From Thiosulfativibrio zosterae (GTDB lineage Bacteria > Pseudomonadota > Gammaproteobacteria > Thiomicrospirales > Thiomicrospiraceae): DNA of 64,000 nt. The translations under genes and the position numbers were made by a program. Positions 1 to 64,000 of this stretch are shown here, piece after piece (positions within the stretch are counted from its first letter, which is position 1; every line of letters begins with the position of its first letter). The DNA is taken from assembly GCF_011398155.1 (NCBI RefSeq), contig NZ_AP021888.1, forward strand, positions 124,001 to 188,000. The letters run 5' to 3'. Under the pieces are notes generated by a model. It saw only the letters and a program-made list of their open reading frames with translations, was not told where the DNA came from and did no database searches.

Positions 1-310
<310 letters not shown>

Positions 311-368
311 TTAACCGAAGTTTTACCAAAGATTAGCCTGCGCCACCAGCGACGCTAAAAATGCCCAT

Positions 369-398
369 ATTATACGCAACTTCCCAATCTTAGGTTAA
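369..398 (-). promoter_or_regulatory. Sigma-70-type promoter for cmoA
   Basis: On the minus strand a -35-like TTAACC (398-393) is followed after 18 bases by a perfect -10 TATAAT (374-369). It lies between the nuclease stop at 415 and the cmoA TTG start at 289, giving a leader of roughly 75 bases. It suggests cmoA can be transcribed independently of the upstream cmoM-nuclease pair. Confidence 0.6.
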
Positions 399-414
399 GG
401 TGAAAACAGGGTTT

Positions 415-1338
415 TTAATAGCGACTTTTTTGGTTTTCCACGCTGGAAAGTGACCAGGCCTGGTCGTTTTTGGAGGCTTCTAGGGTATTTTCGATGGTGT
501 CTGGTAATTGCCAAAAAAAGTCTAGGCCGGTGAGCGCTTCGACCTCATCCACCGTGCTCACAAACTGGGTGAGTTTGGCGCTGGTGCGGGCATTTTGCGG
601 CATGATGATGGCCAATACTTGATAAGGGCTATTCTCATCTTGGTTTTCTGTGGCTTCACTTGGTCGAATAAAAATTTTGTAAAAGGCTTTTGGAATGGCG
701 ATGCCAGAGTTTTTAAGGGTTTGGATTTGCGAAGGATCGGCGTCAAAAATTGGGCCGGTGACCACCCAAAACTCGGGATATTTTTTGGAGAAAAAATCCG
801 CCGCAACTTCTTCTAACCTTTGCCAGGTTTTGGTGTTTAGGCTGGCTTTTTGCGGTGAAATGTTCGACATTAAAAAGGTTTCGGCTTGCGCCTTTACGCC
901 ATAACGGCTGGCAATTAAGTAATTGGGAGCATGATGCCCTCGGGTATAACCCGAGCCAGTATAGTCTTGTGTGGTTACGCCCGCTAAAGTGCGCCAGTCG
1001 CGTCGAAACTCAGGGCGTTTACCAAAAGATTTTTGCGCTTGGGTCACTCGGTAGGTAACCCAAAGTGGATTGCGATATTTTTCAGAATAGCCCAGCATAA
1101 ACCCTTCATTGCGCAGAATGTGGTTGCGCCAGTCGCTTGCGGGTTGTCCTACCTCTTGGGGTATGCCCATAAAACTCATGGCGGGGCGCGCAACGGTCAC
1201 TTCGTAGCCATACCAAGTACCGCCCAGACCGATGATAACAATCAACCCCATTAGGATATGTTTGGGTTGGCGAAACAATTGGCTGACCAAGCGACGAATA
1301 AGGGTGTTGATCAAGCTAGAGGCAAAGCGTTTAATCAT
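415..1338 (-). CDS. DNA/RNA non-specific endonuclease, membrane-anchored or exported
   Basis: Family of the Serratia/NucA sugar-non-specific nucleases, metal-dependent enzymes that cut DNA and RNA. The 307-residue product has a basic N-terminus and one hydrophobic segment (about 29-42), so it is probably anchored in the inner membrane or exported with the catalytic domain in the periplasm. The active-site motif is at 132-135 as TRGH, where the family usually has DRGH; the catalytic His (H135) is kept. The following SNISPQ (158-163) and the Asn of LNTKTW (N168, likely metal ligand) also fit. The ATG at 1338 overlaps the end of cmoM by eight bases, so the two are co-transcribed. One copy of the ACCAGGCCTGGT palindrome lies inside the gene near its 3' end. 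Substrate and physiological role are not evident; nutrient scavenging or DNA processing at the envelope are possibilities. Confidence 0.85.
   Translation of the reverse strand: MIKRFASSLINTLIRRLVSQLFRQPKHILMGLIVIIGLGGTWYGYEVTVARPAMSFMGIPQEVGQPASDWRNHILRNEGFMLGYSEKYRNPLWVTYRVTQAQKSFGKRPEFRRDWRTLAGVTTQDYTGSGYTRGHHAPNYLIASRYGVKAQAETFLMSNISPQKASLNTKTWQRLEEVAADFFSKKYPEFWVVTGPIFDADPSQIQTLKNSGIAIPKAFYKIFIRPSEATENQDENSPYQVLAIIMPQNARTSAKLTQFVSTVDEVEALTGLDFFWQLPDTIENTLEASKNDQAWSLSSVENQKSRY
453..464. repeat. ACCAGGCCTGGT palindrome, copy 1
   Basis: Exact 12-bp palindrome inside the nuclease gene, read there as the codons for Gln-Ala-Trp. It equals two back-to-back CCWGG sites with flanking A/T. Confidence 0.85.
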
Positions 1339-2104
1339 GGCAAGTTTCTCGTTTACGGGCTAAAACATGGATATAACGCCCCATGTGACGATAAGTGGGT
1401 TGACGACAATAGCGATATTCTAAAGCAAACAGCTCGTCCATATCCGTTTTGGCAAGCGCTTCGGGTGTCATATAGTCGTGAAACACCCGAATCCCCGTTT
1501 CTACTTGCACCTCAAAATCCCAGTCTTGTAGCCAAGCCAAAACATCTTCTGGATATTGAGGATTGGGCGGCGTGAGATTTTTGCCTTTGCCTAGGTAGCT
1601 GTCATTGAGAATATGTTCTAAACGCCAATCGCCCTTGAGCACATTGGTGTAAACCGTGGCGTTGCGGTTGTAATAAAGCAACGATAAATACCCCTTGGGT
1701 TTAACCTTGTCGGCCAAAGCTTGCAAACTTTCCTTGGGTTGTGCCAGCCATTCTAAAACCGCATGACTTAGAATTAAGTCAAAAGCATCCAACTGCGGCG
1801 CAAGGTCTTGGGCAGCTCCTTGCAAAAACTGAGCGGGACAGTAGGCTTGTGCAAAATGCTGTTGCGCGCGCTCTAACATTTTGTGCGATAAATCACAGAG
1901 CGTGAGTTGATGCCCCGCTTGGGCAAACCACAGTCCCATTTGACCAAAACCACAACCAGCATCCCAAATCTGTAAAGGCGGTTGGGTGTGCAATTCTGCT
2001 AAATCTTCTTTTAAGAGTTTTAAGCGCCAATCGCCTTTACGCGTGTCATAAACACGTTTTTCAAATTTATGAATCAGCTTGTCAAAGTTGCGGTCTTGTT
2101 GCAT
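1331..2104 (-). CDS. cmoM: CmoM, tRNA 5-carboxymethoxyuridine methyltransferase
   Basis: CmoM (formerly SmtA) methylates 5-carboxymethoxyuridine at the wobble position of certain tRNAs, giving the methyl ester. The 257-residue product starts MQQDRNFDKL and closely parallels the E. coli protein along its length. It has a SAM-binding motif WDAGCGFGQMG near residue 47, then LCDLSHKMLERA, LSHAVLEWLA, and the C-terminal signatures TGIRVFHDY and RYCRQPTYRHMGRYIHV. It reads away from the moxR operon and is followed, with an 8-base overlap, by the nuclease gene and then cmoA. Having cmoA and cmoM in the same direction within 2.1 kb points to a tRNA-modification locus, with the last-step enzyme upstream of the cofactor-making enzyme. 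Confidence 0.93.
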   Translation of the reverse strand: MQQDRNFDKLIHKFEKRVYDTRKGDWRLKLLKEDLAELHTQPPLQIWDAGCGFGQMGLWFAQAGHQLTLCDLSHKMLERAQQHFAQAYCPAQFLQGAAQDLAPQLDAFDLILSHAVLEWLAQPKESLQALADKVKPKGYLSLLYYNRNATVYTNVLKGDWRLEHILNDSYLGKGKNLTPPNPQYPEDVLAWLQDWDFEVQVETGIRVFHDYMTPEALAKTDMDELFALEYRYCRQPTYRHMGRYIHVLARKRETCHD

Positions 2105-2282
2105 GGTCTTGCCTGTGGGAATAAAAAGCTGATTATGATGAGTTTTGCAGAATTGTCAAAATCTGCTTGGCGATTAGTGAGTGGGATTGCAAAATTTTCT
2201 TATCGACCAATAAATATTAACAAAAGCTAATAAAACGACAATTTGCTAAGATTATCTTCTTAATTGATTGAAAGGAACGGTT

Positions 2283-3275
2283 ATGGTCAGTCCTGCGGTG
2301 TTTGCCGAATTAAAAACCCATTTACAACGTGTTATCGTTGGGCAAGAAGCCTTGCTGGATAGAATGATTATTGCGCTCTTAACGGGAGGGCATGTGTTGC
2401 TAGAAGGACCGCCGGGTTTGGCAAAAACCACCGCCGTCAAAACCTTAGCGGAGAGTGTAAAGGCGAGTTTTCAGCGTATTCAATTTACCCCAGATTTAAT
2501 GCCGGGTGATGTCATGGGTTCGGAGATGTTTGATTCCAAATTGGGTTCATTAAATTTTGTGAAAGGGCCGATTTTTAATGAAATTGTGTTGGCCGATGAA
2601 ATCAATCGTGCGCCACCCAAAGTGCAATCTGCGCTATTAGAAGCCATGGCCGAAAAACAAGTGACCGCAGGCGGGCAAACCCGTGCTTTGCCAGAGTTGT
2701 TTATTGTCATGGCCACGCAAAACCCTTTAGAACAAAGCGGCACTTATCCTTTGCCCGAAGCACAGCTGGATCGTTTTATGGTGCAACTGAATTTGTCTTA
2801 TCCCACACCCGCCGAAGAATTGGAAATTTTGCGCCGTGATCGTGCGCGCCATTTTGGAGAAGATAAAGCCACTTCGCAGCCTTTGCTCACCCCAGAGATG
2901 GTTTTACAAGCCAGACACGCCATTAGCGAACAATATGTGTCGCCAGCAGTTGAGCAATATATGGTGTCTTTGGTGAGTGCCACGCGCCATTTAGAGTCGC
3001 TTGACGACAAAATGGCCGGTGTTTTAGATATGGGCGCTTCTCCACGCGCCACCTTGGCGTTGTTGCACGCGGCAAGTGCATTGGCTTGGCTGCAAGGCCG
3101 TGCTTTTGTGACGCCTGAAGATGTGCGTCAGTTATTACCAGATGTCTTGCGCCACCGCATTCATGTAAGCTTTGCTGGGCGCGCGCAGCAATGGACGCCG
3201 GATAAAGTCATTCAAAAAATACTCAGCCAGGTGGAAGTGCCCTTGGCGAGTAATTTTGCTCAAGCAGCTTCTTAA
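2283..3275 (+). CDS. MoxR family AAA+ ATPase
   Basis: MoxR proteins are AAA+ chaperone-like ATPases that act with von Willebrand factor A proteins on metal insertion, complex assembly or envelope stress tolerance. The 330-residue product has Walker A GPPGLAKT (42-49), Walker B LADEINRAPP (103-112) and the family-typical stretch TQNPLEQSGTYPLPEAQLDR before the C-terminal lid. ATG at 2283 is preferred over an in-frame TTG at 2268, because AAAGGA sits six bases before the ATG. It is the first gene of a six-gene operon (MoxR, DUF58, DUF4381, two VWA proteins, BatD). This is the aerotolerance-type arrangement known from Bacteroides and many proteobacteria. The gene is divergent from cmoM across a 178-bp AT-rich spacer in which I see no convincing promoter. 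Confidence 0.93.
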   Translation: MVSPAVFAELKTHLQRVIVGQEALLDRMIIALLTGGHVLLEGPPGLAKTTAVKTLAESVKASFQRIQFTPDLMPGDVMGSEMFDSKLGSLNFVKGPIFNEIVLADEINRAPPKVQSALLEAMAEKQVTAGGQTRALPELFIVMATQNPLEQSGTYPLPEAQLDRFMVQLNLSYPTPAEELEILRRDRARHFGEDKATSQPLLTPEMVLQARHAISEQYVSPAVEQYMVSLVSATRHLESLDDKMAGVLDMGASPRATLALLHAASALAWLQGRAFVTPEDVRQLLPDVLRHRIHVSFAGRAQQWTPDKVIQKILSQVEVPLASNFAQAAS

Positions 3276-3288
3276 CAGGTTGCGAAAG

Positions 3289-4311
3289 ATGGCGACGATT
3301 GAATGGCGGTCTTGGGCGCAACGCGGCTGGCAAGCCCTGTTGCGCCGTAGCGCTTGGCAAAAGGCGTTTCATCATCCTGCCCATGACCCCATTATGAGCA
3401 GTGCGCAAATTAAAGCCTTGGGCGCGCAATTGTCCTTAATGCCGAAAGCACGCTGGATAAATCCTTACGCCAGTGAGGCGCGCAAACAAGGCGAGCAGGC
3501 CAGTCGTTATTTGGGGTCTGGCTTGGAATATGAAGAAAGCCGTCCTTATCAACTTGGCGACGAAGTGCGTCGCATTCATTGGCGTTTATTGGCAAAAACC
3601 GGGCAAGCCTATACCAAGCTATTTCAAGAAGAACGCCAAGCCGGCTGGACGCTGATGGTTGACCAACGAGCAGCGATGCGTTTTGGCACCCAGCGTCAAT
3701 TAAAAGTGACTCAAGCGTTAAACGCGGCAGGTTATTTTGCGTGGCAAGCGCAACAAGCCGGTTTGTCGATGGATGTGATTCGTTTGGCGCAACAAAGTGA
3801 GCATTCGGCCAGTTTTGAGGGGCGAGGCTTGTTTGAATCCATTCTGCATTTTTTGGCGATTCCATGTCCGCCGATTTCACTGTCCGCTTCACAGCCAGAA
3901 GTGCGTTTATTGGACGAACTGTTGGATTGCCAGCAACATTTATTGGCGGGCAGTCGGTTGGTGATTATTTCTGACTTGGCGGATTTTGATGAGGCAACGG
4001 GTTATGCCTTGGCACAGTTGCAACAAAAAGTAGCGGTGCAGGTGGTGTTGATTTCCGATCCCGCAGAGCATGAATTACCCAGCGTTGCTGGCTTAAAATT
4101 GCAAGGCTTGTTGGGTGAACAGCTAACGCTGTCGATCGAACAGCGCGACACTTATCAACGCTGGGCTAAACAATATTTCGATGACAAGATAAAGCATTTA
4201 CAAACACTTGGCGTCACTTGGCAGCATTTAAGTACCGAACAAGATGTATCTGTGTTACTTAACGACTTTGCGAAAACTCCGACTTCTTTCTTACAAACCG
4301 AGTCAGCCTAA
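3289..4311 (+). CDS. DUF58 domain protein of the Bat operon
   Basis: Proteins of this family almost always sit directly after MoxR; they are thought to be the MoxR partner with a degenerate VWA-like fold. The 340-residue product carries the DUF58 hallmark YEESRPYQLGDEVRRIHW at about 81-98, followed by KTGQAYTKLFQEER. The ATG at 3289 lies 14 bases after the moxR stop, with CAGG nine bases upstream; a longer reading frame into moxR has no supporting ribosome site. Its TAA overlaps the next ATG (TAATG), indicating tight translational coupling. No signal peptide or membrane segment is obvious, so it is probably cytoplasmic. Biochemical function is unknown for the family. Confidence 0.9.
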   Translation: MATIEWRSWAQRGWQALLRRSAWQKAFHHPAHDPIMSSAQIKALGAQLSLMPKARWINPYASEARKQGEQASRYLGSGLEYEESRPYQLGDEVRRIHWRLLAKTGQAYTKLFQEERQAGWTLMVDQRAAMRFGTQRQLKVTQALNAAGYFAWQAQQAGLSMDVIRLAQQSEHSASFEGRGLFESILHFLAIPCPPISLSASQPEVRLLDELLDCQQHLLAGSRLVIISDLADFDEATGYALAQLQQKVAVQVVLISDPAEHELPSVAGLKLQGLLGEQLTLSIEQRDTYQRWAKQYFDDKIKHLQTLGVTWQHLSTEQDVSVLLNDFAKTPTSFLQTESA

Positions 4312-4811
4312 TGCCCAATACCGAGTTAATAGACATTTTGTTGCCGCAAGATCCTGGTTTTGACTGGGTATTTTGGCTAGAGCGTTTGCTAGAGGGTTTG
4401 GCAGGATTGGGCGTGTTGGCGATTTTAATTTGGTGGCTTAAAAATCTTTGGTTGCCGCTGAGGTTAATGCTGCAATATCGAATTTTAGTTTGGCGCCAAC
4501 AACGCTTGGCTTTACCAAAATTGCTAATGCAGTGCCAAGCTTGGCGAAAAGCGTCATTACCTTTTTGGCAAACTCAAACGGATTATGCGCAAGCCGATTT
4601 CAAAGCCTTTGGCTTGGCGTTAGATCAAGCCTGTTATGGAGCGCAAAAGGTTGGCGCAGAGGTTTCCCGTGAAACCTTAATGGATTTATTGGGTGCGGCG
4701 GCACAACAAGCATGGGATTTGGCGCGCATTGATAATCGTCTTTATTGGCGCAAACAATGGCAAGCCATCAAGCAAGGTTTTACAGCTCAGTCAGGAGGTC
4801 AGCATGACTGA
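4311..4811 (+). CDS. DUF4381-type membrane protein of the Bat operon
   Basis: The 166-residue product has a short N-terminal segment, one strong transmembrane helix (about 29-50, rich in Leu/Ile/Trp) and a cytoplasmic Gln-rich helical domain. Size, topology and position between DUF58 and the first VWA gene match the DUF4381 family that co-occurs with MoxR operons. I call it from context more than from sequence motifs. It starts in a TAATG overlap with the DUF58 gene, and the next gene starts seven bases before its stop, so it is an integral part of the operon. Likely role: linking the cytoplasmic MoxR/DUF58 pair to the membrane-anchored VWA proteins. Confidence 0.75.
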   Translation: MPNTELIDILLPQDPGFDWVFWLERLLEGLAGLGVLAILIWWLKNLWLPLRLMLQYRILVWRQQRLALPKLLMQCQAWRKASLPFWQTQTDYAQADFKAFGLALDQACYGAQKVGAEVSRETLMDLLGAAAQQAWDLARIDNRLYWRKQWQAIKQGFTAQSGGQHD

Positions 4812-5988
4812 GTGGTTATTGCGCCTTTCCCAGCAAGCTCAAAGCTGGCAAGAATGGGCGGCTATTAGTTTTGCGCAACCCGATGTATTTTGGCTGGGTT
4901 TGTTATTGCCATTGTTATGGCTTTCAAAGTGGGTGGGCGTGTGGCAAGTGCGCTCTGATTGGCAAGCAGACCTTGGCGCCACTCAAAATGCTTGGTTTCG
5001 CCACACCTTAATTGAACAGGCTTTTGCCTTAAAAAGTGCCCAAAAACAACCAGGCCTGGTTAGTTTTAAACCCAATTTAGCGACTTTTTGGCGCCAAACG
5101 CTCTTGCAAATCTTGCGTGTTTTGGTGGTGCTGATGGTATTGGTTGCTGCGGCACAACCGCAAAAAATCACGGTCTTTAAAGAGCCGCAACCGCAAGCCA
5201 AAACGGTGCGTGATTTGGTGTTTGTGGTTGAAAGTTCGGCATCATTTTTATTGCCTGATTACCAAGTTCAAGGTCAAGCAACGCCACGCATGACGGTGGT
5301 TAAACAGGTGCTCGATCAGTTTATGGCTGGCTTGTCGGGCAATCGTTTTGGATTGGTTTTGTATGCCGAGCAGGCCTATACGCTCATGCCTTTAACCAAT
5401 GATTTGACTACGGCAAGACTCATGTTGCAACGCTTGCGTCCCTATCTAGCAGGGCGCACCGATGAAGCCATGGGCGAGGCATTGGGCTTGGCACTTCGCC
5501 AAGCTGAGCAGGATACGCCCAGCACACAAAAGCGCGTGGTGGTGTTGATTTCGGATGGTTTATCGCGGCCGAGTCGTTTGCCCATTAATCAGGTGATTGA
5601 ATATGCACAAGCAATGAATTTACCCATTTATACCATCGGGGTCGGCGCAGGTTCTGCCGAAGCTGACCAACGCATTTATCGTGGGTTACTGTATCAACCT
5701 TTGGAATCCAATTCTTTAAAGACCTTAGCGGAACAAACGCTTGGGCAATATTTTCAAGTGACCAGCGGACAAGATTTGCAAAAAGTACTGCAAACGATTG
5801 ATCAATCCGAAGGGGTTGCGGTGGCAGAGTCGCTGGTGCGTAAACAAATTTCGGCACTCTTTGAATTGCCCTTGGCTTTGGGGCTATTGAGCTTATTCAT
5901 TTACACTCTGTTGCGTTTAATCTGGCAAAAACATCTGAAAGTCCTAGTTCCAAGCACGCCTGAACCGGAGAGTTCTCATGTTGGCTAG
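4804..5988 (+). CDS. BatA-like von Willebrand factor A membrane protein
   Basis: The 394-residue product has the BatA layout: N-terminal helices (about 28-40 and 100-118), a VWA domain (about 136-325), and a C-terminal transmembrane helix (about 352-373). VWA domains bind partners through a metal at the MIDAS site (DxSxS, then Thr and Asp). Here the first element reads ESSAS (143-147), with Glu in place of the usual Asp; T219 and D251 (in LISDG) can supply the other ligands. ATG at 4804 has GGAGG five bases upstream and overlaps the preceding gene slightly. The stop overlaps the next start by 11 bases. The ACCAGGCCTGGT palindrome lies within the gene. Role in envelope or oxidative stress tolerance is inferred from the Bat family. 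Confidence 0.88.
   Translation: MTEWLLRLSQQAQSWQEWAAISFAQPDVFWLGLLLPLLWLSKWVGVWQVRSDWQADLGATQNAWFRHTLIEQAFALKSAQKQPGLVSFKPNLATFWRQTLLQILRVLVVLMVLVAAAQPQKITVFKEPQPQAKTVRDLVFVVESSASFLLPDYQVQGQATPRMTVVKQVLDQFMAGLSGNRFGLVLYAEQAYTLMPLTNDLTTARLMLQRLRPYLAGRTDEAMGEALGLALRQAEQDTPSTQKRVVVLISDGLSRPSRLPINQVIEYAQAMNLPIYTIGVGAGSAEADQRIYRGLLYQPLESNSLKTLAEQTLGQYFQVTSGQDLQKVLQTIDQSEGVAVAESLVRKQISALFELPLALGLLSLFIYTLLRLIWQKHLKVLVPSTPEPESSHVG
5049..5060. repeat. ACCAGGCCTGGT palindrome, copy 2
   Basis: Exact copy inside the batA-like gene, read in a different frame from copy 1 (within codons for Gln-Pro-Gly-Leu-Val). Confidence 0.85.
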
Positions 5989-7975
5989 TGTATTGGCGTT
6001 ATTTGATGCGTCGCTCTGGTCTAGTTGGCAATGGCAAACACCAGAGTTGCTATGGCTAATAGCTTTGCCAGTGTTGCTTTGGCTGGTAATTTTCTTAAAG
6101 CGCCAACAGCAACAAACTCTCTATGCGCAACGCCATTTATGGGATTGGGTTAAGGTCGATCAATCGCATCACATTTTGGCGCATAAAAAGAATCTGCGCT
6201 TTTGGTGGCATTTTTTCGGCGCTTTACTTTCTTGGTGGTTTAAGCCAATGCAACTCTTGGCTTGGGCTTGGATTTTTGCGGTTTTGGCACTTGCTGGCCC
6301 GCGAATTTTAGAGAGCACGCCGCAACAACAGCAACGCGCGGGTGTGGATATTATGTTGGTGCTGGATTTGTCGCGCTCTATGTTGGCGCAAGATGTTCAG
6401 CCCTCACGGTTTCTATTCAGCAAAGCTTTAATTGAATCTTGGGTGAATCGCTTACAGCCGAATGACCGTTTGGGATTAATGGTGTATGCGGCCAAACCTC
6501 ATTTAGTGGCGCCCTTAAGTTTTGATCGTAGCTTGTTTGCGCATTATCTTAATTTAATGGAGCCAGGCATTTTGCCAACCGAAGGGTCTGAGCTGGAAAA
6601 TGCGATCGGTTTTGGAGCAGAGCACTTACGCGTCACCGCCGGTCAGGCATCGGTTTTAGTGGTGTTAACGGATGGGTCAGAAGAAGACTTTAAACCGCAA
6701 GAGCGCTCAGAGGATTACCAGCAACTGTTACAAACCGTTGCACAGCGCTCAGCCGAGGGAAAGCAGTCTTTGCCCATTTGGTTATTGGGTGTGGGTGGTC
6801 CTCAAGGCATGGCGATTCCTGATGCAACTCATCAAAGTGGGCGTTATCACCATAGCGGAATTTTAGTTACCACGCGTCTGGAAAGCAGTCGTTTGCAACA
6901 ACTGGCCAAATCCGTGGGCGGACAATATTTACCGGCTGATGGCAGTGCCGAATTTATCGACACTTTATTGGCACAAACCAAAAATTTGGTTAAACAAAGA
7001 CCTTCAATGGGTTCAGAGCAAAACTGGCGTTCTTTGGCAGCAGGCTTGACTTTTTTGAGTCTTTTGGCGTTGATATGGGCATTTTGGGGAGGACATTGGC
7101 GCAAAACGACACATTTAATTGTTTGGCTGTTGGTCGGATATTTGTCAGTGGGCGCACCCCAACCGCTGCAAGCGGCAGAATCGACCATGATTTTAGAGCA
7201 ACAAGGCTATCAAGCTTTTCAAGCGGGCGATTATGAAAGTGCTTTACAAGCCTATGATGCCTTGCCTAATTACCAAGGTTGGATGGGCGCTGGGGCAGCG
7301 GCTTATAAATCGGGTGATTTAGAGGCGGCGGTGATGTATTTTCGGCAAGCCATCATCGCTGGTGAGTCGCCACAGCAAAGAGGGGGTGCTTTATATAATC
7401 TAGGCAATGCCTATTACCAAGCAAATTTATTAGCACCCGCTGTTGAAGCCTATCAACAAAGTTTGATTTATGTGCCTGATGATCCAAATACCCTGCATAA
7501 CTTGGCGTTAGCCCAGCAGCGCCGAGCGCAAGAAAAAGGACAACAAACTTCGGATGAGCAATCGGGTGATGGACAAGGAAAAGGCGCTAAAAGCCGTGAT
7601 GCCGATGGCGCTTTTTACGGCGGTCAAAAACCTAGCGAAGAACAGGGTGAAGGTGTGGCGGGTGATGCACCAGAGGGAAACAAAGATGGCAAAGAAATGT
7701 TGCTGCCCTCTGAAGAAGATCGTACCCAATTTGGCTTACAAAATTTTGCAGACACCTCCATTGAACTGCAAAGCACAGCTGAAGACGCTGGGCAAATGGG
7801 CAATGCCATTTTGGCACAGCAACGCCAGCAACAAGTGATTGAAGCATTTGATTTAAAAATGCAGTCTTTAGAAGATGCACAAAAAGCCTTATTACAACGT
7901 TTGTTTGAAAGAGAAGAAGGCTTTCAAGCGCCACAATCACAAGCGCATTCAGTGCCAGGAATTAAGCCATGGTAA
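5978..7975 (+). CDS. BatB/BatC fusion: VWA domain plus TPR protein
   Basis: The 665-residue product joins two Bat proteins. The N-terminal half is BatB-like: hydrophobic helices (about 22-40 and 91-107) and a VWA domain with an intact MIDAS site DLSRS (130-134). A transmembrane segment near 350-395 follows. The C-terminal half is BatC-like, with tetratricopeptide repeats (about 405-510; recognisable units QGYQAFQAGDYESALQAY and GNAYYQANLLAPAVEAYQ). It ends with a hydrophilic Gln/Glu/Gly-rich tail. Fused BatB-BatC genes are common in gammaproteobacteria. The VWA part faces the periplasm with the membrane helices as anchors, and the TPRs should mediate protein-protein contacts. The ATG at 5978 overlaps the upstream stop; the 3' end overlaps batD by seven bases. 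Confidence 0.9.
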   Translation: MLASVLALFDASLWSSWQWQTPELLWLIALPVLLWLVIFLKRQQQQTLYAQRHLWDWVKVDQSHHILAHKKNLRFWWHFFGALLSWWFKPMQLLAWAWIFAVLALAGPRILESTPQQQQRAGVDIMLVLDLSRSMLAQDVQPSRFLFSKALIESWVNRLQPNDRLGLMVYAAKPHLVAPLSFDRSLFAHYLNLMEPGILPTEGSELENAIGFGAEHLRVTAGQASVLVVLTDGSEEDFKPQERSEDYQQLLQTVAQRSAEGKQSLPIWLLGVGGPQGMAIPDATHQSGRYHHSGILVTTRLESSRLQQLAKSVGGQYLPADGSAEFIDTLLAQTKNLVKQRPSMGSEQNWRSLAAGLTFLSLLALIWAFWGGHWRKTTHLIVWLLVGYLSVGAPQPLQAAESTMILEQQGYQAFQAGDYESALQAYDALPNYQGWMGAGAAAYKSGDLEAAVMYFRQAIIAGESPQQRGGALYNLGNAYYQANLLAPAVEAYQQSLIYVPDDPNTLHNLALAQQRRAQEKGQQTSDEQSGDGQGKGAKSRDADGAFYGGQKPSEEQGEGVAGDAPEGNKDGKEMLLPSEEDRTQFGLQNFADTSIELQSTAEDAGQMGNAILAQQRQQQVIEAFDLKMQSLEDAQKALLQRLFEREEGFQAPQSQAHSVPGIKPW

Positions 7976-9489
7976 GTTCGACTAAATTAAAAGTGATTAT
8001 GGGTGCATTCTTAGGGGTTTGCTTGGTTTTGATGTCAACTCTAGCAGAGGCAGTTGTGAAGGTTTATCCCCGAACTGTGCAGCTAGGTGAGCCGGTGACC
8101 TTGGTGCTGACGGGTGAGAAGATTGAGCAGGATTTTGAGCAGATTGATAAATCGCCCATTCGCCAGCATTTTGAAATTTATGAAGTTGAGGGCAATGCCG
8201 ACCGAGTGCGTTTAACGCTTTATCCATTAAGGGTCGGCGATTGGACGCTGCCCAAGATGCAGGCTGGGCAAATTGATTTTGCAGGCGTAACGATTCAAGT
8301 CAAAGAAAACAGCGCCGTTGAGGTTAAATGGCAACACCCAGATTCGAGTTTACCCATTTTTGCGCAACAACGCTATGTTTGGCAAGGCGTCGTTAAAACT
8401 GAGCCAGAATTTGCGGTGACCTTAGAAGCGCATCCGCATCAAAAACCACCGATTGAAACATTTTTTACGGCGCAACCGGTGGCAATCGACAGAGGGTTGT
8501 TTGGCGAAGAGCGCCATTTTTTAATGGCTTTTTGGAGTGAACAGGCTGGCAGTTTTGCGCTACGCTCACCCGTGATACGCGTTAAAAATAATAGCCAAAA
8601 AACTTGGTTGTTTTTTGATAACACTCAAACGGTGAAAGTGAAGTCCTTGCCTAATTATTTGCCACTGAATATGCCGGTTGGTCAGCTAGCAGTGCAATCA
8701 GACCCCTTGCCGTGGTTTTTAGAAGCGAGCGAGCTCAATCTTTGGTCTTTGCGTGTCACAGGTGACAATATCCTAGCGGATAGACTGCCTAATGTGCCTC
8801 AAAAACTGCAAAATTCACCTGCCTTAGAATGGCTGTCACCCACCCAAAAACAATACCAGGCCTGGTCAAAATTGGGCTGGAAAACCACTCAAATCTGGGA
8901 AATGCCTTTTCGCGCGCAACACTTAGGCTGGGTAACTTTACCGCCATTGCGTTTAACTTATTTTGATGTGACCACGCAACAACTTCAAGATGTTGTTTTG
9001 CCCGCCACCTTAAAATGGGTATTGCCCAGCGGGGCGTTTGTGTTTTTTAAAACGCTCATAGGGTTTTTGGGATTAGGGCTGGGTTTATTGCTATGGTTGT
9101 GGGTGAAAGCGTGGTTTTTGAAATGGCAAACCTATCGCATGATAGAAGCAGCCACAGATAATCAGCAGGTTTGGTTGGCTATACGGCAATTGATTATCAA
9201 GATTCAAAACGATAGTTTTGGACAAATTAAGCCGCAGTTTAATGAACTGGCACTCTCAATTGAAGCGGGGTTTAATCTTTGGTTTAACCAAAATAAGACA
9301 AATGTTTCACATGAAACACTTGATGTCATTGAGGCATTCAACCGCCATTTCTATGGCGCTGAAGCTTTACCTTTGCACGAATCCCAAAGACTCGCGCAAA
9401 GTTGGTTGTCACAACAGTCAGCGACTCAAATGTTATTAAATGAGCTGCGAACCATGCGGTACTTTTTGAAAGCAACGCCCAAAGCATAA
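7969..9489 (+). CDS. BatD-like oxygen tolerance protein
   Basis: The 506-residue product begins with a basic segment and a hydrophobic signal sequence (about 8-28, ending near AEA). It has a large beta-rich periplasmic region typical of BatD, and a transmembrane helix near 353-378 followed by a helical cytoplasmic tail. BatD is the last member of the Bat aerotolerance set and is thought to work at the periplasmic face with BatA/BatB. The start overlaps the fused batBC gene by seven bases. Its last 64 bases overlap, in antisense, the end of the small membrane protein gene on the minus strand. One exact ACCAGGCCTGGT palindrome lies at 8855. Confidence 0.85.
   Translation: MVSSTKLKVIMGAFLGVCLVLMSTLAEAVVKVYPRTVQLGEPVTLVLTGEKIEQDFEQIDKSPIRQHFEIYEVEGNADRVRLTLYPLRVGDWTLPKMQAGQIDFAGVTIQVKENSAVEVKWQHPDSSLPIFAQQRYVWQGVVKTEPEFAVTLEAHPHQKPPIETFFTAQPVAIDRGLFGEERHFLMAFWSEQAGSFALRSPVIRVKNNSQKTWLFFDNTQTVKVKSLPNYLPLNMPVGQLAVQSDPLPWFLEASELNLWSLRVTGDNILADRLPNVPQKLQNSPALEWLSPTQKQYQAWSKLGWKTTQIWEMPFRAQHLGWVTLPPLRLTYFDVTTQQLQDVVLPATLKWVLPSGAFVFFKTLIGFLGLGLGLLLWLWVKAWFLKWQTYRMIEAATDNQQVWLAIRQLIIKIQNDSFGQIKPQFNELALSIEAGFNLWFNQNKTNVSHETLDVIEAFNRHFYGAEALPLHESQRLAQSWLSQQSATQMLLNELRTMRYFLKATPKA
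8855..8866. repeat. ACCAGGCCTGGT palindrome, copy 3
   Basis: Exact copy inside the batD-like gene, read within codons for Tyr-Gln-Ala-Trp-Ser. Confidence 0.85.
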
Positions 9490-9674
9490 ACAATCGACAC
9501 GACCAGTACGCTAAATCCAACCCAAAATAAGCCTTGCGAAAAAGCGTTTTCGCGCACAAAACTCGGTGCCATTAAAATTAAGCCAATCACCAAGCCCAGT
9601 GTCATGGTTTTAATAGAAATTTTTAAAATACTGCGCACGATGAGTTGTTGGTGTTCTTTGCTGTTGATGTCCAT
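9426..9674 (-). CDS. Small two-helix membrane protein, unknown function
   Basis: An 82-residue protein with two hydrophobic segments (about 24-40 and 50-68) and basic ends; I do not recognise a family. The ATG at 9674 has AGGA six bases upstream (in AAAGGACATTT), better supported than longer in-frame starts toward trxC. It lies 25 bases downstream of trxC on the same strand and is probably co-transcribed with it. Its last 64 bases are antisense to the end of the batD-like gene, so the two operons converge and overlap. A membrane-associated role is all that can be said. Confidence 0.6.
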   Translation of the reverse strand: MDINSKEHQQLIVRSILKISIKTMTLGLVIGLILMAPSFVRENAFSQGLFWVGFSVLVVSIVYALGVAFKKYRMVRSSFNNI

Positions 9675-9699
9675 AAATGTCCTTTGGGTGAGAAAACTC

Positions 9700-10122
9700 T
9701 CAAATTGATTGTTTAACCCATTGCACAAATTGCGATAGGTTCATTGCACCTGAAATGCGGTTAATTTCTTGGCCATTTTTAAAGATAGCTAAGGTCGGAA
9801 TTGAACGAATATTGTATTGCATCGCCACCTGTTGCTCGATTTCGGTATTAATTTTGACCAGTCGTGCATAGGGTTCAAGTTGTTTAGCCGCTTCACTGAA
9901 AGTCGGCGCAAACATTTTACAGGGCCCACACCAAGGTGCCCAAAAATCGACCACCATGGGCAAGTCTGTTTTGCTCATGGCTCGTGCAAATTGTTCGCCA
10001 TTCATCTCTAAGGGTTTGCCTTGAAATAACGGCGCCTGACATTTTCCACAAGTCGGGTTTTGGCTGAGTTTGTCATCTGCGACGCGATTGAGTCCGCCAC
10101 AGCTTGGGCATGCAATGATCAT
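9700..10122 (-). CDS. trxC: Thioredoxin 2 (zinc-containing)
   Basis: Thioredoxin 2 is a cytoplasmic disulfide reductase with an N-terminal zinc ribbon, induced by oxidative stress in E. coli. The 140-residue product shows the zinc ligands as two CxxC pairs (C5/C8 and C25/C28), then the thioredoxin fold with active site WCGPC (64-68) and the cis-proline loop SIPT. Length matches the family. The ATG is preceded by AGGAG at six bases. It lies between an unknown gene upstream and the small membrane protein downstream, all on the minus strand. Proximity to the Bat aerotolerance operon is suggestive of a shared stress theme, but the two operons are convergent. Confidence 0.94.
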   Translation of the reverse strand: MIIACPSCGGLNRVADDKLSQNPTCGKCQAPLFQGKPLEMNGEQFARAMSKTDLPMVVDFWAPWCGPCKMFAPTFSEAAKQLEPYARLVKINTEIEQQVAMQYNIRSIPTLAIFKNGQEINRISGAMNLSQFVQWVKQSI

Positions 10123-10179
10123 GTTTTTCTCCTATGAATGAAGTTGGGGTGTTGCTTCAATAATGGGGATAAATATGAT

Positions 10180-10650
10180 TTATTCAAGCCAGCTGGGTTT
10201 AGGGCTTTCTGAGCGACCGGCTTCAAAACCTTTGTCTACAAAACCATGCAAGGTCGCATCGTGGGCATGAATCAGTTCAATTAGTTTTGGGTTTTCGGTG
10301 GTGAGCGTAGCTTCAACGCCTTTGGGGATGGCTTTGTAATCCATGCTGATTTCATCTTTATATTCAAATAATGCCACAAATAATGGATCCCAAGAGCGTA
10401 TCGCGCGACCCATTCCAAAACGCTTTTCCATGCCGACAACATGCTGTTGTAATACTTTGGCCAGGTGTGGGTTGTCTGAGGTCGTGGTAGCGACGATGCC
10501 ATTGTCAATTAAACGCGTTTCGCGCTTAAGTTGTTGATGTTCTTGAAGCAATTCGTGAAACAGGGCCTGGTCGGCTTTGTGCTGTTCGTCAGCGCCGCCG
10601 CGACCGAGTTTATAGACTTTGCCTTCGAGATTTGCGTGAGCGTCTTGCAT
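10180..10650 (-). CDS. Unknown protein with internal duplication
   Basis: A 156-residue soluble protein that I do not recognise; no signal peptide, membrane segment or cysteine. It contains two related halves. GIVATTTSDNPHLAKVLQQH in the middle matches GVEATLTTENPKLIELIHAH about 65 residues later, sharing G-x-x-A-T-x-T-x-x-N-P-x-L and a closing His. Each half ends in His-rich helical sequence, so a symmetric ligand or metal site is conceivable but unproven. ATG at 10650 is chosen over a TTG 12 bases upstream because GGAGAAC lies properly in front. It precedes trxC by 57 bases on the same strand and is probably in one operon with it. The imperfect palindrome ACAGGGCCTGGT occurs inside. Confidence 0.75.
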   Translation of the reverse strand: MQDAHANLEGKVYKLGRGGADEQHKADQALFHELLQEHQQLKRETRLIDNGIVATTTSDNPHLAKVLQQHVVGMEKRFGMGRAIRSWDPLFVALFEYKDEISMDYKAIPKGVEATLTTENPKLIELIHAHDATLHGFVDKGFEAGRSESPKPSWLE

Positions 10651-10707
10651 GGTGTTCTCCAAAATAGGGATTTGATAGATTTATTGTAGGACTTTTCTCT
10701 GGTAAAA

Positions 10708-10742
10708 AAAAAAGCACGAAAAGGTCAGTTTCGTGCTTTTTT
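10708..10742 (-). terminator. Intrinsic terminator hairpin
   Basis: A 14-bp perfect stem AAAAAAGCACGAAA / TTTCGTGCTTTTTT with a 7-base loop, flanked by A and T runs so that it could work in either direction. On the minus strand it lies downstream of the 11052-11387 gene and upstream of the 10650 gene. Confidence 0.8.
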
Positions 10743-10976
10743 ACTATCTGAGGAGCTTTTTATGTTTTATAGCTGAGGAGGCTTTTTAAACAAGGTATTC
10801 AATCTAGGGGGATTTCATACCAACTTGATAAATCCGTTTATCAAATTCTTAACAATAGTTTATAAAATCAAAGGATTCCAAGCAATGCTAAAGAGTTGAA
10901 AGAAAAAGGATTAATCGTGAAGAGAGTCTTAACTGTTTTAAAGGCGTGAAGTTTTGTAAGGCGGTAATTCGAACTG

Positions 10977-11034
10977 AAAAACCGTCTATTTTTAACCAAT
11001 TTTAACCAGGCCTGGTCAAATTTAGACGGTTTTT
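10977..11034. terminator. Bidirectional terminator carrying the ACCAGGCCTGGT palindrome
   Basis: A 12-bp stem AAAAACCGTCTA / TAGACGGTTTTT encloses a 34-base loop that itself contains the ACCAGGCCTGGT palindrome. It begins 18 bases after the stop of the 11052-11387 minus-strand gene. Confidence 0.75.
11005..11016. repeat. ACCAGGCCTGGT palindrome, copy 4
   Basis: Exact copy in non-coding sequence, in the loop of a terminator hairpin. Confidence 0.85.
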
Positions 11035-11051
11035 GATGTGTTTTAATTCAA

Positions 11052-11387
11052 TTAAGAATTAGGCTCCATTTTCTCAGACTGCTGATAGTAGTTTGAGCGC
11101 ATCTGTAAATTAGATGCGTAAGTTAATTGCGCCTGAGTTGTTTCATTCTTTTCTAAAGATTTATTTTCCATAGACTCAGACGATTTAACCGTTTTGTTTG
11201 AGGCTAGATTTAAATAATCTACAGACTGGCTTGGAGAACCAGACGACAAACTAACCGTTGTGCTCCCACCAGAAGATGTTGTGGATGTAGTTTTATCAGT
11301 CATTTTGTCTTCTTTCATCGCCAAAGGCTGTTGCTGTGGCATGTAAGACTGAATGGCTGAGGGCATTGCTGGATTAATGGTTGCCAT
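11052..11387 (-). CDS. Small Ser/Thr-rich protein, unknown
   Basis: A 111-residue hydrophilic protein, rich in Ser, Thr, Gln and Asn, with no signal peptide, membrane segment or cysteine. The stretch STTSSGGSTTVSLSSGS is low-complexity. The C-terminal part (AQLTYASNLQMRSNYYQQ) looks helical. I do not recognise a family. It is a real gene by its ribosome site (AGGAGG six bases before ATG 11387) and its terminator 18 bases after the stop. It is transcribed divergently from the giant adhesin gene across a 307-bp AT-rich spacer, so the two may share regulation. Confidence 0.7.
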   Translation of the reverse strand: MATINPAMPSAIQSYMPQQQPLAMKEDKMTDKTTSTTSSGGSTTVSLSSGSPSQSVDYLNLASNKTVKSSESMENKSLEKNETTQAQLTYASNLQMRSNYYQQSEKMEPNS

Positions 11388-11694
11388 GTTAAACCTCCTA
11401 AGGGGTTTGATAACTTAATGATTTACTTATTTATTATCTTAACAAATAACCAGTGGTTGCGTGCAATAAATTATTTTCAAAATAATTCTAAAATTGTTTT
11501 CTAAAGCTTTGAGTATTTTTAACTACATCTAGTGGGTTTTAATTGTAAGTCTTCAATATATGGTGGCGAGTATTTAAGTGTGTGTGAAACCTGTGAATAA
11601 ATCTGTATAGATGTACCTAGGTACACTATTCGCAGGCTTTTAATAGAGGTAAGCTGACTAGTAATATCGAAAAGTGCGCCTAGGAGCCTATATC
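11388..11694. promoter_or_regulatory. AT-rich divergent control region of the adhesin gene
   Basis: This 307-bp spacer separates the small Ser/Thr-rich gene (minus) from the adhesin (plus). I cannot assign a good -35/-10 pair. A TATAGA at 11606-11611 could be a -10 for the adhesin, and it directly abuts the 14-bp palindrome listed separately. Confidence 0.4.
11612..11625. promoter_or_regulatory. 14-bp palindrome TGTACCTAGGTACA, possible operator
   Basis: A perfect 14-bp inverted repeat 70 bases before the adhesin ATG, immediately downstream of a TATAGA -10-like element. Its position suits a repressor or activator site. No regulator is identified. Confidence 0.4.
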
Positions 11695-12150
11695 ATGTTG
11701 CCAAATTTACCCCATATCGCAATCGGAAAAGTTATTGAAGTCACAGGCTATGTACAAGCCATAGATGTTAATGGTGTGCCAAGAGTTTTAAGCGTTGGAG
11801 ATACCGTTTATTCTTTTGAAAGGATAGTGACTTCTGACAAGGGTTCGATTTTAATTGATATCGGTTTAGAAGGCGCTGACAACGTAACCCAGCTAGCACT
11901 TGGCAAAGATACCAGCATGATTCTGGATGATGATGTCATTCCAGGTTTGTCTTCCTTAGACAGCGCAACCCAAGATTCCGCAGTGGATGTAGCCTCCATA
12001 CAAGAAGCCGTTTTAAAAGGCCTTTTCGATAGCATGGAAAAAACAGAGGCGGGGGGAGAAAATGCAGAGTCTTCTTTGTCAACTGACCTAGATTTTATAC
12101 AAACCGGAGCGACTGGTGAAGTTACTGCGGGTTATGACACATCTGCAGAG
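11695..12150 (+). other. N-terminal retention module of the adhesin
   Basis: The first 150 residues (GKVIEVTGYVQAIDVNGVPR, VLSVGDTVYSFERIVT, then a helix with SIQEAVLKGL and EVTAGYDTS) match the module that plugs LapA-type adhesins in the TolC-like pore. The di-alanine LapG target is expected just after the IQxA helix. At that place the sequence is K-T-E-A-G-G (116-121), so one of the two alanines is Glu. Confidence 0.82.
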
Positions 12151-15100
12151 TTTGAATCGCGTTCTTATACAAGGGATTTCGAAGGCTTTAGATCTGCACA
12201 GTTTGCCATTTCACCTAATTCACCTTTTTTTGGTTTTCAGTTTCCCGGTACACCGGTAACCCCTTCACCAGTAACCCCTACACCAGTAACACCTACACCG
12301 GTAACACCTACGCCAGTAACACCTACACCGGTAACACCTACACCGGTAACACCTACACCGGTAACACCTACACCGGTAACACCTACACCGGTAACACCTA
12401 CGCCAGTAACACCTACGCCTCCGACTGTTGAAAACCCCGTCAATTTAGCGCGCTTTACAGATAATTTTGTAAACGGTGTTGAATATACAACCAGTTCAGG
12501 ATTGACCGGTTTAACAGGAGATTCTGGTGTTGCGGGTGAGTTCAAATTTAGAGATGGCGATACCATTACCTTCAAAGTGGGCGATGTTATTGTCGGTGTA
12601 TTTAGCGCAGATGTTGTTAAAGGGGATTTACTGTTCTTGCAAGATATTGCGGGTACTGAGCTTTCTGATAACAACTCCATGTATGTTGAAAACATGGCGA
12701 TTTTCCTACAAGCCATTGATAGTGATCTAAAAGATAGCACGCCTGACGATGGCATTTTGCAAACCAATAGTTTGGTGGATGTCGATTCTAGCTATGGCAC
12801 TAATATCAATATTACTCAAGAAATGCGTGATGCGTTTACAGGTTATTTAGACCCAACAACGGGTGAGCCATTAAATATTGCGAACTCTGATAAAGAAATG
12901 ATTTCTTTGGTGTTGGATAGTGTCAATATTGAATTTACACGTGAATCCGAGGGTGAAGTTGAAGTGGGTTCCGGCAACAGTGGTAATGTGTTCGAAAGCA
13001 TTGCTATGCAACATGTTGCAGATACCATTCAAGATTTGGCAGGTGATAGAACGCCCGCTGAAGCTGATGCCCGATTGGCTGATGAATTAGAAGTGCCAGG
13101 TGGTGTTGTTGAATATAACTTTCAAGAAATCCAAAGCATGGATGTTCCTCAAATCACGTTTGATGCCAGAGATTTGCTACAGGGTGCGGTAGGTCAGCAG
13201 GTATTTGATGGCAATTTAATCGTTAAAAATGTCACTTTGGCGGCAGGTTTTGAAGATATCGGCGAGTTAGTCAGTTTAGGTGATGACAAATACGCAATTA
13301 ATCTGCGTGATGATATTACGCCTTATGATTTGGAAGGCTTATCTTTAAATTATCGTGTACAAGACTGGACAGTTTACCGCGATGTCACTTCAACAACCCT
13401 AGATACTCATAAAGCCCACTTGTCTGCTGAAATTGAAAATGTGGTCGAAGACGCAGGCTATTCACAGTTTACGGTCAAAAGCACGTTAGCGTTTGATAGT
13501 GATCAACAGCTAACCGTTAAGTTTTCTCCGGAAACTGCTGGGTCAAACTTCGCAGAATACTCCGATGATTTTATGGTTCCGCTGGAATATTCAAACGATG
13601 GTGGTGTGACTTGGAATACCATGAATATCGTCGATACCTATACACGTGACGATTACGATAAACCGCTTCCTGTATTCAGTTTTACCCTTGCCGCCAACAC
13701 CACTGATGTTGTGATTCGTATCCCGATTTTTGATGACCCATACAACGAAGACCCTGCTGGCAGTATCGATCCGCTTACGGGTCAAGGCATGGAAGTCATT
13801 GATATGTTGGTTGAGGGTGATAATTTCTATGCTGAAAAACTACAACCTGGCATTATTGATAACGATCCAAGTTCTGATAAACCTGTTGTTGAAGTTGATT
13901 TTGCAGTAGTCAATGAGGCAGATGGTTTTGCAGTTATAACGTTTAGTCTGGTTGATTCAGATAAAAATCCAATTACATTCAATGAAGATATTGTTGTTGA
14001 TTATCAAACGGGTGATTTAAGCGCGGTTGCAGGACAAGATTATACCGCTTTGAGTGGTTCTATCACGATTCCAGCAGGTCAAGGATCTGTGCAGTTATCC
14101 ATTCCAATTATTGATGATAACTTGGTTGAAACCCTAGAGTTTTTAAAACTCAGCTTAACCTCTGTTTCAGACAATGCCGTTCTAGGGGACCCAGAAGCAT
14201 CAGTTCGTATTTACGACAACGACGGTATCAATATCTCTGGAGAAACAAACCCCGAAGGAAACAATGTTGTATTTACGGTTACCTTAAGTGAGGGGATTGA
14301 TTCGTCCGCAATACTAAAATTAAGCCCAACCAACTCTGGCGCAACAGCGACAAAAGATGTTGATTTCGACTCAAGCACTTTAAAAGCCTTCTATATTGAT
14401 GGCAATAACAATGAAGTCGTTCTAACAACCACGGCTGGTCAAGGTTTCTCTGTGCCTGATGGTGTTACGCAATTTTTTGTTACATATGAAAGTATTGATG
14501 ACAGCATAATTGAACTTGACGAAACTGTGCGTATGCAGGTTTTCGCTGAGCTAGCAGATGGTACTGATCGTTTAGCGATTGGTACGGCAACGATTACTAA
14601 TAATGATTTCCCAGAATTCAACATGGGCACAGACTTCGTAGTAGATGAAGCCGCAGGCACCATTAGCTTCACCGTCACCAAAACCGGCGACACCACCCAA
14701 GCCTCAACAGTCGACTTCACGACAGTCGACGGCACAGCGCTTGCCGGCACTGACTACACCGCCCAAAGTGGCACACTGAGTTTTGCCGCGGGAGAAACCA
14801 GCAAAACCATCACAGTTGCCATCACCAATGACGCGGTCTTTGAAGGTGCAGAAAACTTCAAAGTCCAAATCAGCAACCCAAGCAACGCCACCATCGGTGA
14901 CAACGACCAAGTCGCGACCATCAAAGACGACGGCAGTACAGGCATCACAGATGACGACCGTCCAGAATTCAACATGGGCACAGACTTCGTAGTAGATGAA
15001 GCCGCAGGCACCATTAGCTTCACCGTCACCAAAACCGGCGACACCACCCAAGCCTCAACAGTCGACTTCACGACAGTCGACGGCACAGCGCTTGCCGGCA

Positions 15101-18100
15101 CTGACTACACCGCCCAAAGTGGCACACTGAGTTTTGCCGCGGGAGAAACCAGCAAAACCATCACAGTTGCCATCACCAATGACGCGGTCTTTGAAGGTGC
15201 AGAAAACTTCAAAGTCCAAATCAGCAACCCAAGCAACGCCACCATCGGTGACAACGACCAAGTCGCGACCATCAAAGACGACGGCAGTACAGGCATCACA
15301 GATGACGACCGTCCAGAATTCAACATGGGCACAGACTTCGTAGTAGATGAAGCCGCAGGCACCATTAGCTTCACCGTCACCAAAACCGGCGACACCACCC
15401 AAGCCTCAACAGTCGACTTCACGACAGTCGACGGCACAGCGCTTGCCGGCACTGACTACACCGCCCAAAGTGGCACACTGAGTTTTGCCGCGGGAGAAAC
15501 CAGCAAAACCATCACAGTTGCCATCACCAATGACGCGGTCTTTGAAGGTGCAGAAAACTTCAAAGTCCAAATCAGCAACCCAAGCAACGCCACCATCGGT
15601 GACAACGACCAAGTCGCGACCATCAAAGACGACGGCAGTACAGGCATCACAGATGACGACCGTCCAGAATTCAACATGGGCACAGACTTCGTAGTAGATG
15701 AAGCCGCAGGCACCATTAGCTTCACCGTCACCAAAACCGGCGACACCACCCAAGCCTCAACAGTCGACTTCACGACAGTCGACGGCACAGCGCTTGCCGG
15801 CACTGACTACACCGCCCAAAGTGGCACACTGAGTTTTGCCGCGGGAGAAACCAGCAAAACCATCACAGTTGCCATCACCAATGACGCGGTCTTTGAAGGT
15901 GCAGAAAACTTCAAAGTCCAAATCAGCAACCCAAGCAACGCCACCATCGGTGACAACGACCAAGTCGCGACCATCAAAGACGACGGCAGTACAGGCATCA
16001 CAGATGACGACCGTCCAGAATTCAACATGGGCACAGACTTCGTAGTAGATGAAGCCGCAGGCACCATTAGCTTCACCGTCACCAAAACCGGCGACACCAC
16101 CCAAGCCTCAACAGTCGACTTCACGACAGTCGACGGCACAGCGCTTGCCGGCACTGACTACACCGCCCAAAGTGGCACACTGAGTTTTGCCGCGGGAGAA
16201 ACCAGCAAAACCATCACAGTTGCCATCACCAATGACGCGGTCTTTGAAGGTGCAGAAAACTTCAAAGTCCAAATCAGCAACCCAAGCAACGCCACCATCG
16301 GTGACAACGACCAAGTCGCGACCATCAAAGACGACGGCAGTACAGGCATCACAGATGACGACCGTCCAGAATTCAACATGGGCACAGACTTCGTAGTAGA
16401 TGAAGCCGCAGGCACCATTAGCTTCACCGTCACCAAAACCGGCGACACCACCCAAGCCTCAACAGTCGACTTCACGACAGTCGACGGCACAGCGCTTGCC
16501 GGCACTGACTACACCGCCCAAAGTGGCACACTGAGTTTTGCCGCGGGAGAAACCAGCAAAACCATCACAGTTGCCATCACCAATGACGCGGTCTTTGAAG
16601 GTGCAGAAAACTTCAAAGTCCAAATCAGCAACCCAAGCAACGCCACCATCGGTGACAACGACCAAGTCGCGACCATCAAAGACGACGGCAGTACAGGCAT
16701 CACAGATGACGACCGTCCAGAATTCAACATGGGCACAGACTTCGTAGTAGATGAAGCCGCAGGCACCATTAGCTTCACCGTCACCAAAACCGGCGACACC
16801 ACCCAAGCCTCAACAGTCGACTTCACGACAGTCGACGGCACAGCGCTTGCCGGCACTGACTACACCGCCCAAAGTGGCACACTGAGTTTTGCCGCGGGAG
16901 AAACCAGCAAAACCATCACAGTTGCCATCACCAATGACGCGGTCTTTGAAGGTGCAGAAAACTTCAAAGTCCAAATCAGCAACCCAAGCAACGCCACCAT
17001 CGGTGACAACGACCAAGTCGCGACCATCAAAGACGACGGCAGTACAGGCATCACAGATGACGACCGTCCAGAATTCAACATGGGCACAGACTTCGTAGTA
17101 GATGAAGCCGCAGGCACCATTAGCTTCACCGTCACCAAAACCGGCGACACCACCCAAGCCTCAACAGTCGACTTCACGACAGTCGACGGCACAGCGCTTG
17201 CCGGCACTGACTACACCGCCCAAAGTGGCACACTGAGTTTTGCCGCGGGAGAAACCAGCAAAACCATCACAGTTGCCATCACCAATGACGCGGTCTTTGA
17301 AGGTGCAGAAAACTTCAAAGTCCAAATCAGCAACCCAAGCAACGCCACCATCGGTGACAACGACCAAGTCGCGACCATCAAAGACGACGGCAGTACAGGC
17401 ATCACAGATGACGACCGTCCAGAATTCAACATGGGCACAGACTTCGTAGTAGATGAAGCCGCAGGCACCATTAGCTTCACCGTCACCAAAACCGGCGACA
17501 CCACCCAAGCCTCAACAGTCGACTTCACGACAGTCGACGGCACAGCGCTTGCCGGCACTGACTACACCGCCCAAAGTGGCACACTGAGTTTTGCCGCGGG
17601 AGAAACCAGCAAAACCATCACAGTTGCCATCACCAATGACGCGGTCTTTGAAGGTGCAGAAAACTTCAAAGTCCAAATCAGCAACCCAAGCAACGCCACC
17701 ATCGGTGACAACGACCAAGTCGCGACCATCAAAGACGACGGCAGTACAGGCATCACAGATGACGACCGTCCAGAATTCAACATGGGCACAGACTTCGTAG
17801 TAGATGAAGCCGCAGGCACCATTAGCTTCACCGTCACCAAAACCGGCGACACCACCCAAGCCTCAACAGTCGACTTCACGACAGTCGACGGCACAGCGCT
17901 TGCCGGCACTGACTACACCGCCCAAAGTGGCACACTGAGTTTTGCCGCGGGAGAAACCAGCAAAACCATCACAGTTGCCATCACCAATGACGCGGTCTTT
18001 GAAGGTGCAGAAAACTTCAAAGTCCAAATCAGCAACCCAAGCAACGCCACCATCGGTGACAACGACCAAGTCGCGACCATCAAAGACGACGGCAGTACAG

Positions 18101-21100
18101 GCATCACAGATGACGACCGTCCAGAATTCAACATGGGCACAGACTTCGTAGTAGATGAAGCCGCAGGCACCATTAGCTTCACCGTCACCAAAACCGGCGA
18201 CACCACCCAAGCCTCAACAGTCGACTTCACGACAGTCGACGGCACAGCGCTTGCCGGCACTGACTACACCGCCCAAAGTGGCACACTGAGTTTTGCCGCG
18301 GGAGAAACCAGCAAAACCATCACAGTTGCCATCACCAATGACGCGGTCTTTGAAGGTGCAGAAAACTTCAAAGTCCAAATCAGCAACCCAAGCAACGCCA
18401 CCATCGGTGACAACGACCAAGTCGCGACCATCAAAGACGACGGCAGTACAGGCATCACAGATGACGACCGTCCAGAATTCAACATGGGCACAGACTTCGT
18501 AGTAGATGAAGCCGCAGGCACCATTAGCTTCACCGTCACCAAAACCGGCGACACCACCCAAGCCTCAACAGTCGACTTCACGACAGTCGACGGCACAGCG
18601 CTTGCCGGCACTGACTACACCGCCCAAAGTGGCACACTGAGTTTTGCCGCGGGAGAAACCAGCAAAACCATCACAGTTGCCATCACCAATGACGCGGTCT
18701 TTGAAGGTGCAGAAAACTTCAAAGTCCAAATCAGCAACCCAAGCAACGCCACCATCGGTGACAACGACCAAGTCGCGACCATCAAAGACGACGGCAGTAC
18801 AGGCATCACAGATGACGACCGTCCAGAATTCAACATGGGCACAGACTTCGTAGTAGATGAAGCCGCAGGCACCATTAGCTTCACCGTCACCAAAACCGGC
18901 GACACCACCCAAGCCTCAACAGTCGACTTCACGACAGTCGACGGCACAGCGCTTGCCGGCACTGACTACACCGCCCAAAGTGGCACACTGAGTTTTGCCG
19001 CGGGAGAAACCAGCAAAACCATCACAGTTGCCATCACCAATGACGCGGTCTTTGAAGGTGCAGAAAACTTCAAAGTCCAAATCAGCAACCCAAGCAACGC
19101 CACCATCGGTGACAACGACCAAGTCGCGACCATCAAAGACGACGGCAGTACAGGCATCACAGATGACGACCGTCCAGAATTCAACATGGGCACAGACTTC
19201 GTAGTAGATGAAGCCGCAGGCACCATTAGCTTCACCGTCACCAAAACCGGCGACACCACCCAAGCCTCAACAGTCGACTTCACGACAGTCGACGGCACAG
19301 CGCTTGCCGGCACTGACTACACCGCCCAAAGTGGCACACTGAGTTTTGCCGCGGGAGAAACCAGCAAAACCATCACAGTTGCCATCACCAATGACGCGGT
19401 CTTTGAAGGTGCAGAAAACTTCAAAGTCCAAATCAGCAACCCAAGCAACGCCACCATCGGTGACAACGACCAAGTCGCGACCATCAAAGACGACGGCAGT
19501 ACAGGCATCACAGATGACGACCGTCCAGAATTCAACATGGGCACAGACTTCGTAGTAGATGAAGCCGCAGGCACCATTAGCTTCACCGTCACCAAAACCG
19601 GCGACACCACCCAAGCCTCAACAGTCGACTTCACGACAGTCGACGGCACAGCGCTTGCCGGCACTGACTACACCGCCCAAAGTGGCACACTGAGTTTTGC
19701 CGCGGGAGAAACCAGCAAAACCATCACAGTTGCCATCACCAATGACGCGGTCTTTGAAGGTGCAGAAAACTTCAAAGTCCAAATCAGCAACCCAAGCAAC
19801 GCCACCATCGGTGACAACGACCAAGTCGCGACCATCAAAGACGACGGCAGTACAGGCATCACAGATGACGACCGTCCAGAATTCAACATGGGCACAGACT
19901 TCGTAGTAGATGAAGCCGCAGGCACCATTAGCTTCACCGTCACCAAAACCGGCGACACCACCCAAGCCTCAACAGTCGACTTCACGACAGTCGACGGCAC
20001 AGCGCTTGCCGGCACTGACTACACCGCCCAAAGTGGCACACTGAGTTTTGCCGCGGGAGAAACCAGCAAAACCATCACAGTTGCCATCACCAATGACGCG
20101 GTCTTTGAAGGTGCAGAAAACTTCAAAGTCCAAATCAGCAACCCAAGCAACGCCACCATCGGTGACAACGACCAAGTCGCGACCATCAAAGACGACGGCA
20201 GTACAGGCATCACAGATGACGACCGTCCAGAATTCAACATGGGCACAGACTTCGTAGTAGATGAAGCCGCAGGCACCATTAGCTTCACCGTCACCAAAAC
20301 CGGCGACACCACCCAAGCCTCAACAGTCGACTTCACGACAGTCGACGGCACAGCGCTTGCCGGCACTGACTACACCGCCCAAAGTGGCACACTGAGTTTT
20401 GCCGCGGGAGAAACCAGCAAAACCATCACAGTTGCCATCACCAATGACGCGGTCTTTGAAGGTGCAGAAAACTTCAAAGTCCAAATCAGCAACCCAAGCA
20501 ACGCCACCATCGGTGACAACGACCAAGTCGCGACCATCAAAGACGACGGCAGTACAGGCATCACAGATGACGACCGTCCAGAATTCAACATGGGCACAGA
20601 CTTCGTAGTAGATGAAGCCGCAGGCACCATTAGCTTCACCGTCACCAAAACCGGCGACACCACCCAAGCCTCAACAGTCGACTTCACGACAGTCGACGGC
20701 ACAGCGCTTGCCGGCACTGACTACACCGCCCAAAGTGGCACACTGAGTTTTGCCGCGGGAGAAACCAGCAAAACCATCACAGTTGCCATCACCAATGACG
20801 CGGTCTTTGAAGGTGCAGAAAACTTCAAAGTCCAAATCAGCAACCCAAGCAACGCCACCATCGGTGACAACGACCAAGTCGCGACCATCAAAGACGACGG
20901 CAGTACAGGCATCACAGATGACGACCGTCCAGAATTCAACATGGGCACAGACTTCGTAGTAGATGAAGCCGCAGGCACCATTAGCTTCACCGTCACCAAA
21001 ACCGGCGACACCACCCAAGCCTCAACAGTCGACTTCACGACAGTCGACGGCACAGCGCTTGCCGGCACTGACTACACCGCCCAAAGTGGCACACTGAGTT

Positions 21101-24100
21101 TTGCCGCGGGAGAAACCAGCAAAACCATCACAGTTGCCATCACCAATGACGCGGTCTTTGAAGGTGCAGAAAACTTCAAAGTCCAAATCAGCAACCCAAG
21201 CAACGCCACCATCGGTGACAACGACCAAGTCGCGACCATCAAAGACGACGGCAGTACAGGCATCACAGATGACGACCGTCCAGAATTCAACATGGGCACA
21301 GACTTCGTAGTAGATGAAGCCGCAGGCACCATTAGCTTCACCGTCACCAAAACCGGCGACACCACCCAAGCCTCAACAGTCGACTTCACGACAGTCGACG
21401 GCACAGCGCTTGCCGGCACTGACTACACCGCCCAAAGTGGCACACTGAGTTTTGCCGCGGGAGAAACCAGCAAAACCATCACAGTTGCCATCACCAATGA
21501 CGCGGTCTTTGAAGGTGCAGAAAACTTCAAAGTCCAAATCAGCAACCCAAGCAACGCCACCATCGGTGACAACGACCAAGTCGCGACCATCAAAGACGAC
21601 GGCAGTACAGGCATCACAGATGACGACCGTCCAGAATTCAACATGGGCACAGACTTCGTAGTAGATGAAGCCGCAGGCACCATTAGCTTCACCGTCACCA
21701 AAACCGGCGACACCACCCAAGCCTCAACAGTCGACTTCACGACAGTCGACGGCACAGCGCTTGCCGGCACTGACTACACCGCCCAAAGTGGCACACTGAG
21801 TTTTGCCGCGGGAGAAACCAGCAAAACCATCACAGTTGCCATCACCAATGACGCGGTCTTTGAAGGTGCAGAAAACTTCAAAGTCCAAATCAGCAACCCA
21901 AGCAACGCCACCATCGGTGACAACGACCAAGTCGCGACCATCAAAGACGACGGCAGTACAGGCATCACAGATGACGACCGTCCAGAATTCAACATGGGCA
22001 CAGACTTCGTAGTAGATGAAGCCGCAGGCACCATTAGCTTCACCGTCACCAAAACCGGCGACACCACCCAAGCCTCAACAGTCGACTTCACGACAGTCGA
22101 CGGCACAGCGCTTGCCGGCACTGACTACACCGCCCAAAGTGGCACACTGAGTTTTGCCGCGGGAGAAACCAGCAAAACCATCACAGTTGCCATCACCAAT
22201 GACGCGGTCTTTGAAGGTGCAGAAAACTTCAAAGTCCAAATCAGCAACCCAAGCAACGCCACCATCGGTGACAACGACCAAGTCGCGACCATCAAAGACG
22301 ACGGCAGTACAGGCATCACAGATGACGACCGTCCAGAATTCAACATGGGCACAGACTTCGTAGTAGATGAAGCCGCAGGCACCATTAGCTTCACCGTCAC
22401 CAAAACCGGCGACACCACCCAAGCCTCAACAGTCGACTTCACGACAGTCGACGGCACAGCGCTTGCCGGCACTGACTACACCGCCCAAAGTGGCACACTG
22501 AGTTTTGCCGCGGGAGAAACCAGCAAAACCATCACAGTTGCCATCACCAATGACGCGGTCTTTGAAGGTGCAGAAAACTTCAAAGTCCAAATCAGCAACC
22601 CAAGCAACGCCACCATCGGTGACAACGACCAAGTCGCGACCATCAAAGACGACGGCAGTACAGGCATCACAGATGACGACCGTCCAGAATTCAACATGGG
22701 CACAGACTTCGTAGTAGATGAAGCCGCAGGCACCATTAGCTTCACCGTCACCAAAACCGGCGACACCACCCAAGCCTCAACAGTCGACTTCACGACAGTC
22801 GACGGCACAGCGCTTGCCGGCACTGACTACACCGCCCAAAGTGGCACACTGAGTTTTGCCGCGGGAGAAACCAGCAAAACCATCACAGTTGCCATCACCA
22901 ATGACGCGGTCTTTGAAGGTGCAGAAAACTTCAAAGTCCAAATCAGCAACCCAAGCAACGCCACCATCGGTGACAACGACCAAGTCGCGACCATCAAAGA
23001 CGACGGCAGTACAGGCATCACAGATGACGACCGTCCAGAATTCAACATGGGCACAGACTTCGTAGTAGATGAAGCCGCAGGCACCATTAGCTTCACCGTC
23101 ACCAAAACCGGCGACACCACCCAAGCCTCAACAGTCGACTTCACGACAGTCGACGGCACAGCGCTTGCCGGCACTGACTACACCGCCCAAAGTGGCACAC
23201 TGAGTTTTGCCGCGGGAGAAACCAGCAAAACCATCACAGTTGCCATCACCAATGACGCGGTCTTTGAAGGTGCAGAAAACTTCAAAGTCCAAATCAGCAA
23301 CCCAAGCAACGCCACCATCGGTGACAACGACCAAGTCGCGACCATCAAAGACGACGGCAGTACAGGCATCACAGATGACGACCGTCCAGAATTCAACATG
23401 GGCACAGACTTCGTAGTAGATGAAGCCGCAGGCACCATTAGCTTCACCGTCACCAAAACCGGCGACACCACCCAAGCCTCAACAGTCGACTTCACGACAG
23501 TCGACGGCACAGCGCTTGCCGGCACTGACTACACCGCCCAAAGTGGCACACTGAGTTTTGCCGCGGGAGAAACCAGCAAAACCATCACAGTTGCCATCAC
23601 CAATGACGCGGTCTTTGAAGGTGCAGAAAACTTCAAAGTCCAAATCAGCAACCCAAGCAACGCCACCATCGGTGACAACGACCAAGTCGCGACCATCAAA
23701 GACGACGGCAGTACAGGCATCACAGATGACGACCGTCCAGAATTCAACATGGGCACAGACTTCGTAGTAGATGAAGCCGCAGGCACCATTAGCTTCACCG
23801 TCACCAAAACCGGCGACACCACCCAAGCCTCAACAGTCGACTTCACGACAGTCGACGGCACAGCGCTTGCCGGCACTGACTACACCGCCCAAAGTGGCAC
23901 ACTGAGTTTTGCCGCGGGAGAAACCAGCAAAACCATCACAGTTGCCATCACCAATGACGCGGTCTTTGAAGGTGCAGAAAACTTCAAAGTCCAAATCAGC
24001 AACCCAAGCAACGCCACCATCGGTGACAACGACCAAGTCGCGACCATCAAAGACGACGGCAGTACAGGCATCACAGATGACGACCGTCCAGAATTCAACA

Positions 24101-27100
24101 TGGGCACAGACTTCGTAGTAGATGAAGCCGCAGGCACCATTAGCTTCACCGTCACCAAAACCGGCGACACCACCCAAGCCTCAACAGTCGACTTCACGAC
24201 AGTCGACGGCACAGCGCTTGCCGGCACTGACTACACCGCCCAAAGTGGCACACTGAGTTTTGCCGCGGGAGAAACCAGCAAAACCATCACAGTTGCCATC
24301 ACCAATGACGCGGTCTTTGAAGGTGCAGAAAACTTCAAAGTCCAAATCAGCAACCCAAGCAACGCCACCATCGGTGACAACGACCAAGTCGCGACCATCA
24401 AAGACGACGGCAGTACAGGCATCACAGATGACGACCGTCCAGAATTCAACATGGGCACAGACTTCGTAGTAGATGAAGCCGCAGGCACCATTAGCTTCAC
24501 CGTCACCAAAACCGGCGACACCACCCAAGCCTCAACAGTCGACTTCACGACAGTCGACGGCACAGCGCTTGCCGGCACTGACTACACCGCCCAAAGTGGC
24601 ACACTGAGTTTTGCCGCGGGAGAAACCAGCAAAACCATCACAGTTGCCATCACCAATGACGCGGTCTTTGAAGGTGCAGAAAACTTCAAAGTCCAAATCA
24701 GCAACCCAAGCAACGCCACCATCGGTGACAACGACCAAGTCGCGACCATCAAAGACGACGGCAGTACAGGCATCACAGATGACGACCGTCCAGAATTCAA
24801 CATGGGCACAGACTTCGTAGTAGATGAAGCCGCAGGCACCATTAGCTTCACCGTCACCAAAACCGGCGACACCACCCAAGCCTCAACAGTCGACTTCACG
24901 ACAGTCGACGGCACAGCGCTTGCCGGCACTGACTACACCGCCCAAAGTGGCACACTGAGTTTTGCCGCGGGAGAAACCAGCAAAACCATCACAGTTGCCA
25001 TCACCAATGACGCGGTCTTTGAAGGTGCAGAAAACTTCAAAGTCCAAATCAGCAACCCAAGCAACGCCACCATCGGTGACAACGACCAAGTCGCGACCAT
25101 CAAAGACGACGGCAGTACAGGCATCACAGATGACGACCGTCCAGAATTCAACATGGGCACAGACTTCGTAGTAGATGAAGCCGCAGGCACCATTAGCTTC
25201 ACCGTCACCAAAACCGGCGACACCACCCAAGCCTCAACAGTCGACTTCACGACAGTCGACGGCACAGCGCTTGCCGGCACTGACTACACCGCCCAAAGTG
25301 GCACACTGAGTTTTGCCGCGGGAGAAACCAGCAAAACCATCACAGTTGCCATCACCAATGACGCGGTCTTTGAAGGTGCAGAAAACTTCAAAGTCCAAAT
25401 CAGCAACCCAAGCAACGCCACCATCGGTGACAACGACCAAGTCGCGACCATCAAAGACGACGGCAGTACAGGCATCACAGATGACGACCGTCCAGAATTC
25501 AACATGGGCACAGACTTCGTAGTAGATGAAGCCGCAGGCACCATTAGCTTCACCGTCACCAAAACCGGCGACACCACCCAAGCCTCAACAGTCGACTTCA
25601 CGACAGTCGACGGCACAGCGCTTGCCGGCACTGACTACACCGCCCAAAGTGGCACACTGAGTTTTGCCGCGGGAGAAACCAGCAAAACCATCACAGTTGC
25701 CATCACCAATGACGCGGTCTTTGAAGGTGCAGAAAACTTCAAAGTCCAAATCAGCAACCCAAGCAACGCCACCATCGGTGACAACGACCAAGTCGCGACC
25801 ATCAAAGACGACGGCAGTACAGGCATCACAGATGACGACCGTCCAGAATTCAACATGGGCACAGACTTCGTAGTAGATGAAGCCGCAGGCACCATTAGCT
25901 TCACCGTCACCAAAACCGGCGACACCACCCAAGCCTCAACAGTCGACTTCACGACAGTCGACGGCACAGCGCTTGCCGGCACTGACTACACCGCCCAAAG
26001 TGGCACACTGAGTTTTGCCGCGGGAGAAACCAGCAAAACCATCACAGTTGCCATCACCAATGACGCGGTCTTTGAAGGTGCAGAAAACTTCAAAGTCCAA
26101 ATCAGCAACCCAAGCAACGCCACCATCGGTGACAACGACCAAGTCGCGACCATCAAAGACGACGGCAGTACAGGCATCACAGATGACGACCGTCCAGAAT
26201 TCAACATGGGCACAGACTTCGTAGTAGATGAAGCCGCAGGCACCATTAGCTTCACCGTCACCAAAACCGGCGACACCACCCAAGCCTCAACAGTCGACTT
26301 CACGACAGTCGACGGCACAGCGCTTGCCGGCACTGACTACACCGCCCAAAGTGGCACACTGAGTTTTGCCGCGGGAGAAACCAGCAAAACCATCACAGTT
26401 GCCATCACCAATGACGCGGTCTTTGAAGGTGCAGAAAACTTCAAAGTCCAAATCAGCAACCCAAGCAACGCCACCATCGGTGACAACGACCAAGTCGCGA
26501 CCATCAAAGACGACGGCAGTACAGGCATCACAGATGACGACCGTCCAGAATTCAACATGGGCACAGACTTCGTAGTAGATGAAGCCGCAGGCACCATTAG
26601 CTTCACCGTCACCAAAACCGGCGACACCACCCAAGCCTCAACAGTCGACTTCACGACAGTCGACGGCACAGCGCTTGCCGGCACTGACTACACCGCCCAA
26701 AGTGGCACACTGAGTTTTGCCGCGGGAGAAACCAGCAAAACCATCACAGTTGCCATCACCAATGACGCGGTCTTTGAAGGTGCAGAAAACTTCAAAGTCC
26801 AAATCAGCAACCCAAGCAACGCCACCATCGGTGACAACGACCAAGTCGCGACCATCAAAGACGACGGCAGTACAGGCATCACAGATGACGACCGTCCAGA
26901 ATTCAACATGGGCACAGACTTCGTAGTAGATGAAGCCGCAGGCACCATTAGCTTCACCGTCACCAAAACCGGCGACACCACCCAAGCCTCAACAGTCGAC
27001 TTCACGACAGTCGACGGCACAGCGCTTGCCGGCACTGACTACACCGCCCAAAGTGGCACACTGAGTTTTGCCGCGGGAGAAACCAGCAAAACCATCACAG

Positions 27101-30100
27101 TTGCCATCACCAATGACGCGGTCTTTGAAGGTGCAGAAAACTTCAAAGTCCAAATCAGCAACCCAAGCAACGCCACCATCGGTGACAACGACCAAGTCGC
27201 GACCATCAAAGACGACGGCAGTACAGGCATCACAGATGACGACCGTCCAGAATTCAACATGGGCACAGACTTCGTAGTAGATGAAGCCGCAGGCACCATT
27301 AGCTTCACCGTCACCAAAACCGGCGACACCACCCAAGCCTCAACAGTCGACTTCACGACAGTCGACGGCACAGCGCTTGCCGGCACTGACTACACCGCCC
27401 AAAGTGGCACACTGAGTTTTGCCGCGGGAGAAACCAGCAAAACCATCACAGTTGCCATCACCAATGACGCGGTCTTTGAAGGTGCAGAAAACTTCAAAGT
27501 CCAAATCAGCAACCCAAGCAACGCCACCATCGGTGACAACGACCAAGTCGCGACCATCAAAGACGACGGCAGTACAGGCATCACAGATGACGACCGTCCA
27601 GAATTCAACATGGGCACAGACTTCGTAGTAGATGAAGCCGCAGGCACCATTAGCTTCACCGTCACCAAAACCGGCGACACCACCCAAGCCTCAACAGTCG
27701 ACTTCACGACAGTCGACGGCACAGCGCTTGCCGGCACTGACTACACCGCCCAAAGTGGCACACTGAGTTTTGCCGCGGGAGAAACCAGCAAAACCATCAC
27801 AGTTGCCATCACCAATGACGCGGTCTTTGAAGGTGCAGAAAACTTCAAAGTCCAAATCAGCAACCCAAGCAACGCCACCATCGGTGACAACGACCAAGTC
27901 GCGACCATCAAAGACGACGGCAGTACAGGCATCACAGATGACGACCGTCCAGAATTCAACATGGGCACAGACTTCGTAGTAGATGAAGCCGCAGGCACCA
28001 TTAGCTTCACCGTCACCAAAACCGGCGACACCACCCAAGCCTCAACAGTCGACTTCACGACAGTCGACGGCACAGCGCTTGCCGGCACTGACTACACCGC
28101 CCAAAGTGGCACACTGAGTTTTGCCGCGGGAGAAACCAGCAAAACCATCACAGTTGCCATCACCAATGACGCGGTCTTTGAAGGTGCAGAAAACTTCAAA
28201 GTCCAAATCAGCAACCCAAGCAACGCCACCATCGGTGACAACGACCAAGTCGCGACCATCAAAGACGACGGCAGTACAGGCATCACAGATGACGACCGTC
28301 CAGAATTCAACATGGGCACAGACTTCGTAGTAGATGAAGCCGCAGGCACCATTAGCTTCACCGTCACCAAAACCGGCGACACCACCCAAGCCTCAACAGT
28401 CGACTTCACGACAGTCGACGGCACAGCGCTTGCCGGCACTGACTACACCGCCCAAAGTGGCACACTGAGTTTTGCCGCGGGAGAAACCAGCAAAACCATC
28501 ACAGTTGCCATCACCAATGACGCGGTCTTTGAAGGTGCAGAAAACTTCAAAGTCCAAATCAGCAACCCAAGCAACGCCACCATCGGTGACAACGACCAAG
28601 TCGCGACCATCAAAGACGACGGCAGTACAGGCATCACAGATGACGACCGTCCAGAATTCAACATGGGCACAGACTTCGTAGTAGATGAAGCCGCAGGCAC
28701 CATTAGCTTCACCGTCACCAAAACCGGCGACACCACCCAAGCCTCAACAGTCGACTTCACGACAGTCGACGGCACAGCGCTTGCCGGCACTGACTACACC
28801 GCCCAAAGTGGCACACTGAGTTTTGCCGCGGGAGAAACCAGCAAAACCATCACAGTTGCCATCACCAATGACGCGGTCTTTGAAGGTGCAGAAAACTTCA
28901 AAGTCCAAATCAGCAACCCAAGCAACGCCACCATCGGTGACAACGACCAAGTCGCGACCATCAAAGACGACGGCAGTACAGGCATCACAGATGACGACCG
29001 TCCAGAATTCAACATGGGCACAGACTTCGTAGTAGATGAAGCCGCAGGCACCATTAGCTTCACCGTCACCAAAACCGGCGACACCACCCAAGCCTCAACA
29101 GTCGACTTCACGACAGTCGACGGCACAGCGCTTGCCGGCACTGACTACACCGCCCAAAGTGGCACACTGAGTTTTGCCGCGGGAGAAACCAGCAAAACCA
29201 TCACAGTTGCCATCACCAATGACGCGGTCTTTGAAGGTGCAGAAAACTTCAAAGTCCAAATCAGCAACCCAAGCAACGCCACCATCGGTGACAACGACCA
29301 AGTCGCGACCATCAAAGACGACGGCAGTACAGGCATCACAGATGACGACCGTCCAGAATTCAACATGGGCACAGACTTCGTAGTAGATGAAGCCGCAGGC
29401 ACCATTAGCTTCACCGTCACCAAAACCGGCGACACCACCCAAGCCTCAACAGTCGACTTCACGACAGTCGACGGCACAGCGCTTGCCGGCACTGACTACA
29501 CCGCCCAAAGTGGCACACTGAGTTTTGCCGCGGGAGAAACCAGCAAAACCATCACAGTTGCCATCACCAATGACGCGGTCTTTGAAGGTGCAGAAAACTT
29601 CAAAGTCCAAATCAGCAACCCAAGCAACGCCACCATCGGTGACAACGACCAAGTCGCGACCATCAAAGACGACGGCAGTACAGGCATCACAGATGACGAC
29701 CGTCCAGAATTCAACATGGGCACAGACTTCGTAGTAGATGAAGCCGCAGGCACCATTAGCTTCACCGTCACCAAAACCGGCGACACCACCCAAGCCTCAA
29801 CAGTCGACTTCACGACAGTCGACGGCACAGCGCTTGCCGGCACTGACTACACCGCCCAAAGTGGCACACTGAGTTTTGCCGCGGGAGAAACCAGCAAAAC
29901 CATCACAGTTGCCATCACCAATGACGCGGTCTTTGAAGGTGCAGAAAACTTCAAAGTCCAAATCAGCAACCCAAGCAACGCCACCATCGGTGACAACGAC
30001 CAAGTCGCGACCATCAAAGACGACGGCAGTACAGGCATCACAGATGACGACCGTCCAGAATTCAACATGGGCACAGACTTCGTAGTAGATGAAGCCGCAG

Positions 30101-33100
30101 GCACCATTAGCTTCACCGTCACCAAAACCGGCGACACCACCCAAGCCTCAACAGTCGACTTCACGACAGTCGACGGCACAGCGCTTGCCGGCACTGACTA
30201 CACCGCCCAAAGTGGCACACTGAGTTTTGCCGCGGGAGAAACCAGCAAAACCATCACAGTTGCCATCACCAATGACGCGGTCTTTGAAGGTGCAGAAAAC
30301 TTCAAAGTCCAAATCAGCAACCCAAGCAACGCCACCATCGGTGACAACGACCAAGTCGCGACCATCAAAGACGACGGCAGTACAGGCATCACAGATGACG
30401 ACCGTCCAGAATTCAACATGGGCACAGACTTCGTAGTAGATGAAGCCGCAGGCACCATTAGCTTCACCGTCACCAAAACCGGCGACACCACCCAAGCCTC
30501 AACAGTCGACTTCACGACAGTCGACGGCACAGCGCTTGCCGGCACTGACTACACCGCCCAAAGTGGCACACTGAGTTTTGCCGCGGGAGAAACCAGCAAA
30601 ACCATCACAGTTGCCATCACCAATGACGCGGTCTTTGAAGGTGCAGAAAACTTCAAAGTCCAAATCAGCAACCCAAGCAACGCCACCATCGGTGACAACG
30701 ACCAAGTCGCGACCATCAAAGACGACGGCAGTACAGGCATCACAGATGACGACCGTCCAGAATTCAACATGGGCACAGACTTCGTAGTAGATGAAGCCGC
30801 AGGCACCATTAGCTTCACCGTCACCAAAACCGGCGACACCACCCAAGCCTCAACAGTCGACTTCACGACAGTCGACGGCACAGCGCTTGCCGGCACTGAC
30901 TACACCGCCCAAAGTGGCACACTGAGTTTTGCCGCGGGAGAAACCAGCAAAACCATCACAGTTGCCATCACCAATGACGCGGTCTTTGAAGGTGCAGAAA
31001 ACTTCAAAGTCCAAATCAGCAACCCAAGCAACGCCACCATCGGTGACAACGACCAAGTCGCGACCATCAAAGACGACGGCAGTATCTCCGACGACGACAC
31101 AGTCAGCGTCACCACGGTGGGAGCAGCGACAGAAACCGAAGGCAGCGACTTAACGCACACAGTCACCATGAGTGGCGTAGCGGACAGCGCAAAAACCTAC
31201 AGCTTCAATGTTACCGATATCACCGCGACGGCCGGCAGTGACTACACAGCCACCCCAAGCTTCAGCAATGGCGTAACTTACGATGCACTCAGCGGTCAGA
31301 TTACAGTCCCAGCAAATGTTAGTAGCTTCACAGTGACCTTCCCAGGGCTTGCGGATGCGCTTGATGAAAGTGATGAAACCTACAGCCTCACGATCGGAGG
31401 AGTCAGCGGCACAGGAACGATTACGGATGACGACAATGCACCTGTTGCGAATGATGATCCTTCAACGGCACCTTATTATGTTGAAGTTGGTAATGTTTCA
31501 AGCTCTATTTATGACTATACATGGACAAATACAGGGACGGCAAATTGGAATAACACCGACAGTAATGATTCAACAGTTAAAGTTACGGCGTTTGACAGCC
31601 AAGGCAATGCGGTTTCAGTGTCAACAACTAGTAATGTTGTTTTAGGAACAGGTTCGTCAAGCACTGTTGTTAGCAATGGTAATGAAAGTTTTGAGTTAGG
31701 AGTAGCGGGTTCTCCTAGAGGAGATGATGATTGGCCAGCAGAGCAAATTGAATATCATGCTGGAACGCAAACTTCCGAAGCTCTAGTTTTCCAATTTAGC
31801 GGTTATATGAATGAGGCCACTGTTAAAGTCAGTCACTTAATTGGAAACGAAGGTGGTGGTGAAAAAGGACAATGGATTGCTATGTTAGATGGCACGGTTG
31901 TTGCCACAGAGATATTTGCTTCTGACACAGTTGTTATAAACACGGGTAATTTTGTGTTTAACGAATTGCGTTTTGAGGCGCTTCCATACACGCTTCAAAC
32001 CGGAACAGGCGATAGTGATGCTTCTGATTATTTTATCCAGTCTATTCAAGGCAGTGGTCCTGCAAATGCAAACAGTGATTATTCGACGACAGAAGATGCA
32101 ACTTTAGTTATTGACACTGAATCATTTGGAGTTCTAAAAAATGATTCTGATGCAGATAACGATGCTGTTAATGTTATTAAAGTAAACGGTCAAGTGGTGA
32201 ATGACGGTGCAACGGTAACTTTAGCAAGTGGTGCTTTGCTAACGATTCATTCAAATGGGACATTTGATTACAACCCAAATGGACAGTTCAATAGCTTAGC
32301 TGCAGGCCAAGTGGATCAAGATAGTTTTACTTATCAAATACAAGATATTCATGGTAATACCCTTAATACAGCAAATGGAGAAGGCCCTAATAGTGATCTG
32401 GACAGTGTAGCGACGGCAACGATTACCATTATAGGTAAAGGCGAACCTTATCAACCCGCAACACCTAATATTGCACCCGTAGCGGTAGATGACAGCATCA
32501 ACGCCACCGAAGACAGCGTGTATACCTCAACGATAGACTTAGATGCAAATGACACAGACCTAGATGGCGACAACCTAAGTGTCGTGGCAGGCACCTTCAC
32601 CACCACTCAAGGCGGCACCTTAGTGCTAGCAGCCGATGGCAGCTACACTTACACACCCGCGCTCAACTTCAATGGGGTAGACACAGTTGACTACACAGTC
32701 ACAGATGGATCTCTAACAGATGTAGGCACCTTAACCATCAATGTAGGCGCCGTGAACGACGCACCCGTAGCGGTGGATGACAGCATCAACGCCACCGAAG
32801 ATAGCGTGTATACCTCAACGATAGACTTAGATGCAAATGACACAGACCTAGATGGCGACAACCTAAGTGTCGTGGCAGGCACCTTCACCACCACTCAAGG
32901 CGGCACCTTAGTGCTAGCAGCCGATGGCAGCTACACTTACACACCCGCGAGCAACTTCAATGGGGTAGACACAGTTGACTACACAGTCACAGATGGATCT
33001 CTAACAGATGTAGGCACCTTGAGCATCACTGTAGGCGCGGTGAACGACGCACCCGTAGCGGTAGATGACAGCATCAACGCCACCGAAGACAGCGTGTATA

Positions 33101-36100
33101 CCTCAACGATAGACTTAGATGCAAATGACACAGACCTAGATGGCGACAACCTAAGTGTCGTGGCAGGCACCTTCACCACCACTCAAGGCGGCACCTTAGT
33201 GCTAGCAGCCGATGGCAGCTACACTTACACACCCGCGCTCAACTTCAATGGGGTAGACACAGTTGACTACACAGTCACAGATGGATCTCTAACAGATGTA
33301 GGCACCTTAACCATCAATGTAGGCGCCGTGAACGACGCACCCGTAGCGGTGGATGACAGCATCAACGCCACCGAAGATAGCGTGTATACCTCAACGATAG
33401 ACTTAGATGCAAATGACACAGACCTAGATGGCGACAACCTAAGTGTCGTGGCAGGCACCTTCACCACCACTCAAGGCGGCACCTTAGTGCTAGCAGCCGA
33501 TGGCAGCTACACTTACACACCCGCGAGCAACTTCAATGGGGTAGACACAGTTGACTACACAGTCACAGATGGATCTCTAACAGATGTAGGCACCTTGAGC
33601 ATCACTGTAGGCGCGGTGAACGACGCACCCGTAGCGGTAGATGACAGCATCAACGCCACCGAAGACAGCGTGTATACCTCAACGATAGACTTAGATGCAA
33701 ATGACACAGACCTAGATGGCGACAACCTAAGTGTCGTGGCAGGCACCTTCACCACCACTCAAGGCGGCACCTTAGTGCTAGCAGCCGATGGCAGCTACAC
33801 TTACACACCCGCGAGCAACTTCAATGGGGTAGACACAGTTGACTACACAGTCACAGATGGATCTCTAACAGATGTAGGCACCTTGAGCATCACTGTAGGC
33901 GCGGTGAACGACGCACCCGTAGCGGTAGATGACAGCATCAACGCCACCGAAGACAGCGTGTATACCTCAACGATAGACTTAGATGCAAATGACACAGACC
34001 TAGATGGCGACAACCTAAGTGTCGTGGCAGGCACCTTCACCACCACTCAAGGCGGCACCTTAGTGCTAGCAGCCGATGGCAGCTACACTTACACACCCGC
34101 GAGCAACTTCAATGGGGTAGACACAGTTGACTACACAGTCACAGATGGATCTCTAACAGATGTAGGCACCTTGAGCATCACTGTAGGCGCGGTGAACGAC
34201 GCACCCGTAGCGGTAGATGACAGCATCAACGCCACCGAAGACAGCGTGTATACCTCAACGATAGACTTAGATGCAAATGACACAGACCTAGATGGCGACA
34301 ACCTAAGTGTCGTGGCAGGCACCTTCACCACAACTCAAGGCGGCACCTTAGTGCTAGCAGCCGATGGCAGCTACACTTACACACCCGCGCTCAACTTCAA
34401 TGGGGTAGACACAGTTGACTACACAGTCACAGATGGATCTCTAACAGATGTAGGCACCTTAACCATCAATGTAGGCGCCGTGAACGACGCACCCGTAGCG
34501 GTGGATGACAGCATCAACGCCACCGAAGATAGCGTGTATACCTCAACGATAGACTTAGATGCAAATGACACAGACCTAGATGGCGACAACCTAAGTGTCG
34601 TGGCAGGCACCTTCACCACAACTCAAGGCGGCACCTTAGTGCTAGCAGCCGATGGCAGCTACACTTACACACCCGCGCTCAACTTCAATGGGGTAGACAC
34701 AGTTGACTACACAGTCACAGATGGATCTCTAACAGATGTAGGCACCTTAACCATCAATGTAGGCGCCGTGAACGACGCACCCGTAGCGGTGGATGACAGC
34801 ATCAACGCCACCGAAGATAGCGTGTATACCTCAACGATAGACTTAGATGCAAATGACACAGACCTAGATGGCGACAACCTAAGTGTCGTGGCAGGCACCT
34901 TCACCACAACTCAAGGCGGCACCTTAGTGCTAGCAGCCGATGGCAGCTACACTTACACACCCGCGCTCAACTTCAATGGGGTAGACACAGTTGACTACAC
35001 AGTCACAGATGGATCTCTAACAGATGTAGGCACCTTAACCATCAATGTAGGCGCCGTGAACGACGCACCAGAATCCGCTGCTGGTTTGGTTGTTACTTGC
35101 GAAGATATTTCTTATACCTTTAGATTGGCTGATTTTGGTTTTAGCGATGTTGATGGAGATTCTTTAGCATCGATTCGCATCGAAAATCTACCAATTGATG
35201 GTGAATTATCGCTTAATGGTGAGCCTGTCATTGCAAATCAGTCAGTGTCTCAAACTGAAATCGCGAATGGCCTTTTGGTCTTTACACCGGATGCTAATGA
35301 ATCAGGTATAGATGCTTATCAAGTAGTGGGTACAGGAGATCAACATCAAGATTATGCAACCTTTCAATTTAGTGTTTCTGATGGAGCTGAATGGAGTTCA
35401 GCAACTTTAATGACGATTGATGTAAGCCCTGTTGTTGATAGTCCATTAATATCTGTTGTGGGCTCTAAATCAACTGAGATTACGATTGATGTAAGTAATG
35501 TCACTACTTCACAATCAGGCTTTAGCGTGACTGCCTATAATGCCGATGGCTCGCAAGGAACAGTTAGTTTAGTAACAGGAACTACACATGATGGCTTTGG
35601 CGTATCAGGTGTTGCAAGTGGCGCTGATGTTGAGTTGGGTGTAAACACTGCAGGTAATAGCGAAATGTTAGTGGTTCATTTTGATTATCCTGTTAGTTCA
35701 GCTGCAGTCGCATTTGCCTGGCAACATCCTGGAGAAGAGGCTCAATACGATTTTTATTTAAATGGTGTTCAAGTTGGGTCGGGCTCAAATTATGGCATTA
35801 CAGATACTGTAGATCCAATACTAAACCTAACCGCCAATGGTTCTTCATTTGATGAAATTAGATTTAAAGCGCCAGATTACGAAGATGATTATTTAATTAA
35901 TCAAATTTCATTTACGCAGGTCATTGAGAATAACAACTCTTTACAGGTTGATGCAGGTAGCACCGTTGATTTGTCTTTAACCGCAAACTTACAGGATAAC
36001 GATGGATCGGAAACCATCAGCAGTCTTGTTATTGGTAATATTCCTAATGGTGTGACGATTACTGATGGAAGTCACAGCTTTACGGCAAGCGAAGGTTCTA

Positions 36101-39100
36101 ATTCAGTGGATGTATTAAACTGGACAATCGATTCGATTGAATTAACTGTTCCGGCTAGTTATGAAGGAACTATTAATCTTGATATTCAAGCAATGGCGCA
36201 AGAGTCTTTGGCTGGTCTAGCTGAAGGTGAAAATTGTCCATTAACAACAGTAGCCCATACATCTTTTGTTTTAGATGTTAATGCCAATCTTAATGCTGCG
36301 ATAATTACCATTGGTGATGTTCAAGTAGATGAAGATGCACTTGTTGCTACTTATCAGATTTCTGTTGATCATGCTCCAAAAAATCAACCTTTAGTGGTTA
36401 CCTTGAATCAGTTAGATGCTTCGGGTGATCCAATTGTTATTGAGATTCCAGTGGGTGAAACCAGCGCTTCTAAACAAGTGAGTATTGCGTTAACTGTAAA
36501 TTCTGATGAAGACCTTAATGATATTGGCATTACTTCTGCAGCAGGAGGTAACTATTTATCGATTGATAGCTCTGACACAGCTAAATTTGTTGTTAATGCT
36601 GTTGCTGACATACCGACAGTTTCTATTGATATTGGCGAAGCTCAGTATATTAATGGTACAACTCAAACAACCTTAGCTGAGAAAACAATTTCTTTGACTG
36701 TTAATGTAACGCTAGGAGATGAGTATGGTGATGACAATATTTCAGGTACTAATGGCTATGAATATATAGAAACTTCTGAACAGGTTCTAGACTTTGGTGC
36801 AGAGTATGCCGGACAAACAGTTGTGCTTGATTTATCAGGAAATATTAAAGGGGATTGGAATCAAGGCGAAAATGTATTGGACGACTACTGGAAAGTGTCG
36901 GCTAATGATCAAGAATTGGCAACCTACAAATATGGTTCAGCAAATAATAATGATGTTTCGCAAAACTTCAATTATCAGCATACAGTAACGCTTGATAACT
37001 CTGGAAAAGTAGTTTTAAACATTGAAGCCGCCACAACTTCTAAATCTGAAACGGTCACTATTAATGGCATTACAGGACTGGTCAATGAAGTTACCGTGAC
37101 TAACTCTTCTGAAGAAGATGAGCGTTTAGAATATCCAGTAGTTATTTCTGCTGCGTTAAATGATTCTGATGGTAGTGAAACACTCACAGTTACCATAAAA
37201 AATGTTCCGCAAGGTGCTACTTTTGATATAGGTAGTGACTTAGGAAACGGTGTTTGGTCAATTCCTGTGAGTGGTTCAAGTTTAAATGAGTCTTTAAGCT
37301 TAAAAGTACCAATAAGTGTTGCGGAGAATTTATCGGCCTTAAACCTAGAAATTTCTGCTACATCAACTGAAAGCAGAGATAACGCTGATGGAACAAACTT
37401 TGTTACTGTAACCGCTAATGATTCAGCGACCACTCCTGTTCTTGACCTAAAACCAGAAGGTGAAGATGAATCACAAACATTAACTTTTGAAAATATTACT
37501 TCGAATCTTACATTTATTGTTGATGTATCAAGCAGCATGAGTAACGAGGATTTATCGTTAACCGAAAATGCCATTGAAAAAATCATCAGTCAATATGACG
37601 GATTAGGATCAGTCAATATAAATATTGTGCAGTTCTGGGGTAATGGAGCAAGCCAAACAAGCTGGATTAATAATGTCAGTAATTATGATGCTGGTGGTAG
37701 TTTGTATACCGATAAATCTGGTACAGATCCTGAACAAGGGTTGCGTCTAGTCGTGGATGCTTACTCTGGGAATGTACCTGAAGCAGACCAGGATATCGTC
37801 TTCTATTTTGGAGACGGAGATCCTTATGATGCTTATAAAACTGACTTTAAGTCTTATCAAACAACATGGCAGAATTTTGCTAATAATACGGTTGATATGG
37901 TTAAAGCCTATGGTATTAATGTTAACAGTTTAGACATATTAAATCAGATTGTTTCTTCTAACGAAGAGCCTGTTTACGTCAGTGATGTAAGTGATTTAGA
38001 TGATGCGGTTGAAAATATCGCTGAAACAGTTTTAACAGGGAACCTGCTAGATAACATTAGCGGTGGAGATCCTCAAATTCATATTCAGTCTATTACGGTT
38101 GATGACACTAGTTATGATGCTTCTAGCTTCCCAGAAAATGGCTTAGCAATAGGTGGTCAAGGAACCTTGTTGGTTAATTTTGTGACGGGTGAATATAACT
38201 ATATTGCCAATAGCAATGAATTTTTAAGCGATGTTAGTAAAGTCTTTTCTGTTAGTGCTAAAGATGCTGATGGAGACACTACCAGTTTTGAAGTAACCAT
38301 CAATGTAGATGTTGATAATACAGCAACCGTGCCTAACCTAACGGTAAAAACAGGAACTCCAGAGTTAGTCTCTACTTTTACAGAACAGGATACTTTCCAC
38401 GATACAAATGATTTTGAGTTAAAAGCTAATAAGCTTGCAGAAAAAACCTATGACTTAAAAGGGGATGCGACAAGTTTTACAATCAGAATAGAAGATTACA
38501 AAGCGAGTCAAGACGGTGGTAGTGTTGAATTGTATAAAGATGGAAACTTAGTTGAAACGGTTTCTCTAGATTCTTTAACGAACAATAACAATGATAACCA
38601 TGCAAGAAGTTATAGCTATACAGGTGACCAATCATTTGATCAAGTGAAAATATCAATTGATGACAGCTCTGGAACTAGTTTCAAGATAAAAGATTTTAAA
38701 GCAACAATCTTAACAGGTGAAACTGAATCAAATTATGAATATGTTATCGACATAGACGCATCAGTAAATGATAGCAGTGAAACGATTTCTTCTATAAGCA
38801 TTGATGGGCTGCCCAATAATACATCTTTAACTAATTCAGCTGGAGATGAAATTAGTATCTCAGGTGGTACTGCAACATTAACGGTTGAACAGTTGGTCGG
38901 TTTGAAGTTAATCAGCGCCACAGAATTAGTAAATGACCCCAATGATTCTATCCATATTACGGTGACAGCAACTTCTACTGAAACAAATAGTGGTGATACG
39001 GCGGTTCGAACCGCTACTTTGATTGACGGTGTTATCGAAGGTCTTATCTATGTTTCAAGTTCAGGAGATATGGGTAAAACTGATGCTTTGGGCCGGTTTA

Positions 39101-40317
39101 CTTATCATGAGGGTGATAGCGTTAGTTTCTTCATTGGTGATGTACTTATTGGTACTGAGACCTCAGAAAATCTAGATGGTGGATTGCTATTTTTACAGGA
39201 CTTAGCAAATGTTCAGCTTGGTGATTTAAATAATGAATATGTAGAAAATATGGCTGTGTTTTTACAGTCGTTAGATAATGATCAAGACGGTTCAAATGGT
39301 ATTTTGATAACGGATGAAGTCCATCAGCAATTTATGGGGAATGATCTCAATCTTATGACAGCTTCAGAGCAAGAGGTTCGTGATGTTATTGCTCAAGCAG
39401 GTATTGACAGCTTGTCTGAAGAAACGGCCATGCAACATGTTAAAGAAATGCTGGAACAATATGGCCATGTGACCCAATTTGATGAACATATCGATGATTC
39501 TATTAAAGTAGCAACTTTTGCAACAGAAGCTCCTGAAGGGCTTCGATATGAAACCTCATCAGGTCTGTCTGGTGAAATCATTGATGGTTTGATTTCGTAT
39601 GACGAAAACGACACCATCAATTTATATCTTGGCGATCAGCTTGTACTAAGCTTTGGAGCAGGGCAAATTCCTGCGACAAACCTCATTACTCTGAGCGATT
39701 TTGGGGTTGATTTGACTGACTTTATGTCAAACTCTGAAGAATCCATAGAGGTATTAAGCGATGAAGTGATTTCGGACGAAAACCTTGTTGATATAGCGGA
39801 TTTAGATCAAACCGAAGAATCTACCGTTGAGCAATCAACTCAGGATGAAAGCATTGTAGAGGTTAACGATGCTGATAGTTTAGAAGAAGTTGAACTAGCC
39901 TTAGATACTACACTAGTTGAAACACAAGTTTTAGATGAGGATGAATCGACAACTGCAAATGAAGAAGCTAATGCCGAGTTTGAAAATGAAGAAGAAAGTT
40001 TAGACGAGTTCTTATACGACCAATCAGACGCAGTTATTATTCCTGAATCAGATGTGAACTATCAGACTGACATGACTGAAGTTGAAATTGATGAGTTTGA
40101 TTTGAGTGATGTGATTAATGATGGTGAAGTGGTTTCTTCGGATTCTTTAGATGTTTACCTAGAGGCTCAAGCAGACTCTGAAGAAACTCTCGCTGAACCG
40201 GTTGTTGAAACACCTACTGAAGAGGTTTCGGCAGACAACTCAGTGTTTGATCTTAACCCTGTAAGAGATACCACGGTTGATTTAGATGACAATAAATACG
40301 ACTATACGGACCAGTAA
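11695..40317 (+). CDS. Giant LapA-type surface adhesin, 9,540 residues
   Basis: One uninterrupted frame for a protein that should approach a megadalton. Order of parts (residues from the ATG): retention module 1-150; Pro-Thr pentapeptide linker 187-241; GDTI/VENMA-type domain about 255-460; two diverged Calx-beta-like domains about 722-972; 47 identical Calx-beta domains 973-6463; a linker with another diverged Calx-beta domain, a jelly-roll-like domain and a VCBS-like domain to 6926; nine VCBS/cadherin-like domains 6927-7790; further beta domains; VWA domain about 8600-8785 with MIDAS DVSSS (D8610); a second copy of the GDTI/VENMA domain about 9110-9270; a highly acidic tail to 9540. ATG 11695 has TAGGAG eight bases upstream; an in-frame GTG at 11674 is less likely. 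LapA-type proteins are exported by a type I system and held at the outer membrane until LapG cuts them. Here the usual TAAG cleavage site reads TEAG (117-120). The next gene encodes a kinase; no exporter gene is nearby. Confidence 0.93.
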   Translation: MLPNLPHIAIGKVIEVTGYVQAIDVNGVPRVLSVGDTVYSFERIVTSDKGSILIDIGLEGADNVTQLALGKDTSMILDDDVIPGLSSLDSATQDSAVDVASIQEAVLKGLFDSMEKTEAGGENAESSLSTDLDFIQTGATGEVTAGYDTSAEFESRSYTRDFEGFRSAQFAISPNSPFFGFQFPGTPVTPSPVTPTPVTPTPVTPTPVTPTPVTPTPVTPTPVTPTPVTPTPVTPTPVTPTPPTVENPVNLARFTDNFVNGVEYTTSSGLTGLTGDSGVAGEFKFRDGDTITFKVGDVIVGVFSADVVKGDLLFLQDIAGTELSDNNSMYVENMAIFLQAIDSDLKDSTPDDGILQTNSLVDVDSSYGTNINITQEMRDAFTGYLDPTTGEPLNIANSDKEMISLVLDSVNIEFTRESEGEVEVGSGNSGNVFESIAMQHVADTIQDLAGDRTPAEADARLADELEVPGGVVEYNFQEIQSMDVPQITFDARDLLQGAVGQQVFDGNLIVKNVTLAAGFEDIGELVSLGDDKYAINLRDDITPYDLEGLSLNYRVQDWTVYRDVTSTTLDTHKAHLSAEIENVVEDAGYSQFTVKSTLAFDSDQQLTVKFSPETAGSNFAEYSDDFMVPLEYSNDGGVTWNTMNIVDTYTRDDYDKPLPVFSFTLAANTTDVVIRIPIFDDPYNEDPAGSIDPLTGQGMEVIDMLVEGDNFYAEKLQPGIIDNDPSSDKPVVEVDFAVVNEADGFAVITFSLVDSDKNPITFNEDIVVDYQTGDLSAVAGQDYTALSGSITIPAGQGSVQLSIPIIDDNLVETLEFLKLSLTSVSDNAVLGDPEASVRIYDNDGINISGETNPEGNNVVFTVTLSEGIDSSAILKLSPTNSGATATKDVDFDSSTLKAFYIDGNNNEVVLTTTAGQGFSVPDGVTQFFVTYESIDDSIIELDETVRMQVFAELADGTDRLAIGTATITNNDFPEFNMGTDFVVDEAAGTISFTVTKTGDTTQASTVDFTTVDGTALAGTDYTAQSGTLSFAAGETSKTITVAITNDAVFEGAENFKVQISNPSNATIGDNDQVATIKDDGSTGITDDDRPEFNMGTDFVVDEAAGTISFTVTKTGDTTQASTVDFTTVDGTALAGTDYTAQSGTLSFAAGETSKTITVAITNDAVFEGAENFKVQISNPSNATIGDNDQVATIKDDGSTGITDDDRPEFNMGTDFVVDEAAGTISFTVTKTGDTTQASTVDFTTVDGTALAGTDYTAQSGTLSFAAGETSKTITVAITNDAVFEGAENFKVQISNPSNATIGDNDQVATIKDDGSTGITDDDRPEFNMGTDFVVDEAAGTISFTVTKTGDTTQASTVDFTTVDGTALAGTDYTAQSGTLSFAAGETSKTITVAITNDAVFEGAENFKVQISNPSNATIGDNDQVATIKDDGSTGITDDDRPEFNMGTDFVVDEAAGTISFTVTKTGDTTQASTVDFTTVDGTALAGTDYTAQSGTLSFAAGETSKTITVAITNDAVFEGAENFKVQISNPSNATIGDNDQVATIKDDGSTGITDDDRPEFNMGTDFVVDEAAGTISFTVTKTGDTTQASTVDFTTVDGTALAGTDYTAQSGTLSFAAGETSKTITVAITNDAVFEGAENFKVQISNPSNATIGDNDQVATIKDDGSTGITDDDRPEFNMGTDFVVDEAAGTISFTVTKTGDTTQASTVDFTTVDGTALAGTDYTAQSGTLSFAAGETSKTITVAITNDAVFEGAENFKVQISNPSNATIGDNDQVATIKDDGSTGITDDDRPEFNMGTDFVVDEAAGTISFTVTKTGDTTQASTVDFTTVDGTALAGTDYTAQSGTLSFAAGETSKTITVAITNDAVFEGAENFKVQISNPSNATIGDNDQVATIKDDGSTGITDDDRPEFNMGTDFVVDEAAGTISFTVTKTGDTTQASTVDFTTVDGTALAGTDYTAQSGTLSFAAGETSKTITVAITNDAVFEGAENFKVQISNPSNATIGDNDQVATIKDDGSTGITDDDRPEFNMGTDFVVDEAAGTISFTVTKTGDTTQASTVDFTTVDGTALAGTDYTAQSGTLSFAAGETSKTITVAITNDAVFEGAENFKVQISNPSNATIGDNDQVATIKDDGSTGITDDDRPEFNMGTDFVVDEAAGTISFTVTKTGDTTQASTVDFTTVDGTALAGTDYTAQSGTLSFAAGETSKTITVAITNDAVFEGAENFKVQISNPSNATIGDNDQVATIKDDGSTGITDDDRPEFNMGTDFVVDEAAGTISFTVTKTGDTTQASTVDFTTVDGTALAGTDYTAQSGTLSFAAGETSKTITVAITNDAVFEGAENFKVQISNPSNATIGDNDQVATIKDDGSTGITDDDRPEFNMGTDFVVDEAAGTISFTVTKTGDTTQASTVDFTTVDGTALAGTDYTAQSGTLSFAAGETSKTITVAITNDAVFEGAENFKVQISNPSNATIGDNDQVATIKDDGSTGITDDDRPEFNMGTDFVVDEAAGTISFTVTKTGDTTQASTVDFTTVDGTALAGTDYTAQSGTLSFAAGETSKTITVAITNDAVFEGAENFKVQISNPSNATIGDNDQVATIKDDGSTGITDDDRPEFNMGTDFVVDEAAGTISFTVTKTGDTTQASTVDFTTVDGTALAGTDYTAQSGTLSFAAGETSKTITVAITNDAVFEGAENFKVQISNPSNATIGDNDQVATIKDDGSTGITDDDRPEFNMGTDFVVDEAAGTISFTVTKTGDTTQASTVDFTTVDGTALAGTDYTAQSGTLSFAAGETSKTITVAITNDAVFEGAENFKVQISNPSNATIGDNDQVATIKDDGSTGITDDDRPEFNMGTDFVVDEAAGTISFTVTKTGDTTQASTVDFTTVDGTALAGTDYTAQSGTLSFAAGETSKTITVAITNDAVFEGAENFKVQISNPSNATIGDNDQVATIKDDGSTGITDDDRPEFNMGTDFVVDEAAGTISFTVTKTGDTTQASTVDFTTVDGTALAGTDYTAQSGTLSFAAGETSKTITVAITNDAVFEGAENFKVQISNPSNATIGDNDQVATIKDDGSTGITDDDRPEFNMGTDFVVDEAAGTISFTVTKTGDTTQASTVDFTTVDGTALAGTDYTAQSGTLSFAAGETSKTITVAITNDAVFEGAENFKVQISNPSNATIGDNDQVATIKDDGSTGITDDDRPEFNMGTDFVVDEAAGTISFTVTKTGDTTQASTVDFTTVDGTALAGTDYTAQSGTLSFAAGETSKTITVAITNDAVFEGAENFKVQISNPSNATIGDNDQVATIKDDGSTGITDDDRPEFNMGTDFVVDEAAGTISFTVTKTGDTTQASTVDFTTVDGTALAGTDYTAQSGTLSFAAGETSKTITVAITNDAVFEGAENFKVQISNPSNATIGDNDQVATIKDDGSTGITDDDRPEFNMGTDFVVDEAAGTISFTVTKTGDTTQASTVDFTTVDGTALAGTDYTAQSGTLSFAAGETSKTITVAITNDAVFEGAENFKVQISNPSNATIGDNDQVATIKDDGSTGITDDDRPEFNMGTDFVVDEAAGTISFTVTKTGDTTQASTVDFTTVDGTALAGTDYTAQSGTLSFAAGETSKTITVAITNDAVFEGAENFKVQISNPSNATIGDNDQVATIKDDGSTGITDDDRPEFNMGTDFVVDEAAGTISFTVTKTGDTTQASTVDFTTVDGTALAGTDYTAQSGTLSFAAGETSKTITVAITNDAVFEGAENFKVQISNPSNATIGDNDQVATIKDDGSTGITDDDRPEFNMGTDFVVDEAAGTISFTVTKTGDTTQASTVDFTTVDGTALAGTDYTAQSGTLSFAAGETSKTITVAITNDAVFEGAENFKVQISNPSNATIGDNDQVATIKDDGSTGITDDDRPEFNMGTDFVVDEAAGTISFTVTKTGDTTQASTVDFTTVDGTALAGTDYTAQSGTLSFAAGETSKTITVAITNDAVFEGAENFKVQISNPSNATIGDNDQVATIKDDGSTGITDDDRPEFNMGTDFVVDEAAGTISFTVTKTGDTTQASTVDFTTVDGTALAGTDYTAQSGTLSFAAGETSKTITVAITNDAVFEGAENFKVQISNPSNATIGDNDQVATIKDDGSTGITDDDRPEFNMGTDFVVDEAAGTISFTVTKTGDTTQASTVDFTTVDGTALAGTDYTAQSGTLSFAAGETSKTITVAITNDAVFEGAENFKVQISNPSNATIGDNDQVATIKDDGSTGITDDDRPEFNMGTDFVVDEAAGTISFTVTKTGDTTQASTVDFTTVDGTALAGTDYTAQSGTLSFAAGETSKTITVAITNDAVFEGAENFKVQISNPSNATIGDNDQVATIKDDGSTGITDDDRPEFNMGTDFVVDEAAGTISFTVTKTGDTTQASTVDFTTVDGTALAGTDYTAQSGTLSFAAGETSKTITVAITNDAVFEGAENFKVQISNPSNATIGDNDQVATIKDDGSTGITDDDRPEFNMGTDFVVDEAAGTISFTVTKTGDTTQASTVDFTTVDGTALAGTDYTAQSGTLSFAAGETSKTITVAITNDAVFEGAENFKVQISNPSNATIGDNDQVATIKDDGSTGITDDDRPEFNMGTDFVVDEAAGTISFTVTKTGDTTQASTVDFTTVDGTALAGTDYTAQSGTLSFAAGETSKTITVAITNDAVFEGAENFKVQISNPSNATIGDNDQVATIKDDGSTGITDDDRPEFNMGTDFVVDEAAGTISFTVTKTGDTTQASTVDFTTVDGTALAGTDYTAQSGTLSFAAGETSKTITVAITNDAVFEGAENFKVQISNPSNATIGDNDQVATIKDDGSTGITDDDRPEFNMGTDFVVDEAAGTISFTVTKTGDTTQASTVDFTTVDGTALAGTDYTAQSGTLSFAAGETSKTITVAITNDAVFEGAENFKVQISNPSNATIGDNDQVATIKDDGSTGITDDDRPEFNMGTDFVVDEAAGTISFTVTKTGDTTQASTVDFTTVDGTALAGTDYTAQSGTLSFAAGETSKTITVAITNDAVFEGAENFKVQISNPSNATIGDNDQVATIKDDGSTGITDDDRPEFNMGTDFVVDEAAGTISFTVTKTGDTTQASTVDFTTVDGTALAGTDYTAQSGTLSFAAGETSKTITVAITNDAVFEGAENFKVQISNPSNATIGDNDQVATIKDDGSTGITDDDRPEFNMGTDFVVDEAAGTISFTVTKTGDTTQASTVDFTTVDGTALAGTDYTAQSGTLSFAAGETSKTITVAITNDAVFEGAENFKVQISNPSNATIGDNDQVATIKDDGSTGITDDDRPEFNMGTDFVVDEAAGTISFTVTKTGDTTQASTVDFTTVDGTALAGTDYTAQSGTLSFAAGETSKTITVAITNDAVFEGAENFKVQISNPSNATIGDNDQVATIKDDGSTGITDDDRPEFNMGTDFVVDEAAGTISFTVTKTGDTTQASTVDFTTVDGTALAGTDYTAQSGTLSFAAGETSKTITVAITNDAVFEGAENFKVQISNPSNATIGDNDQVATIKDDGSTGITDDDRPEFNMGTDFVVDEAAGTISFTVTKTGDTTQASTVDFTTVDGTALAGTDYTAQSGTLSFAAGETSKTITVAITNDAVFEGAENFKVQISNPSNATIGDNDQVATIKDDGSTGITDDDRPEFNMGTDFVVDEAAGTISFTVTKTGDTTQASTVDFTTVDGTALAGTDYTAQSGTLSFAAGETSKTITVAITNDAVFEGAENFKVQISNPSNATIGDNDQVATIKDDGSTGITDDDRPEFNMGTDFVVDEAAGTISFTVTKTGDTTQASTVDFTTVDGTALAGTDYTAQSGTLSFAAGETSKTITVAITNDAVFEGAENFKVQISNPSNATIGDNDQVATIKDDGSTGITDDDRPEFNMGTDFVVDEAAGTISFTVTKTGDTTQASTVDFTTVDGTALAGTDYTAQSGTLSFAAGETSKTITVAITNDAVFEGAENFKVQISNPSNATIGDNDQVATIKDDGSTGITDDDRPEFNMGTDFVVDEAAGTISFTVTKTGDTTQASTVDFTTVDGTALAGTDYTAQSGTLSFAAGETSKTITVAITNDAVFEGAENFKVQISNPSNATIGDNDQVATIKDDGSTGITDDDRPEFNMGTDFVVDEAAGTISFTVTKTGDTTQASTVDFTTVDGTALAGTDYTAQSGTLSFAAGETSKTITVAITNDAVFEGAENFKVQISNPSNATIGDNDQVATIKDDGSTGITDDDRPEFNMGTDFVVDEAAGTISFTVTKTGDTTQASTVDFTTVDGTALAGTDYTAQSGTLSFAAGETSKTITVAITNDAVFEGAENFKVQISNPSNATIGDNDQVATIKDDGSTGITDDDRPEFNMGTDFVVDEAAGTISFTVTKTGDTTQASTVDFTTVDGTALAGTDYTAQSGTLSFAAGETSKTITVAITNDAVFEGAENFKVQISNPSNATIGDNDQVATIKDDGSISDDDTVSVTTVGAATETEGSDLTHTVTMSGVADSAKTYSFNVTDITATAGSDYTATPSFSNGVTYDALSGQITVPANVSSFTVTFPGLADALDESDETYSLTIGGVSGTGTITDDDNAPVANDDPSTAPYYVEVGNVSSSIYDYTWTNTGTANWNNTDSNDSTVKVTAFDSQGNAVSVSTTSNVVLGTGSSSTVVSNGNESFELGVAGSPRGDDDWPAEQIEYHAGTQTSEALVFQFSGYMNEATVKVSHLIGNEGGGEKGQWIAMLDGTVVATEIFASDTVVINTGNFVFNELRFEALPYTLQTGTGDSDASDYFIQSIQGSGPANANSDYSTTEDATLVIDTESFGVLKNDSDADNDAVNVIKVNGQVVNDGATVTLASGALLTIHSNGTFDYNPNGQFNSLAAGQVDQDSFTYQIQDIHGNTLNTANGEGPNSDLDSVATATITIIGKGEPYQPATPNIAPVAVDDSINATEDSVYTSTIDLDANDTDLDGDNLSVVAGTFTTTQGGTLVLAADGSYTYTPALNFNGVDTVDYTVTDGSLTDVGTLTINVGAVNDAPVAVDDSINATEDSVYTSTIDLDANDTDLDGDNLSVVAGTFTTTQGGTLVLAADGSYTYTPASNFNGVDTVDYTVTDGSLTDVGTLSITVGAVNDAPVAVDDSINATEDSVYTSTIDLDANDTDLDGDNLSVVAGTFTTTQGGTLVLAADGSYTYTPALNFNGVDTVDYTVTDGSLTDVGTLTINVGAVNDAPVAVDDSINATEDSVYTSTIDLDANDTDLDGDNLSVVAGTFTTTQGGTLVLAADGSYTYTPASNFNGVDTVDYTVTDGSLTDVGTLSITVGAVNDAPVAVDDSINATEDSVYTSTIDLDANDTDLDGDNLSVVAGTFTTTQGGTLVLAADGSYTYTPASNFNGVDTVDYTVTDGSLTDVGTLSITVGAVNDAPVAVDDSINATEDSVYTSTIDLDANDTDLDGDNLSVVAGTFTTTQGGTLVLAADGSYTYTPASNFNGVDTVDYTVTDGSLTDVGTLSITVGAVNDAPVAVDDSINATEDSVYTSTIDLDANDTDLDGDNLSVVAGTFTTTQGGTLVLAADGSYTYTPALNFNGVDTVDYTVTDGSLTDVGTLTINVGAVNDAPVAVDDSINATEDSVYTSTIDLDANDTDLDGDNLSVVAGTFTTTQGGTLVLAADGSYTYTPALNFNGVDTVDYTVTDGSLTDVGTLTINVGAVNDAPVAVDDSINATEDSVYTSTIDLDANDTDLDGDNLSVVAGTFTTTQGGTLVLAADGSYTYTPALNFNGVDTVDYTVTDGSLTDVGTLTINVGAVNDAPESAAGLVVTCEDISYTFRLADFGFSDVDGDSLASIRIENLPIDGELSLNGEPVIANQSVSQTEIANGLLVFTPDANESGIDAYQVVGTGDQHQDYATFQFSVSDGAEWSSATLMTIDVSPVVDSPLISVVGSKSTEITIDVSNVTTSQSGFSVTAYNADGSQGTVSLVTGTTHDGFGVSGVASGADVELGVNTAGNSEMLVVHFDYPVSSAAVAFAWQHPGEEAQYDFYLNGVQVGSGSNYGITDTVDPILNLTANGSSFDEIRFKAPDYEDDYLINQISFTQVIENNNSLQVDAGSTVDLSLTANLQDNDGSETISSLVIGNIPNGVTITDGSHSFTASEGSNSVDVLNWTIDSIELTVPASYEGTINLDIQAMAQESLAGLAEGENCPLTTVAHTSFVLDVNANLNAAIITIGDVQVDEDALVATYQISVDHAPKNQPLVVTLNQLDASGDPIVIEIPVGETSASKQVSIALTVNSDEDLNDIGITSAAGGNYLSIDSSDTAKFVVNAVADIPTVSIDIGEAQYINGTTQTTLAEKTISLTVNVTLGDEYGDDNISGTNGYEYIETSEQVLDFGAEYAGQTVVLDLSGNIKGDWNQGENVLDDYWKVSANDQELATYKYGSANNNDVSQNFNYQHTVTLDNSGKVVLNIEAATTSKSETVTINGITGLVNEVTVTNSSEEDERLEYPVVISAALNDSDGSETLTVTIKNVPQGATFDIGSDLGNGVWSIPVSGSSLNESLSLKVPISVAENLSALNLEISATSTESRDNADGTNFVTVTANDSATTPVLDLKPEGEDESQTLTFENITSNLTFIVDVSSSMSNEDLSLTENAIEKIISQYDGLGSVNINIVQFWGNGASQTSWINNVSNYDAGGSLYTDKSGTDPEQGLRLVVDAYSGNVPEADQDIVFYFGDGDPYDAYKTDFKSYQTTWQNFANNTVDMVKAYGINVNSLDILNQIVSSNEEPVYVSDVSDLDDAVENIAETVLTGNLLDNISGGDPQIHIQSITVDDTSYDASSFPENGLAIGGQGTLLVNFVTGEYNYIANSNEFLSDVSKVFSVSAKDADGDTTSFEVTINVDVDNTATVPNLTVKTGTPELVSTFTEQDTFHDTNDFELKANKLAEKTYDLKGDATSFTIRIEDYKASQDGGSVELYKDGNLVETVSLDSLTNNNNDNHARSYSYTGDQSFDQVKISIDDSSGTSFKIKDFKATILTGETESNYEYVIDIDASVNDSSETISSISIDGLPNNTSLTNSAGDEISISGGTATLTVEQLVGLKLISATELVNDPNDSIHITVTATSTETNSGDTAVRTATLIDGVIEGLIYVSSSGDMGKTDALGRFTYHEGDSVSFFIGDVLIGTETSENLDGGLLFLQDLANVQLGDLNNEYVENMAVFLQSLDNDQDGSNGILITDEVHQQFMGNDLNLMTASEQEVRDVIAQAGIDSLSEETAMQHVKEMLEQYGHVTQFDEHIDDSIKVATFATEAPEGLRYETSSGLSGEIIDGLISYDENDTINLYLGDQLVLSFGAGQIPATNLITLSDFGVDLTDFMSNSEESIEVLSDEVISDENLVDIADLDQTEESTVEQSTQDESIVEVNDADSLEEVELALDTTLVETQVLDEDESTTANEEANAEFENEEESLDEFLYDQSDAVIIPESDVNYQTDMTEVEIDEFDLSDVINDGEVVSSDSLDVYLEAQADSEETLAEPVVETPTEEVSADNSVFDLNPVRDTTVDLDDNKYDYTDQ
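12253..12417 (+). repeat. 15-bp tandem repeat, 11 copies (Pro-Val-Thr-Pro-Thr linker)
   Basis: Eleven tandem copies of a 15-bp unit (consensus CCGGTAACACCTACA) encode a Pro/Thr-rich, probably extended linker. Copies differ only at wobble positions (CCA/CCG, ACA/ACG, ACC/ACA) and one Thr-to-Ser change in the first copy. The linker separates the retention module from the rest of the adhesin. Confidence 0.95.
12460..13080 (+). other. Adhesin N-terminal copy of a domain repeated at the C terminus
   Basis: Key strings are YTTSSGLTG, FRDGDTITFKVGDVIVG, LLFLQDIAG, YVENMAIFLQ and later IAMQHVADTI. The same order appears near the C terminus (39040-39470) as FTYHEGDSVSFFIGDVLIG, LLFLQDLAN, YVENMAVFLQ and TAMQHVKEML. 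A third, partial copy (YETSSGLSG, ENDTINLYLGDQL) follows at about 39535-39660. Confidence 0.75.
14611..31084 (+). repeat. 351-bp tandem repeat, 47 copies (identical Calx-beta domains)
   Basis: A unit of exactly 351 bp (117 codons) begins at CCAGAATTCAACATG and is repeated from 14611; the last unit starts at 30757 and diverges after 31084. That makes 46 full units and one shortened at the end. The copies I compared are identical at DNA level. Each encodes a Calx-beta domain, with the typical strings VDFTTVDGTALAGTDYTAQSG, GETSKTITVAI and FEGAENFKVQISNP, ending in a DDD linker. The period keeps the frame, so copy number can change without breaking the gene. Codon choice in the array favours C-ending codons (ACC, ATC, GTC, TTC), unlike the flanking parts of the gene. 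Confidence 0.97.
31085..32472 (+). other. Adhesin linker: diverged Calx-beta, jelly-roll-like and VCBS-like domains
   Basis: After the array comes a diverged Calx-beta domain (SVTTVGAATETEGSDLTHTV to GTITDDD). Next is a domain of about 185 residues (31489-32050, VTAFDSQGNAV to DYFIQSIQGS) that recurs in diverged form at about 35460-35930. Then comes a VCBS-like unit (FGVLKNDSDADNDAVNV, GTFDYNPNGQF, DSFTYQIQD) leading into the 288-bp array. Confidence 0.65.
32473..35064 (+). repeat. 288-bp tandem repeat, 9 copies (VCBS/cadherin-like domains)
   Basis: Nine units of exactly 288 bp (96 codons), each starting GCACCCGTAGCGGT, encode VCBS/cadherin-like domains (EDSVYTSTIDLDANDTDLDG, GSYTYTPALNFNGVDTVDYT). 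Two variants differ at the 3' part of the unit: A has ALNFNG and TINVGAV, B has ASNFNG and SITVGAV. The order is A B A B B B A A A. The last three A copies also share ACAACT instead of ACCACT. Wobble bases at the start of each unit follow the type of the unit before it. Confidence 0.95.
35065..37490 (+). other. Adhesin region with diverged beta domains after the VCBS array
   Basis: Contains a VCBS/Ig-like unit (FSDVDGDSLASIRI), the second copy of the jelly-roll-like domain (about 35460-35930), and modules marked by a D-x-D-G-S-E-T-I/L motif followed by I-P-x-G. Examples of the motif are NDGSETISSLVIGNIPNG at 36000 and SDGSETLTVTIKNVPQG at 37165; a third, SSETISSISIDGLPN, lies at 38775. Such modules are common between repeat arrays and the VWA domain in LapA-type adhesins. 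Confidence 0.6.
37490..38060 (+). other. von Willebrand factor A domain of the adhesin
   Basis: TFIVDVSSSMS (MIDAS Asp at residue 8610) starts a VWA fold. It continues with NINIVQFWGNG, the DPEQGLRLVVDAY stretch, DIVFYFGDGDP, and the closing LDDAVENIAETVLTG typical of LapA-like proteins. All metal-site residues of the first motif are present. It is a candidate ligand-binding or assembly domain. Confidence 0.85.
39756..40314 (+). other. Acidic C-terminal tail of the adhesin
   Basis: About 185 residues dominated by Glu and Asp with Ser, Thr and Val, ending DDNKYDYTDQ. I see no GGxGxD nonapeptides and no second membrane segment. A type I secretion signal could be within the last residues, but this is not directly visible. 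Confidence 0.65.
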
Positions 40318-40332
40318 ATAAAGGCAAGTTTT

Positions 40333-40368
40333 AAAGGCATTTCCTTCACTAGAGGGAAGTGCCTTTTT
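40333..40368 (+). terminator. Terminator of the adhesin gene
   Basis: AAAGGCATTTCC pairs with GGAAGTGCCTTT (one G-T pair) around a short loop, followed by a T run, 15 bases after the adhesin stop codon. Confidence 0.8.
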
Positions 40369-40392
40369 ACTTTTTAATACAGGCTTTAACGC

Positions 40393-41796
40393 GTGCACAT
40401 GACCAACAAAAATGGTGACACTGGGGGGAATCCTAAAAACCCCATCTTCATCCAGCATGACCTTACGGATATTGAGCCGCTAGGGCAAGGGGAGTTTGCC
40501 TCTGTCTTTAAAGCAACTCAGGTTAAGCTTGACGCTGAGAAAGTCCAGACCATTCGTGTCGTTGATCGAACACATCACCACTTTGCATTAAAACGCGAAA
40601 AAGACTTATTGCTGTATCTCAATCAGTTTTCTGAGGATTTTCCGAGATTTAATGAAATCCGTAAACAAGGTTTTAGTTATCTGCAGTTTTTTGATTTTGT
40701 GGGCAAGAAATCTTTGCAACAGCAGGTTGATAAAAAGGGTGGCTTGTCGGACTCAAAGGCTCGGTTGCTGTTGTCGAATATGTTGTCAACCTTAAAGCGG
40801 GTTCATGAAGTTGGGTTTATTCATGGAGATGTTTGTCCGGATAATATTATCTGGGGCAAGGGTCGCTATTATTTGGTGGATTGGAGCAAAGCCATTCCAG
40901 GCATTGCGTCTTATGAAACGGAATTAATGGTGGGTGATAAACGCTATAGTGCACCGGAGCGCTTAAATGGCGAGTATACCGATGCCAGTGATGTTTATGC
41001 TTTGGGATGCACTTTGTATTTTGCCTTAACTGCTAAGCACATTTATCGTTTGAATGAAGCCCATTCCATGACGGATCAGTTGTATGCCCATGCTTTTAAC
41101 GCACCGCGCAAATTACAAAAGCTACCCAAAGATTGGCAATTTTTAATTCGTTGGATGACACAAAAAGACCCTCAAAAACGACTAGGCCTGGTTGATTTAG
41201 AGCAGTGGTTGGTGGATAAAACCCTTCCAAAAGAGATGCGCCAACCTTCATCAAATGAGCAAGAGGCTAAAAGTGACTTTCCTCAGGACAGTTTAGAGGC
41301 TTTGGCGAATTCTCATTATTTGTATGCCTTGTTCAAACAAGCAACCTTGTATGAAGCGCAAGGGGCTTTGGAAACCGCGTTTAATTTATATGAAAACTGC
41401 GCCTTTCATGGTTATACCCGAGCTGAAAACAATTTGGGTTTAATGTACGAAAAAGGCTCTCCAGTTAGGCAGTCTTATGAACAAGCCATGAATAATTTTC
41501 ATCAAGCGTTTCAAAAGGGCAACCCTTATGCGGCGTTTAATTTGGCCAGAATGTTTGAAGAAGGTTTAGGTACCGAAAAAAATCCTGAACAAGCTCACAA
41601 ACTGTATCGCTTTGCGGCTTTAAGGGGGCATTTTCCTGCTCAGAATAAGCTGGGTATGTGTTATTGGAAAGGCAGTTGCGTTAATAAAGATATCGCCCAA
41701 GCGCGTTATTGGTTTGGACTGGCGGCGCATTATGGTTATGAGCCTGCCGCTTCCAATATCAAAGCTTTGATGGCCGATTCTATCAAACAAGCCTAA
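40393..41796 (+). CDS. Atypical Ser/Thr protein kinase with C-terminal Sel1 repeats
   Basis: The 467-residue product has a protein kinase fold (about 24-270) followed by Sel1-like repeats (about 305-460; e.g. AENNLGLMYEKGS, AAFNLARMFEEGLG, AQNKLGMCYWKGS). The Gly-rich loop GQGEFASVF (31-39), the helix-C Glu, the catalytic Asp in HGDVCPDN (144-151), a metal-binding Asp in VDWS (162-165) and the APE motif (187-189) are present. The beta-3 Lys appears replaced by Arg (R55 in TIRVVDR), HRD is HGD, and the Lys of HRDxKxxN is Cys (C148). Activity is therefore uncertain. The GTG at 40393 has AGG nine bases upstream; ATG 40399 is an alternative start. It follows the adhesin terminator in the same direction. 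A role in controlling the adhesin or its export is only suggested by position. Confidence 0.82.
   Translation: MHMTNKNGDTGGNPKNPIFIQHDLTDIEPLGQGEFASVFKATQVKLDAEKVQTIRVVDRTHHHFALKREKDLLLYLNQFSEDFPRFNEIRKQGFSYLQFFDFVGKKSLQQQVDKKGGLSDSKARLLLSNMLSTLKRVHEVGFIHGDVCPDNIIWGKGRYYLVDWSKAIPGIASYETELMVGDKRYSAPERLNGEYTDASDVYALGCTLYFALTAKHIYRLNEAHSMTDQLYAHAFNAPRKLQKLPKDWQFLIRWMTQKDPQKRLGLVDLEQWLVDKTLPKEMRQPSSNEQEAKSDFPQDSLEALANSHYLYALFKQATLYEAQGALETAFNLYENCAFHGYTRAENNLGLMYEKGSPVRQSYEQAMNNFHQAFQKGNPYAAFNLARMFEEGLGTEKNPEQAHKLYRFAALRGHFPAQNKLGMCYWKGSCVNKDIAQARYWFGLAAHYGYEPAASNIKALMADSIKQA
41181..41192. repeat. Near-copy of the palindrome (ACTAGGCCTGGT)
   Basis: One mismatch to ACCAGGCCTGGT, inside the kinase gene. 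Confidence 0.5.
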
Positions 41797-41822
41797 ACTA
41801 ATTTAACTCAACTTAGACTATT

Positions 41823-42245
41823 TTAGGTTTTCTTTTTATCCATCAATAAGTTGGCCATGTGACTTAGCCATTCACTGAACGCACGCATTTCAGGTTTAGA
41901 AATTTCAATAATATCTGCCAAACTGTACTCTCCCAACGGATAGTCTGCATTGGTACAAGCACATTTGATTAAATACAAAATCTGCGCCTGGCTCATGTCC
42001 TTACTGGGTAAAAAATAAGTGGTTTTGGCCAAAAGCGTGGCTTTTAAAATGTTCATCCAGTGATGAACAGGGGCATGATGTTCTTGCAACAGCAGTTGCT
42101 CAGCTTGGGGTGGCGTGACTTGTTCTTGCAGCGCCAAAAGTTGTGCTAAGGAATAACGCGTTAATAAATCTTCAGCCACATCTCTCGCATTGGGCGGCAA
42201 ATCTAATAAAGCTTTTTTTTCGTAGGATTTTTCGATTAGATGCAT
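41823..42245 (-). CDS. Unknown helical protein
   Basis: A 140-residue, mostly alpha-helical soluble protein with no signal peptide or membrane segment; I do not recognise its family. It contains two Cys in KCACTNADYPLG and several His (EHHAPVHHWM). It converges with the kinase gene, leaving 26 bases between the stops, and is divergent from apt across a 125-bp spacer. The ATG at 42245 is the first in frame; CTAAAGAAGATTCT precedes it, a weak ribosome site. Confidence 0.65.
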   Translation of the reverse strand: MHLIEKSYEKKALLDLPPNARDVAEDLLTRYSLAQLLALQEQVTPPQAEQLLLQEHHAPVHHWMNILKATLLAKTTYFLPSKDMSQAQILYLIKCACTNADYPLGEYSLADIIEISKPEMRAFSEWLSHMANLLMDKKKT

Positions 42246-42312
42246 AGAATCTTCTTTAGCTATTCATAATGGTCTGATTGAATCCACAAACAACCCAATA
42301 AGTTTTTTTCAT

Positions 42313-42341
42313 TTTACCCAAATGGTTTACTGTAAGATAAT
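42313..42341 (+). promoter_or_regulatory. Sigma-70-type promoter for apt
   Basis: TTTACC (42313-42318) and GATAAT (42336-42341) are spaced by 17 bases, with four and five of six consensus matches, 29 bases before the apt ATG. Confidence 0.55.
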
Positions 42342-42370
42342 CTTTTTCTAATTTTTAGCCAAAGCGAATT

Positions 42371-42907
42371 ATGACCATGACTCAAGCAAAGCAACCGCAT
42401 CCATTGGCGCAATATTTAGATGCCGTTCCCAACTTTCCCAAAGAAGGTATTTTATTTCAAGATATCTCGCCGCTCTTAAAACACCATTTTAAAGAAACTA
42501 TTGATGCCATGTCAGAACTCTTTAGCGAACAAGAGTGGGCAGATGTTGATTATTTAATCGGCATAGAATCTCGCGGTTTTATCTTTGCCTCCGCCTTAGC
42601 TTATAAGCATAATAAAGGCTGTGTTAAGGTTCGCAAACCAGGCAAATTGCCCAATGTTTATGCCTCAATTTCCTATGGATTGGAGTATGGGTCTGACCGC
42701 TTAGAAATGCAAAAGGGTGATGGTAAAAAAGTGATTTTGTTTGATGACCTCATTGCCACTGGTGGTTCTATGGGCGCGGCTGCGCAACTGTGTGAGGAAG
42801 TGGGTTATGAGATTATGGGCATGGCCTGCTTAATTGATTTGGCCGCATTGAATAGTTTCTCTCATCAAGGCCAAGTGGTTCGTTCTGTGATGCAGTTTGC
42901 AGATTAA
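42371..42907 (+). CDS. apt: Adenine phosphoribosyltransferase
   Basis: Apt salvages adenine, making AMP from adenine and PRPP in the cytoplasm. The 178-residue product has the family N-terminus (FPKEGILFQDISPLL, 22-36), YLIGIESRGFIFASALA (61-77), the loop VRKPGKLPN and the PRPP-binding motif VILFDDLIATGGSM (121-134). Length matches the family. The start is the first of two ATGs two codons apart (MTMTQ); the ribosome site is weak. The diguanylate cyclase gene follows 36 bases later on the same strand and may be co-transcribed. Confidence 0.96.
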   Translation: MTMTQAKQPHPLAQYLDAVPNFPKEGILFQDISPLLKHHFKETIDAMSELFSEQEWADVDYLIGIESRGFIFASALAYKHNKGCVKVRKPGKLPNVYASISYGLEYGSDRLEMQKGDGKKVILFDDLIATGGSMGAAAQLCEEVGYEIMGMACLIDLAALNSFSHQGQVVRSVMQFAD

Positions 42908-42943
42908 TTTAATCCGGTTTTACCCTTTAATAAGGTGAGTTTT

Positions 42944-44329
42944 ATGCGAACGCCGCGTCTAACCAAAAGTATATTTCTAGATCAGTTTTTATTTATGCAG
43001 GCTGTGGGCGTCTTAATCGGCGTCTCTTTTCCATACTTTTTGGTGTGGTATGGCTTTCCTGAAGCGCAAGTGATGCATTGGGATTTCTTTATCGTGACGC
43101 AAATTGCCGGTCAAATGGTTGGCTTAGTGAGCTTTTTACTTATCTCTACGGTGATTCGTCCGCATTTAAAACTGCTATCTCATAAGATGCAAGAAATCGC
43201 CAATGGTTTAGACAATAAAAGTTTTTTAGATCAAAACGCGCGCTGTGAAGAAGGGTTTTGTCGCATTGAAGTCATGTCTAATGATGAAATTGGAGTCAGT
43301 GCACATGCCTATAATCAATTGTTGCAGGCCTTAATTCAAGCGCATGAAGTGGAGCGGGTTTACAACCGTTTTTCAAAAGTGATGTCTGAAAACTTAGAAA
43401 CCGATTCTTTAGCCGACAGAACGCTCGATTTACTCATCGAATCCACCCATATAGAAGCCGGCGCAATTTTGGTCGTGCAAGGCGGTGAGTTGGATTTAAT
43501 CGCTTCGCAAGGCATTTTGAATGCCCATAATTTAACCATGCATGATGTGGTCGTGCGCACGCTTAAAAAAGGCAAGTCGACTCATTTAATCTTGCCCAAT
43601 AATATTGACTTGGATGGCGTGCTCACCGAATTTAAACCTTCAGAAGTGTTTATTGAGCCTATCGAGTTTAAAGGCGTCAATTTGGGTGTTTTGGTCGCTG
43701 CAACGGGGGCACATCCTTCTGATGAGCGCACAGAACAACTGATACAGCTGTTTAGCCGAAGTTTAGGCTTGGCATTGAATAACGCCATGATTCACTCAAA
43801 ATTCCAAAAGCTCGCCGCAGTAGATGGCTTAACCAATGTCTACAATCGCCGATTTGGAATGGAGCGTTTAAAAGAAGATTTCTCTCGTTCTGTTAGAGAT
43901 CGTTCAAATCTCAGTTTGGCCATGGTGGATATTGATCACTTCAAAAAAGTGAACGATACCTATGGGCATTTGGTGGGCGATAAGGTTATTGTCTTGATTG
44001 CAGCCATTATTAAAAAGGCATTACGCGATGGCGATATCGTGGTGCGTTACGGTGGCGAAGAGTTTTTGCTGGTCTTACATGGTGCATCTTGTGGCGATGC
44101 AGAGGTGGTATGTGAGCGCATTCGCCATCAAGTAAACGACACCATTTTTAAAGATGGCGATCAGCAAATTGATTTAACCGTGAGCATTGGCTTGGTGTCT
44201 TATCCAGAGCAAATGTCCGGTAATGAAGTTGAGTTGCTCGATAAAGCTGACCAAGCCTTATATCATGGCAAGCAAACCGGCCGTAATAAAGTGGTGCGCT
44301 ATGGCTCTTTGAAAGCCGGCATAAAATAG
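42944..44329 (+). CDS. Diguanylate cyclase: membrane, HAMP-like and GAF regions with GGEEF
   Basis: Makes the second messenger c-di-GMP from two GTP. The 461-residue product has two transmembrane helices (about 17-38 and 50-71), a HAMP-like linker (about 75-135) and a GAF-like sensor domain (about 140-285). The GGDEF domain (about 290-455) has the active site GGEEF (370-374). The product-inhibition I-site RxxD (R361-D364) lies five residues before it, so feedback control is expected. ATG 42944 has AAGGTGA five bases upstream; a GTG nine bases earlier is unlikely. It is followed by a strong hairpin shared with argH. As an apparently active cyclase near a LapA-type adhesin it could contribute to biofilm control, which is inference. 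Confidence 0.93.
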   Translation: MRTPRLTKSIFLDQFLFMQAVGVLIGVSFPYFLVWYGFPEAQVMHWDFFIVTQIAGQMVGLVSFLLISTVIRPHLKLLSHKMQEIANGLDNKSFLDQNARCEEGFCRIEVMSNDEIGVSAHAYNQLLQALIQAHEVERVYNRFSKVMSENLETDSLADRTLDLLIESTHIEAGAILVVQGGELDLIASQGILNAHNLTMHDVVVRTLKKGKSTHLILPNNIDLDGVLTEFKPSEVFIEPIEFKGVNLGVLVAATGAHPSDERTEQLIQLFSRSLGLALNNAMIHSKFQKLAAVDGLTNVYNRRFGMERLKEDFSRSVRDRSNLSLAMVDIDHFKKVNDTYGHLVGDKVIVLIAAIIKKALRDGDIVVRYGGEEFLLVLHGASCGDAEVVCERIRHQVNDTIFKDGDQQIDLTVSIGLVSYPEQMSGNEVELLDKADQALYHGKQTGRNKVVRYGSLKAGIK

Positions 44330-44357
44330 CCCAAACTTTTCAAATGCTCTAAATAAT

Positions 44358-44378
44358 AAAGCCGCTAAAAGCGGCTTT
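44358..44378. terminator. Bidirectional terminator between the cyclase gene and argH
   Basis: Perfect 9-bp stem AAAGCCGCT / AGCGGCTTT with a three-base loop, placed between convergent genes (stops at 44329 and 44399). Confidence 0.85.
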
Positions 44379-44398
44379 GTTGTTTAAGCGAAGAGAAT

Positions 44399-45790
44399 TT
44401 ACAAATCGGCTTTGGCGCGTTCGATAGCGGCTTTAACTTGATTAGGCGCAGTGCCTCCCAAGTGATTACGAGCTGCCACAGAACCTTCCAAAGTCAGTAC
44501 TTCATACACATCTTCGGTAATGTCAGCGCAAAAACCTTGCAAAGTTTCTAACGACATCTCAGACAAATCTTGCTTGGTTTTAACACCATGTGCCACCGCC
44601 AATCCCACCACTTCGTGAGAGTCGCGGAAAGCCATGCCTTTGTTGCGTACCAAATAATCAGCCAAGTCCGTTGCGGTCGAAAAACCTCGTTTGGCCGCTT
44701 CATAGGTGTTTTCGCGTTTAACAATAATGGCTGGCACCATATCGGCAAAAGCACGCAAACTGCCTTTAACGGTGTCCACGGTATCAAATAAAGGTTCTTT
44801 GTCTTCTTGGTTGTCTTTGTTATAGGCTAAAGGCTGTGACTTCATCAGCGTCAGCAAACTCATCAAATGGCCATAGACACGCCCAGATTTTCCGCGCACC
44901 AGTTCGGGCACATCCGGGTTTTTCTTTTGCGGCATGATGGAAGAGCCGGTGCAAAAACGATCGGGTAGATCAATAAACTGAAATTGTGCCGAAGACCATA
45001 AGACTAACTCTTCTGAAAAACGCGATAAATGCATCATTAAGGTGGCGGCAAAAGCTGTGAATTCAATCGCAAAATCACGATCCGAAACACCATCTAAAGA
45101 GTTTTCTGAAATACGCTCAAACCCTAACAAACGCGCCGTGGTTTCACGGTTAATGGGATAAGTTGTTCCCGCCAAAGCCGCTGACCCCAATACCAAAGTA
45201 TTAACGCGTTTGCGGCAGTCTTGCAAGCGCTCCACATCGCGCTTCAACATCTCAAACCAAGCCATCATGTGGTGGCCAAAAGTCACAGGCTGTGCGGTTT
45301 GCAAATGGGTAAAGCCTGGCATAATGGTGTCAAATTCACGCTCGGCAAGGCTTAAAATGCCCTGCTGCAAACGCTTAAGCTCTGGCAAAATCATGTCAAT
45401 CTCGTCGCGTAGATACAAGCGAATGTCGGTCGCCACCTGGTCATTACGCGAGCGACCCGTGTGCAATTTTTTACCGGTAATGCCAATCAAGCCAGTCAAC
45501 AATGATTCGATATTCATGTGAATGTCTTCTTGCTTAATGGACCATTGCACTTCGCCAGCTTCAATTTTAGCCAAAATTTTAACCAGGCCTGCTTCTATAT
45601 CGGACAATTCTTGGGCACTCAGAATACCGGCTTCGGTCAGCATTTTGGCGTGTGCCACAGACCCTTCAATGTCTTGGCGATACATACGGTGGTCAAATTG
45701 AATTGAGGCGGTAAACTCTTCAACAAAAGCATCGGTAGATTCACTAAAACGCGCGCTAGAAAGTTTTTCTTGGTTGTGCTGATTGCTCAT
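44399..45790 (-). CDS. argH: Argininosuccinate lyase
   Basis: The last enzyme of arginine synthesis, splitting argininosuccinate into arginine and fumarate. The 463-residue product has the fumarase/lyase superfamily signature [12 protein letters not shown] (282-293) with the catalytic Ser, the [13 protein letters not shown] stretch (110-122) and His in [11 protein letters not shown] (H162). Length fits the family. The ATG at 45790 is preceded by AAAGAGAATATT. On the minus strand a perfect TATAAT (45861-45856) lies 66 bases upstream and may be the -10, though I see no good -35. It stands alone, not in an arg operon. A one-mismatch copy of the palindrome lies at 45582. Confidence 0.97.
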
Positions 45791-45912
45791 AATATTCTCT
45801 TTAAAGACAGTGCTTTTGCAGGGGCAAAAGTCAAGATTTGGTCAGGATTGGGCATATTATAAAGACTTTTATGGCTGAAATTCAGCAACAATCCTGGTGA
45901 GGGTTTACAAAG

Positions 45913-46449
45913 TTACTTCAACTGTTCTGGCATGGCGGGTAAGCGAATGGGATTATTTAAAGCTTGATAACCCAGGTTTAGACGCTGATGAATTAAAGCG
46001 GCATACATATCTAAGTTTGAAATACCCACGATGCGAGGCGCGATTTCTTTGCCTTGGCTATCAAAAAACACCAAGGTGGGCGTTAGGTCGGCGTGAATAT
46101 TGTCTGACCAAGTTCGCATATTCAGCGGTTTGCCATCAAAGCCAGGCATGGTCAATTCGTGGTCAATCACTATGTGGCGCATAACAACATACTTGCCTTG
46201 ATACAGGCCTCCTAATTCCATTGGGTCAAGGACTTCGTGGCGTAAGGTATGGCAAAAGTCACACCAGGTTGCGCCAAACATCAACATAATCGGCAAGTTT
46301 TTCTGTTTGGCTTCTTGCGCGACTGCTTGCAGATTGGTTAATTCAGGCAAGGCGTTTTCAGGTTTTCCGCTTTGGGCCTGCACAGAACCCAATCCAAACA
46401 TCAAAATCAAACCGATTAAGCGTGAAAAAGTTTTGCTCAACTGAAGCAT
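45913..46449 (-). CDS. Periplasmic thioredoxin-like protein
   Basis: The 178-residue product begins with a signal peptide (basic start, hydrophobic core about 10-21, likely cleavage after VQA near residue 25). The mature part is a thioredoxin fold with the motif WCDFC (62-66) and a cis-Pro loop (LTPTLVFFD). The CDFC centre and the sequence around it (LMFGATWCDFCHTLRHEV) resemble SoxW/DsbD-C-like periplasmic thioredoxins, which keep partner proteins or c-type cytochromes reduced. It is divergent from hemC, and 122 bases from argH. The exact partner is unknown. Confidence 0.82.
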   Translation of the reverse strand: MLQLSKTFSRLIGLILMFGLGSVQAQSGKPENALPELTNLQAVAQEAKQKNLPIMLMFGATWCDFCHTLRHEVLDPMELGGLYQGKYVVMRHIVIDHELTMPGFDGKPLNMRTWSDNIHADLTPTLVFFDSQGKEIAPRIVGISNLDMYAALIHQRLNLGYQALNNPIRLPAMPEQLK

Positions 46450-46561
46450 TTTTATTCCTTTTAGTCAGGGAGTCATTGTTTACAAAACATTTTAATCCAA
46501 ATGCCACATGACTTTCAGTAAAATGGTCTGATTCAACTATGGTCTCAAAAAAAGAAGAATT

Positions 46562-47503
46562 ATGAAAAAAAAGCTCAGAATCGCAACTCGTAAAAGTCCT
46601 TTAGCCATGTGGCAAGCGGAATTTGTGAAAGCCCAGTTAGAAAAAGCCCACCCAGGTCTAACGGTTGAGCTTTTACCGATGAGCACCCAAGGCGACAAAA
46701 TACTCGATGTACCTTTGGCTAAAATTGGTGGCAAAGGTTTGTTTACCAAAGAACTCGAAGAGCGCATGATGGATGGTGATGCAGATATTGCCGTGCATTC
46801 AATGAAAGATGTTCCGATGGAATTACCCGATGGTTTTGCGTTGGGCGCCATTTTAGAGCGTCACGCACCGACAGATGCCTTTGTGTCCAACCGATTTAAG
46901 CGTTTTGAAGACTTGCCACAAGGTGCTATTTTAGGCACTTCCAGTTTGCGACGCAAAGCACAGCTGCTAGCGCAACGCCCAGATTTGGATGTGCGTGACT
47001 TGCGCGGCAATGTCGGCACGCGTTTAGGTAAGTTAGATGCGGGTGAATATGATGCCATCGTTTTAGCGACTTCTGGGCTGCAGCGTTTAGAGTTGGGTGA
47101 GCGTATTCGTCATGAAATTGCCCCAGAAGTCTGTTTGCCCGCCGTCACTCAGGGCACTCTGGGCATTGAATACTTTGAAAGAGATCAAGATGTTTGGGAT
47201 TTGATTCAAGTGTTGAACCATCCAGAAACCATGATTCGAACGCGTGCAGAACGCGCTATGAACCATCGTTTAGAAGGCGGATGTCAGGTGCCGATTGGGG
47301 TGTTTGCGGAGTTGATTGGTGAAGATGACATTCGCTTAAGAGGCCTAGTTGGCACCTTAGATGGCAAAACCTTGCTAACAAATGAACAAATGGGTTCTGT
47401 GGATGACCCAGAAGCCTTGGGTATTGCGGTCGCAGAAAATTTACTGTCGCAGGGTGCAGCAGAAATTTTGGCAGAGGTTTACGGAACCCATTCAAAGGGC
47501 TAA
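46562..47503 (+). CDS. hemC: Porphobilinogen deaminase (hydroxymethylbilane synthase)
   Basis: Joins four porphobilinogen units into hydroxymethylbilane, using a covalent dipyrromethane cofactor. The 313-residue product shows [11 protein letters not shown] near the start, the catalytic Asp in HSMKDVP (D83), the Arg-rich [11 protein letters not shown] and the cofactor Cys in EGGCQVPIG (C241). Length is normal. The ATG is preceded by AAAGAAGAATT. It is the first of four co-directional heme genes (hemC, hemD, hemX, hemY), with gaps of 32 and 38 bases and a 4-base overlap. Confidence 0.97.
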
Positions 47504-47535
47504 GTTGGCCGACAACGACTAAACGAGGACTGTGC

Positions 47536-48378
47536 ATGGCCAGTTTTACTTTGTTGAATACCCGTCCGGCTCGTCAAGCAGATGGCTTAAACGCCTTAGT
47601 GGCTTCGCAAGGGGGATTGGCTTTAAGCTGTCCCAGTTTGCATATCGCCGCACTGGCGTTGCCGCAGTTTGAAACTTCTCGCGTGTTATCGGCTGAACAG
47701 GCAGCAAGCCAACCTAGCCTATCTTTAGAGAGTTTATTTAGGGTTGATCACTGGGTGTTTATCAGTGTCAATGCGGTGCAGCATTTTGCTGAAGCCTTAG
47801 CGCCAGAATGGTCAGCGTTGCAACAGCAATTAAGCATGCCTTCAGCCCCACGGGTTCATGCCATTGGTGAAGCCACTGCCAAAGCGCTAATAAATGCTGG
47901 TTTGCCAACTCAACAACCCTTGCATGCGCAGTTTGACTCGGAAAGTTTACTGGCCAGTGAAGCTTTTCAATCACTTTGCGATGCTAAAGTGCTCATTTTG
48001 AAAGGCTTGGGCGGCAGAGAAACCTTGGCCAATGAACTGAAAATTCGGGGTGCGCAAGTGTGCGCCTGGTCGTTATATGAACGCCAAATAGCCCCTTGGT
48101 GTGCAGAGGTTTGGCAAAGGTTTCAAACGCAGCCAGAGCCCATGCTGTTATTCAGCAGCCAAGGCAGTTTTGATGCCTTTCAATCTCAAATCAAGTTGCA
48201 TGAAGCATCTGAAGCCTGGCAATGGGCTTTGCAACAAGAAAGCGTCGTTTTCAGTGAGCGCATTAAAAATCATTGCCGCGAAGCGGGTTGGATAGGCGCC
48301 ATTGAAGTGGTGCCGATTCAAAGCGATTTAGGAATTTTACATGCCATTGATTACTTGCGCGAAAGACGCAATGTTTAA
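47536..48378 (+). CDS. hemD: Uroporphyrinogen-III synthase
   Basis: Closes hydroxymethylbilane with inversion of ring D to give uroporphyrinogen III. Sequence is poorly conserved in this family. The 280-residue product has the expected NTRPARQADGLNALV start, the domain-linking HAIGEATAKALINAGL, LILKGLGGRETLANEL and LLFSSQGSFDAF. Position directly between hemC and a HemX-type gene makes the call firm. ATG 47536 follows GAGGAC at a suitable distance. Confidence 0.93.
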   Translation: MASFTLLNTRPARQADGLNALVASQGGLALSCPSLHIAALALPQFETSRVLSAEQAASQPSLSLESLFRVDHWVFISVNAVQHFAEALAPEWSALQQQLSMPSAPRVHAIGEATAKALINAGLPTQQPLHAQFDSESLLASEAFQSLCDAKVLILKGLGGRETLANELKIRGAQVCAWSLYERQIAPWCAEVWQRFQTQPEPMLLFSSQGSFDAFQSQIKLHEASEAWQWALQQESVVFSERIKNHCREAGWIGAIEVVPIQSDLGILHAIDYLRERRNV

Positions 48379-48416
48379 AGTGATCAAGGTGTTTGGAGCA
48401 AAAGGCGACAGTCAAC

Positions 48417-49784
48417 ATGAAAAGTGAAACCATTACACCGAAAGCCAATAGACGCATTTTGGATGCGCAGTTAGTGGACGAAGAGCCACGCGCGGATTCG
48501 AGACCTTTTGATACCTTTCATCAGGAGTCCGCAGCGTCCAAATCAACAAAAAACCCTGAGAAAAATTCGGTTTTAAGTGCCTTGCTACCCCAAAAGTTTT
48601 CTGACTATTTGCAGTTGATTTTGGGTTTTTCAGTTTTGTTGCTGATTTTAGTGTTGTGGCTCAAGCAAAAAGACCAAGATTGGCAGATAGAGCAAATCAA
48701 TCAACTGCAATCACAAGTGGCACAGTTATCTCATGTGCAAGAAACCTTGCAAAGCAAACAATCCGATTTACAACAGTCTTTAGAGGCGCAACAACAGGCT
48801 GCCTTGGCTTTAGAAAATAAACCTTTGGTTTCGCAGGCCGATTTAGAAAATTTAAAATCTCAGCTTAAAACGCTTGAAAGCCAAGTCACTGATTTTTCTT
48901 TATCCGCGCAAAGCCAGGCCAAAACAGTTTTGGATGAAGCTCAAAAAACCTTACAAGACTGGTTAGCCAATCAAAGTTTAGCCAAACCGAATGATGAGAG
49001 TCTGCCAGAAGCCGTGCAACAGCGTCTGCAATCAATGGGGCAACAGCTGACAGATTTATTTGCCTTCAAAGACCAGCAGTTAGCGCAAAAAGCACCTGAA
49101 AAAACGGACCCCTTAAGTGAAATGCAGTTGCAAAAGTGGATTTTAGAAATCAACACGCAATGGTTATTAGCGGGCAATATTGTCCAAACCCAACAGCGTT
49201 TGCAGGCCTTAGAACAGGCGGCGGGCTTAAGTGATTTTTCACAAAAAATGCACTTGATGCGTCTTATCGGAGAAGACTTGGCGCGTTTAGATAATCTGAA
49301 TACAACAATGGCTACTGCGCTATGGAAACCTGAGGCATCTAGTGCCTTAAAAGTCTGGTTGTCAAAACAGTCGCAACAAAAACAGGCGGCGAACCCAGAA
49401 AACACAGCGCTAAAAATGCCGCTGTCAGAAGAATCAAACATTCAAACCCCAGAAACACTTTCGCCCTGGCAGCGTTTGCAACAGGCATTTGCATCGGTAT
49501 TTACCGTTAAAAAGCGCGAATCTGATCAAGACCTCACGCGTGTTGAGCAAAGCCTGATGCAAGATGTGTTGTTACAGCGTGCTTATTTGTGGGTAGAGCA
49601 GTTGGATTGGGCAATGCAATCTGGCTCTGAAATCAAAAAGCAGCAGGCCTTAACGCAACTCAATACCTATGTTAGCCAGTATTGGCCAACATCAAACCAG
49701 GCAGAATTAGACAGCTTATTACAGCCCTATGAGTCTGTGCAATTTAAAGCACTACAACCCTTAAGCGTGGTGAATGCATTATGA
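48417..49784 (+). CDS. hemX: HemX-type membrane protein
   Basis: The 455-residue product has a short cytoplasmic N-terminus, one transmembrane helix (about 64-83) and a long coiled-coil region rich in Gln and Leu. A helical domain typical of proteobacterial HemX follows. HemX is annotated in some databases as uroporphyrin-III methyltransferase, but it lacks a SAM-binding methylase domain; its function in the heme operon is not settled. ATG 48417 is preferred; an in-frame TTG at 48393 has a ribosome-like AAGGTG too close to it. The stop overlaps the hemY start (ATGA). Confidence 0.88.
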   Translation: MKSETITPKANRRILDAQLVDEEPRADSRPFDTFHQESAASKSTKNPEKNSVLSALLPQKFSDYLQLILGFSVLLLILVLWLKQKDQDWQIEQINQLQSQVAQLSHVQETLQSKQSDLQQSLEAQQQAALALENKPLVSQADLENLKSQLKTLESQVTDFSLSAQSQAKTVLDEAQKTLQDWLANQSLAKPNDESLPEAVQQRLQSMGQQLTDLFAFKDQQLAQKAPEKTDPLSEMQLQKWILEINTQWLLAGNIVQTQQRLQALEQAAGLSDFSQKMHLMRLIGEDLARLDNLNTTMATALWKPEASSALKVWLSKQSQQKQAANPENTALKMPLSEESNIQTPETLSPWQRLQQAFASVFTVKKRESDQDLTRVEQSLMQDVLLQRAYLWVEQLDWAMQSGSEIKKQQALTQLNTYVSQYWPTSNQAELDSLLQPYESVQFKALQPLSVVNAL

Positions 49785-50956
49785 GTCATTTAACCAAATG
49801 GGGCTTAGCACTTTTTGTGGCAACCCTAGTGACCAGTCTGGCACTTTTGGACAATGGCCAAGTGTCGATGGTTTGGCAAGATTGGGTCATAGAAACCTCC
49901 ATGACCTTTGCCTTAGCAGTTTTTTTGGTGGTTTTTGTGCTCAGCTATTTTGTGGTGCGTTTGGTGATGAACTTAATCGGTTTTCCAGCCTTTTGGCGTC
50001 GTCGTCGCCAAATCAAACTTTACAGCAAGGCGGAGTCGTCTATGGCGCAAGGCATGTTGGCGTTAGAGTATGGAGATTGGAAAACTGCCGAGCGTCAGTT
50101 ACTGCGTTCGGCAAAAACCTCACAAGTTGGGTTGGTACACTATTTAAATGCCGCCAAAATGGCGCATAATCAAGCCGCTTATGACCGCCGAGAACAATAT
50201 TTGGCTGAAGCGCGCCGTCGTTTCCCAGATGAATATATAACGATTGGGTTGGTCGAGAGCCGCTTGCTCAGCGACAAACAGCCAGAAATTGCCCAAGCCA
50301 TTTTGGCGGAATTGCATGAGCAAAATCCCAGTCATCGATTATTACTCAAAGAATACGCAGGCGTTTGCGAAACCCTAAATGACTGGGCGCAGGTTGAACA
50401 ATTATTGCCCAAATTAAAAAAAATCGGCGCCTTGCCTAAGTTAGAGATTCAAGCCTTAGAAGAAAGATTGGTGTCAGGTAAGTTAATGAATGCCACTTCT
50501 GTGGAAGCTTTAGAAGCGCTCTGGAGCAGTCTGTCTTCTGCGGTTCAACAGTCGCCAGCGGTATTGGCGGAGTATGTTGAAAAGCGTTTGGGCTGGGGGC
50601 AAGAAGTGGGCTTGGCACAAGCCATTGAAAAAAATCTGCGCAAACACTGGGATGATCGATTGGTTTACCAATATGGTCGCATTACCTTAGGGCCTGCGTT
50701 TGAACGCCTTAAAAAGGCAGAAACCTGGTTAAAATCCCAACCGGAAAATCCGGTGTTATTTTTAACGCTTGGTCGTTTGGCTTGTATGAGCCAATTATGG
50801 GGTCAAGGTCAGCATTTTTTAAAGCAGAGTTTAAAGTTGCGAGCCGAGTTAGAAACTTTTCATGCGCTCGCAAAATGCTACGAGGCAGAAGGGGAAGAAG
50901 GGCGCGCTGCGCTGACTTACAAAGAAGCCATTTTGCAGCTGGAAAAGAAATCCTAA
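49781..50956 (+). CDS. hemY: HemY-type TPR membrane protein
   Basis: The 391-residue product has two N-terminal transmembrane helices (about 7-23 and 41-64) followed by tetratricopeptide-like repeats (about 85-385), the layout of proteobacterial HemY. This protein is unrelated to protoporphyrinogen oxidase, which is also named HemY in Gram-positives; its role beyond membership of the hem operon is unclear. The four-base ATGA overlap with hemX shows translational coupling. No clear terminator follows in the 83-base gap to the convergent sensor gene. Confidence 0.92.
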   Translation: MSHLTKWGLALFVATLVTSLALLDNGQVSMVWQDWVIETSMTFALAVFLVVFVLSYFVVRLVMNLIGFPAFWRRRRQIKLYSKAESSMAQGMLALEYGDWKTAERQLLRSAKTSQVGLVHYLNAAKMAHNQAAYDRREQYLAEARRRFPDEYITIGLVESRLLSDKQPEIAQAILAELHEQNPSHRLLLKEYAGVCETLNDWAQVEQLLPKLKKIGALPKLEIQALEERLVSGKLMNATSVEALEALWSSLSSAVQQSPAVLAEYVEKRLGWGQEVGLAQAIEKNLRKHWDDRLVYQYGRITLGPAFERLKKAETWLKSQPENPVLFLTLGRLACMSQLWGQGQHFLKQSLKLRAELETFHALAKCYEAEGEEGRAALTYKEAILQLEKKS

Positions 50957-51039
50957 CGCAGATATCTAGGCAAAGAAACTTACTCAACTCTTAAGCTTAA
51001 GCCTATTTAACCTAACTTAACACTAAGTTGCTGCTAGGG

Positions 51040-52272
51040 TTATTTGCCCATGCGTTCTAAAGCCGCTCTGGTTAATCCTTTGCTTTCAATCGCATCATCT
51101 GGATAAGTCGCATAGCCGACGGTAATGTTATAAGCCAATTTCACATCATTTTGACAGTCAGGGTCGCAAAAGCGATTGATGAGTTTTTTGTGGAACTCGA
51201 CCACGGTCGCTTCATCCATTTCAGGCGCTAGTAACACAAATAGGTTTTCTGAAATTCTAAAGGGCATATCAGAGTTACGAATGTGTTCGCGTACTAACTG
51301 TGAAAAGGTCAGCAACTTTTGTTGCATGGTGCGATTTTGCGTTTTATCTAAATCTTCAATGCTGTGCAATTTGATGGTGATGAGCGAGAATTGATGTTGA
51401 TAACGCTGACACCGATAGATTTCAAATTTTAAGGCTTCATTAAAGTGATTGGCTAAGAAGAAGCCTGTTTCATGTTCGGTGACTTGAACCGCATCGAGTT
51501 TGTCGTAGATATTTTTAAATTGCGCAATATTGGTATGGATAGCCGCATCAATATCATCAATTTCTAAGATGGCATGCGGGTTACGCTGCCATTCTAGTTG
51601 TTCATCTAAACGAATGGTACCTAGCTGATTAGAAATCAGTTTTAGCGGTTGAGTAATGGTGTTTTCCAAGAAATGTTTTAGCAGTAATGACGCTAACAAT
51701 AAAAAACTCAACAGAAAGACGACCATAAATAAAATGCCCGTACCCAGCGAGATTTTATAGCCAGACATGGGGGTGTTAAAAAGCAGTGTGCCGGCATATT
51801 CGCCTAATTTAGCGGTGCCTTGATGACACTTGAGACATTTTGATTCAAAAAATATCGGAGTGCCGCCCACAATACTGCCTTTCATTAGGCTGATTTCAGT
51901 CAGGTGCGTTTGCTGAGTTTCAATTTGATTAAGCAAGTTCTTCATATTGGAAGACAGTTTTTCACGCTCATTTTGATCGCGCGTTGGGGATTTGATTAAC
52001 GCAAAGTTGTGTTCAGGATAGGCAACATTTAAATGATGAAACAGGGCGGCGACATTGGTGGGTGTCCAGCCAGTGGCTAAATGATCATCAATTTCTTTGG
52101 CCGAAAGCCATTGAATTTGTTTGATGTCATTTTTGACAACCGTGCCCATAATCGCGAAAACCGTTGCGCCAGTCACAGCTATGGCAACGAAAATCGACGC
52201 AAAACTGATGAGCGCGAGTTTTATAAGTAATAAATTGCCAAAAGCACGAGGTTTAATCACGGAATTGCTCAT
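51040..52272 (-). CDS. Heme-c sensor protein with degenerate GGDEF domain
   Basis: The 410-residue product has two transmembrane helices (about 13-43 and 174-200) enclosing a periplasmic domain with the heme-c motif CLKCH (146-150). This fits the Tll0287-like/DUF3365 sensor family. A HAMP-like linker and a C-terminal GGDEF-like domain (about 265-400) follow. In place of the GGDEF signature it has SENLF (341-345) after RI, so it should not make c-di-GMP; it may bind it or act through contacts. The heme suggests sensing of redox state or a diatomic gas. ATG 52272 starts MSNSVIKPRA just before the first helix; a longer frame from a TTG at 52329 has no better support. It is divergent from the yjfB-like gene and convergent with hemY. 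Confidence 0.82.
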   Translation of the reverse strand: MSNSVIKPRAFGNLLLIKLALISFASIFVAIAVTGATVFAIMGTVVKNDIKQIQWLSAKEIDDHLATGWTPTNVAALFHHLNVAYPEHNFALIKSPTRDQNEREKLSSNMKNLLNQIETQQTHLTEISLMKGSIVGGTPIFFESKCLKCHQGTAKLGEYAGTLLFNTPMSGYKISLGTGILFMVVFLLSFLLLASLLLKHFLENTITQPLKLISNQLGTIRLDEQLEWQRNPHAILEIDDIDAAIHTNIAQFKNIYDKLDAVQVTEHETGFFLANHFNEALKFEIYRCQRYQHQFSLITIKLHSIEDLDKTQNRTMQQKLLTFSQLVREHIRNSDMPFRISENLFVLLAPEMDEATVVEFHKKLINRFCDPDCQNDVKLAYNITVGYATYPDDAIESKGLTRAALERMGK

Positions 52273-52475
52273 CGTATGGGTTAATCTAGGACAGCTTAGC
52301 GCACTATAATTTTCACATATTAACACCAAATGGATGCGTTTGCCAAAGGCACAAATTGGACTTAAGTTTTAGCAAACTTGGCCGTTATCCTAACTGGAAA
52401 GTTTTTATTAAAAATAACCTGAAGTGCTTAATGTGAAAATTAAGTTATGTAGCAGGTTACTGAAAGGAGTCCAAT

Positions 52476-52682
52476 ATGGAAATCTCAGCAAATGGCGCGG
52501 TTAACGCAGCTCTGGCGCAGCAAGAAGTCTATGCACAACAAAATGTTCAAGTCAGCATGCTTAAAAAAGCCATGGATGTGCAAACGGAAGGTGCGCTTGC
52601 TTTAATCAACAGTTTGCCAACCCCGCCTACATCACAAGGCTTGCCCGACAATTTGGGTAAAAATATCAATACCACGGCTTAG
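52476..52682 (+). CDS. YjfB-like putative motility protein
   Basis: A 68-residue protein with the YjfB pattern: a short N-terminal segment, Ala/Gln-rich helix (AALAQQEVYAQQNVQVSMLKKAMD), then ALALINSLP and a loose tail. The family is linked to motility by name and genomic association; its biochemical function is unknown. ATG 52476 has an excellent AAAGGAG ribosome site. It is a single-gene unit ending in its own terminator; no flagellar genes are nearby. Confidence 0.75.
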   Translation: MEISANGAVNAALAQQEVYAQQNVQVSMLKKAMDVQTEGALALINSLPTPPTSQGLPDNLGKNINTTA

Positions 52683-52694
52683 TCTTTTAGCCAT

Positions 52695-52739
52695 AAAAAG
52701 CCTCAAATGTTACCGCTGGTTAATTTTGGGGCTTTTTTT
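52695..52739. terminator. Terminator between yjfB-like gene and ackA
   Basis: AAAAAGCCTCAAA pairs with TTTTGGGGCTTTTT (one G-T pair) and ends in a T run. It sits between convergent genes and could serve both. Confidence 0.75.
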
Positions 52740-52756
52740 GAGTTTTAAAGCAGGTT

Positions 52757-53911
52757 TTAACCCTGCAAAACATCCAGGGTTTGTTGGGCAATTTCGAACT
52801 CTTCATCGGTTGGAATGACCCAAGCTTGTATGCGACTGCTGGGGAGTGTGATGCAAGTCATGCCTCTGGCAGTTTCGTTGGCTGCGTAATCAATTTCGAT
52901 GCCCAAGCGCGTTGAGAAGCCATTTAAAATCATCTCGCGCACCATGGGTGCATGCTCACCGATACCACCGGTAAACACCAGTGCATCTACTTCGTCCATC
53001 ACCGCCAAATAACTGCCGGCAATTTTGTTGATTCGGTAGGTAAATAAATCTAACGCCATCTGGGCATCGCCATCTCCGGCATTGGCCGCATCAATGACAT
53101 CACGCATATCATTAAATCCGCACAGACCTTTTAAGCCACTTTCTTTGTTAAGCAGATGGTCTACTTCAGCGGCGCTGTAGCCGAGTTGGCGAATTAAATA
53201 TAACGGAATCGCAGGGTCAAGATCGCCCGTGCGTGTGCCCATCACCAAGCCTTCAAGCGGGGTAAAACCCATGCTGGTATCGATGCTTTCGCCGTGTTCA
53301 ATGGCACAAACACTGGCGCCATTGCCCAAATGCAGCGATATCAAATGCACTTCATCATCTGGCAGTTCTAAAATATCGGCCAAGGTTTTGGCGATGTATT
53401 GATGACTGGTGCCATGAAAACCATAACGGCGAATTTGGTGTTGTTCGTACAGGTCTTTGGGAAGTGCATAATGAAACGCATAGTCTGGCAAAGTATGATG
53501 AAAAGCCGTGTCAAACACGGCAATTTGCACCAGGCCTGGGTATTTTTCGGCCAAAATTCGCATGGGCAACAGGTTTGCTGGATTATGCAAGGGCGCAAGC
53601 TGGCTTAGGTCATCAATAGCTTGCATCACGGTTTCATTGACCAAGGTCGCCTCATGAAAAGCTTCGCCGCCATGCACCACACGATGGCTCACGGCATCAC
53701 AATCTCCTAAGTGTTTGACTAATCCAGCTTCTAAGAGTTGTGCTTCCACTTCTAGCAGGGCATCCGCATGGGTTTTGGTGATGCCGGTGACTTCGTGAGG
53801 TGTTTCGCCAAGATGTTCAATCAAACCATGCAGCGCAAGGTGGGAATCGGCGCCCACAAATAGGCTGTATTTAAGGGATGAACTGCCAGCATTTAGGACA
53901 AGAATTTTCAT
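52757..53911 (-). CDS. ackA: Acetate kinase
   Basis: Converts acetyl phosphate and ADP to acetate and ATP, or the reverse. The 384-residue product has the N-terminal signature VLNAGSSSLKYSL, the second motif HRVVHGGEAF and the FDTAFHHTLP and GLVMGTRTGDLDPAIP stretches typical of the family. Length is normal. Its ATG overlaps the pta stop by four bases, so pta-ackA is a coupled operon. A one-mismatch palindrome copy is at 53529. Confidence 0.96.
   Translation of the reverse strand: MKILVLNAGSSSLKYSLFVGADSHLALHGLIEHLGETPHEVTGITKTHADALLEVEAQLLEAGLVKHLGDCDAVSHRVVHGGEAFHEATLVNETVMQAIDDLSQLAPLHNPANLLPMRILAEKYPGLVQIAVFDTAFHHTLPDYAFHYALPKDLYEQHQIRRYGFHGTSHQYIAKTLADILELPDDEVHLISLHLGNGASVCAIEHGESIDTSMGFTPLEGLVMGTRTGDLDPAIPLYLIRQLGYSAAEVDHLLNKESGLKGLCGFNDMRDVIDAANAGDGDAQMALDLFTYRINKIAGSYLAVMDEVDALVFTGGIGEHAPMVREMILNGFSTRLGIEIDYAANETARGMTCITLPSSRIQAWVIPTDEEFEIAQQTLDVLQG
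53529..53540. repeat. Near-copy of the palindrome (ACCAGGCCTGGG)
   Basis: One mismatch to ACCAGGCCTGGT, inside ackA. Confidence 0.5.
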
Positions 53912-55998
53912 GAGGGTTGCTCCATTTGTTGGGCTTGAATGGCAGTGATGGCCACCGTATTAACGATGTCGTCAACGGTGCAACCACGACTCAAATCGTT
54001 GACCGGTTTGTTAAGTCCCTGTAAAACAGGGCCAATGGCAATCGCCCCCGAGGCGCGTTGTACCGCTTTATAGGTGTTGTTACCGGTGTTTAAATCGGGG
54101 AAGACAAATACCGTGGCTTGTCCGGCAACCGTGCTGTTGGGCATTTTTTGACGCGCGACTTCCGCATCAATGGCCGCATCATATTGCAGCGGGCCCTCAA
54201 TTTCTAAGTCGGGGCGTTTTTGGTGCGCCAGTTGGGCAGCGGTTCTGACTTTATCGACTTCGTCGCCATGCCCAGATTCGCCGGTGGAATAAGACAATAA
54301 AGCCACTTTGGGTTCTATGCCAAATTGCAACGCGGTGAGTGCAGAGCTGATGGCGATTTCTGAGAGTTGGTCAGCATTGGGGTTTTGATTGACCGCACAA
54401 TCGCCATACACCAAAACTCTGGTATTAAAGCACATAAAAAAAACGCTGGACACCAGCGAGATACCCGGTTGCGTTTTGATGATTTGTAATGCAGGGCGCA
54501 CCGTGTCGGCGGTGGTGTGGGTGGCACCAGAAACCATGCCGTCGGCCAAGCCTTTGTAAACCATCATGGTGGCAAAGTAACTCACATGCGCCATAGAGTC
54601 ACGGGCTAAGTCCAAGGTCATGCCTTTGGCTTTACGCATTTCGTAAAACTCATTAATAAACGCACCTTTCCATTCGCTGGTATCTGGGTCGATAATGGTA
54701 ATGCCGTCTAGGTTAATGCCGAGCAAATTGCATTGATAGTGAATTTCGTCAGCTTTGCCCAGCAAAATGGGGTTAACCACTTGGCGGCGCAACAGAATTT
54801 CGCAGGCGCGTAGAATGCGTTCATCTTTGGACTCGGGCAAGACAATGGTTTGCAAATCTTGTTTGGCACGCTCAAACAAGCTGTATTCAAACATAATCGG
54901 TGTGGTGACTTTTTTCTGGCTGGTGACAAACTTGGCCAGCAAACAGTCTTTTTTAACATACTGATCAAACAACCCTAATGCCAAATGGTTTTTCCCCTCG
55001 TTTTCGGCAAACAAATGGGCGCGCACCGCATGGGCGCGCATGGCGCTGGGATAGGTGTCGGCTTCAACCGATACCACGGGAATGTCAGTGGCCTGAAAAC
55101 CTTCCAATAAATCCATAATGATTTTGGACGGAATCAGCCCGCCGGTGAGAAAAATGCCAGCAATATTGGGCAAATTGCGCGAATAAATACTCATCACAGA
55201 CGCAGTGAGAATGTCGGTGCGATCGCCAGGCACTATGATCAGATCACCTTCTTTAACACGGGTTAAATAGTTTTCCACCGTCATGGCCGCCACGGTGGGG
55301 CGTTTGACCAAACGATTAAGCGGCGCCTCGGCATTAAGCAGGAGTTTGCCGTCCAGTGCTTGGCACACTTCTTTTACGGTGGGGGTGTTGAGGTCTTGTA
55401 AATAAGGCAGATAAAAAACCGGCACAGGCCATTGCTCGGAAACCGTTTGGCAGTCTTCGGGCGAAAGCATGTGGCTGACTTGGTTGGCAAAAATCGCAAA
55501 TAAACTCACGCCGCTTTGTTCGGCACTGTGAATTTCCATTTCGATTTCTTTGTGAACCTCGTCCTCTGATTTTTCGTGGGCATTGAGCACCGCCACAAAC
55601 GGCGCATTAAAATGCTTGCTCAGTTCGGTGTTGATGTCAAAGTCAATGACACTGGCATGGCGTGTTAAATCCATGCCATGCACCATGACAAAATCATGTT
55701 CTTTTTGCAGTTGTTGATAGGCGATGATGAGGTTTTCAAACAGCTCATGTTTTTTATTTTGGCTGAGCAGTTCAGTCGCATCCGAAAGGGTCATGCCCAC
55801 CATCCGTTCCAAGGGCATTTCAAAGTCGAAGACTTCTTTCATATAATGGCAGTCAGCATCTTCGGCATCAATCACTAAAGGGCGAAAGAAAGCGACCTTT
55901 TCATATTGTTGGCGTAGCAAACTCATTAAGCCTAACGAGATGGCTAAACTACCGGCGTGGCGTTCGCGTGCGGCGATGTATAAACAATCGGATTTCAT
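53908..55998 (-). CDS. pta: Phosphate acetyltransferase, long form
   Basis: Interconverts acetyl-CoA and acetyl phosphate. The 696-residue product is the three-domain type: an N-terminal dethiobiotin-synthetase-like domain (about 1-200), a DRTGG-like middle domain (about 220-340) and the C-terminal acetyl/butyryl transferase domain (about 375-690). That last domain includes LPESKDERILRACEILL, DGMVSGATHTTADTVRPALQ and LNTGNNTYKAVQR. ATG 55998 (MKSDCLYIA) is preferred over an in-frame TTG at 56010. It is divergent from hemW across 89 bases and coupled to ackA downstream. Confidence 0.95.
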   Translation of the reverse strand: MKSDCLYIAARERHAGSLAISLGLMSLLRQQYEKVAFFRPLVIDAEDADCHYMKEVFDFEMPLERMVGMTLSDATELLSQNKKHELFENLIIAYQQLQKEHDFVMVHGMDLTRHASVIDFDINTELSKHFNAPFVAVLNAHEKSEDEVHKEIEMEIHSAEQSGVSLFAIFANQVSHMLSPEDCQTVSEQWPVPVFYLPYLQDLNTPTVKEVCQALDGKLLLNAEAPLNRLVKRPTVAAMTVENYLTRVKEGDLIIVPGDRTDILTASVMSIYSRNLPNIAGIFLTGGLIPSKIIMDLLEGFQATDIPVVSVEADTYPSAMRAHAVRAHLFAENEGKNHLALGLFDQYVKKDCLLAKFVTSQKKVTTPIMFEYSLFERAKQDLQTIVLPESKDERILRACEILLRRQVVNPILLGKADEIHYQCNLLGINLDGITIIDPDTSEWKGAFINEFYEMRKAKGMTLDLARDSMAHVSYFATMMVYKGLADGMVSGATHTTADTVRPALQIIKTQPGISLVSSVFFMCFNTRVLVYGDCAVNQNPNADQLSEIAISSALTALQFGIEPKVALLSYSTGESGHGDEVDKVRTAAQLAHQKRPDLEIEGPLQYDAAIDAEVARQKMPNSTVAGQATVFVFPDLNTGNNTYKAVQRASGAIAIGPVLQGLNKPVNDLSRGCTVDDIVNTVAITAIQAQQMEQPS

Positions 55999-56087
55999 GG
56001 CTTTTCCCAAAATTAAATCAAGTTATGCTATCTTAGCAGACCCATTTGACGACTTGATGAAAAGAATGATTTCAAAGACTTTTAACC

Positions 56088-57236
56088 ATGCAATTTAGCC
56101 AGCCCATCCCGCTTAGCCTTTATGTTCACTACCCTTGGTGCGTGCAAAAATGTCCCTATTGTGACTTTAACTCGCACACCCTGGGTCAAAACGATGAAGC
56201 CGCTTATATTGATGCCTTATTGCGTCAGTTAGAGCAAACTTTGCCCAGCATTTGGGGGCGACCGATTCATAGTATTTTTTTTGGCGGTGGCACGCCGAGT
56301 TTAATGTCGCAAGCGGGGTTAGAGCGTTTTATGTCGCAAGCGCGCGCTTTGTTGGGGTTTAGGCCGGACATTGAAATTACGCTGGAAGCGAATCCGGGCA
56401 CAGTCGATTATGAAAAATTTGCGGGTTTTCGCGAGGCAGGCATTAATCGTTTGTCGATGGGGATTCAAAGTTTTGACGATACCAAGCTCAAATCCTTAGG
56501 ACGCATTCATTCTTCTGGTGAGGCACAAAAAGCCATTCAAGCCGCCAAAGATGCTGGCTTTAAAAATTTTAATTTGGATTTGATGTTTGCACTGCCTAAT
56601 CAAACGCTTGAAGAAGCCTTGGCGGATATCGAAATGGCCTTGAGTTTTGCGCCACCGCATTTGTCGCATTACCAACTGACCTTGGAACCGAATACCCCAT
56701 TTTATAAAAACCCACCGGTATTGCCCGAGGATGATTTGAGTTGGGACATGCAGTTGGCTTGCCAAGCACGCCTTAAAGAGGCCGGTTTTGAGCATTATGA
56801 GGTGTCAGGATTCACCAGGCCTGGTCAGAATTGCCGTCATAATTTGAATTATTGGCAGTTTGGTGACTATATTGGTTTGGGCGCAGGTGCGCATGGCAAA
56901 ATCACCGACATGGCGTTGGGGGTGATTAGCCGCACCCAAATGCCAGCTTCGCCCGGTGGTTATGTGGACATGATTCAACAAGGCAAGCTCGGACGCACCA
57001 CGCCAGTGGCGGAAGATGAAGTGGTGTTTGAATTTATGCTCAACACGCTTAGATTGCAAGCGGGTTTTGCTTTGAGTTTGTTTGAACAGCGTACCGGCTT
57101 GCCTCTGGAGATGTGTCAGGTGCAATTGGATGAGATGCAAAGCAAAGGTTGGGCAAGTATTGATGAGGGCGTGTTGCACTTAACGCAGCAGGGTAAGACT
57201 TACTTGAATGAAGTCTTGCAAATATTTTTGGCGTAA
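56088..57236 (+). CDS. hemW: HemW, radical SAM heme chaperone
   Basis: HemW binds a 4Fe-4S cluster and SAM and transfers heme to target proteins; it was formerly annotated as a coproporphyrinogen dehydrogenase-like protein. The 382-residue product has the N-terminal motif HYPWCVQKCPYCDFNSH with the cluster cysteines C18, C22 and C25. GGGTPSL, the SAM-binding area EANPGTVDYEKF and the C-terminal HemW domain follow. The sequence around the cysteines is the HemW form rather than the HemN form. It reads alone, divergent from pta. An exact palindrome copy lies at 56814. Confidence 0.93.
   Translation: MQFSQPIPLSLYVHYPWCVQKCPYCDFNSHTLGQNDEAAYIDALLRQLEQTLPSIWGRPIHSIFFGGGTPSLMSQAGLERFMSQARALLGFRPDIEITLEANPGTVDYEKFAGFREAGINRLSMGIQSFDDTKLKSLGRIHSSGEAQKAIQAAKDAGFKNFNLDLMFALPNQTLEEALADIEMALSFAPPHLSHYQLTLEPNTPFYKNPPVLPEDDLSWDMQLACQARLKEAGFEHYEVSGFTRPGQNCRHNLNYWQFGDYIGLGAGAHGKITDMALGVISRTQMPASPGGYVDMIQQGKLGRTTPVAEDEVVFEFMLNTLRLQAGFALSLFEQRTGLPLEMCQVQLDEMQSKGWASIDEGVLHLTQQGKTYLNEVLQIFLA
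56814..56825. repeat. ACCAGGCCTGGT palindrome, copy 5
   Basis: Exact copy inside hemW, here in the third possible reading frame (Thr-Arg-Pro-Gly). Confidence 0.85.
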
Positions 57237-57282
57237 AATAACCCGTAACTAATTCAATGACTGCTAATAACAAGAAGAAAAG

Positions 57283-58818
57283 ATGGTGCTAAACGAAGAG
57301 TTGTCGAGTCACATGCCTTTAGAAAATCGTCCTGAGTTGCGAGTAGACCCTCGTTCAGACCTTATATTAGCGGCAAACGCAGCCGCTTGCCAATTTTATC
57401 AGCAGTCAGAATCGACTTTAATGCAAACGCCTTTGCATGAATTGCTGTCGTCTAGGTCCGCTCAACTTGATCCTCTAACGCAACTACCCAATCGCCAATT
57501 ATTTTTAGACCGGCTTCAACAATCGTTAACAGAATTGCAACGCTCGCCCTCTGGACTGGCGGTTTTATTCATTGATTTAGACAGATTTAAACCCATTAAC
57601 GACTCTTTAGGGCACCAAGCCGGTGATGCAGTATTGATTGAAGTCGCGCAACGATTGCAGTCATTGCTGCGTAAGCAAGATACCTTAGCGCGCATTGGCG
57701 GTGATGAATTTGTGGTGTTGTTAAAAGAGGTGACCGCCATTCAAGCGGTGGAGCGCATCGCGCAAACCCTTTTAAATGCGCTGGCGCTGCCATTTGAGAT
57801 TCCGCAAGGCGTGGTTGAAATTGGCGGTTCGATTGGTGTTGCGATGGGCCCGCAGGATGCCCAAACGGCAGAAGCCTTGTTGCAGAAAGCCGATTTGGCA
57901 ATGTACCGTGCTAAACATAACGGCCGCCAACAATGGATGTTTTTCTCGCAAGCTCTGGGTCAAGAAGCGCAAAGAAAGTTTCACATGGAACAAAGTCTGC
58001 GTGAAGCACTGGAGGCCGATGAGCTTAAGTTGCAGTTTGAACCCATTATTAATGCGGCCGAAACCAAGCTGTTTGCGCTGGAGGTACAGGTATGCCAGCA
58101 ATCCTTAGATTTGTTGGGGCAAGACTGGGAAAGTTTGTTGCCGGTGTTGAGTCAGTCTATTTTGGGGGTGCAATTTAGCGAATGGCAGCTCCAAGCCGCT
58201 TTAGAAGTTCAGCAGAGTTTGAGTCAGTCGAGTCTTTTTGTGCCTATGGCAGTCAGTGTGCCGGGTATTCATTTTCGCCAAAAGAGTTTTGTCGATTTTG
58301 TAGAAACTGCACTTCATGAAAGTGAAGTCGATCCGCAATTGTTAATTTTGCAGTTGGATGAAAGCAGTCTAAATCACAGTTCGATGGATGTGGCGCAGCG
58401 GATTCATGCGTTGAACGAACTTGGGGTACAAGTGGTGCTTGAGCAATTTGGCTTGCAGGGCGTGTCTTTGTTGCAGTTGGCGCGCTTGCCATTTGCTGCC
58501 ATTAAGGTGGGAGACTTAGGCTTGCGTAACTTAAGTCACGGGCGACGGGTGCCAATGCATGAAAATACCCAATTGGCAGCGGCCATTTTGGCATTTGCAT
58601 ATCAATTAAATAAAACTTTAATTGCCACGCAAATTTATTCAAACGACCAGTGGCATTTTATGCAAAGCCAGCATTGTCAATGGGGGCAAGGGCCTTATTT
58701 GGGCAAGGCAATGTCTGCAGAAGCCTTGGTGGATTATTTGGTAGATTTAAACGCCCAGCGTTTAGAACCTGTTGACAGGGATGATTGTGATCCTTTATAT
58801 GAAAATTTTGACGACTGA
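57283..58818 (+). CDS. GGDEF protein with degenerate EAL domain
   Basis: The 511-residue product has a short N-terminal PAS-like remnant and a complete GGDEF domain (about 62-222) with GGDEF at 139-143. An I-site RxxD (R130-D133) lies five residues before it, so it is probably an active, feedback-controlled diguanylate cyclase. The EAL domain (about 235-490) has lost its signatures: the EAL triad region reads ALEV, and the DDFGTG motif reads EQFGLQ. Phosphodiesterase activity is therefore unlikely, and the domain may be a c-di-GMP or protein binding platform. No membrane segment is seen, so it is cytoplasmic. It starts 46 bases after hemW and ends 19 bases before an AsmA gene. Confidence 0.88.
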   Translation: MVLNEELSSHMPLENRPELRVDPRSDLILAANAAACQFYQQSESTLMQTPLHELLSSRSAQLDPLTQLPNRQLFLDRLQQSLTELQRSPSGLAVLFIDLDRFKPINDSLGHQAGDAVLIEVAQRLQSLLRKQDTLARIGGDEFVVLLKEVTAIQAVERIAQTLLNALALPFEIPQGVVEIGGSIGVAMGPQDAQTAEALLQKADLAMYRAKHNGRQQWMFFSQALGQEAQRKFHMEQSLREALEADELKLQFEPIINAAETKLFALEVQVCQQSLDLLGQDWESLLPVLSQSILGVQFSEWQLQAALEVQQSLSQSSLFVPMAVSVPGIHFRQKSFVDFVETALHESEVDPQLLILQLDESSLNHSSMDVAQRIHALNELGVQVVLEQFGLQGVSLLQLARLPFAAIKVGDLGLRNLSHGRRVPMHENTQLAAAILAFAYQLNKTLIATQIYSNDQWHFMQSQHCQWGQGPYLGKAMSAEALVDYLVDLNAQRLEPVDRDDCDPLYENFDD

Positions 58819-58837
58819 TTAACTTGAGATGTTTTAA

Positions 58838-61042
58838 ATGACTTATCAAACACGCGTATGGATTCAACGCTTTACCTTGGTTTCCATGGTTTTACCTTTA
58901 TTAGTTGCACTGGGATTTGTCAGTGCCATGCTATTTATGGACTTTAATCAATATAAACCACAGCTGGTGAAGTTGATTTCGGATAAAACTGGCTATCAAG
59001 CCCGAATTGATGGCGACTTAAAAGTTGGGCTACTGCCGTTTTCACTGACCTTGCATGAAGTGGGCATAAAAAATCCTGCAGGCTTTCATGCGCCAGATTT
59101 GGCAGCCATTGAAGCGGTTCAAGTGCAGCTGTCTTTGTGGGCATTATTTGTGGATAAGACCTTGCGATTGCAAGGGGTCGAGTTGGAAGGCGCGCATCTT
59201 AATTTAGAGATGTTAGTGGACGGCAAAAGCAATTGGCAAGGCATAAAGTCTTTGAGCTTTTTGACAGATGATGCCGCAAAACAACAAAAAGTGTCTTTAG
59301 GATTAGAGCCTTTGGCAGAAGGTTTGCGTTATGCTGCTGTGGCAGATCAAGAAGTGCCTTTAGCTGCGCCTGCGCCATCACCTGAGCAGTCTTTAATTAA
59401 TTTTTGGATGTTCGATAGCCTAACCCTGCACAACAGTCAGGTGTTGTTTCAAGTGTATGAAGCGGGTTTGCCAGAGCCTAAACAGATGGTTTTGAGTAAC
59501 ATTGATTTGATGGCTTTTGATGTAGCACCCAATAAACCTTTTCAATCGTCCTTGTCTATGACCTTGCACTCGAGTGATTTGCCGCAGACTTGGCACTTGG
59601 AAGGCTTAACCACTTTAAATGTGGATGCGTCACTTAAAACATGGCAGTTTAATAATTGGAACGCCAGAATACGCCTGAATTTGCCCGCTGAGATGCAAGT
59701 GCCAGAAATGCATTTAACTTCTGAGGGCGAGGCTTTGCGCTTGGATTTTGCGCAACAGCGCTGGGTGCTACAAAAAGGACTCATGACCATGAGCCCTGCA
59801 AAGGTCGCTTTGGATATGCAAGGTCGTTGGGGCTTGGAAGGTTTTTATGAAGGACATTTAAAAGCCGAGAACTTTAATGTGCCGAAATGGTTGCGCCATA
59901 TTGGTTTGCCATCGTTAAACTTTGTGAATGACAAGGCCTTAACCCAGGTAGCGGGTGAATTTGATTTTAAAGCCAATGCCGAAGAAAGTAGCTTGCGCAA
60001 TTTAGCCTTAACGGTGGATGGCGCTACTTTGGTAGGACAGGTTTGGCAGAATCAGGACGCTAGTAAAACTTCTAAAACCCTTGGGTTTGACTTGGATATT
60101 AATGATTTGGATATGGATATTTATCAAGTCAGACATATCCAAGCGGCTAAAGAGGGTGCGGACAAATCAGCCGCTTCTAATGCTCAGTCAAACGCTAAAG
60201 ATGACAAGGCATTACCCAGTGCAGCGCAATCAACAGAAGTCTTAAATGCAACCTATTTGCCCTTAGCCTTGCCGATTGAAACTTTGAGAAGTTTAAATGC
60301 GCAAGGTCAGTTGACACTGGGTAAATTAAAAATTTGGCAGCATCGTTTTGAAGCGGTTGATATTCATGTTTCTGCAAAAGAGGGGCAGTTGGCTTTAGCG
60401 CCTTTAGATGCGCAGATGTATCAAGGGCAACTCCAGTCTAAGTTGCAATTGGATGTGAGCGGTAAAACGCCCGCTTATGTTTGGCAAGGTAAAATGAAAG
60501 GCTTAGATTTGAGTGCCTTTTTACAAGAAGGTTGGCAGAACGCTCAGGTTTCGGGTGTTTATGACGGATATTTTGATTTAAGAACTCAGGGGGTTAACGC
60601 TCAGTTATTGCGTCAAAATATGAACGGACAATTTTCGGCCTATGTTAAGCAGGGCGCGGTTAAAGGCATCGATTTGAATAAGCTGTTGTCTGGCCAAACT
60701 TCGGGCGCAAAAGATGCCACGGCCTTTAAAGAGTTGGTGGTGGATGGCAAAATTAAAAATGGCATCTATGGTTTGCAAAAACTGACTTTAATCAGTGACC
60801 GCTTTAAAGGATCAGGGTTTGGTCAGGTGGATTTGGTGTCTGGCGCAGTGAAAGCACAGGTGAACGGTTTGGTGATAACACCACCGCCCAGCTTACCGAA
60901 TTTGGCCGGCATGGAAGTGCCCATTCAGTTGCAAGGTCCTTTGGCTAAAGTGCGGTGGTCGGTTGATTTAAAAGGGTTGTTAAATCATCCGGGTAATCAA
61001 GAGAGATTATTAAAAGAAGTCAGTCGTTTGTTTGAATCTTAG
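58838..61042 (+). CDS. AsmA family protein
   Basis: The 734-residue product has one N-terminal transmembrane helix (about 13-33) followed by a large periplasmic beta-rich region. The AsmA opening (DKTGYQARIDGDLKVGLLPF) and the C-terminal AsmA_2-type region (MNGQFSAYVKQGAVKGIDLNKLLSG) are recognisable. The family belongs to the bridge-like lipid transfer superfamily thought to move phospholipids between the membranes; the function of this paralog is unknown. It starts 19 bases after the GGDEF/EAL gene and ends at a hairpin shared with trmB. Confidence 0.9.
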   Translation: MTYQTRVWIQRFTLVSMVLPLLVALGFVSAMLFMDFNQYKPQLVKLISDKTGYQARIDGDLKVGLLPFSLTLHEVGIKNPAGFHAPDLAAIEAVQVQLSLWALFVDKTLRLQGVELEGAHLNLEMLVDGKSNWQGIKSLSFLTDDAAKQQKVSLGLEPLAEGLRYAAVADQEVPLAAPAPSPEQSLINFWMFDSLTLHNSQVLFQVYEAGLPEPKQMVLSNIDLMAFDVAPNKPFQSSLSMTLHSSDLPQTWHLEGLTTLNVDASLKTWQFNNWNARIRLNLPAEMQVPEMHLTSEGEALRLDFAQQRWVLQKGLMTMSPAKVALDMQGRWGLEGFYEGHLKAENFNVPKWLRHIGLPSLNFVNDKALTQVAGEFDFKANAEESSLRNLALTVDGATLVGQVWQNQDASKTSKTLGFDLDINDLDMDIYQVRHIQAAKEGADKSAASNAQSNAKDDKALPSAAQSTEVLNATYLPLALPIETLRSLNAQGQLTLGKLKIWQHRFEAVDIHVSAKEGQLALAPLDAQMYQGQLQSKLQLDVSGKTPAYVWQGKMKGLDLSAFLQEGWQNAQVSGVYDGYFDLRTQGVNAQLLRQNMNGQFSAYVKQGAVKGIDLNKLLSGQTSGAKDATAFKELVVDGKIKNGIYGLQKLTLISDRFKGSGFGQVDLVSGAVKAQVNGLVITPPPSLPNLAGMEVPIQLQGPLAKVRWSVDLKGLLNHPGNQERLLKEVSRLFES

Positions 61043-61058
61043 GTTTTGGGTTTAATTT

Positions 61059-61102
61059 CTCCCCTAAATTTAACCAGGCGTGGTTGAATTTAGGGAGCTT
61101 TT
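61059..61102. terminator. Terminator between AsmA gene and trmB, with a near-copy of the palindrome
   Basis: CTCCCCTAAATT pairs with AATTTAGGGAG (one bulged C). The loop contains ACCAGGCGTGGT, one mismatch from the ACCAGGCCTGGT palindrome, as in the 10977-11034 terminator. The genes on both sides converge. Confidence 0.7.
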
Positions 61103-61108
61103 GCGAAA

Positions 61109-61876
61109 TTAAGGCGCTTTTTTAACGAATATTAAATCCCAAACGCCATGGCCTAAGCGATGGCCGCGTTGTTCGAATTTGGTCAGCGGGCGATAATCCG
61201 GTCTTGGGGTGTATTGGCCTTCGCCTGACAAGTTGGTGTAGTCGGGCGCTTGGCTCATGACTTCCATCATGTGTAGTGCATAATCTTCCCAGTCGGTTGC
61301 CATGTGAAATTGTCCGCCAGGTTGCAAATGTTTTGCCAAAGTGGCGGCAAACTCTAGCTGTACAATTCGGCGTTTTTTGTGACGGCTTTTGTGCCAAGGG
61401 TCTGGAAAAAATAAATAAACCGCAGAAAGACTGTTTTCTGGGATTTGTTTGGCTAAGACCTCAATAGCATCATGGTTAAGCACACGAATGTTTGTTAGCC
61501 CTTTTTCTTTTACCAGCTTAAGTAAAGCCCCTACGCCAGGGCGGTGGACTTCAATCCCAATATAATTGTTCTCAGGGTGTTCTTCAGCCATTTGTGCCAA
61601 GCTAGCCCCCATGCCGAAACCGATTTCTAAAATGGTTGGCGCTGTTCTGCCAAACAGTTCAGTAAAATCCAACAGCTTGTCTTCAAACTCTAACCCAAAT
61701 TGCGACCAGTTGGTGTCTATCGCAGTTTGTTGTCCAGCGGATAAGCGGCCTTGGCGACGCACATAGCTTTTGATACGCAGTTGGTCTGGTGTTAAATGAG
61801 AAAGGTCGCGAGTTTTGTCTGCGGATTCTGTGATGGAGAGGTTGTCTTCTGGTGTGTTGGGCGTTGAGTCAGTCAT
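61109..61876 (-). CDS. trmB: tRNA (guanine-N7)-methyltransferase
   Basis: Methylates guanosine 46 of tRNA. The 255-residue product has the SAM-binding region [11 protein letters not shown] and [10 protein letters not shown], and the TrmB signature [16 protein letters not shown] near the C-terminal third. A weakly conserved N-terminal extension of about 50 residues is present. ATG 61876 ([10 protein letters not shown]) is preferred over a start seven codons upstream; neither has a strong ribosome site. Divergent from mutY. Confidence 0.95.
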
Positions 61877-61942
61877 GTTGGTTCTTATTCTAAGCAAAAA
61901 AAGCTATTATACCCTGATGCGCATTTGGATTAAATTTTAGTC

Positions 61943-62986
61943 ATGTCTGAACACTTTTCAAAAGATCTACTCGCCTGGTACGACCAGTTTGGCCGCCATG
62001 ATTTACCTTGGCAAACCGATATGACACCTTATCGAGTTTGGGTGTCGGAGATTATGTTGCAACAAACCCAAGTGCAAACGGTTATTCCTTATTACTTAAA
62101 ATTTATGGCATCTTTTCCCAGCGTGTTAGATTTGGCCAATGCCTCTCAAGAAGCGGTTTTGGCGCACTGGTCTGGGTTGGGTTATTACGCACGGGGGCGC
62201 AACTTACATCGCACCGCACAAATTATTCGCGATGAATATGGGGGGCAGTTTCCGGCAGATTTTGATACGGTGGTTTCTTTGCCCGGAATTGGTCGTTCAA
62301 CAGCCGGAGCAATTTTAGCCTTGGCATTTAAGCAGCGTTATGCCATTTTGGATGGTAATGTTAAGCGAGTGCTGTGCCGTTATGATGCTATTGACAGTTG
62401 GTCGGGCTTGCCTAAAACGCATGAAGCTTTATGGCAAAGAGCAGATTCCTTAACGCCACTAGAGCGTTTTGATGACTATACCCAAGCCATTATGGATTTG
62501 GGTGCTACGCTTTGTAAGAGAAGCCGGCCGATGTGTGAGCGTTGTCCGGTTGCGGCAGGGTGTGTGGCGCTTAAAGAAAATCGAGTGAAGTTCTTTCCTG
62601 TGTCAAAACCTAAGGCTGAAAAACCAACCCGTGAAACCCTAATGTTGGTCTGTCGAAATGCTCAGGGACAGATTGCATTGCAGCAACGACCTCAAACGGG
62701 TATTTGGGGCGGCTTGTGGAGTTTGCCTGAGTTTAACGATGAAGAAAGTTTGCGTAATGCGTTAGCCAACACCTATTGTGAAGCAGATTTGGTAGAATGG
62801 CCGAAGTTTAAGCATACCTTTACCCATTATCACTTATGGATTACCCCTTATTATTGGTGCTTGAGTGATTCTTTAGACGGTTTGTCGCAGTCAAATTGGG
62901 TTTGGTTTGATTTATCACAAGCGTTCGCTTTAGGGTTGCCGGCGCCTGTCAGAAAAATTTTAGAAAATGGAGATTATTATGTCTAG
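61943..62986 (+). CDS. mutY: A/G-specific adenine glycosylase
   Basis: Removes adenine mispaired with 8-oxoguanine. The 347-residue product has the catalytic Glu (E36 in VSEIMLQQTQV), the helix-hairpin-helix LPGIGRSTAG and the catalytic Asp (D137 in LDGNVKRV). The 4Fe-4S ligands are C191, C198, C201 and C207 (Cx6Cx2Cx5C). A C-terminal NUDIX-like domain that reads 8-oxoG follows. The last eight bases overlap yggX, a common pairing in gammaproteobacteria. Confidence 0.96.
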   Translation: MSEHFSKDLLAWYDQFGRHDLPWQTDMTPYRVWVSEIMLQQTQVQTVIPYYLKFMASFPSVLDLANASQEAVLAHWSGLGYYARGRNLHRTAQIIRDEYGGQFPADFDTVVSLPGIGRSTAGAILALAFKQRYAILDGNVKRVLCRYDAIDSWSGLPKTHEALWQRADSLTPLERFDDYTQAIMDLGATLCKRSRPMCERCPVAAGCVALKENRVKFFPVSKPKAEKPTRETLMLVCRNAQGQIALQQRPQTGIWGGLWSLPEFNDEESLRNALANTYCEADLVEWPKFKHTFTHYHLWITPYYWCLSDSLDGLSQSNWVWFDLSQAFALGLPAPVRKILENGDYYV

Positions 62987-63248
62987 AAAAGTTATTTGTA
63001 GCAAGATGGGAGAGGAATTGGATGGTTTGGATTTTGCCCCATTTCCGGGTGAGTTAGGCCAAAAGATTTATGAAAGTGTTTCTAAAGAAGCATGGAAGCA
63101 ATGGTTGGCTCAACAAACAATTTTGATTAATGAATATCGTTTATCCAGTCTGGATAAAAAAGCGCAGATTTTCTTAAAAGAAGAAATGCAAAAATTCTTA
63201 TTCAGTGGTGAAGAAGTCGCTATGCCAAAAGAGTTTAATGCGATTTAA
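62979..63248 (+). CDS. yggX: YggX, probable Fe(II)-trafficking protein
   Basis: The 89-residue product matches the YggX family in length and sequence: MSRKVICSKMGEELDGL with the conserved Cys (C7), then FPGELGQKIYESVSKEAWKQW and the FLF segment near the end. YggX protects iron-sulfur proteins from oxidative damage. ATG 62979 lies inside the end of mutY with GGAG six bases upstream; an ATG 12 bases earlier is part of that site and unlikely. Coupled to mutY, which itself has a 4Fe-4S cluster. Confidence 0.95.
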   Translation: MSRKVICSKMGEELDGLDFAPFPGELGQKIYESVSKEAWKQWLAQQTILINEYRLSSLDKKAQIFLKEEMQKFLFSGEEVAMPKEFNAI

Positions 63249-63345
63249 TTTAATAATTGATTTTATAAATTGAAATAATTCGCTTATCATTACTACTTAG
63301 TGTTTCAGTTCATCATCAAAGCAATTGTTTGCGAGAGTTAAATTT

Positions 63346-64000
63346 ATGTCTCAGTTAGTGGATATCTATGTTGGTCGTCAACCCATTTTCGACACGTCTA
63401 TGCGCGTATTCGCCTATGAATTGTTGTTTCGAAGTGGCTCAGAGCAAAATCATGCCGTGATTTTAGGGGGCGATACCGCCTCAGCTCAAGTGATGATGAA
63501 TGTGTTTGGTGACCTAGGTTTGCATGAAGTGGTCGGTGAGCACAAAGCCTTTATTAATTTTACAGAAGGCTTGTTGCTGAGAGAAAACCGCCCATTTTTC
63601 CCGCGTAAGCAAGTGGTGATTGAAGTATTGGAAGATGTTAAGGTCACCCCAAAACTGATTTCTTCTTTAAGAGCCTTGCGCGAAGCCGGGTTTACCATTG
63701 CATTAGATGACTATGTATTTAATCCGGAATTAACGGAGTTGGAATCTTATGCAGACATTATCAAGGTGGATATTTTAGCCGTAGGCCCCAAACGCCTAGT
63801 AGAGCATGTTGTTCAGCTCAAGGAAAAAGGCATACGCTTGTTGGCCGAAAAGGTTGAAACGCGTGAGCAATTTGAGTTTTGTAAGCGCATCGGATTTGAT
63901 TATTTTCAAGGCTACTTTTTTGCCAAGCCAAAAATTATCAAAGGGCAGCGTCTGCCGACCAATAAGTTAACGGTGTTGGAGTTGTTGTCTTCTGTGTATG
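63346..64000 (+). CDS. EAL-type (YuxH-like) signalling protein, partial
   Basis: The first 218 residues of a gene that runs off the right edge. The N-terminal VDIYVGRQPIFD and YELLFRSG, then INFTEGLL, VIEVLEDV, ALDDYVF, IIKVDIL and the closing QGYFFAKP follow the EAL fold in the YuxH/CdgJ form. In this family an HDOD domain usually follows, and the EAL domain is often a poor phosphodiesterase. ATG 63346 has GAGAG upstream. It lies 97 bases after yggX. Whether it degrades c-di-GMP cannot be decided from this part. Confidence 0.85.
   Translation, partial: MSQLVDIYVGRQPIFDTSMRVFAYELLFRSGSEQNHAVILGGDTASAQVMMNVFGDLGLHEVVGEHKAFINFTEGLLLRENRPFFPRKQVVIEVLEDVKVTPKLISSLRALREAGFTIALDDYVFNPELTELESYADIIKVDILAVGPKRLVEHVVQLKEKGIRLLAEKVETREQFEFCKRIGFDYFQGYFFAKPKIIKGQRLPTNKLTVLELLSSVY

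Follow-up and report, generated by a model that had tools for sequence, protein, structure and literature searches.

The adhesin gene in the 64,000-nucleotide window of the Thiosulfativibrio zosterae genome analysed here (NZ_AP021888.1, positions 124,001 to 188,000; positions below count from its first letter) raises the question of whether a giant LapA-type adhesin can still be released when glutamate stands before the expected cut. In the usual LapA systems, loss of c-di-GMP from LapD sets LapG free to cleave between two alanines just past the plug, and this cut lets the adhesin go. The LapG of Pseudomonas fluorescens cleaves between Ala108 and Ala109 (PMC3032545), and Legionella RtxA is cut between residues 108 and 109 (PMC11264772); the substrate consensus is a docking helix, whose role has been described, followed by [T/A/P]AAG (PMC13090378). 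As far as a partial literature search goes, the requirement for the two alanines rests on double changes of Ala-Ala to Arg-Arg, which abolish cutting by LapG (PMC3032545, PMC6890996, PMC13090378); these published mutants turn both alanines to Arg, and no test of Glu alone before the cut was found in that search. Where LapG is intact and the genome has no other retention module, a natural change of the pre-cut alanine to glutamate puts the strictness of the Ala-Ala rule to the test, and asks whether one base can abolish c-di-GMP-controlled release.

The N-terminus of the adhesin matches the NCBIfam model NF033682 (retention_LapA) over residues 12-138 (E=2e-10) at 41 bits, which is below the curated cut-off of 50 bits for this model. 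A profile built from the module and its relatives finds an anchor domain of known structure, 5ix9 (PDB name "Antifreeze protein", E=6e-15), and the match extends to that protein's own DAPAAG site. In the family alignments the predicted docking helix before the site lies at residues 96-116, and the site region, which in relatives reads VDxxALQQAxLEGNFDxLEATAAG, is AVDVASIQEAVLKGLFDSMEKTEAG in the adhesin. The codons ACA GAG GCG GGG encode T117, E118, A119 and G120, and the resulting TEAG occupies the TAAG/PAAG column without gaps. Thus the preceding Thr and the following Ala-Gly are kept, the pre-cut Ala is changed to Glu, and TEAG stands at the aligned position in place of the di-alanine site [T/A/P]AAG. 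The possibility that TEAG is misaligned and a true di-alanine lies nearby was rejected, because the alignment is gapless and the Ala-Ala dipeptide does not occur within residues 1-400. The initial annotation had proposed a LapA-type module with TEAG at the LapG cleavage position (residues 117-120); the model and profile matches with the family alignment, and the codons with the gapless alignments, bear out these two points respectively, and there is no alternative di-alanine in the first 400 residues. Judged by its sequence, the adhesin is a genuine LapA-type tether.

Table 1. Positions of the adhesin gene, its parts and the neighbouring marker genes within the window
Feature	Coordinates	Strand	Basis
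Second conserved gene upstream that marks the adhesin locus	10180..10662	-	tblastn matches beside the adhesin start at 12 family loci
Small conserved gene upstream that marks the adhesin locus in relatives	11052..11387	-	tblastn matches beside the adhesin start at 14 family loci
Giant LapA-type adhesin (ATG start; 9,540 aa plus stop)	11695..40317	+	Open frame, N-terminal retention module, tandem repeats, domain matches in the C-terminal third
N-terminal retention module: docking helix, cleavage site, then conserved VTAGYDT element	11695..12150	+	NF033682, 5ix9 profile match, family alignment
Predicted LapG docking (targeting) helix AVDVASIQEAVLKGLFDSMEK, residues 96-116	11980..12042	+	Aligns with VDxxALQQAxLEGNFDxLEA of relatives
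LapG site position, TEAG replacing xAAG	12043..12054	+	Codons and gapless alignment with TAAG/PAAG
VTPTP linker, 15-bp tandem repeat, 11.2 copies	12249..12416	+	
Stalk: 46.9 essentially identical 351-bp (117-aa) repeats	14611..31084	+	
96-aa (288-bp) repeat, 9.0 copies	32473..35069	+	Tandem-95 repeat family matches in the same part of the protein

Beyond the module, the features of the gene are those of a giant repetitive adhesin (Table 1). The 351-bp stalk repeats were scored as 100% matching, so they may reflect either very recent expansion or strong homogenisation. The C-terminal third has tandem-95, VCBS and weak BapA/LapF-type matches; a GGxGxD RTX motif was not found in the adhesin, nor was an RNA element upstream of it. 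The gene immediately 3' (40393-41796) codes for a fusion of a protein kinase domain with Sel1 repeats.

How unusual the glutamate is can be gauged from modules collected in surveys of the family (62 genomes), the class (369 genomes) and another order (293 genomes), and in the genomes reached via LapG. Among 209 unique retention-module matches from Gammaproteobacteria, 178 show xAAG at the expected place, where x is T (108), P (44), I (17) or another residue (9), and two more (L302, L230) have AAG outside the scanned stretch. Ten deviants can be aligned at the site, their variants having been identified by visual inspection of the sequences: TEAG in the adhesin under study, and PGAG, PASG, TASG (twice), TQVG, SSAG (twice), PAVG and PALG. 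The pre-cut position is thus G, S or Q in a few other adhesins, while Glu occurs there once among the 209 matches and is the sole charged residue at that position among the ten alignable deviants, which makes the substitution exceptional. In four modules (L023, L074, L078, L180) the whole site is swapped for a longer, different linker; the rest are truncated, FecR-like or not alignable at the site.

The two genes upstream of the adhesin allow its position to be followed in relatives. At 17 loci of the family one or both of them adjoin the start of the adhesin gene, and the adhesin has AAG in all 17. In the tree the module pairs with a TAAG module (L011; support 98/92), both on long branches, and the four site-less modules form a clade of their own (support 100/99) apart from it. 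Since every syntenic relative has AAG and the sister module has TAAG, the glutamate is a derived state that arose along this lineage, separately from the loss of the site in the site-less clade; a single base turns the Ala codon GCG into the Glu codon GAG. The candidate explanation that the module belongs to the site-less clade was rejected by the tree, and the linker of the adhesin keeps TxAG. The sister module comes from a metagenome assembly (G042 / G427; L133, L011), rated 8% contaminated, which carries two LapGs, one of them 78% identical to that of T. zosterae; part of this assembly may come from a close relative of T. zosterae.

The proteins needed for release were then sought in the genome (one contig, 2.65 Mb, rated 100% complete), and lapG, lapD and a type I exporter, for which the initial annotation had advised a search, are all present and look intact. 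A lap operon at 2.19-2.20 Mb encodes, in order, TolC, a lipoprotein, an OmpA-like protein, LapG, LapD, LapB and LapC, and the exporter models TIGR03375, TIGR01843 and TIGR01844 all score above cut-off. LapG (BTLCP, Peptidase C93) matches 4fgo (E=1e-50), has the triad C121-H156-D173 and the calcium-site acids D120/E122 conserved, and shows no deviation at the 66 columns that are conserved in 90% or more of 110 LapGs. Its closest homologue (L133, 78% identical) differs from it only outside these columns; its uncommon residues are F143, D167, Q168, F181 and K45, and against the 110 LapGs no rare basic residue able to pair with the Glu was seen near the catalytic motifs. LapD has LapD_MoxY_N (PF16448, E=8.5e-46) with a GGDEF-EAL part, matches NF045673 at E=2.6e-135, below the strict cut-off of that model, and also matches 3pjw and 4u64. 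A missing or broken LapG or LapD was thus rejected as an explanation. Searches of the genome with the single sequence, the NCBI model and the family profile gave no second retention module, the other matches being weak and partial (E 0.05-0.1); a degenerate DNA search for the TEAG codons gave 32 matches versus 31 in a control.

The closest described counterpart is LapA of P. fluorescens with LapD/LapG and the LapBCE exporter (PMC3032545). Both are giant repetitive adhesins with a retention module and docking helix, and both systems have LapG, LapD, an ABC exporter, an HlyD-type adaptor and a TolC-type channel. Unlike LapA, the T. zosterae adhesin has TEAG rather than TAAG, its gene lies about 2 Mb from the lap operon, and the RTX motif was not detected in it. 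The anchor domain of the Marinomonas antifreeze/ice-binding adhesin (5ix9) resembles it over the retention domain in the profile match, and has PAAG at the site whereas T. zosterae has TEAG.

By analogy with these systems the adhesin would be exported C-terminus first through the LapB/LapC/TolC proteins encoded elsewhere in the genome, and its folded N-terminal module would stay in the periplasm and plug the outer-membrane channel. Glu118 before the cut is expected to make cutting by LapG slow or absent, so that the adhesin would be held far longer than usual even with active LapG; we infer this step from conservation and from the published Arg-Arg changes. We favour, with some reserve, the reading that the adhesin is a genuine LapA-type tether and that the Glu impairs its cleavage by LapG. 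The gapless site, the rarity of the substitution, AAG in all syntenic relatives, the lack of another Ala-Ala and the complete lap operon argue for it. Against it stand the retention of the docking helix and of T-x-A-G, and the full conservation of LapG, for which the TEAG module is the one retention-module substrate that could be recognised in the genome. A protease left with nothing to cut should degenerate, barring a recent change, so the constrained LapG, like the preserved helix, counts against permanent retention. Since LapG is intact, the retention module is the only one, and the helix and T-x-A-G are kept, cleavage at TEAG may persist at some rate or may have been lost recently, and the kept helix and Thr/Ala/Gly suggest that a loss of cutting is perhaps recent. 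The state of LapG and of the docking segment is compatible with cutting that was lost recently, with cutting that is slow, or with a LapG that tolerates Glu.

The last of these is the alternative with the most in its favour, although we consider it unlikely: LapG would still cut between the Glu and Ala of TEAG, either through a general tolerance of Glu given a good docking helix or through a subtly altered pocket, and c-di-GMP-controlled release would proceed as usual. It would explain the upkeep of an undeviating LapG, an intact LapD and an intact exporter, which no other retention module does, and it agrees both with the kept helix and flanking T, A and G and with the G, S and Q seen before the cut elsewhere. 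Nevertheless, the pre-cut Ala is nearly invariant across the survey, and LapG lacks a rare basic residue near its catalytic motifs to pair with the Glu. It is similarly doubtful that, with LapD and LapG under full constraint, the sole retained adhesin has become non-releasable or is cut by a LapG of new Glu-Ala specificity. The changed protease specificity suggested in the initial annotation finds no support in the sequence, as LapG deviates at no highly conserved position; the earlier interpretation is thus supported in part, the module type and the position of the site being confirmed.

Alternatively, the Glu codon could stem from a misread base, or from a GCG-to-GAG mutation confined to the culture that was sequenced, with the species itself having TAAG and behaving normally. 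The codons are one base apart, the Thr, Ala, Gly and helix around the site are intact, T. zosterae is the single genome of its genus in the comparison, and the base is without independent confirmation. The sequence quality looks good, because the assembly is a single complete contig and an uninterrupted frame spans 28.6 kb, near-identical repeats included, and we regard this explanation as improbable. Equally small is the chance that LapG, or some other protease of the periplasm, releases the adhesin by cutting elsewhere in the linker: the linker past TEAG is rich in small residues (NAESS, GATG, VTAG), but no Ala-Ala lies within 400 residues, and VTAG aligns with a VTSG/VTAG element that relatives have in addition to their AAG site and so is not a substitute site.

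Other natural departures from AAG are of use beyond the present case. The adhesins L109, L326, L328, L283, L131, L303, L083, L086 and L240, which carry PGAG, SSAG, PAVG, PALG, PASG, TASG and TQVG, are a useful panel for the specificity of LapG. In the site-less modules, three from the same family (L023, L074, L078) and one from Marinomonas gallaica (L180:6010-6504), a conserved linker of greater length, for example ELQQAGDELPPEIAKILEDRSK, takes the place of LEATAAG. Like the T. zosterae adhesin these have a retention module without a di-alanine; unlike it, they have lost the whole site, form a separate clade and occur in genomes that additionally encode an AAG adhesin. They are candidates for naturally non-releasable tethers.

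Follow-up and report, generated by a model that had tools for sequence, protein, structure and literature searches.

Background

Bacterial adhesins with stalks of tandem, DNA-identical domains are a known kind. In region II of MpAFP from Marinomonas primoryensis, a unit of 104 residues is repeated in ~120 DNA-identical copies (PMC4083281), and in the Periscope Proteins tandem, highly identical folded domains form a surface stalk, for which homologous recombination has been proposed as the cause of length change (PMC8201768, PMC9704523). The locus described here resembles MpAFP in that it encodes a giant surface adhesin of a Gram-negative bacterium with a stalk of DNA-identical, Ca2+-dependent beta-sandwich domains; it differs in that the MpAFP unit is Ig-like, occurs in more copies and belongs to an adhesin of the RTX class, whereas the unit found here is a Calx-beta domain and the motif GGxGxD/N, characteristic of RTX proteins, occurs nowhere in the 9,540 residues of the protein. 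With the Periscope Proteins it shares folded domains repeated in tandem with very high identity of their DNA; in their case, however, the concept includes variation in length from isolate to isolate, and the well-known members are Gram-positive proteins or inverse autotransporters.

Two further systems are similar in other respects. FrhA of Vibrio cholerae is a large adhesin that combines Calx-beta with cadherin domains and is controlled by LapD and LapG; it carries a PAAG cleavage motif, unlike the TEAGG reported below, and the part of the published account considered here describes no uniform Calx-beta array (PMC6890996). The aciniform spidroin genes provide an example of intragenic concerted evolution, with long repeats ~99% identical to each other, although they encode a eukaryotic structural protein and are reported to have only a slight codon skew (PMC3933166). 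A non-exhaustive search of the literature returned nothing on this adhesin in Thiomicrorhabdus and no direct precedent for a change of codon usage in adhesin arrays that have been homogenised. It is this codon signature that the present array adds to what is known from MpAFP region II and the Periscope Proteins.

Results and discussion

The adhesin gene and its parts

The window analysed is a stretch of 64,000 nucleotides from the genome of Thiosulfativibrio zosterae, which belongs to a family of sulfur oxidisers. The following features of it are relevant to this work, all on the forward strand:

11695..40317, +, gene of the giant LapA-like adhesin, 9,540 aa, ~991 kDa and pI ~4 (open reading frame; mass and pI computed)
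11728..12120, +, N-terminal LapA-type retention module, below the NCBI cut-off (NF033682)
12043..12057, +, TEAGG at the LapG cleavage position (from N-terminal sequences of relatives)
12249..12416, +, 15-bp repeat in 11 copies, TPVTP linker (TRF, translation)
14611..31084, +, 351-bp repeat in 46.93 copies, Calx-beta domains, one distinct unit (TRF, self-comparison)
32473..35069, +, second array, 288-bp repeat in 9 copies, Big_9/cadherin-like (tandem-95), five distinct units, mosaic (TRF, profiles)
37510..37818, +, weak von Willebrand A-like domain, below the Pfam cut-off (VWA_2, E 0.0012)
40285..40314, +, C-terminal motif ...DDNKYDYTDQ (similar C-termini in family adhesins)
40393..41796, +, protein kinase-like gene with Sel1 repeats, a conserved neighbour of the adhesin (Pfam, synteny)

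The adhesin reading frame is free of stops over 9,547 codons if counted from the GTG at 11674, or over 9,540 from the ATG at 11695. The retention module is followed by the TPVTP linker, by Calx-beta domains that have diverged (22-33% identity to the 351-bp unit) and by the uniform 351-bp array; distal to the latter lie one further diverged domain, the nine 288-bp units, the weak VWA match and the C-terminus, which is acidic. The window contains no Rfam matches. The NF033682 profile aligns to the N-terminus with 38.3 and 44.2 bits (E ~1e-9 to 3.5e-11), which is below the NCBI cut-off of 50, and the adhesin is the sole credible retention-module protein in the genome. A variant of the C-terminal motif, DDxNIDYQND, is common to adhesins of the family that have unrelated stalks and mostly lack RTX motifs (such C-termini were found in L047, L049, L051, L052, L056, L059, L065, L066, L069, L075 and L077). 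Since its C-terminus resembles those of other family adhesins, truncation of the gene is improbable, and the shared motif is a possible candidate for the type I secretion signal. We also observed a domain of undefined type (FLQDL...VENMA.FLQ.LD) near both ends of the adhesin (~12379-13047 and ~38944-39636, 33% identical to each other), as well as in a smaller lipoprotein-like protein encoded elsewhere (G000:C1:368930-369445).

The genes that mark a LapA-type adhesin system (LapD, LapG and LapB/C/E) are present in the genome: a lap-type operon located 2 Mb from the adhesin encodes OEP, an LPP20-like lipoprotein, OmpA, LapG, LapD, LapB and LapC. By the most likely route, the Lap type I secretion system would export the adhesin, the N-terminal module would hold it in the outer membrane, and LapD together with LapG would control its release. 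In most relatives with a complete N-terminus the LapG site reads TAAG, while the di-alanine is absent at the aligned position of the adhesin, which reads TEAGG. In Vibrio, replacement of the di-alanine by di-arginine blocks cleavage (PMC6890996); because of this effect, release of the present adhesin may be altered or lost, or else the specificity of LapG may have changed. Ca2+ bound at the domains would stiffen the stalk to a length of ~0.2 micrometre, assuming 4-5 nm per domain, and the stalk would then present the 288-bp-array, VWA-like and C-terminal parts; the adhesin would presumably bind a ligand.

The 351-bp array

An earlier note had proposed, from the letters of the window, that the gene contains 47 DNA-identical tandem copies of a Calx-beta unit with an exact 351-bp period (46 full and one shortened, with no frame change), encoding more than 5,400 residues of the same domain. 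All of this stands. TRF reports a period of 351, 46.9 copies, 100% matches and 0% indels between 14611 and 31084, and comparison of the window with itself at a lag of 351 yields a single unbroken run of 16,123 identical positions. The array is 16,474 bases long (46 units and 328 of the 351 bases of the 47th), starts in frame, and encodes 5,491 residues, i.e. 58% of the protein; all 47 units represent one distinct sequence, with zero mismatches, indels or frame changes among them. At lags other than multiples of 351 the match is only ~38% at best, which excludes chance. When the whole genome (a single contig of 2,645,427 bases) was searched with the unit, it was found 47 times, always in this array. 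That the units are identical is more secure than their count of 47, which rests on the single-contig assembly.

The assignment to Calx-beta was likewise borne out. The unit matches PF03160 with 189.2 bits (Pfam cut-off 27), a pair of adjacent units aligns with the Calx-beta tandem of the Na+/Ca2+ exchanger (3us9, E 3.9e-22), and the AlphaFold2 model of two units, made with 19 relatives, has a mean pLDDT of 93 and a pTM of 0.75. Single CBD1 chains are superimposable on this model with an rmsd of ~1.0 A and a TM-score (normalised by target length) of 0.84-0.92; how the two domains are placed relative to each other is predicted with less certainty than their fold.

The locus in relatives

The same locus can be recognised in other genomes of the family by its flanks, with BatD/VWA and thioredoxin genes upstream, and the kinase-Sel1 and phosphoribosyltransferase genes downstream. 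In many of them the adhesin is followed directly by the kinase-Sel1 gene (L047-L052, L056, L057, L059, L063, L065 and L066-L079), the named ones belonging to Hydrogenovibrio, Thiomicrorhabdus and Thiomicrospira; a functional link between the two genes is plausible. The adhesin reading frame beside the kinase gene ranges from 936-1,080 aa where a long array is missing (L066, L075) to the 9,540 aa reported here. The giant adhesins of the family are probably under-reported, given that 9 of the 14 named loci start inside the adhesin gene.

Many arrays of the family thus occupy one locus, as judged by the flanking genes, yet they consist of different units, and several are fully uniform. Only one distinct unit was found in L051 (17 copies of 318 bp), L052 (18 of 306 bp) and L063 (24 of 267 bp), and identity is high across long stretches in L046, L047, L048, L050, L059, L061 and L062. 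The position and the ends of the adhesin are thus conserved, while its stalk modules are exchanged for others and amplified anew. The arrays of L048, L050 and L059 carry frame breaks, which could be sequencing errors or real on/off variation.

The statement of the earlier note that normal adhesin arrays drift between copies holds outside the family and has to be corrected within it, where uniform arrays are not rare. Calx-beta matches are present in 29 of 140 genomes of the class. In the Calx-beta arrays sampled from other families, adjacent copies are mostly 52-66% identical at the DNA level; L112, for instance, has 41 Calx-beta domains with a mean identity of 54%, and the exception is L124, in which one adjacent pair is 95% identical. 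As a separate observation, three Calx-beta matches of equal score in G191:C1:900867-917666 (partly covered by L119) are exactly 8,226 bases apart, a spacing that suggests tandemly duplicated large genes.

Homogenisation of the arrays

We propose that the gene encodes a giant LapA-like surface adhesin, the stalk of which is made of 47 Calx-beta domains kept identical by repeated recombination between the units, and we assign this reading a probability of about 0.8. Unequal crossing-over, gene conversion, or both would maintain the identity, and the number of copies may change within the species, as the earlier note thought likely for cells or strains. Recent or continuing homogenisation had been suggested in the earlier note, and it is now well supported by two kinds of evidence. 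First, the 288-bp array that follows in this gene retains nine variable sites, at which both the parental and both recombinant combinations are present, and 14 of the 36 pairs of sites fail the four-gamete test; failures of this kind were also found in the arrays of L046, L061 and L062. Second, L050 and L051, which belong to the same genus, possess a homologous 318-bp unit that is nearly uniform within each species (identical in all 17 copies of L051) and only ~83% identical between them, in 17.0 copies in L051 vs at least 26.7 in L050, where the array reaches the contig edge. Uniformity within species combined with difference between species is the pattern of concerted evolution. With such a history the 351-bp array would represent a clean bacterial case of intragenic concerted evolution.

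Bacterial mutation rates are ordinarily ~1e-10 to 1e-9 per base per generation. At such rates 16.5 kb would gain a difference in roughly 1e5-1e6 generations, so that the last complete sweep of the array would be recent on this scale, which is to be taken as an order of magnitude.

The 351-bp array itself contains no variant site and hence no direct trace of exchange, and one very recent amplification would leave it looking the same. It could have been generated in a single rolling-circle-like event or in a burst of unequal crossing-over, with no homogenisation going on since. We consider this scenario unlikely, although it deserves more attention than the other explanations of the identity: the mosaics in the 288-bp array and in the arrays of three relatives require exchange between units, uniform or near-uniform arrays recur across many species of the family, and the codon shift described below needs a long evolution in the form of an array, unless it was imported together with the unit.

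Much less probable is an artefact of assembly, in which the real array would be shorter, longer or more varied, and its identity or the number of copies would have been created by the consensus. Repeats of this type do break assemblies, as illustrated by the nine named loci that start within the adhesin frame and perhaps by the frame breaks in the arrays of three relatives, if those are sequencing errors. Nonetheless, the genome forms a single contig, the 16.5 kb contain no frame error, arrays of equal uniformity are found in independent genomes of the family, and assembly usually collapses such arrays rather than expands them.

The idea that selection at the nucleotide level, for codon choice or RNA structure, holds the units identical with no exchange between them can be practically dismissed in spite of the extreme codon use of the array, as the non-preferred codons of the unit (two GAT beside 12 GAC, one ACG and one ACT) recur at identical positions throughout the array, a regularity that a preference for certain codons cannot explain (an argument made previously for silk genes, PMC3933166), and the folding of two units as RNA is ordinary among versions with shuffled identical codons (z -0.49).

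Codon choice in homogenised arrays

The composition of the 351-bp array departs strongly from that of the gene outside both arrays, with GC of 54% vs 40% and a coding-strand AT skew of +0.37 vs +0.01. Relative to the rest of the gene, C-ending codons make up 0.82 vs 0.35 of the two-fold pyrimidine codons, T is found at 0.07 vs 0.31 of the four-fold sites, and A ends 1.00 vs 0.78 of the codons for K, Q and E. The 288-bp array is shifted in the same direction (C-ending 0.64), and the step falls sharply at array borders. The shift towards C and away from T with respect to the rest of the gene was found in all 12 homogenised arrays examined (Wilcoxon p 0.0005), and in these arrays C-ending codons are chosen more often the higher the copy number (rho 0.69, p 0.013), whereas the remainder of the same genes shows no such relation (rho 0.06). 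A sustained shift is absent from five family adhesins that lack homogenised arrays, in which single blocks of 200 codons reach 0.5-0.6, and diverged Calx-beta arrays outside the family are mostly devoid of it.

With anticodons taken from the genome (Ala-UGC, Ile-GAU, Ser-GGA and Ser-CGA were assumed and Arg-CCG was left out), Watson-Crick-matched codons account for 83% of the 351-bp unit. The share is 74% for EF-Tu and 48% for ribosomal proteins, and outside the arrays the adhesin gene itself reaches 44-49%. It is tempting, if only as a tentative proposal and one that may well prove wrong, to consider that concerted evolution multiplies selection at synonymous sites by the number of copies and thereby tunes the arrays, though not the rest of the same gene, to the tRNAs, in favour of C- and A-ending, non-wobble codons. 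If units exchange, one spreading synonymous change would act at up to 47 sites per protein, and such multiplication could amplify weak selection for wobble-free codons into the shift observed. This hypothesis was formed on the same data, after several measures had been tried, and the 12 arrays are partly related and all from within the family. If it is correct, arrays of this type could serve to quantify a selection on synonymous codons that usually escapes notice, and the adhesin locus of the family would constitute a natural experiment for the study of weak selection on bacterial codons.

Three other causes of the shift were considered and rejected. Simple GC-biased gene conversion does not agree with the two-fold purine codons, which shift to A rather than G in 10 of the 12 arrays. 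Selection for weak mRNA structure is contradicted by the predicted folding of two units, somewhat stronger than that of versions encoding the same protein with other codons (z -1.56). Adaptation to the codon usage of ribosomal proteins would not result in an array CAI of 0.43, which is below that of the rest of the gene.

Alternatively, ready-made units could have been imported from foreign genomes, so that the codon shift would reflect their donors rather than selection on the array. Units do differ between species, and short stretches of the 351-bp unit match DNA of Calothrix, Nostoc and Azospirillum at 72-77%. We nevertheless find this origin doubtful, since a mixture of donors should not cause 12 of 12 arrays, mostly of unrelated units, to shift alike and in accordance with copy number, and no close donor was found at the DNA level among 72,556 plasmid records or 56 relatives.

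Other groups were also sampled for the codon shift. A search outside the family with a 212-aa query from L051 gave matches in 2 of 187 genomes. Four giant repeat proteins encoded on plasmids were compared as well: three of them have mostly diverged repeats, and a codon shift as large as that in the family is seen in none; a partly repeated plasmid-borne gene of Priestia gave values of 0.29 vs 0.21.

Follow-up and report, generated by a model that had tools for sequence, protein, structure and literature searches.

What a kinase-like protein does directly behind a giant adhesin gene, and whether it still acts as a kinase, is the question raised by an open reading frame in the window, i.e., the whole 64,000-nucleotide stretch of Thiosulfativibrio zosterae DNA that was analyzed. 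The gene starts with GTG, has an in-frame ATG as codon 3, and encodes 467 amino acids (Table 1). Pfam identified a Pkinase domain (E 3.1e-28) and Sel1 repeats (E 3.2e-24) in the product, and beyond kinase-like families Sel1 was the only match. The AlphaFold2 model (19 sequences) had a mean pLDDT of 90.1, and VIA-align comparison of the kinase-fold domain (residues ~14 to 284) gave Z scores of 27.7 to Aurora A and 26.7 to PknB; as predicted from sequence and model, this is a bilobal domain of the Hanks-type Ser/Thr protein kinase fold. A strongly hydrophobic segment was sought in the window protein and not found, the highest 19-residue mean hydropathy being 0.81. An anti-phage kinase was considered and rejected: the PADLOC hits PD-T4-6 and mad6 were attributed to the shared kinase domain, as was the NCBIfam match to MAD6, which reached only 78.9 bits against a cut-off of 460.

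Table 1. Features of the adhesin-pseudokinase locus (positions are those of the window)
Feature	Position	Strand	Basis
Pseudokinase-Sel1 protein, 467 aa	40393..41796	+	ORF; Pfam Pkinase and Sel1; AlphaFold2 pLDDT 90.1
Kinase-fold domain (predicted), residues 26-268	40468..41196	+	Pfam PF00069; VIA-align to Aurora A, PknB
R55 at beta-3 Lys position	40555..40557	+	beta-3 strand 48-57; profile-profile and PDK1 alignments; R 28, Q 4, K 1 in 33 copies
HGDVCPDN catalytic-loop motif (H144-N151)	40822..40845	+	H144 33/33, D146 11/33, N151 25/33
DWS, DFG-like motif (D163)	40879..40887	+	D in 19/33
Sel1 repeats, residues ~330-460	41380..41772	+	PF08238, three stretches; helix pairs in model
Terminator-like hairpin between adhesin and pseudokinase	40333..40366	+	15-bp stem, then T-run
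o140, small conserved neighbor without Pfam match	41823-42245	-	
Second small conserved neighbor without Pfam match	10180-10662	-	
Giant LapA-type adhesin, 9547 aa	11674..40317	+	N-terminal retention module weak
Conserved FDLSDVI...LDVYL segment near adhesin C-terminus	40096..40161	+	alignment of 29 adhesin C-termini
Conserved acidic C-terminal adhesin tail (DLDDNKYDYTDQ)	40279..40314	+	alignment and tail profile

The preliminary description of this protein placed R55 where the ATP-binding Lys is expected, and the predicted structure agrees, with R55 inside the beta-3 strand (48 to 57). K67, which had been put forward as the possible occupant of that position, sits in helix alphaC (63 to 76). 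In a profile-profile alignment with 15 control kinases, V-Q-T-I-R55-V fell on V-V-A-I-K-V, locally and globally alike, and E69 corresponded to the alphaC Glu. The best PDK1 match had the same register, with T-I-R55-V on A-I-K-I and L-K-R-E69-K-D on V-Q-R-E-K-D. A single-sequence match to 4eqm was offset by three residues, so that the VAIK Lys falls on Q52; under neither register is there a Lys at the beta-3 position. The catalytic loop likewise reads as described earlier, H144-G-D146-V-C148-P-D-N151, with HGD in place of HRD and C148 in place of the following Lys.

When 62 genomes belonging to one bacterial family were searched with a profile, 33 full-length copies were recovered from 31 of them, including two each in G061 and G076 (read in fetched regions), and a further copy in G071 was cut by the contig end. 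The other 30 genomes lacked the pseudokinase, and their other profile matches were Sel1 repeats. Across the class, the protein was found at E <= 1e-40 in only 2 of 369 genomes, the window genome (G000) and G006; this threshold, used beyond the family, may miss remote homologues, the looser search having extended to just 21 genomes outside it. Among the best 80 of 197 matches in a scan of named genomes, 18 copies lay at 17 loci, all with the titles Hydrogenovibrio, Thiomicrorhabdus, or Thiomicrospira or with broader names only; the other 62 loci retained gave matches of 24 to 36%, mostly within the kinase domain.

That the catalytic Asp, Asn, and DFG-like Asp remain, as had been claimed, holds for the window copy (D146, N151, and D163-W-S); across the family these residues are not conserved. 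The 33 full-length copies keep the alphaC Glu in 28 cases, N151 in 25, the DFG Asp in 19, and D146 in only 11, position 146 otherwise being A (8 copies), N (6), R (4), Q (2), S (1), or E (1), and the D146 column is more variable than 82% of kinase-domain positions. H144, E189, and R263, on the other hand, are present in all 33. Among 83 control kinase domains from the other loci of the named-genome scan, the catalytic Asp and Asn were each present in 83 and the DFG Asp was present in 82; the local alignments of these controls reach beta-3 in only nine (K in four), and no claim about beta-3 is based on them. At least one catalytic motif residue is missing in every family member, as expected of pseudokinases, and two marks of active Hanks-type kinases, the beta-3 Lys and family-wide retention of the catalytic Asp, Asn, and DFG Asp, are lacking. 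The sole copy with Lys at beta-3, that of G025, lacks the catalytic Asp, Asn, and DFG Asp.

On the kinase tree, in which 15 of 30 inner branches are weak, D146 changed state at least five times, or was lost at least nine times if never regained. Four close pairs without D146 gave dN/dS values of 0.020, 0.028, 0.043, and 0.071, indicating strong purifying selection, and were no higher than two pairs that retain it (0.076 and 0.081). Ten pairs were analyzed, of which three were undefined through saturation; G077/G073 gave 0.091 at a dS of 2.0, and dS was 1.79 for G010/G019. The L099 copy, degraded at every motif (HNN and SMD), was still folded confidently in silico (pLDDT 92.1). Because motif loss was repeated, dead copies are under purifying selection, and a degraded copy has a confident fold, the sequences place these proteins in what is a lineage-restricted pseudokinase family, with the window copy among its least degraded members. 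Judged from sequences and models, the family appears to have been kept for its shape and not for phosphotransfer. Thus, where the preliminary description left the choice between a divergent active kinase and a pseudokinase, the latter is strongly favored for the family, given the loss of the catalytic Asp in 22 of 33 copies, its at least nine losses (if never regained), and the purifying selection; the window copy by itself might nevertheless be a divergent active kinase. In a separate observation, a tandem pseudokinase pair in G061 (L080:4284-7128) combines HGD with HGN, the duplicate having lost the catalytic Asp.

Two enzymatic readings have to be set against this. The gene might encode a divergent kinase that is still active, with the adhesin, LapD, or some other partner as its substrate, and the dead copies would then be secondary. 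The window copy and nine others keep D146, N151, and D163 together, but all 10 have Arg at beta-3, and the loss of the catalytic Asp in two-thirds of the family together with the strong purifying selection measured for four close pairs makes it very improbable. A pseudokinase with a different enzymatic activity has precedents in the accessible part of PMC12599244, namely SelO (AMPylation) and SidJ (glutamylation), and R68, K70, E88, and R90 are invariant or nearly so in the 30 aligned copies (this alignment leaves out G025, G006, and G076b). In SidJ, according to the same part of that source, the Lys and Asp of the kinase motifs that bind ATP and metal are put to new use (PMC12599244), whereas these residues are not kept here, and this possibility seems to us even more remote than an active kinase.

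If the protein is non-catalytic, its surroundings may tell what it serves. A functional link to the adhesin had been suggested from the position of the gene alone; it is now supported by a conserved neighborhood and by co-occurrence with a C-terminal adhesin tail. In 28 of 33 copies the pseudokinase gene lies directly 3' of the adhesin C-terminus and in the same direction. In G073 and G077, one ORF of ~300 amino acids intervenes, which in G073 (L086:2655-3581) encodes a DNA/RNA non-specific endonuclease (PF01223); in G061 the second pseudokinase copy comes after the first, the contig of G072 ends behind an ORF of similar size, and in G025 there is no adhesin at the locus and no match that reaches the tail. 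ORFs of similar size to the endonuclease ORF were also seen in L084 and L085. A gene for a GGDEF protein is often found nearby, but several genomes with the pseudokinase, G010, G019, and G025 among them, lack it at the locus.

Hairpins similar to the terminator-like hairpin of the window were present in 21 of 27 intergenic regions examined, versus 0.28 per mononucleotide-shuffled set. In G027, G030, and G033 the gap was 10 to 36 bases, without such a hairpin; gap lengths were taken from the first possible start codon and depend on the start codon chosen. No kinase was found downstream of retention-module adhesins elsewhere in 15 informative flanks (one belonging to the second adhesin of G063 and two to G220), a weak negative, since the family profile may miss remote kinases. 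In 20 control loci, this profile picked up 39 kinase ORFs. Twenty flanks had been taken, with adhesin ends estimated from open-frame lengths, and five were uninformative at under 900 bases.

Adhesins beside the pseudokinase carry a short acidic tail of the approximate form IDDxNIDYQND behind an LDLSEVI...YL segment. The stretch between the two is degenerate, with recognizable ends, in the window, G005, G057, G073, G077, and G076 (beside its second pseudokinase copy), and the least recognizable tail is the NGDYLNE of G073 and G077. The tail was absent from 19 C-terminal regions of retention-module adhesins located away from a pseudokinase, a few of which end in loosely similar acidic stretches; L220 has no clear end. 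To build a tail profile, 29 adhesin C-termini were taken from 28 pseudokinase-bearing genomes (this set leaves out both G076 copies, and G025, G071, and G072 offer no C-terminus for it). Matches reaching to within two positions of the profile end occurred in 29 genomes, all with the pseudokinase, of which G076 was the one not used in building. Only three pseudokinase genomes had no full tail match, namely G071 and G072, whose contigs end, and G025.

Among the 30 genomes of the family without a pseudokinase, not one had a tail match at E <= 0.001. The co-occurrence gave a Fisher p of 1.2e-14, uncorrected for relatedness; because the profile was built from pseudokinase genomes, the tail is present there by construction and only its absence elsewhere is a test. 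Among the 369 genomes of the class, the tail (E <= 1e-6) was likewise confined to G000 and G006, the two with the pseudokinase. A retention-module match (E <= 0.001) was present in 17 of the 30 genomes that lack the pseudokinase, and an LssB-type exporter scored over its cut-off in 19 of them; since these 19 genomes have the exporter and no tail, it is with the pseudokinase, not with the exporter, that the tail goes. In 12 genomes (G000, G024, G010, G019, G030, G028, G012, G057, G066, G060, G063, and G081), retention-module and tail matches fell in open frames of the same length and at the same place; many adhesins beside the pseudokinase are cut by contig or region ends. Several tail-bearing adhesins occur within one genome in G012, G031, and G022.

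There are also natural losses. In G014, which groups with G005, both adhesin and pseudokinase are missing, and a 29-residue C-terminal remnant of the pseudokinase, 86% identical to the G005 copy, remains beside apt (L229:2058-2144). In G008, G034, and G082 the site is occupied by another retention-module protein without the tail, and there is no pseudokinase; at the contig-cut loci of G062, G065, G075, and G002, the visible ORF end is likewise without the tail. Other pseudokinase-less genomes have neither gene at the locus, or the contig ends. The G025 copy, which has no adhesin beside it, has drifted to a mean identity of 0.36 to seven references, versus 0.84 for apt and 0.86 for argH; four other pseudokinase copies had mean identities of 0.51 to 0.62 (six references each), and that of G060, where the adhesin is kept, was also low at 0.43.

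An apt-argH species tree offered four independent pairs on well-supported branches and six on all branches. Tail and pseudokinase changed in the same way in 3.9 of 4 pairs on average (p 0.125), a nonsignificant value because four pairs cannot reach significance. Mirror-tree analysis given apt yielded p 0.011 in a first run with 28 taxa and p 0.0005 with 27 and 25 taxa. The partial correlation of kinase and tail was 0.206 (p 0.054) in 22 taxa given apt, a test that leaves out G006 and taxa without o140, and 0.432 (p 0.001) in 19 taxa given argH; the kinase-o140 correlation was higher in both (0.637 and 0.660, respectively), and given o140 the kinase-tail value fell to 0.098 (p 0.20). Mirror-tree co-evolution of the pseudokinase with the adhesin C-terminus was therefore dropped as evidence, since the o140 control was stronger and the signal vanished given o140.

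These results bear on the possibility that the gene is a genomic hitchhiker, merely located beside the adhesin and inherited and lost with it. Consistent with this, the mirror-tree signal lay below that of the neighbor o140, a terminator-like hairpin usually separates the two genes, independent pairs are few, and co-loss by a single deletion is possible; because one deletion can remove adjacent genes, co-loss is no proof of interaction. G008 and G034, however, keep o140 and apt beside a different type of adhesin with the pseudokinase gone, and the protein has drifted in G025, where the locus has no adhesin, although the low value of G060 tempers this point. On balance, we consider hitchhiking quite unlikely.

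The Lap machinery is encoded elsewhere in the same genome. Locus L227 carries in one row OEP/TolC-type, OmpA, LapG, LapD, ABC, and HlyD genes, so identified by PF06035 for LapG, PF16448 with EAL and GGDEF for LapD, and ABC, HlyD, and OEP for the type I exporter; the OmpA-domain gene (L227:2776-3744) lies just before lapG. The retention-module match of the window adhesin was 41.6 bits, under the cut-off of 50, and that of its relative G024 was 57.1 bits, over it. Residues 1 to 300 of the window adhesin contained no match to [TPAG]AA[GV], which we take to be a simple pattern for the LapG di-alanine cleavage site. In LapA-type proteins, the N-terminus is retained in the envelope and the C-terminal signal exits first. 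The N-terminal retention module is mentioned in the accessible text of PMC6890996.

Our preferred reading, to which we assign a probability of about one-half, is that this pseudokinase-Sel1 protein acts in the cytoplasm as a non-catalytic adaptor dedicated to LapA-type adhesins with the tail, which it would bind before type I secretion. Because it has no membrane segment, and because the LapA-type N-terminus is anchored and the C-terminal signal leaves first, the pseudokinase would encounter the tail only within the cell, either ahead of export or while export proceeds. The adaptor would most likely bind the extreme C-terminus (the tail and perhaps LDLSEVI...YL) of the finished or nearly finished adhesin, a binding that we infer, and would then either escort the adhesin to the Lap-type exporter, whose genes lie elsewhere in the genome, or restrain it from entering. 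Sel1 repeats bind proteins of many kinds, and here they may make the contacts with partners. More tentatively, with the odds somewhat against it, the protein could represent a new class of accessory factors for type I secretion, in which a dedicated pseudokinase recognizes a code in the adhesin tail, controls entry into the exporter, and sometimes serves several tail-bearing adhesins per genome.

The generic nature of Sel1 binding would suit a non-catalytic adhesin partner that acts elsewhere without binding the tail, e.g., as a feedback regulator or scaffold of adhesin synthesis or as a link from the Lap system to another signal. The same neighborhood and co-occurrence data fit such a partner, as does the frequent GGDEF neighbor; however, no adhesin feature other than the C-terminal tail was found to follow the gene, and the absence of the GGDEF gene from G010, G019, and G025, among others, weakens that connection. 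We regard a partner of this kind as unlikely.

A tail-binding adaptor would find its nearest functional precedent, as far as the accessible parts of PMC9600267 and PMC12599244 extend, in EssB/YukC of type VIIb secretion, a pseudokinase degraded in all motifs with a non-catalytic role in secretion, where YukC contacts T7SSb components, substrates included. EssB/YukC, however, is a membrane component of the Firmicutes T7SS, whereas the window protein lacks any strongly hydrophobic stretch, contains Sel1 repeats, and is linked to a substrate of type I secretion. The accessible text of a 2025 review names seven bacterial pseudokinase families, and the words Sel1, adhesin, and Thiomicro- do not occur in its main text (PMC12599244). 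Two bacterial pseudokinase families, CP1 and DLHK, are soluble like the window protein, and CP1 shows a similarly patchy loss of motifs, in ~40% of its members; in the portion available, CP1 is linked to COG3899 and DLHK often to helicase domains, unlike the kinase fold plus Sel1 found here (PMC12599244). With only kinase-like families and Sel1 in Pfam, the window protein is set apart from CP1 by its Pfam content.

A cytoplasmic factor needed before type I export has a parallel in SecB, which acts in this way for HasA; SecB, in contrast, is a general chaperone, and it has no kinase fold. According to the accessible part of a 2014 review, HasA is the only T1SS substrate known to be strictly SecB-dependent (PMC4257090). 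The genome shares with LapA/LapDG systems LapG, LapD, and a type I exporter, together with a putative retention-module adhesin, and differs in the proposed pseudokinase partner beside the adhesin; such a partner for Lap systems was found neither in literature searches nor by a term search of the accessible text of PMC6890996, and searches covering open-licence papers returned no description of an adhesin-linked pseudokinase.

Type I secretion is usually described as a three-part channel plus a C-terminal signal, and hardly any cytoplasmic partners dedicated to it are known; of the many bacterial pseudokinases, few have an assigned role. The family offers a small, testable case, in which dead and less-degraded copies of one protein mostly lie beside their own adhesin and both genes have been lost naturally. 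It also touches on the question of how cells cope with secreting a protein of almost one megadalton.

Three further observations concern the adhesins and their surroundings. In the window adhesin, a 117-residue repeat begins 46 times at exact spacing, and 45 complete units are identical at the DNA level (351 bp), which may reflect a very recent expansion, strong homogenization, or an effect of assembly. In G061, a 321-amino-acid protein (L304:2933-3898) encoded far from the pseudokinase locus combines a retention-module match with an adhesin-like C-terminus ending in GQLTDYYSD. Upstream of the adhesin, positions 2268 to 9489 of the window hold a MoxR-Bat-like operon (ATPase, VWA, and BatD proteins), parts of which lie near the same place in several relatives.
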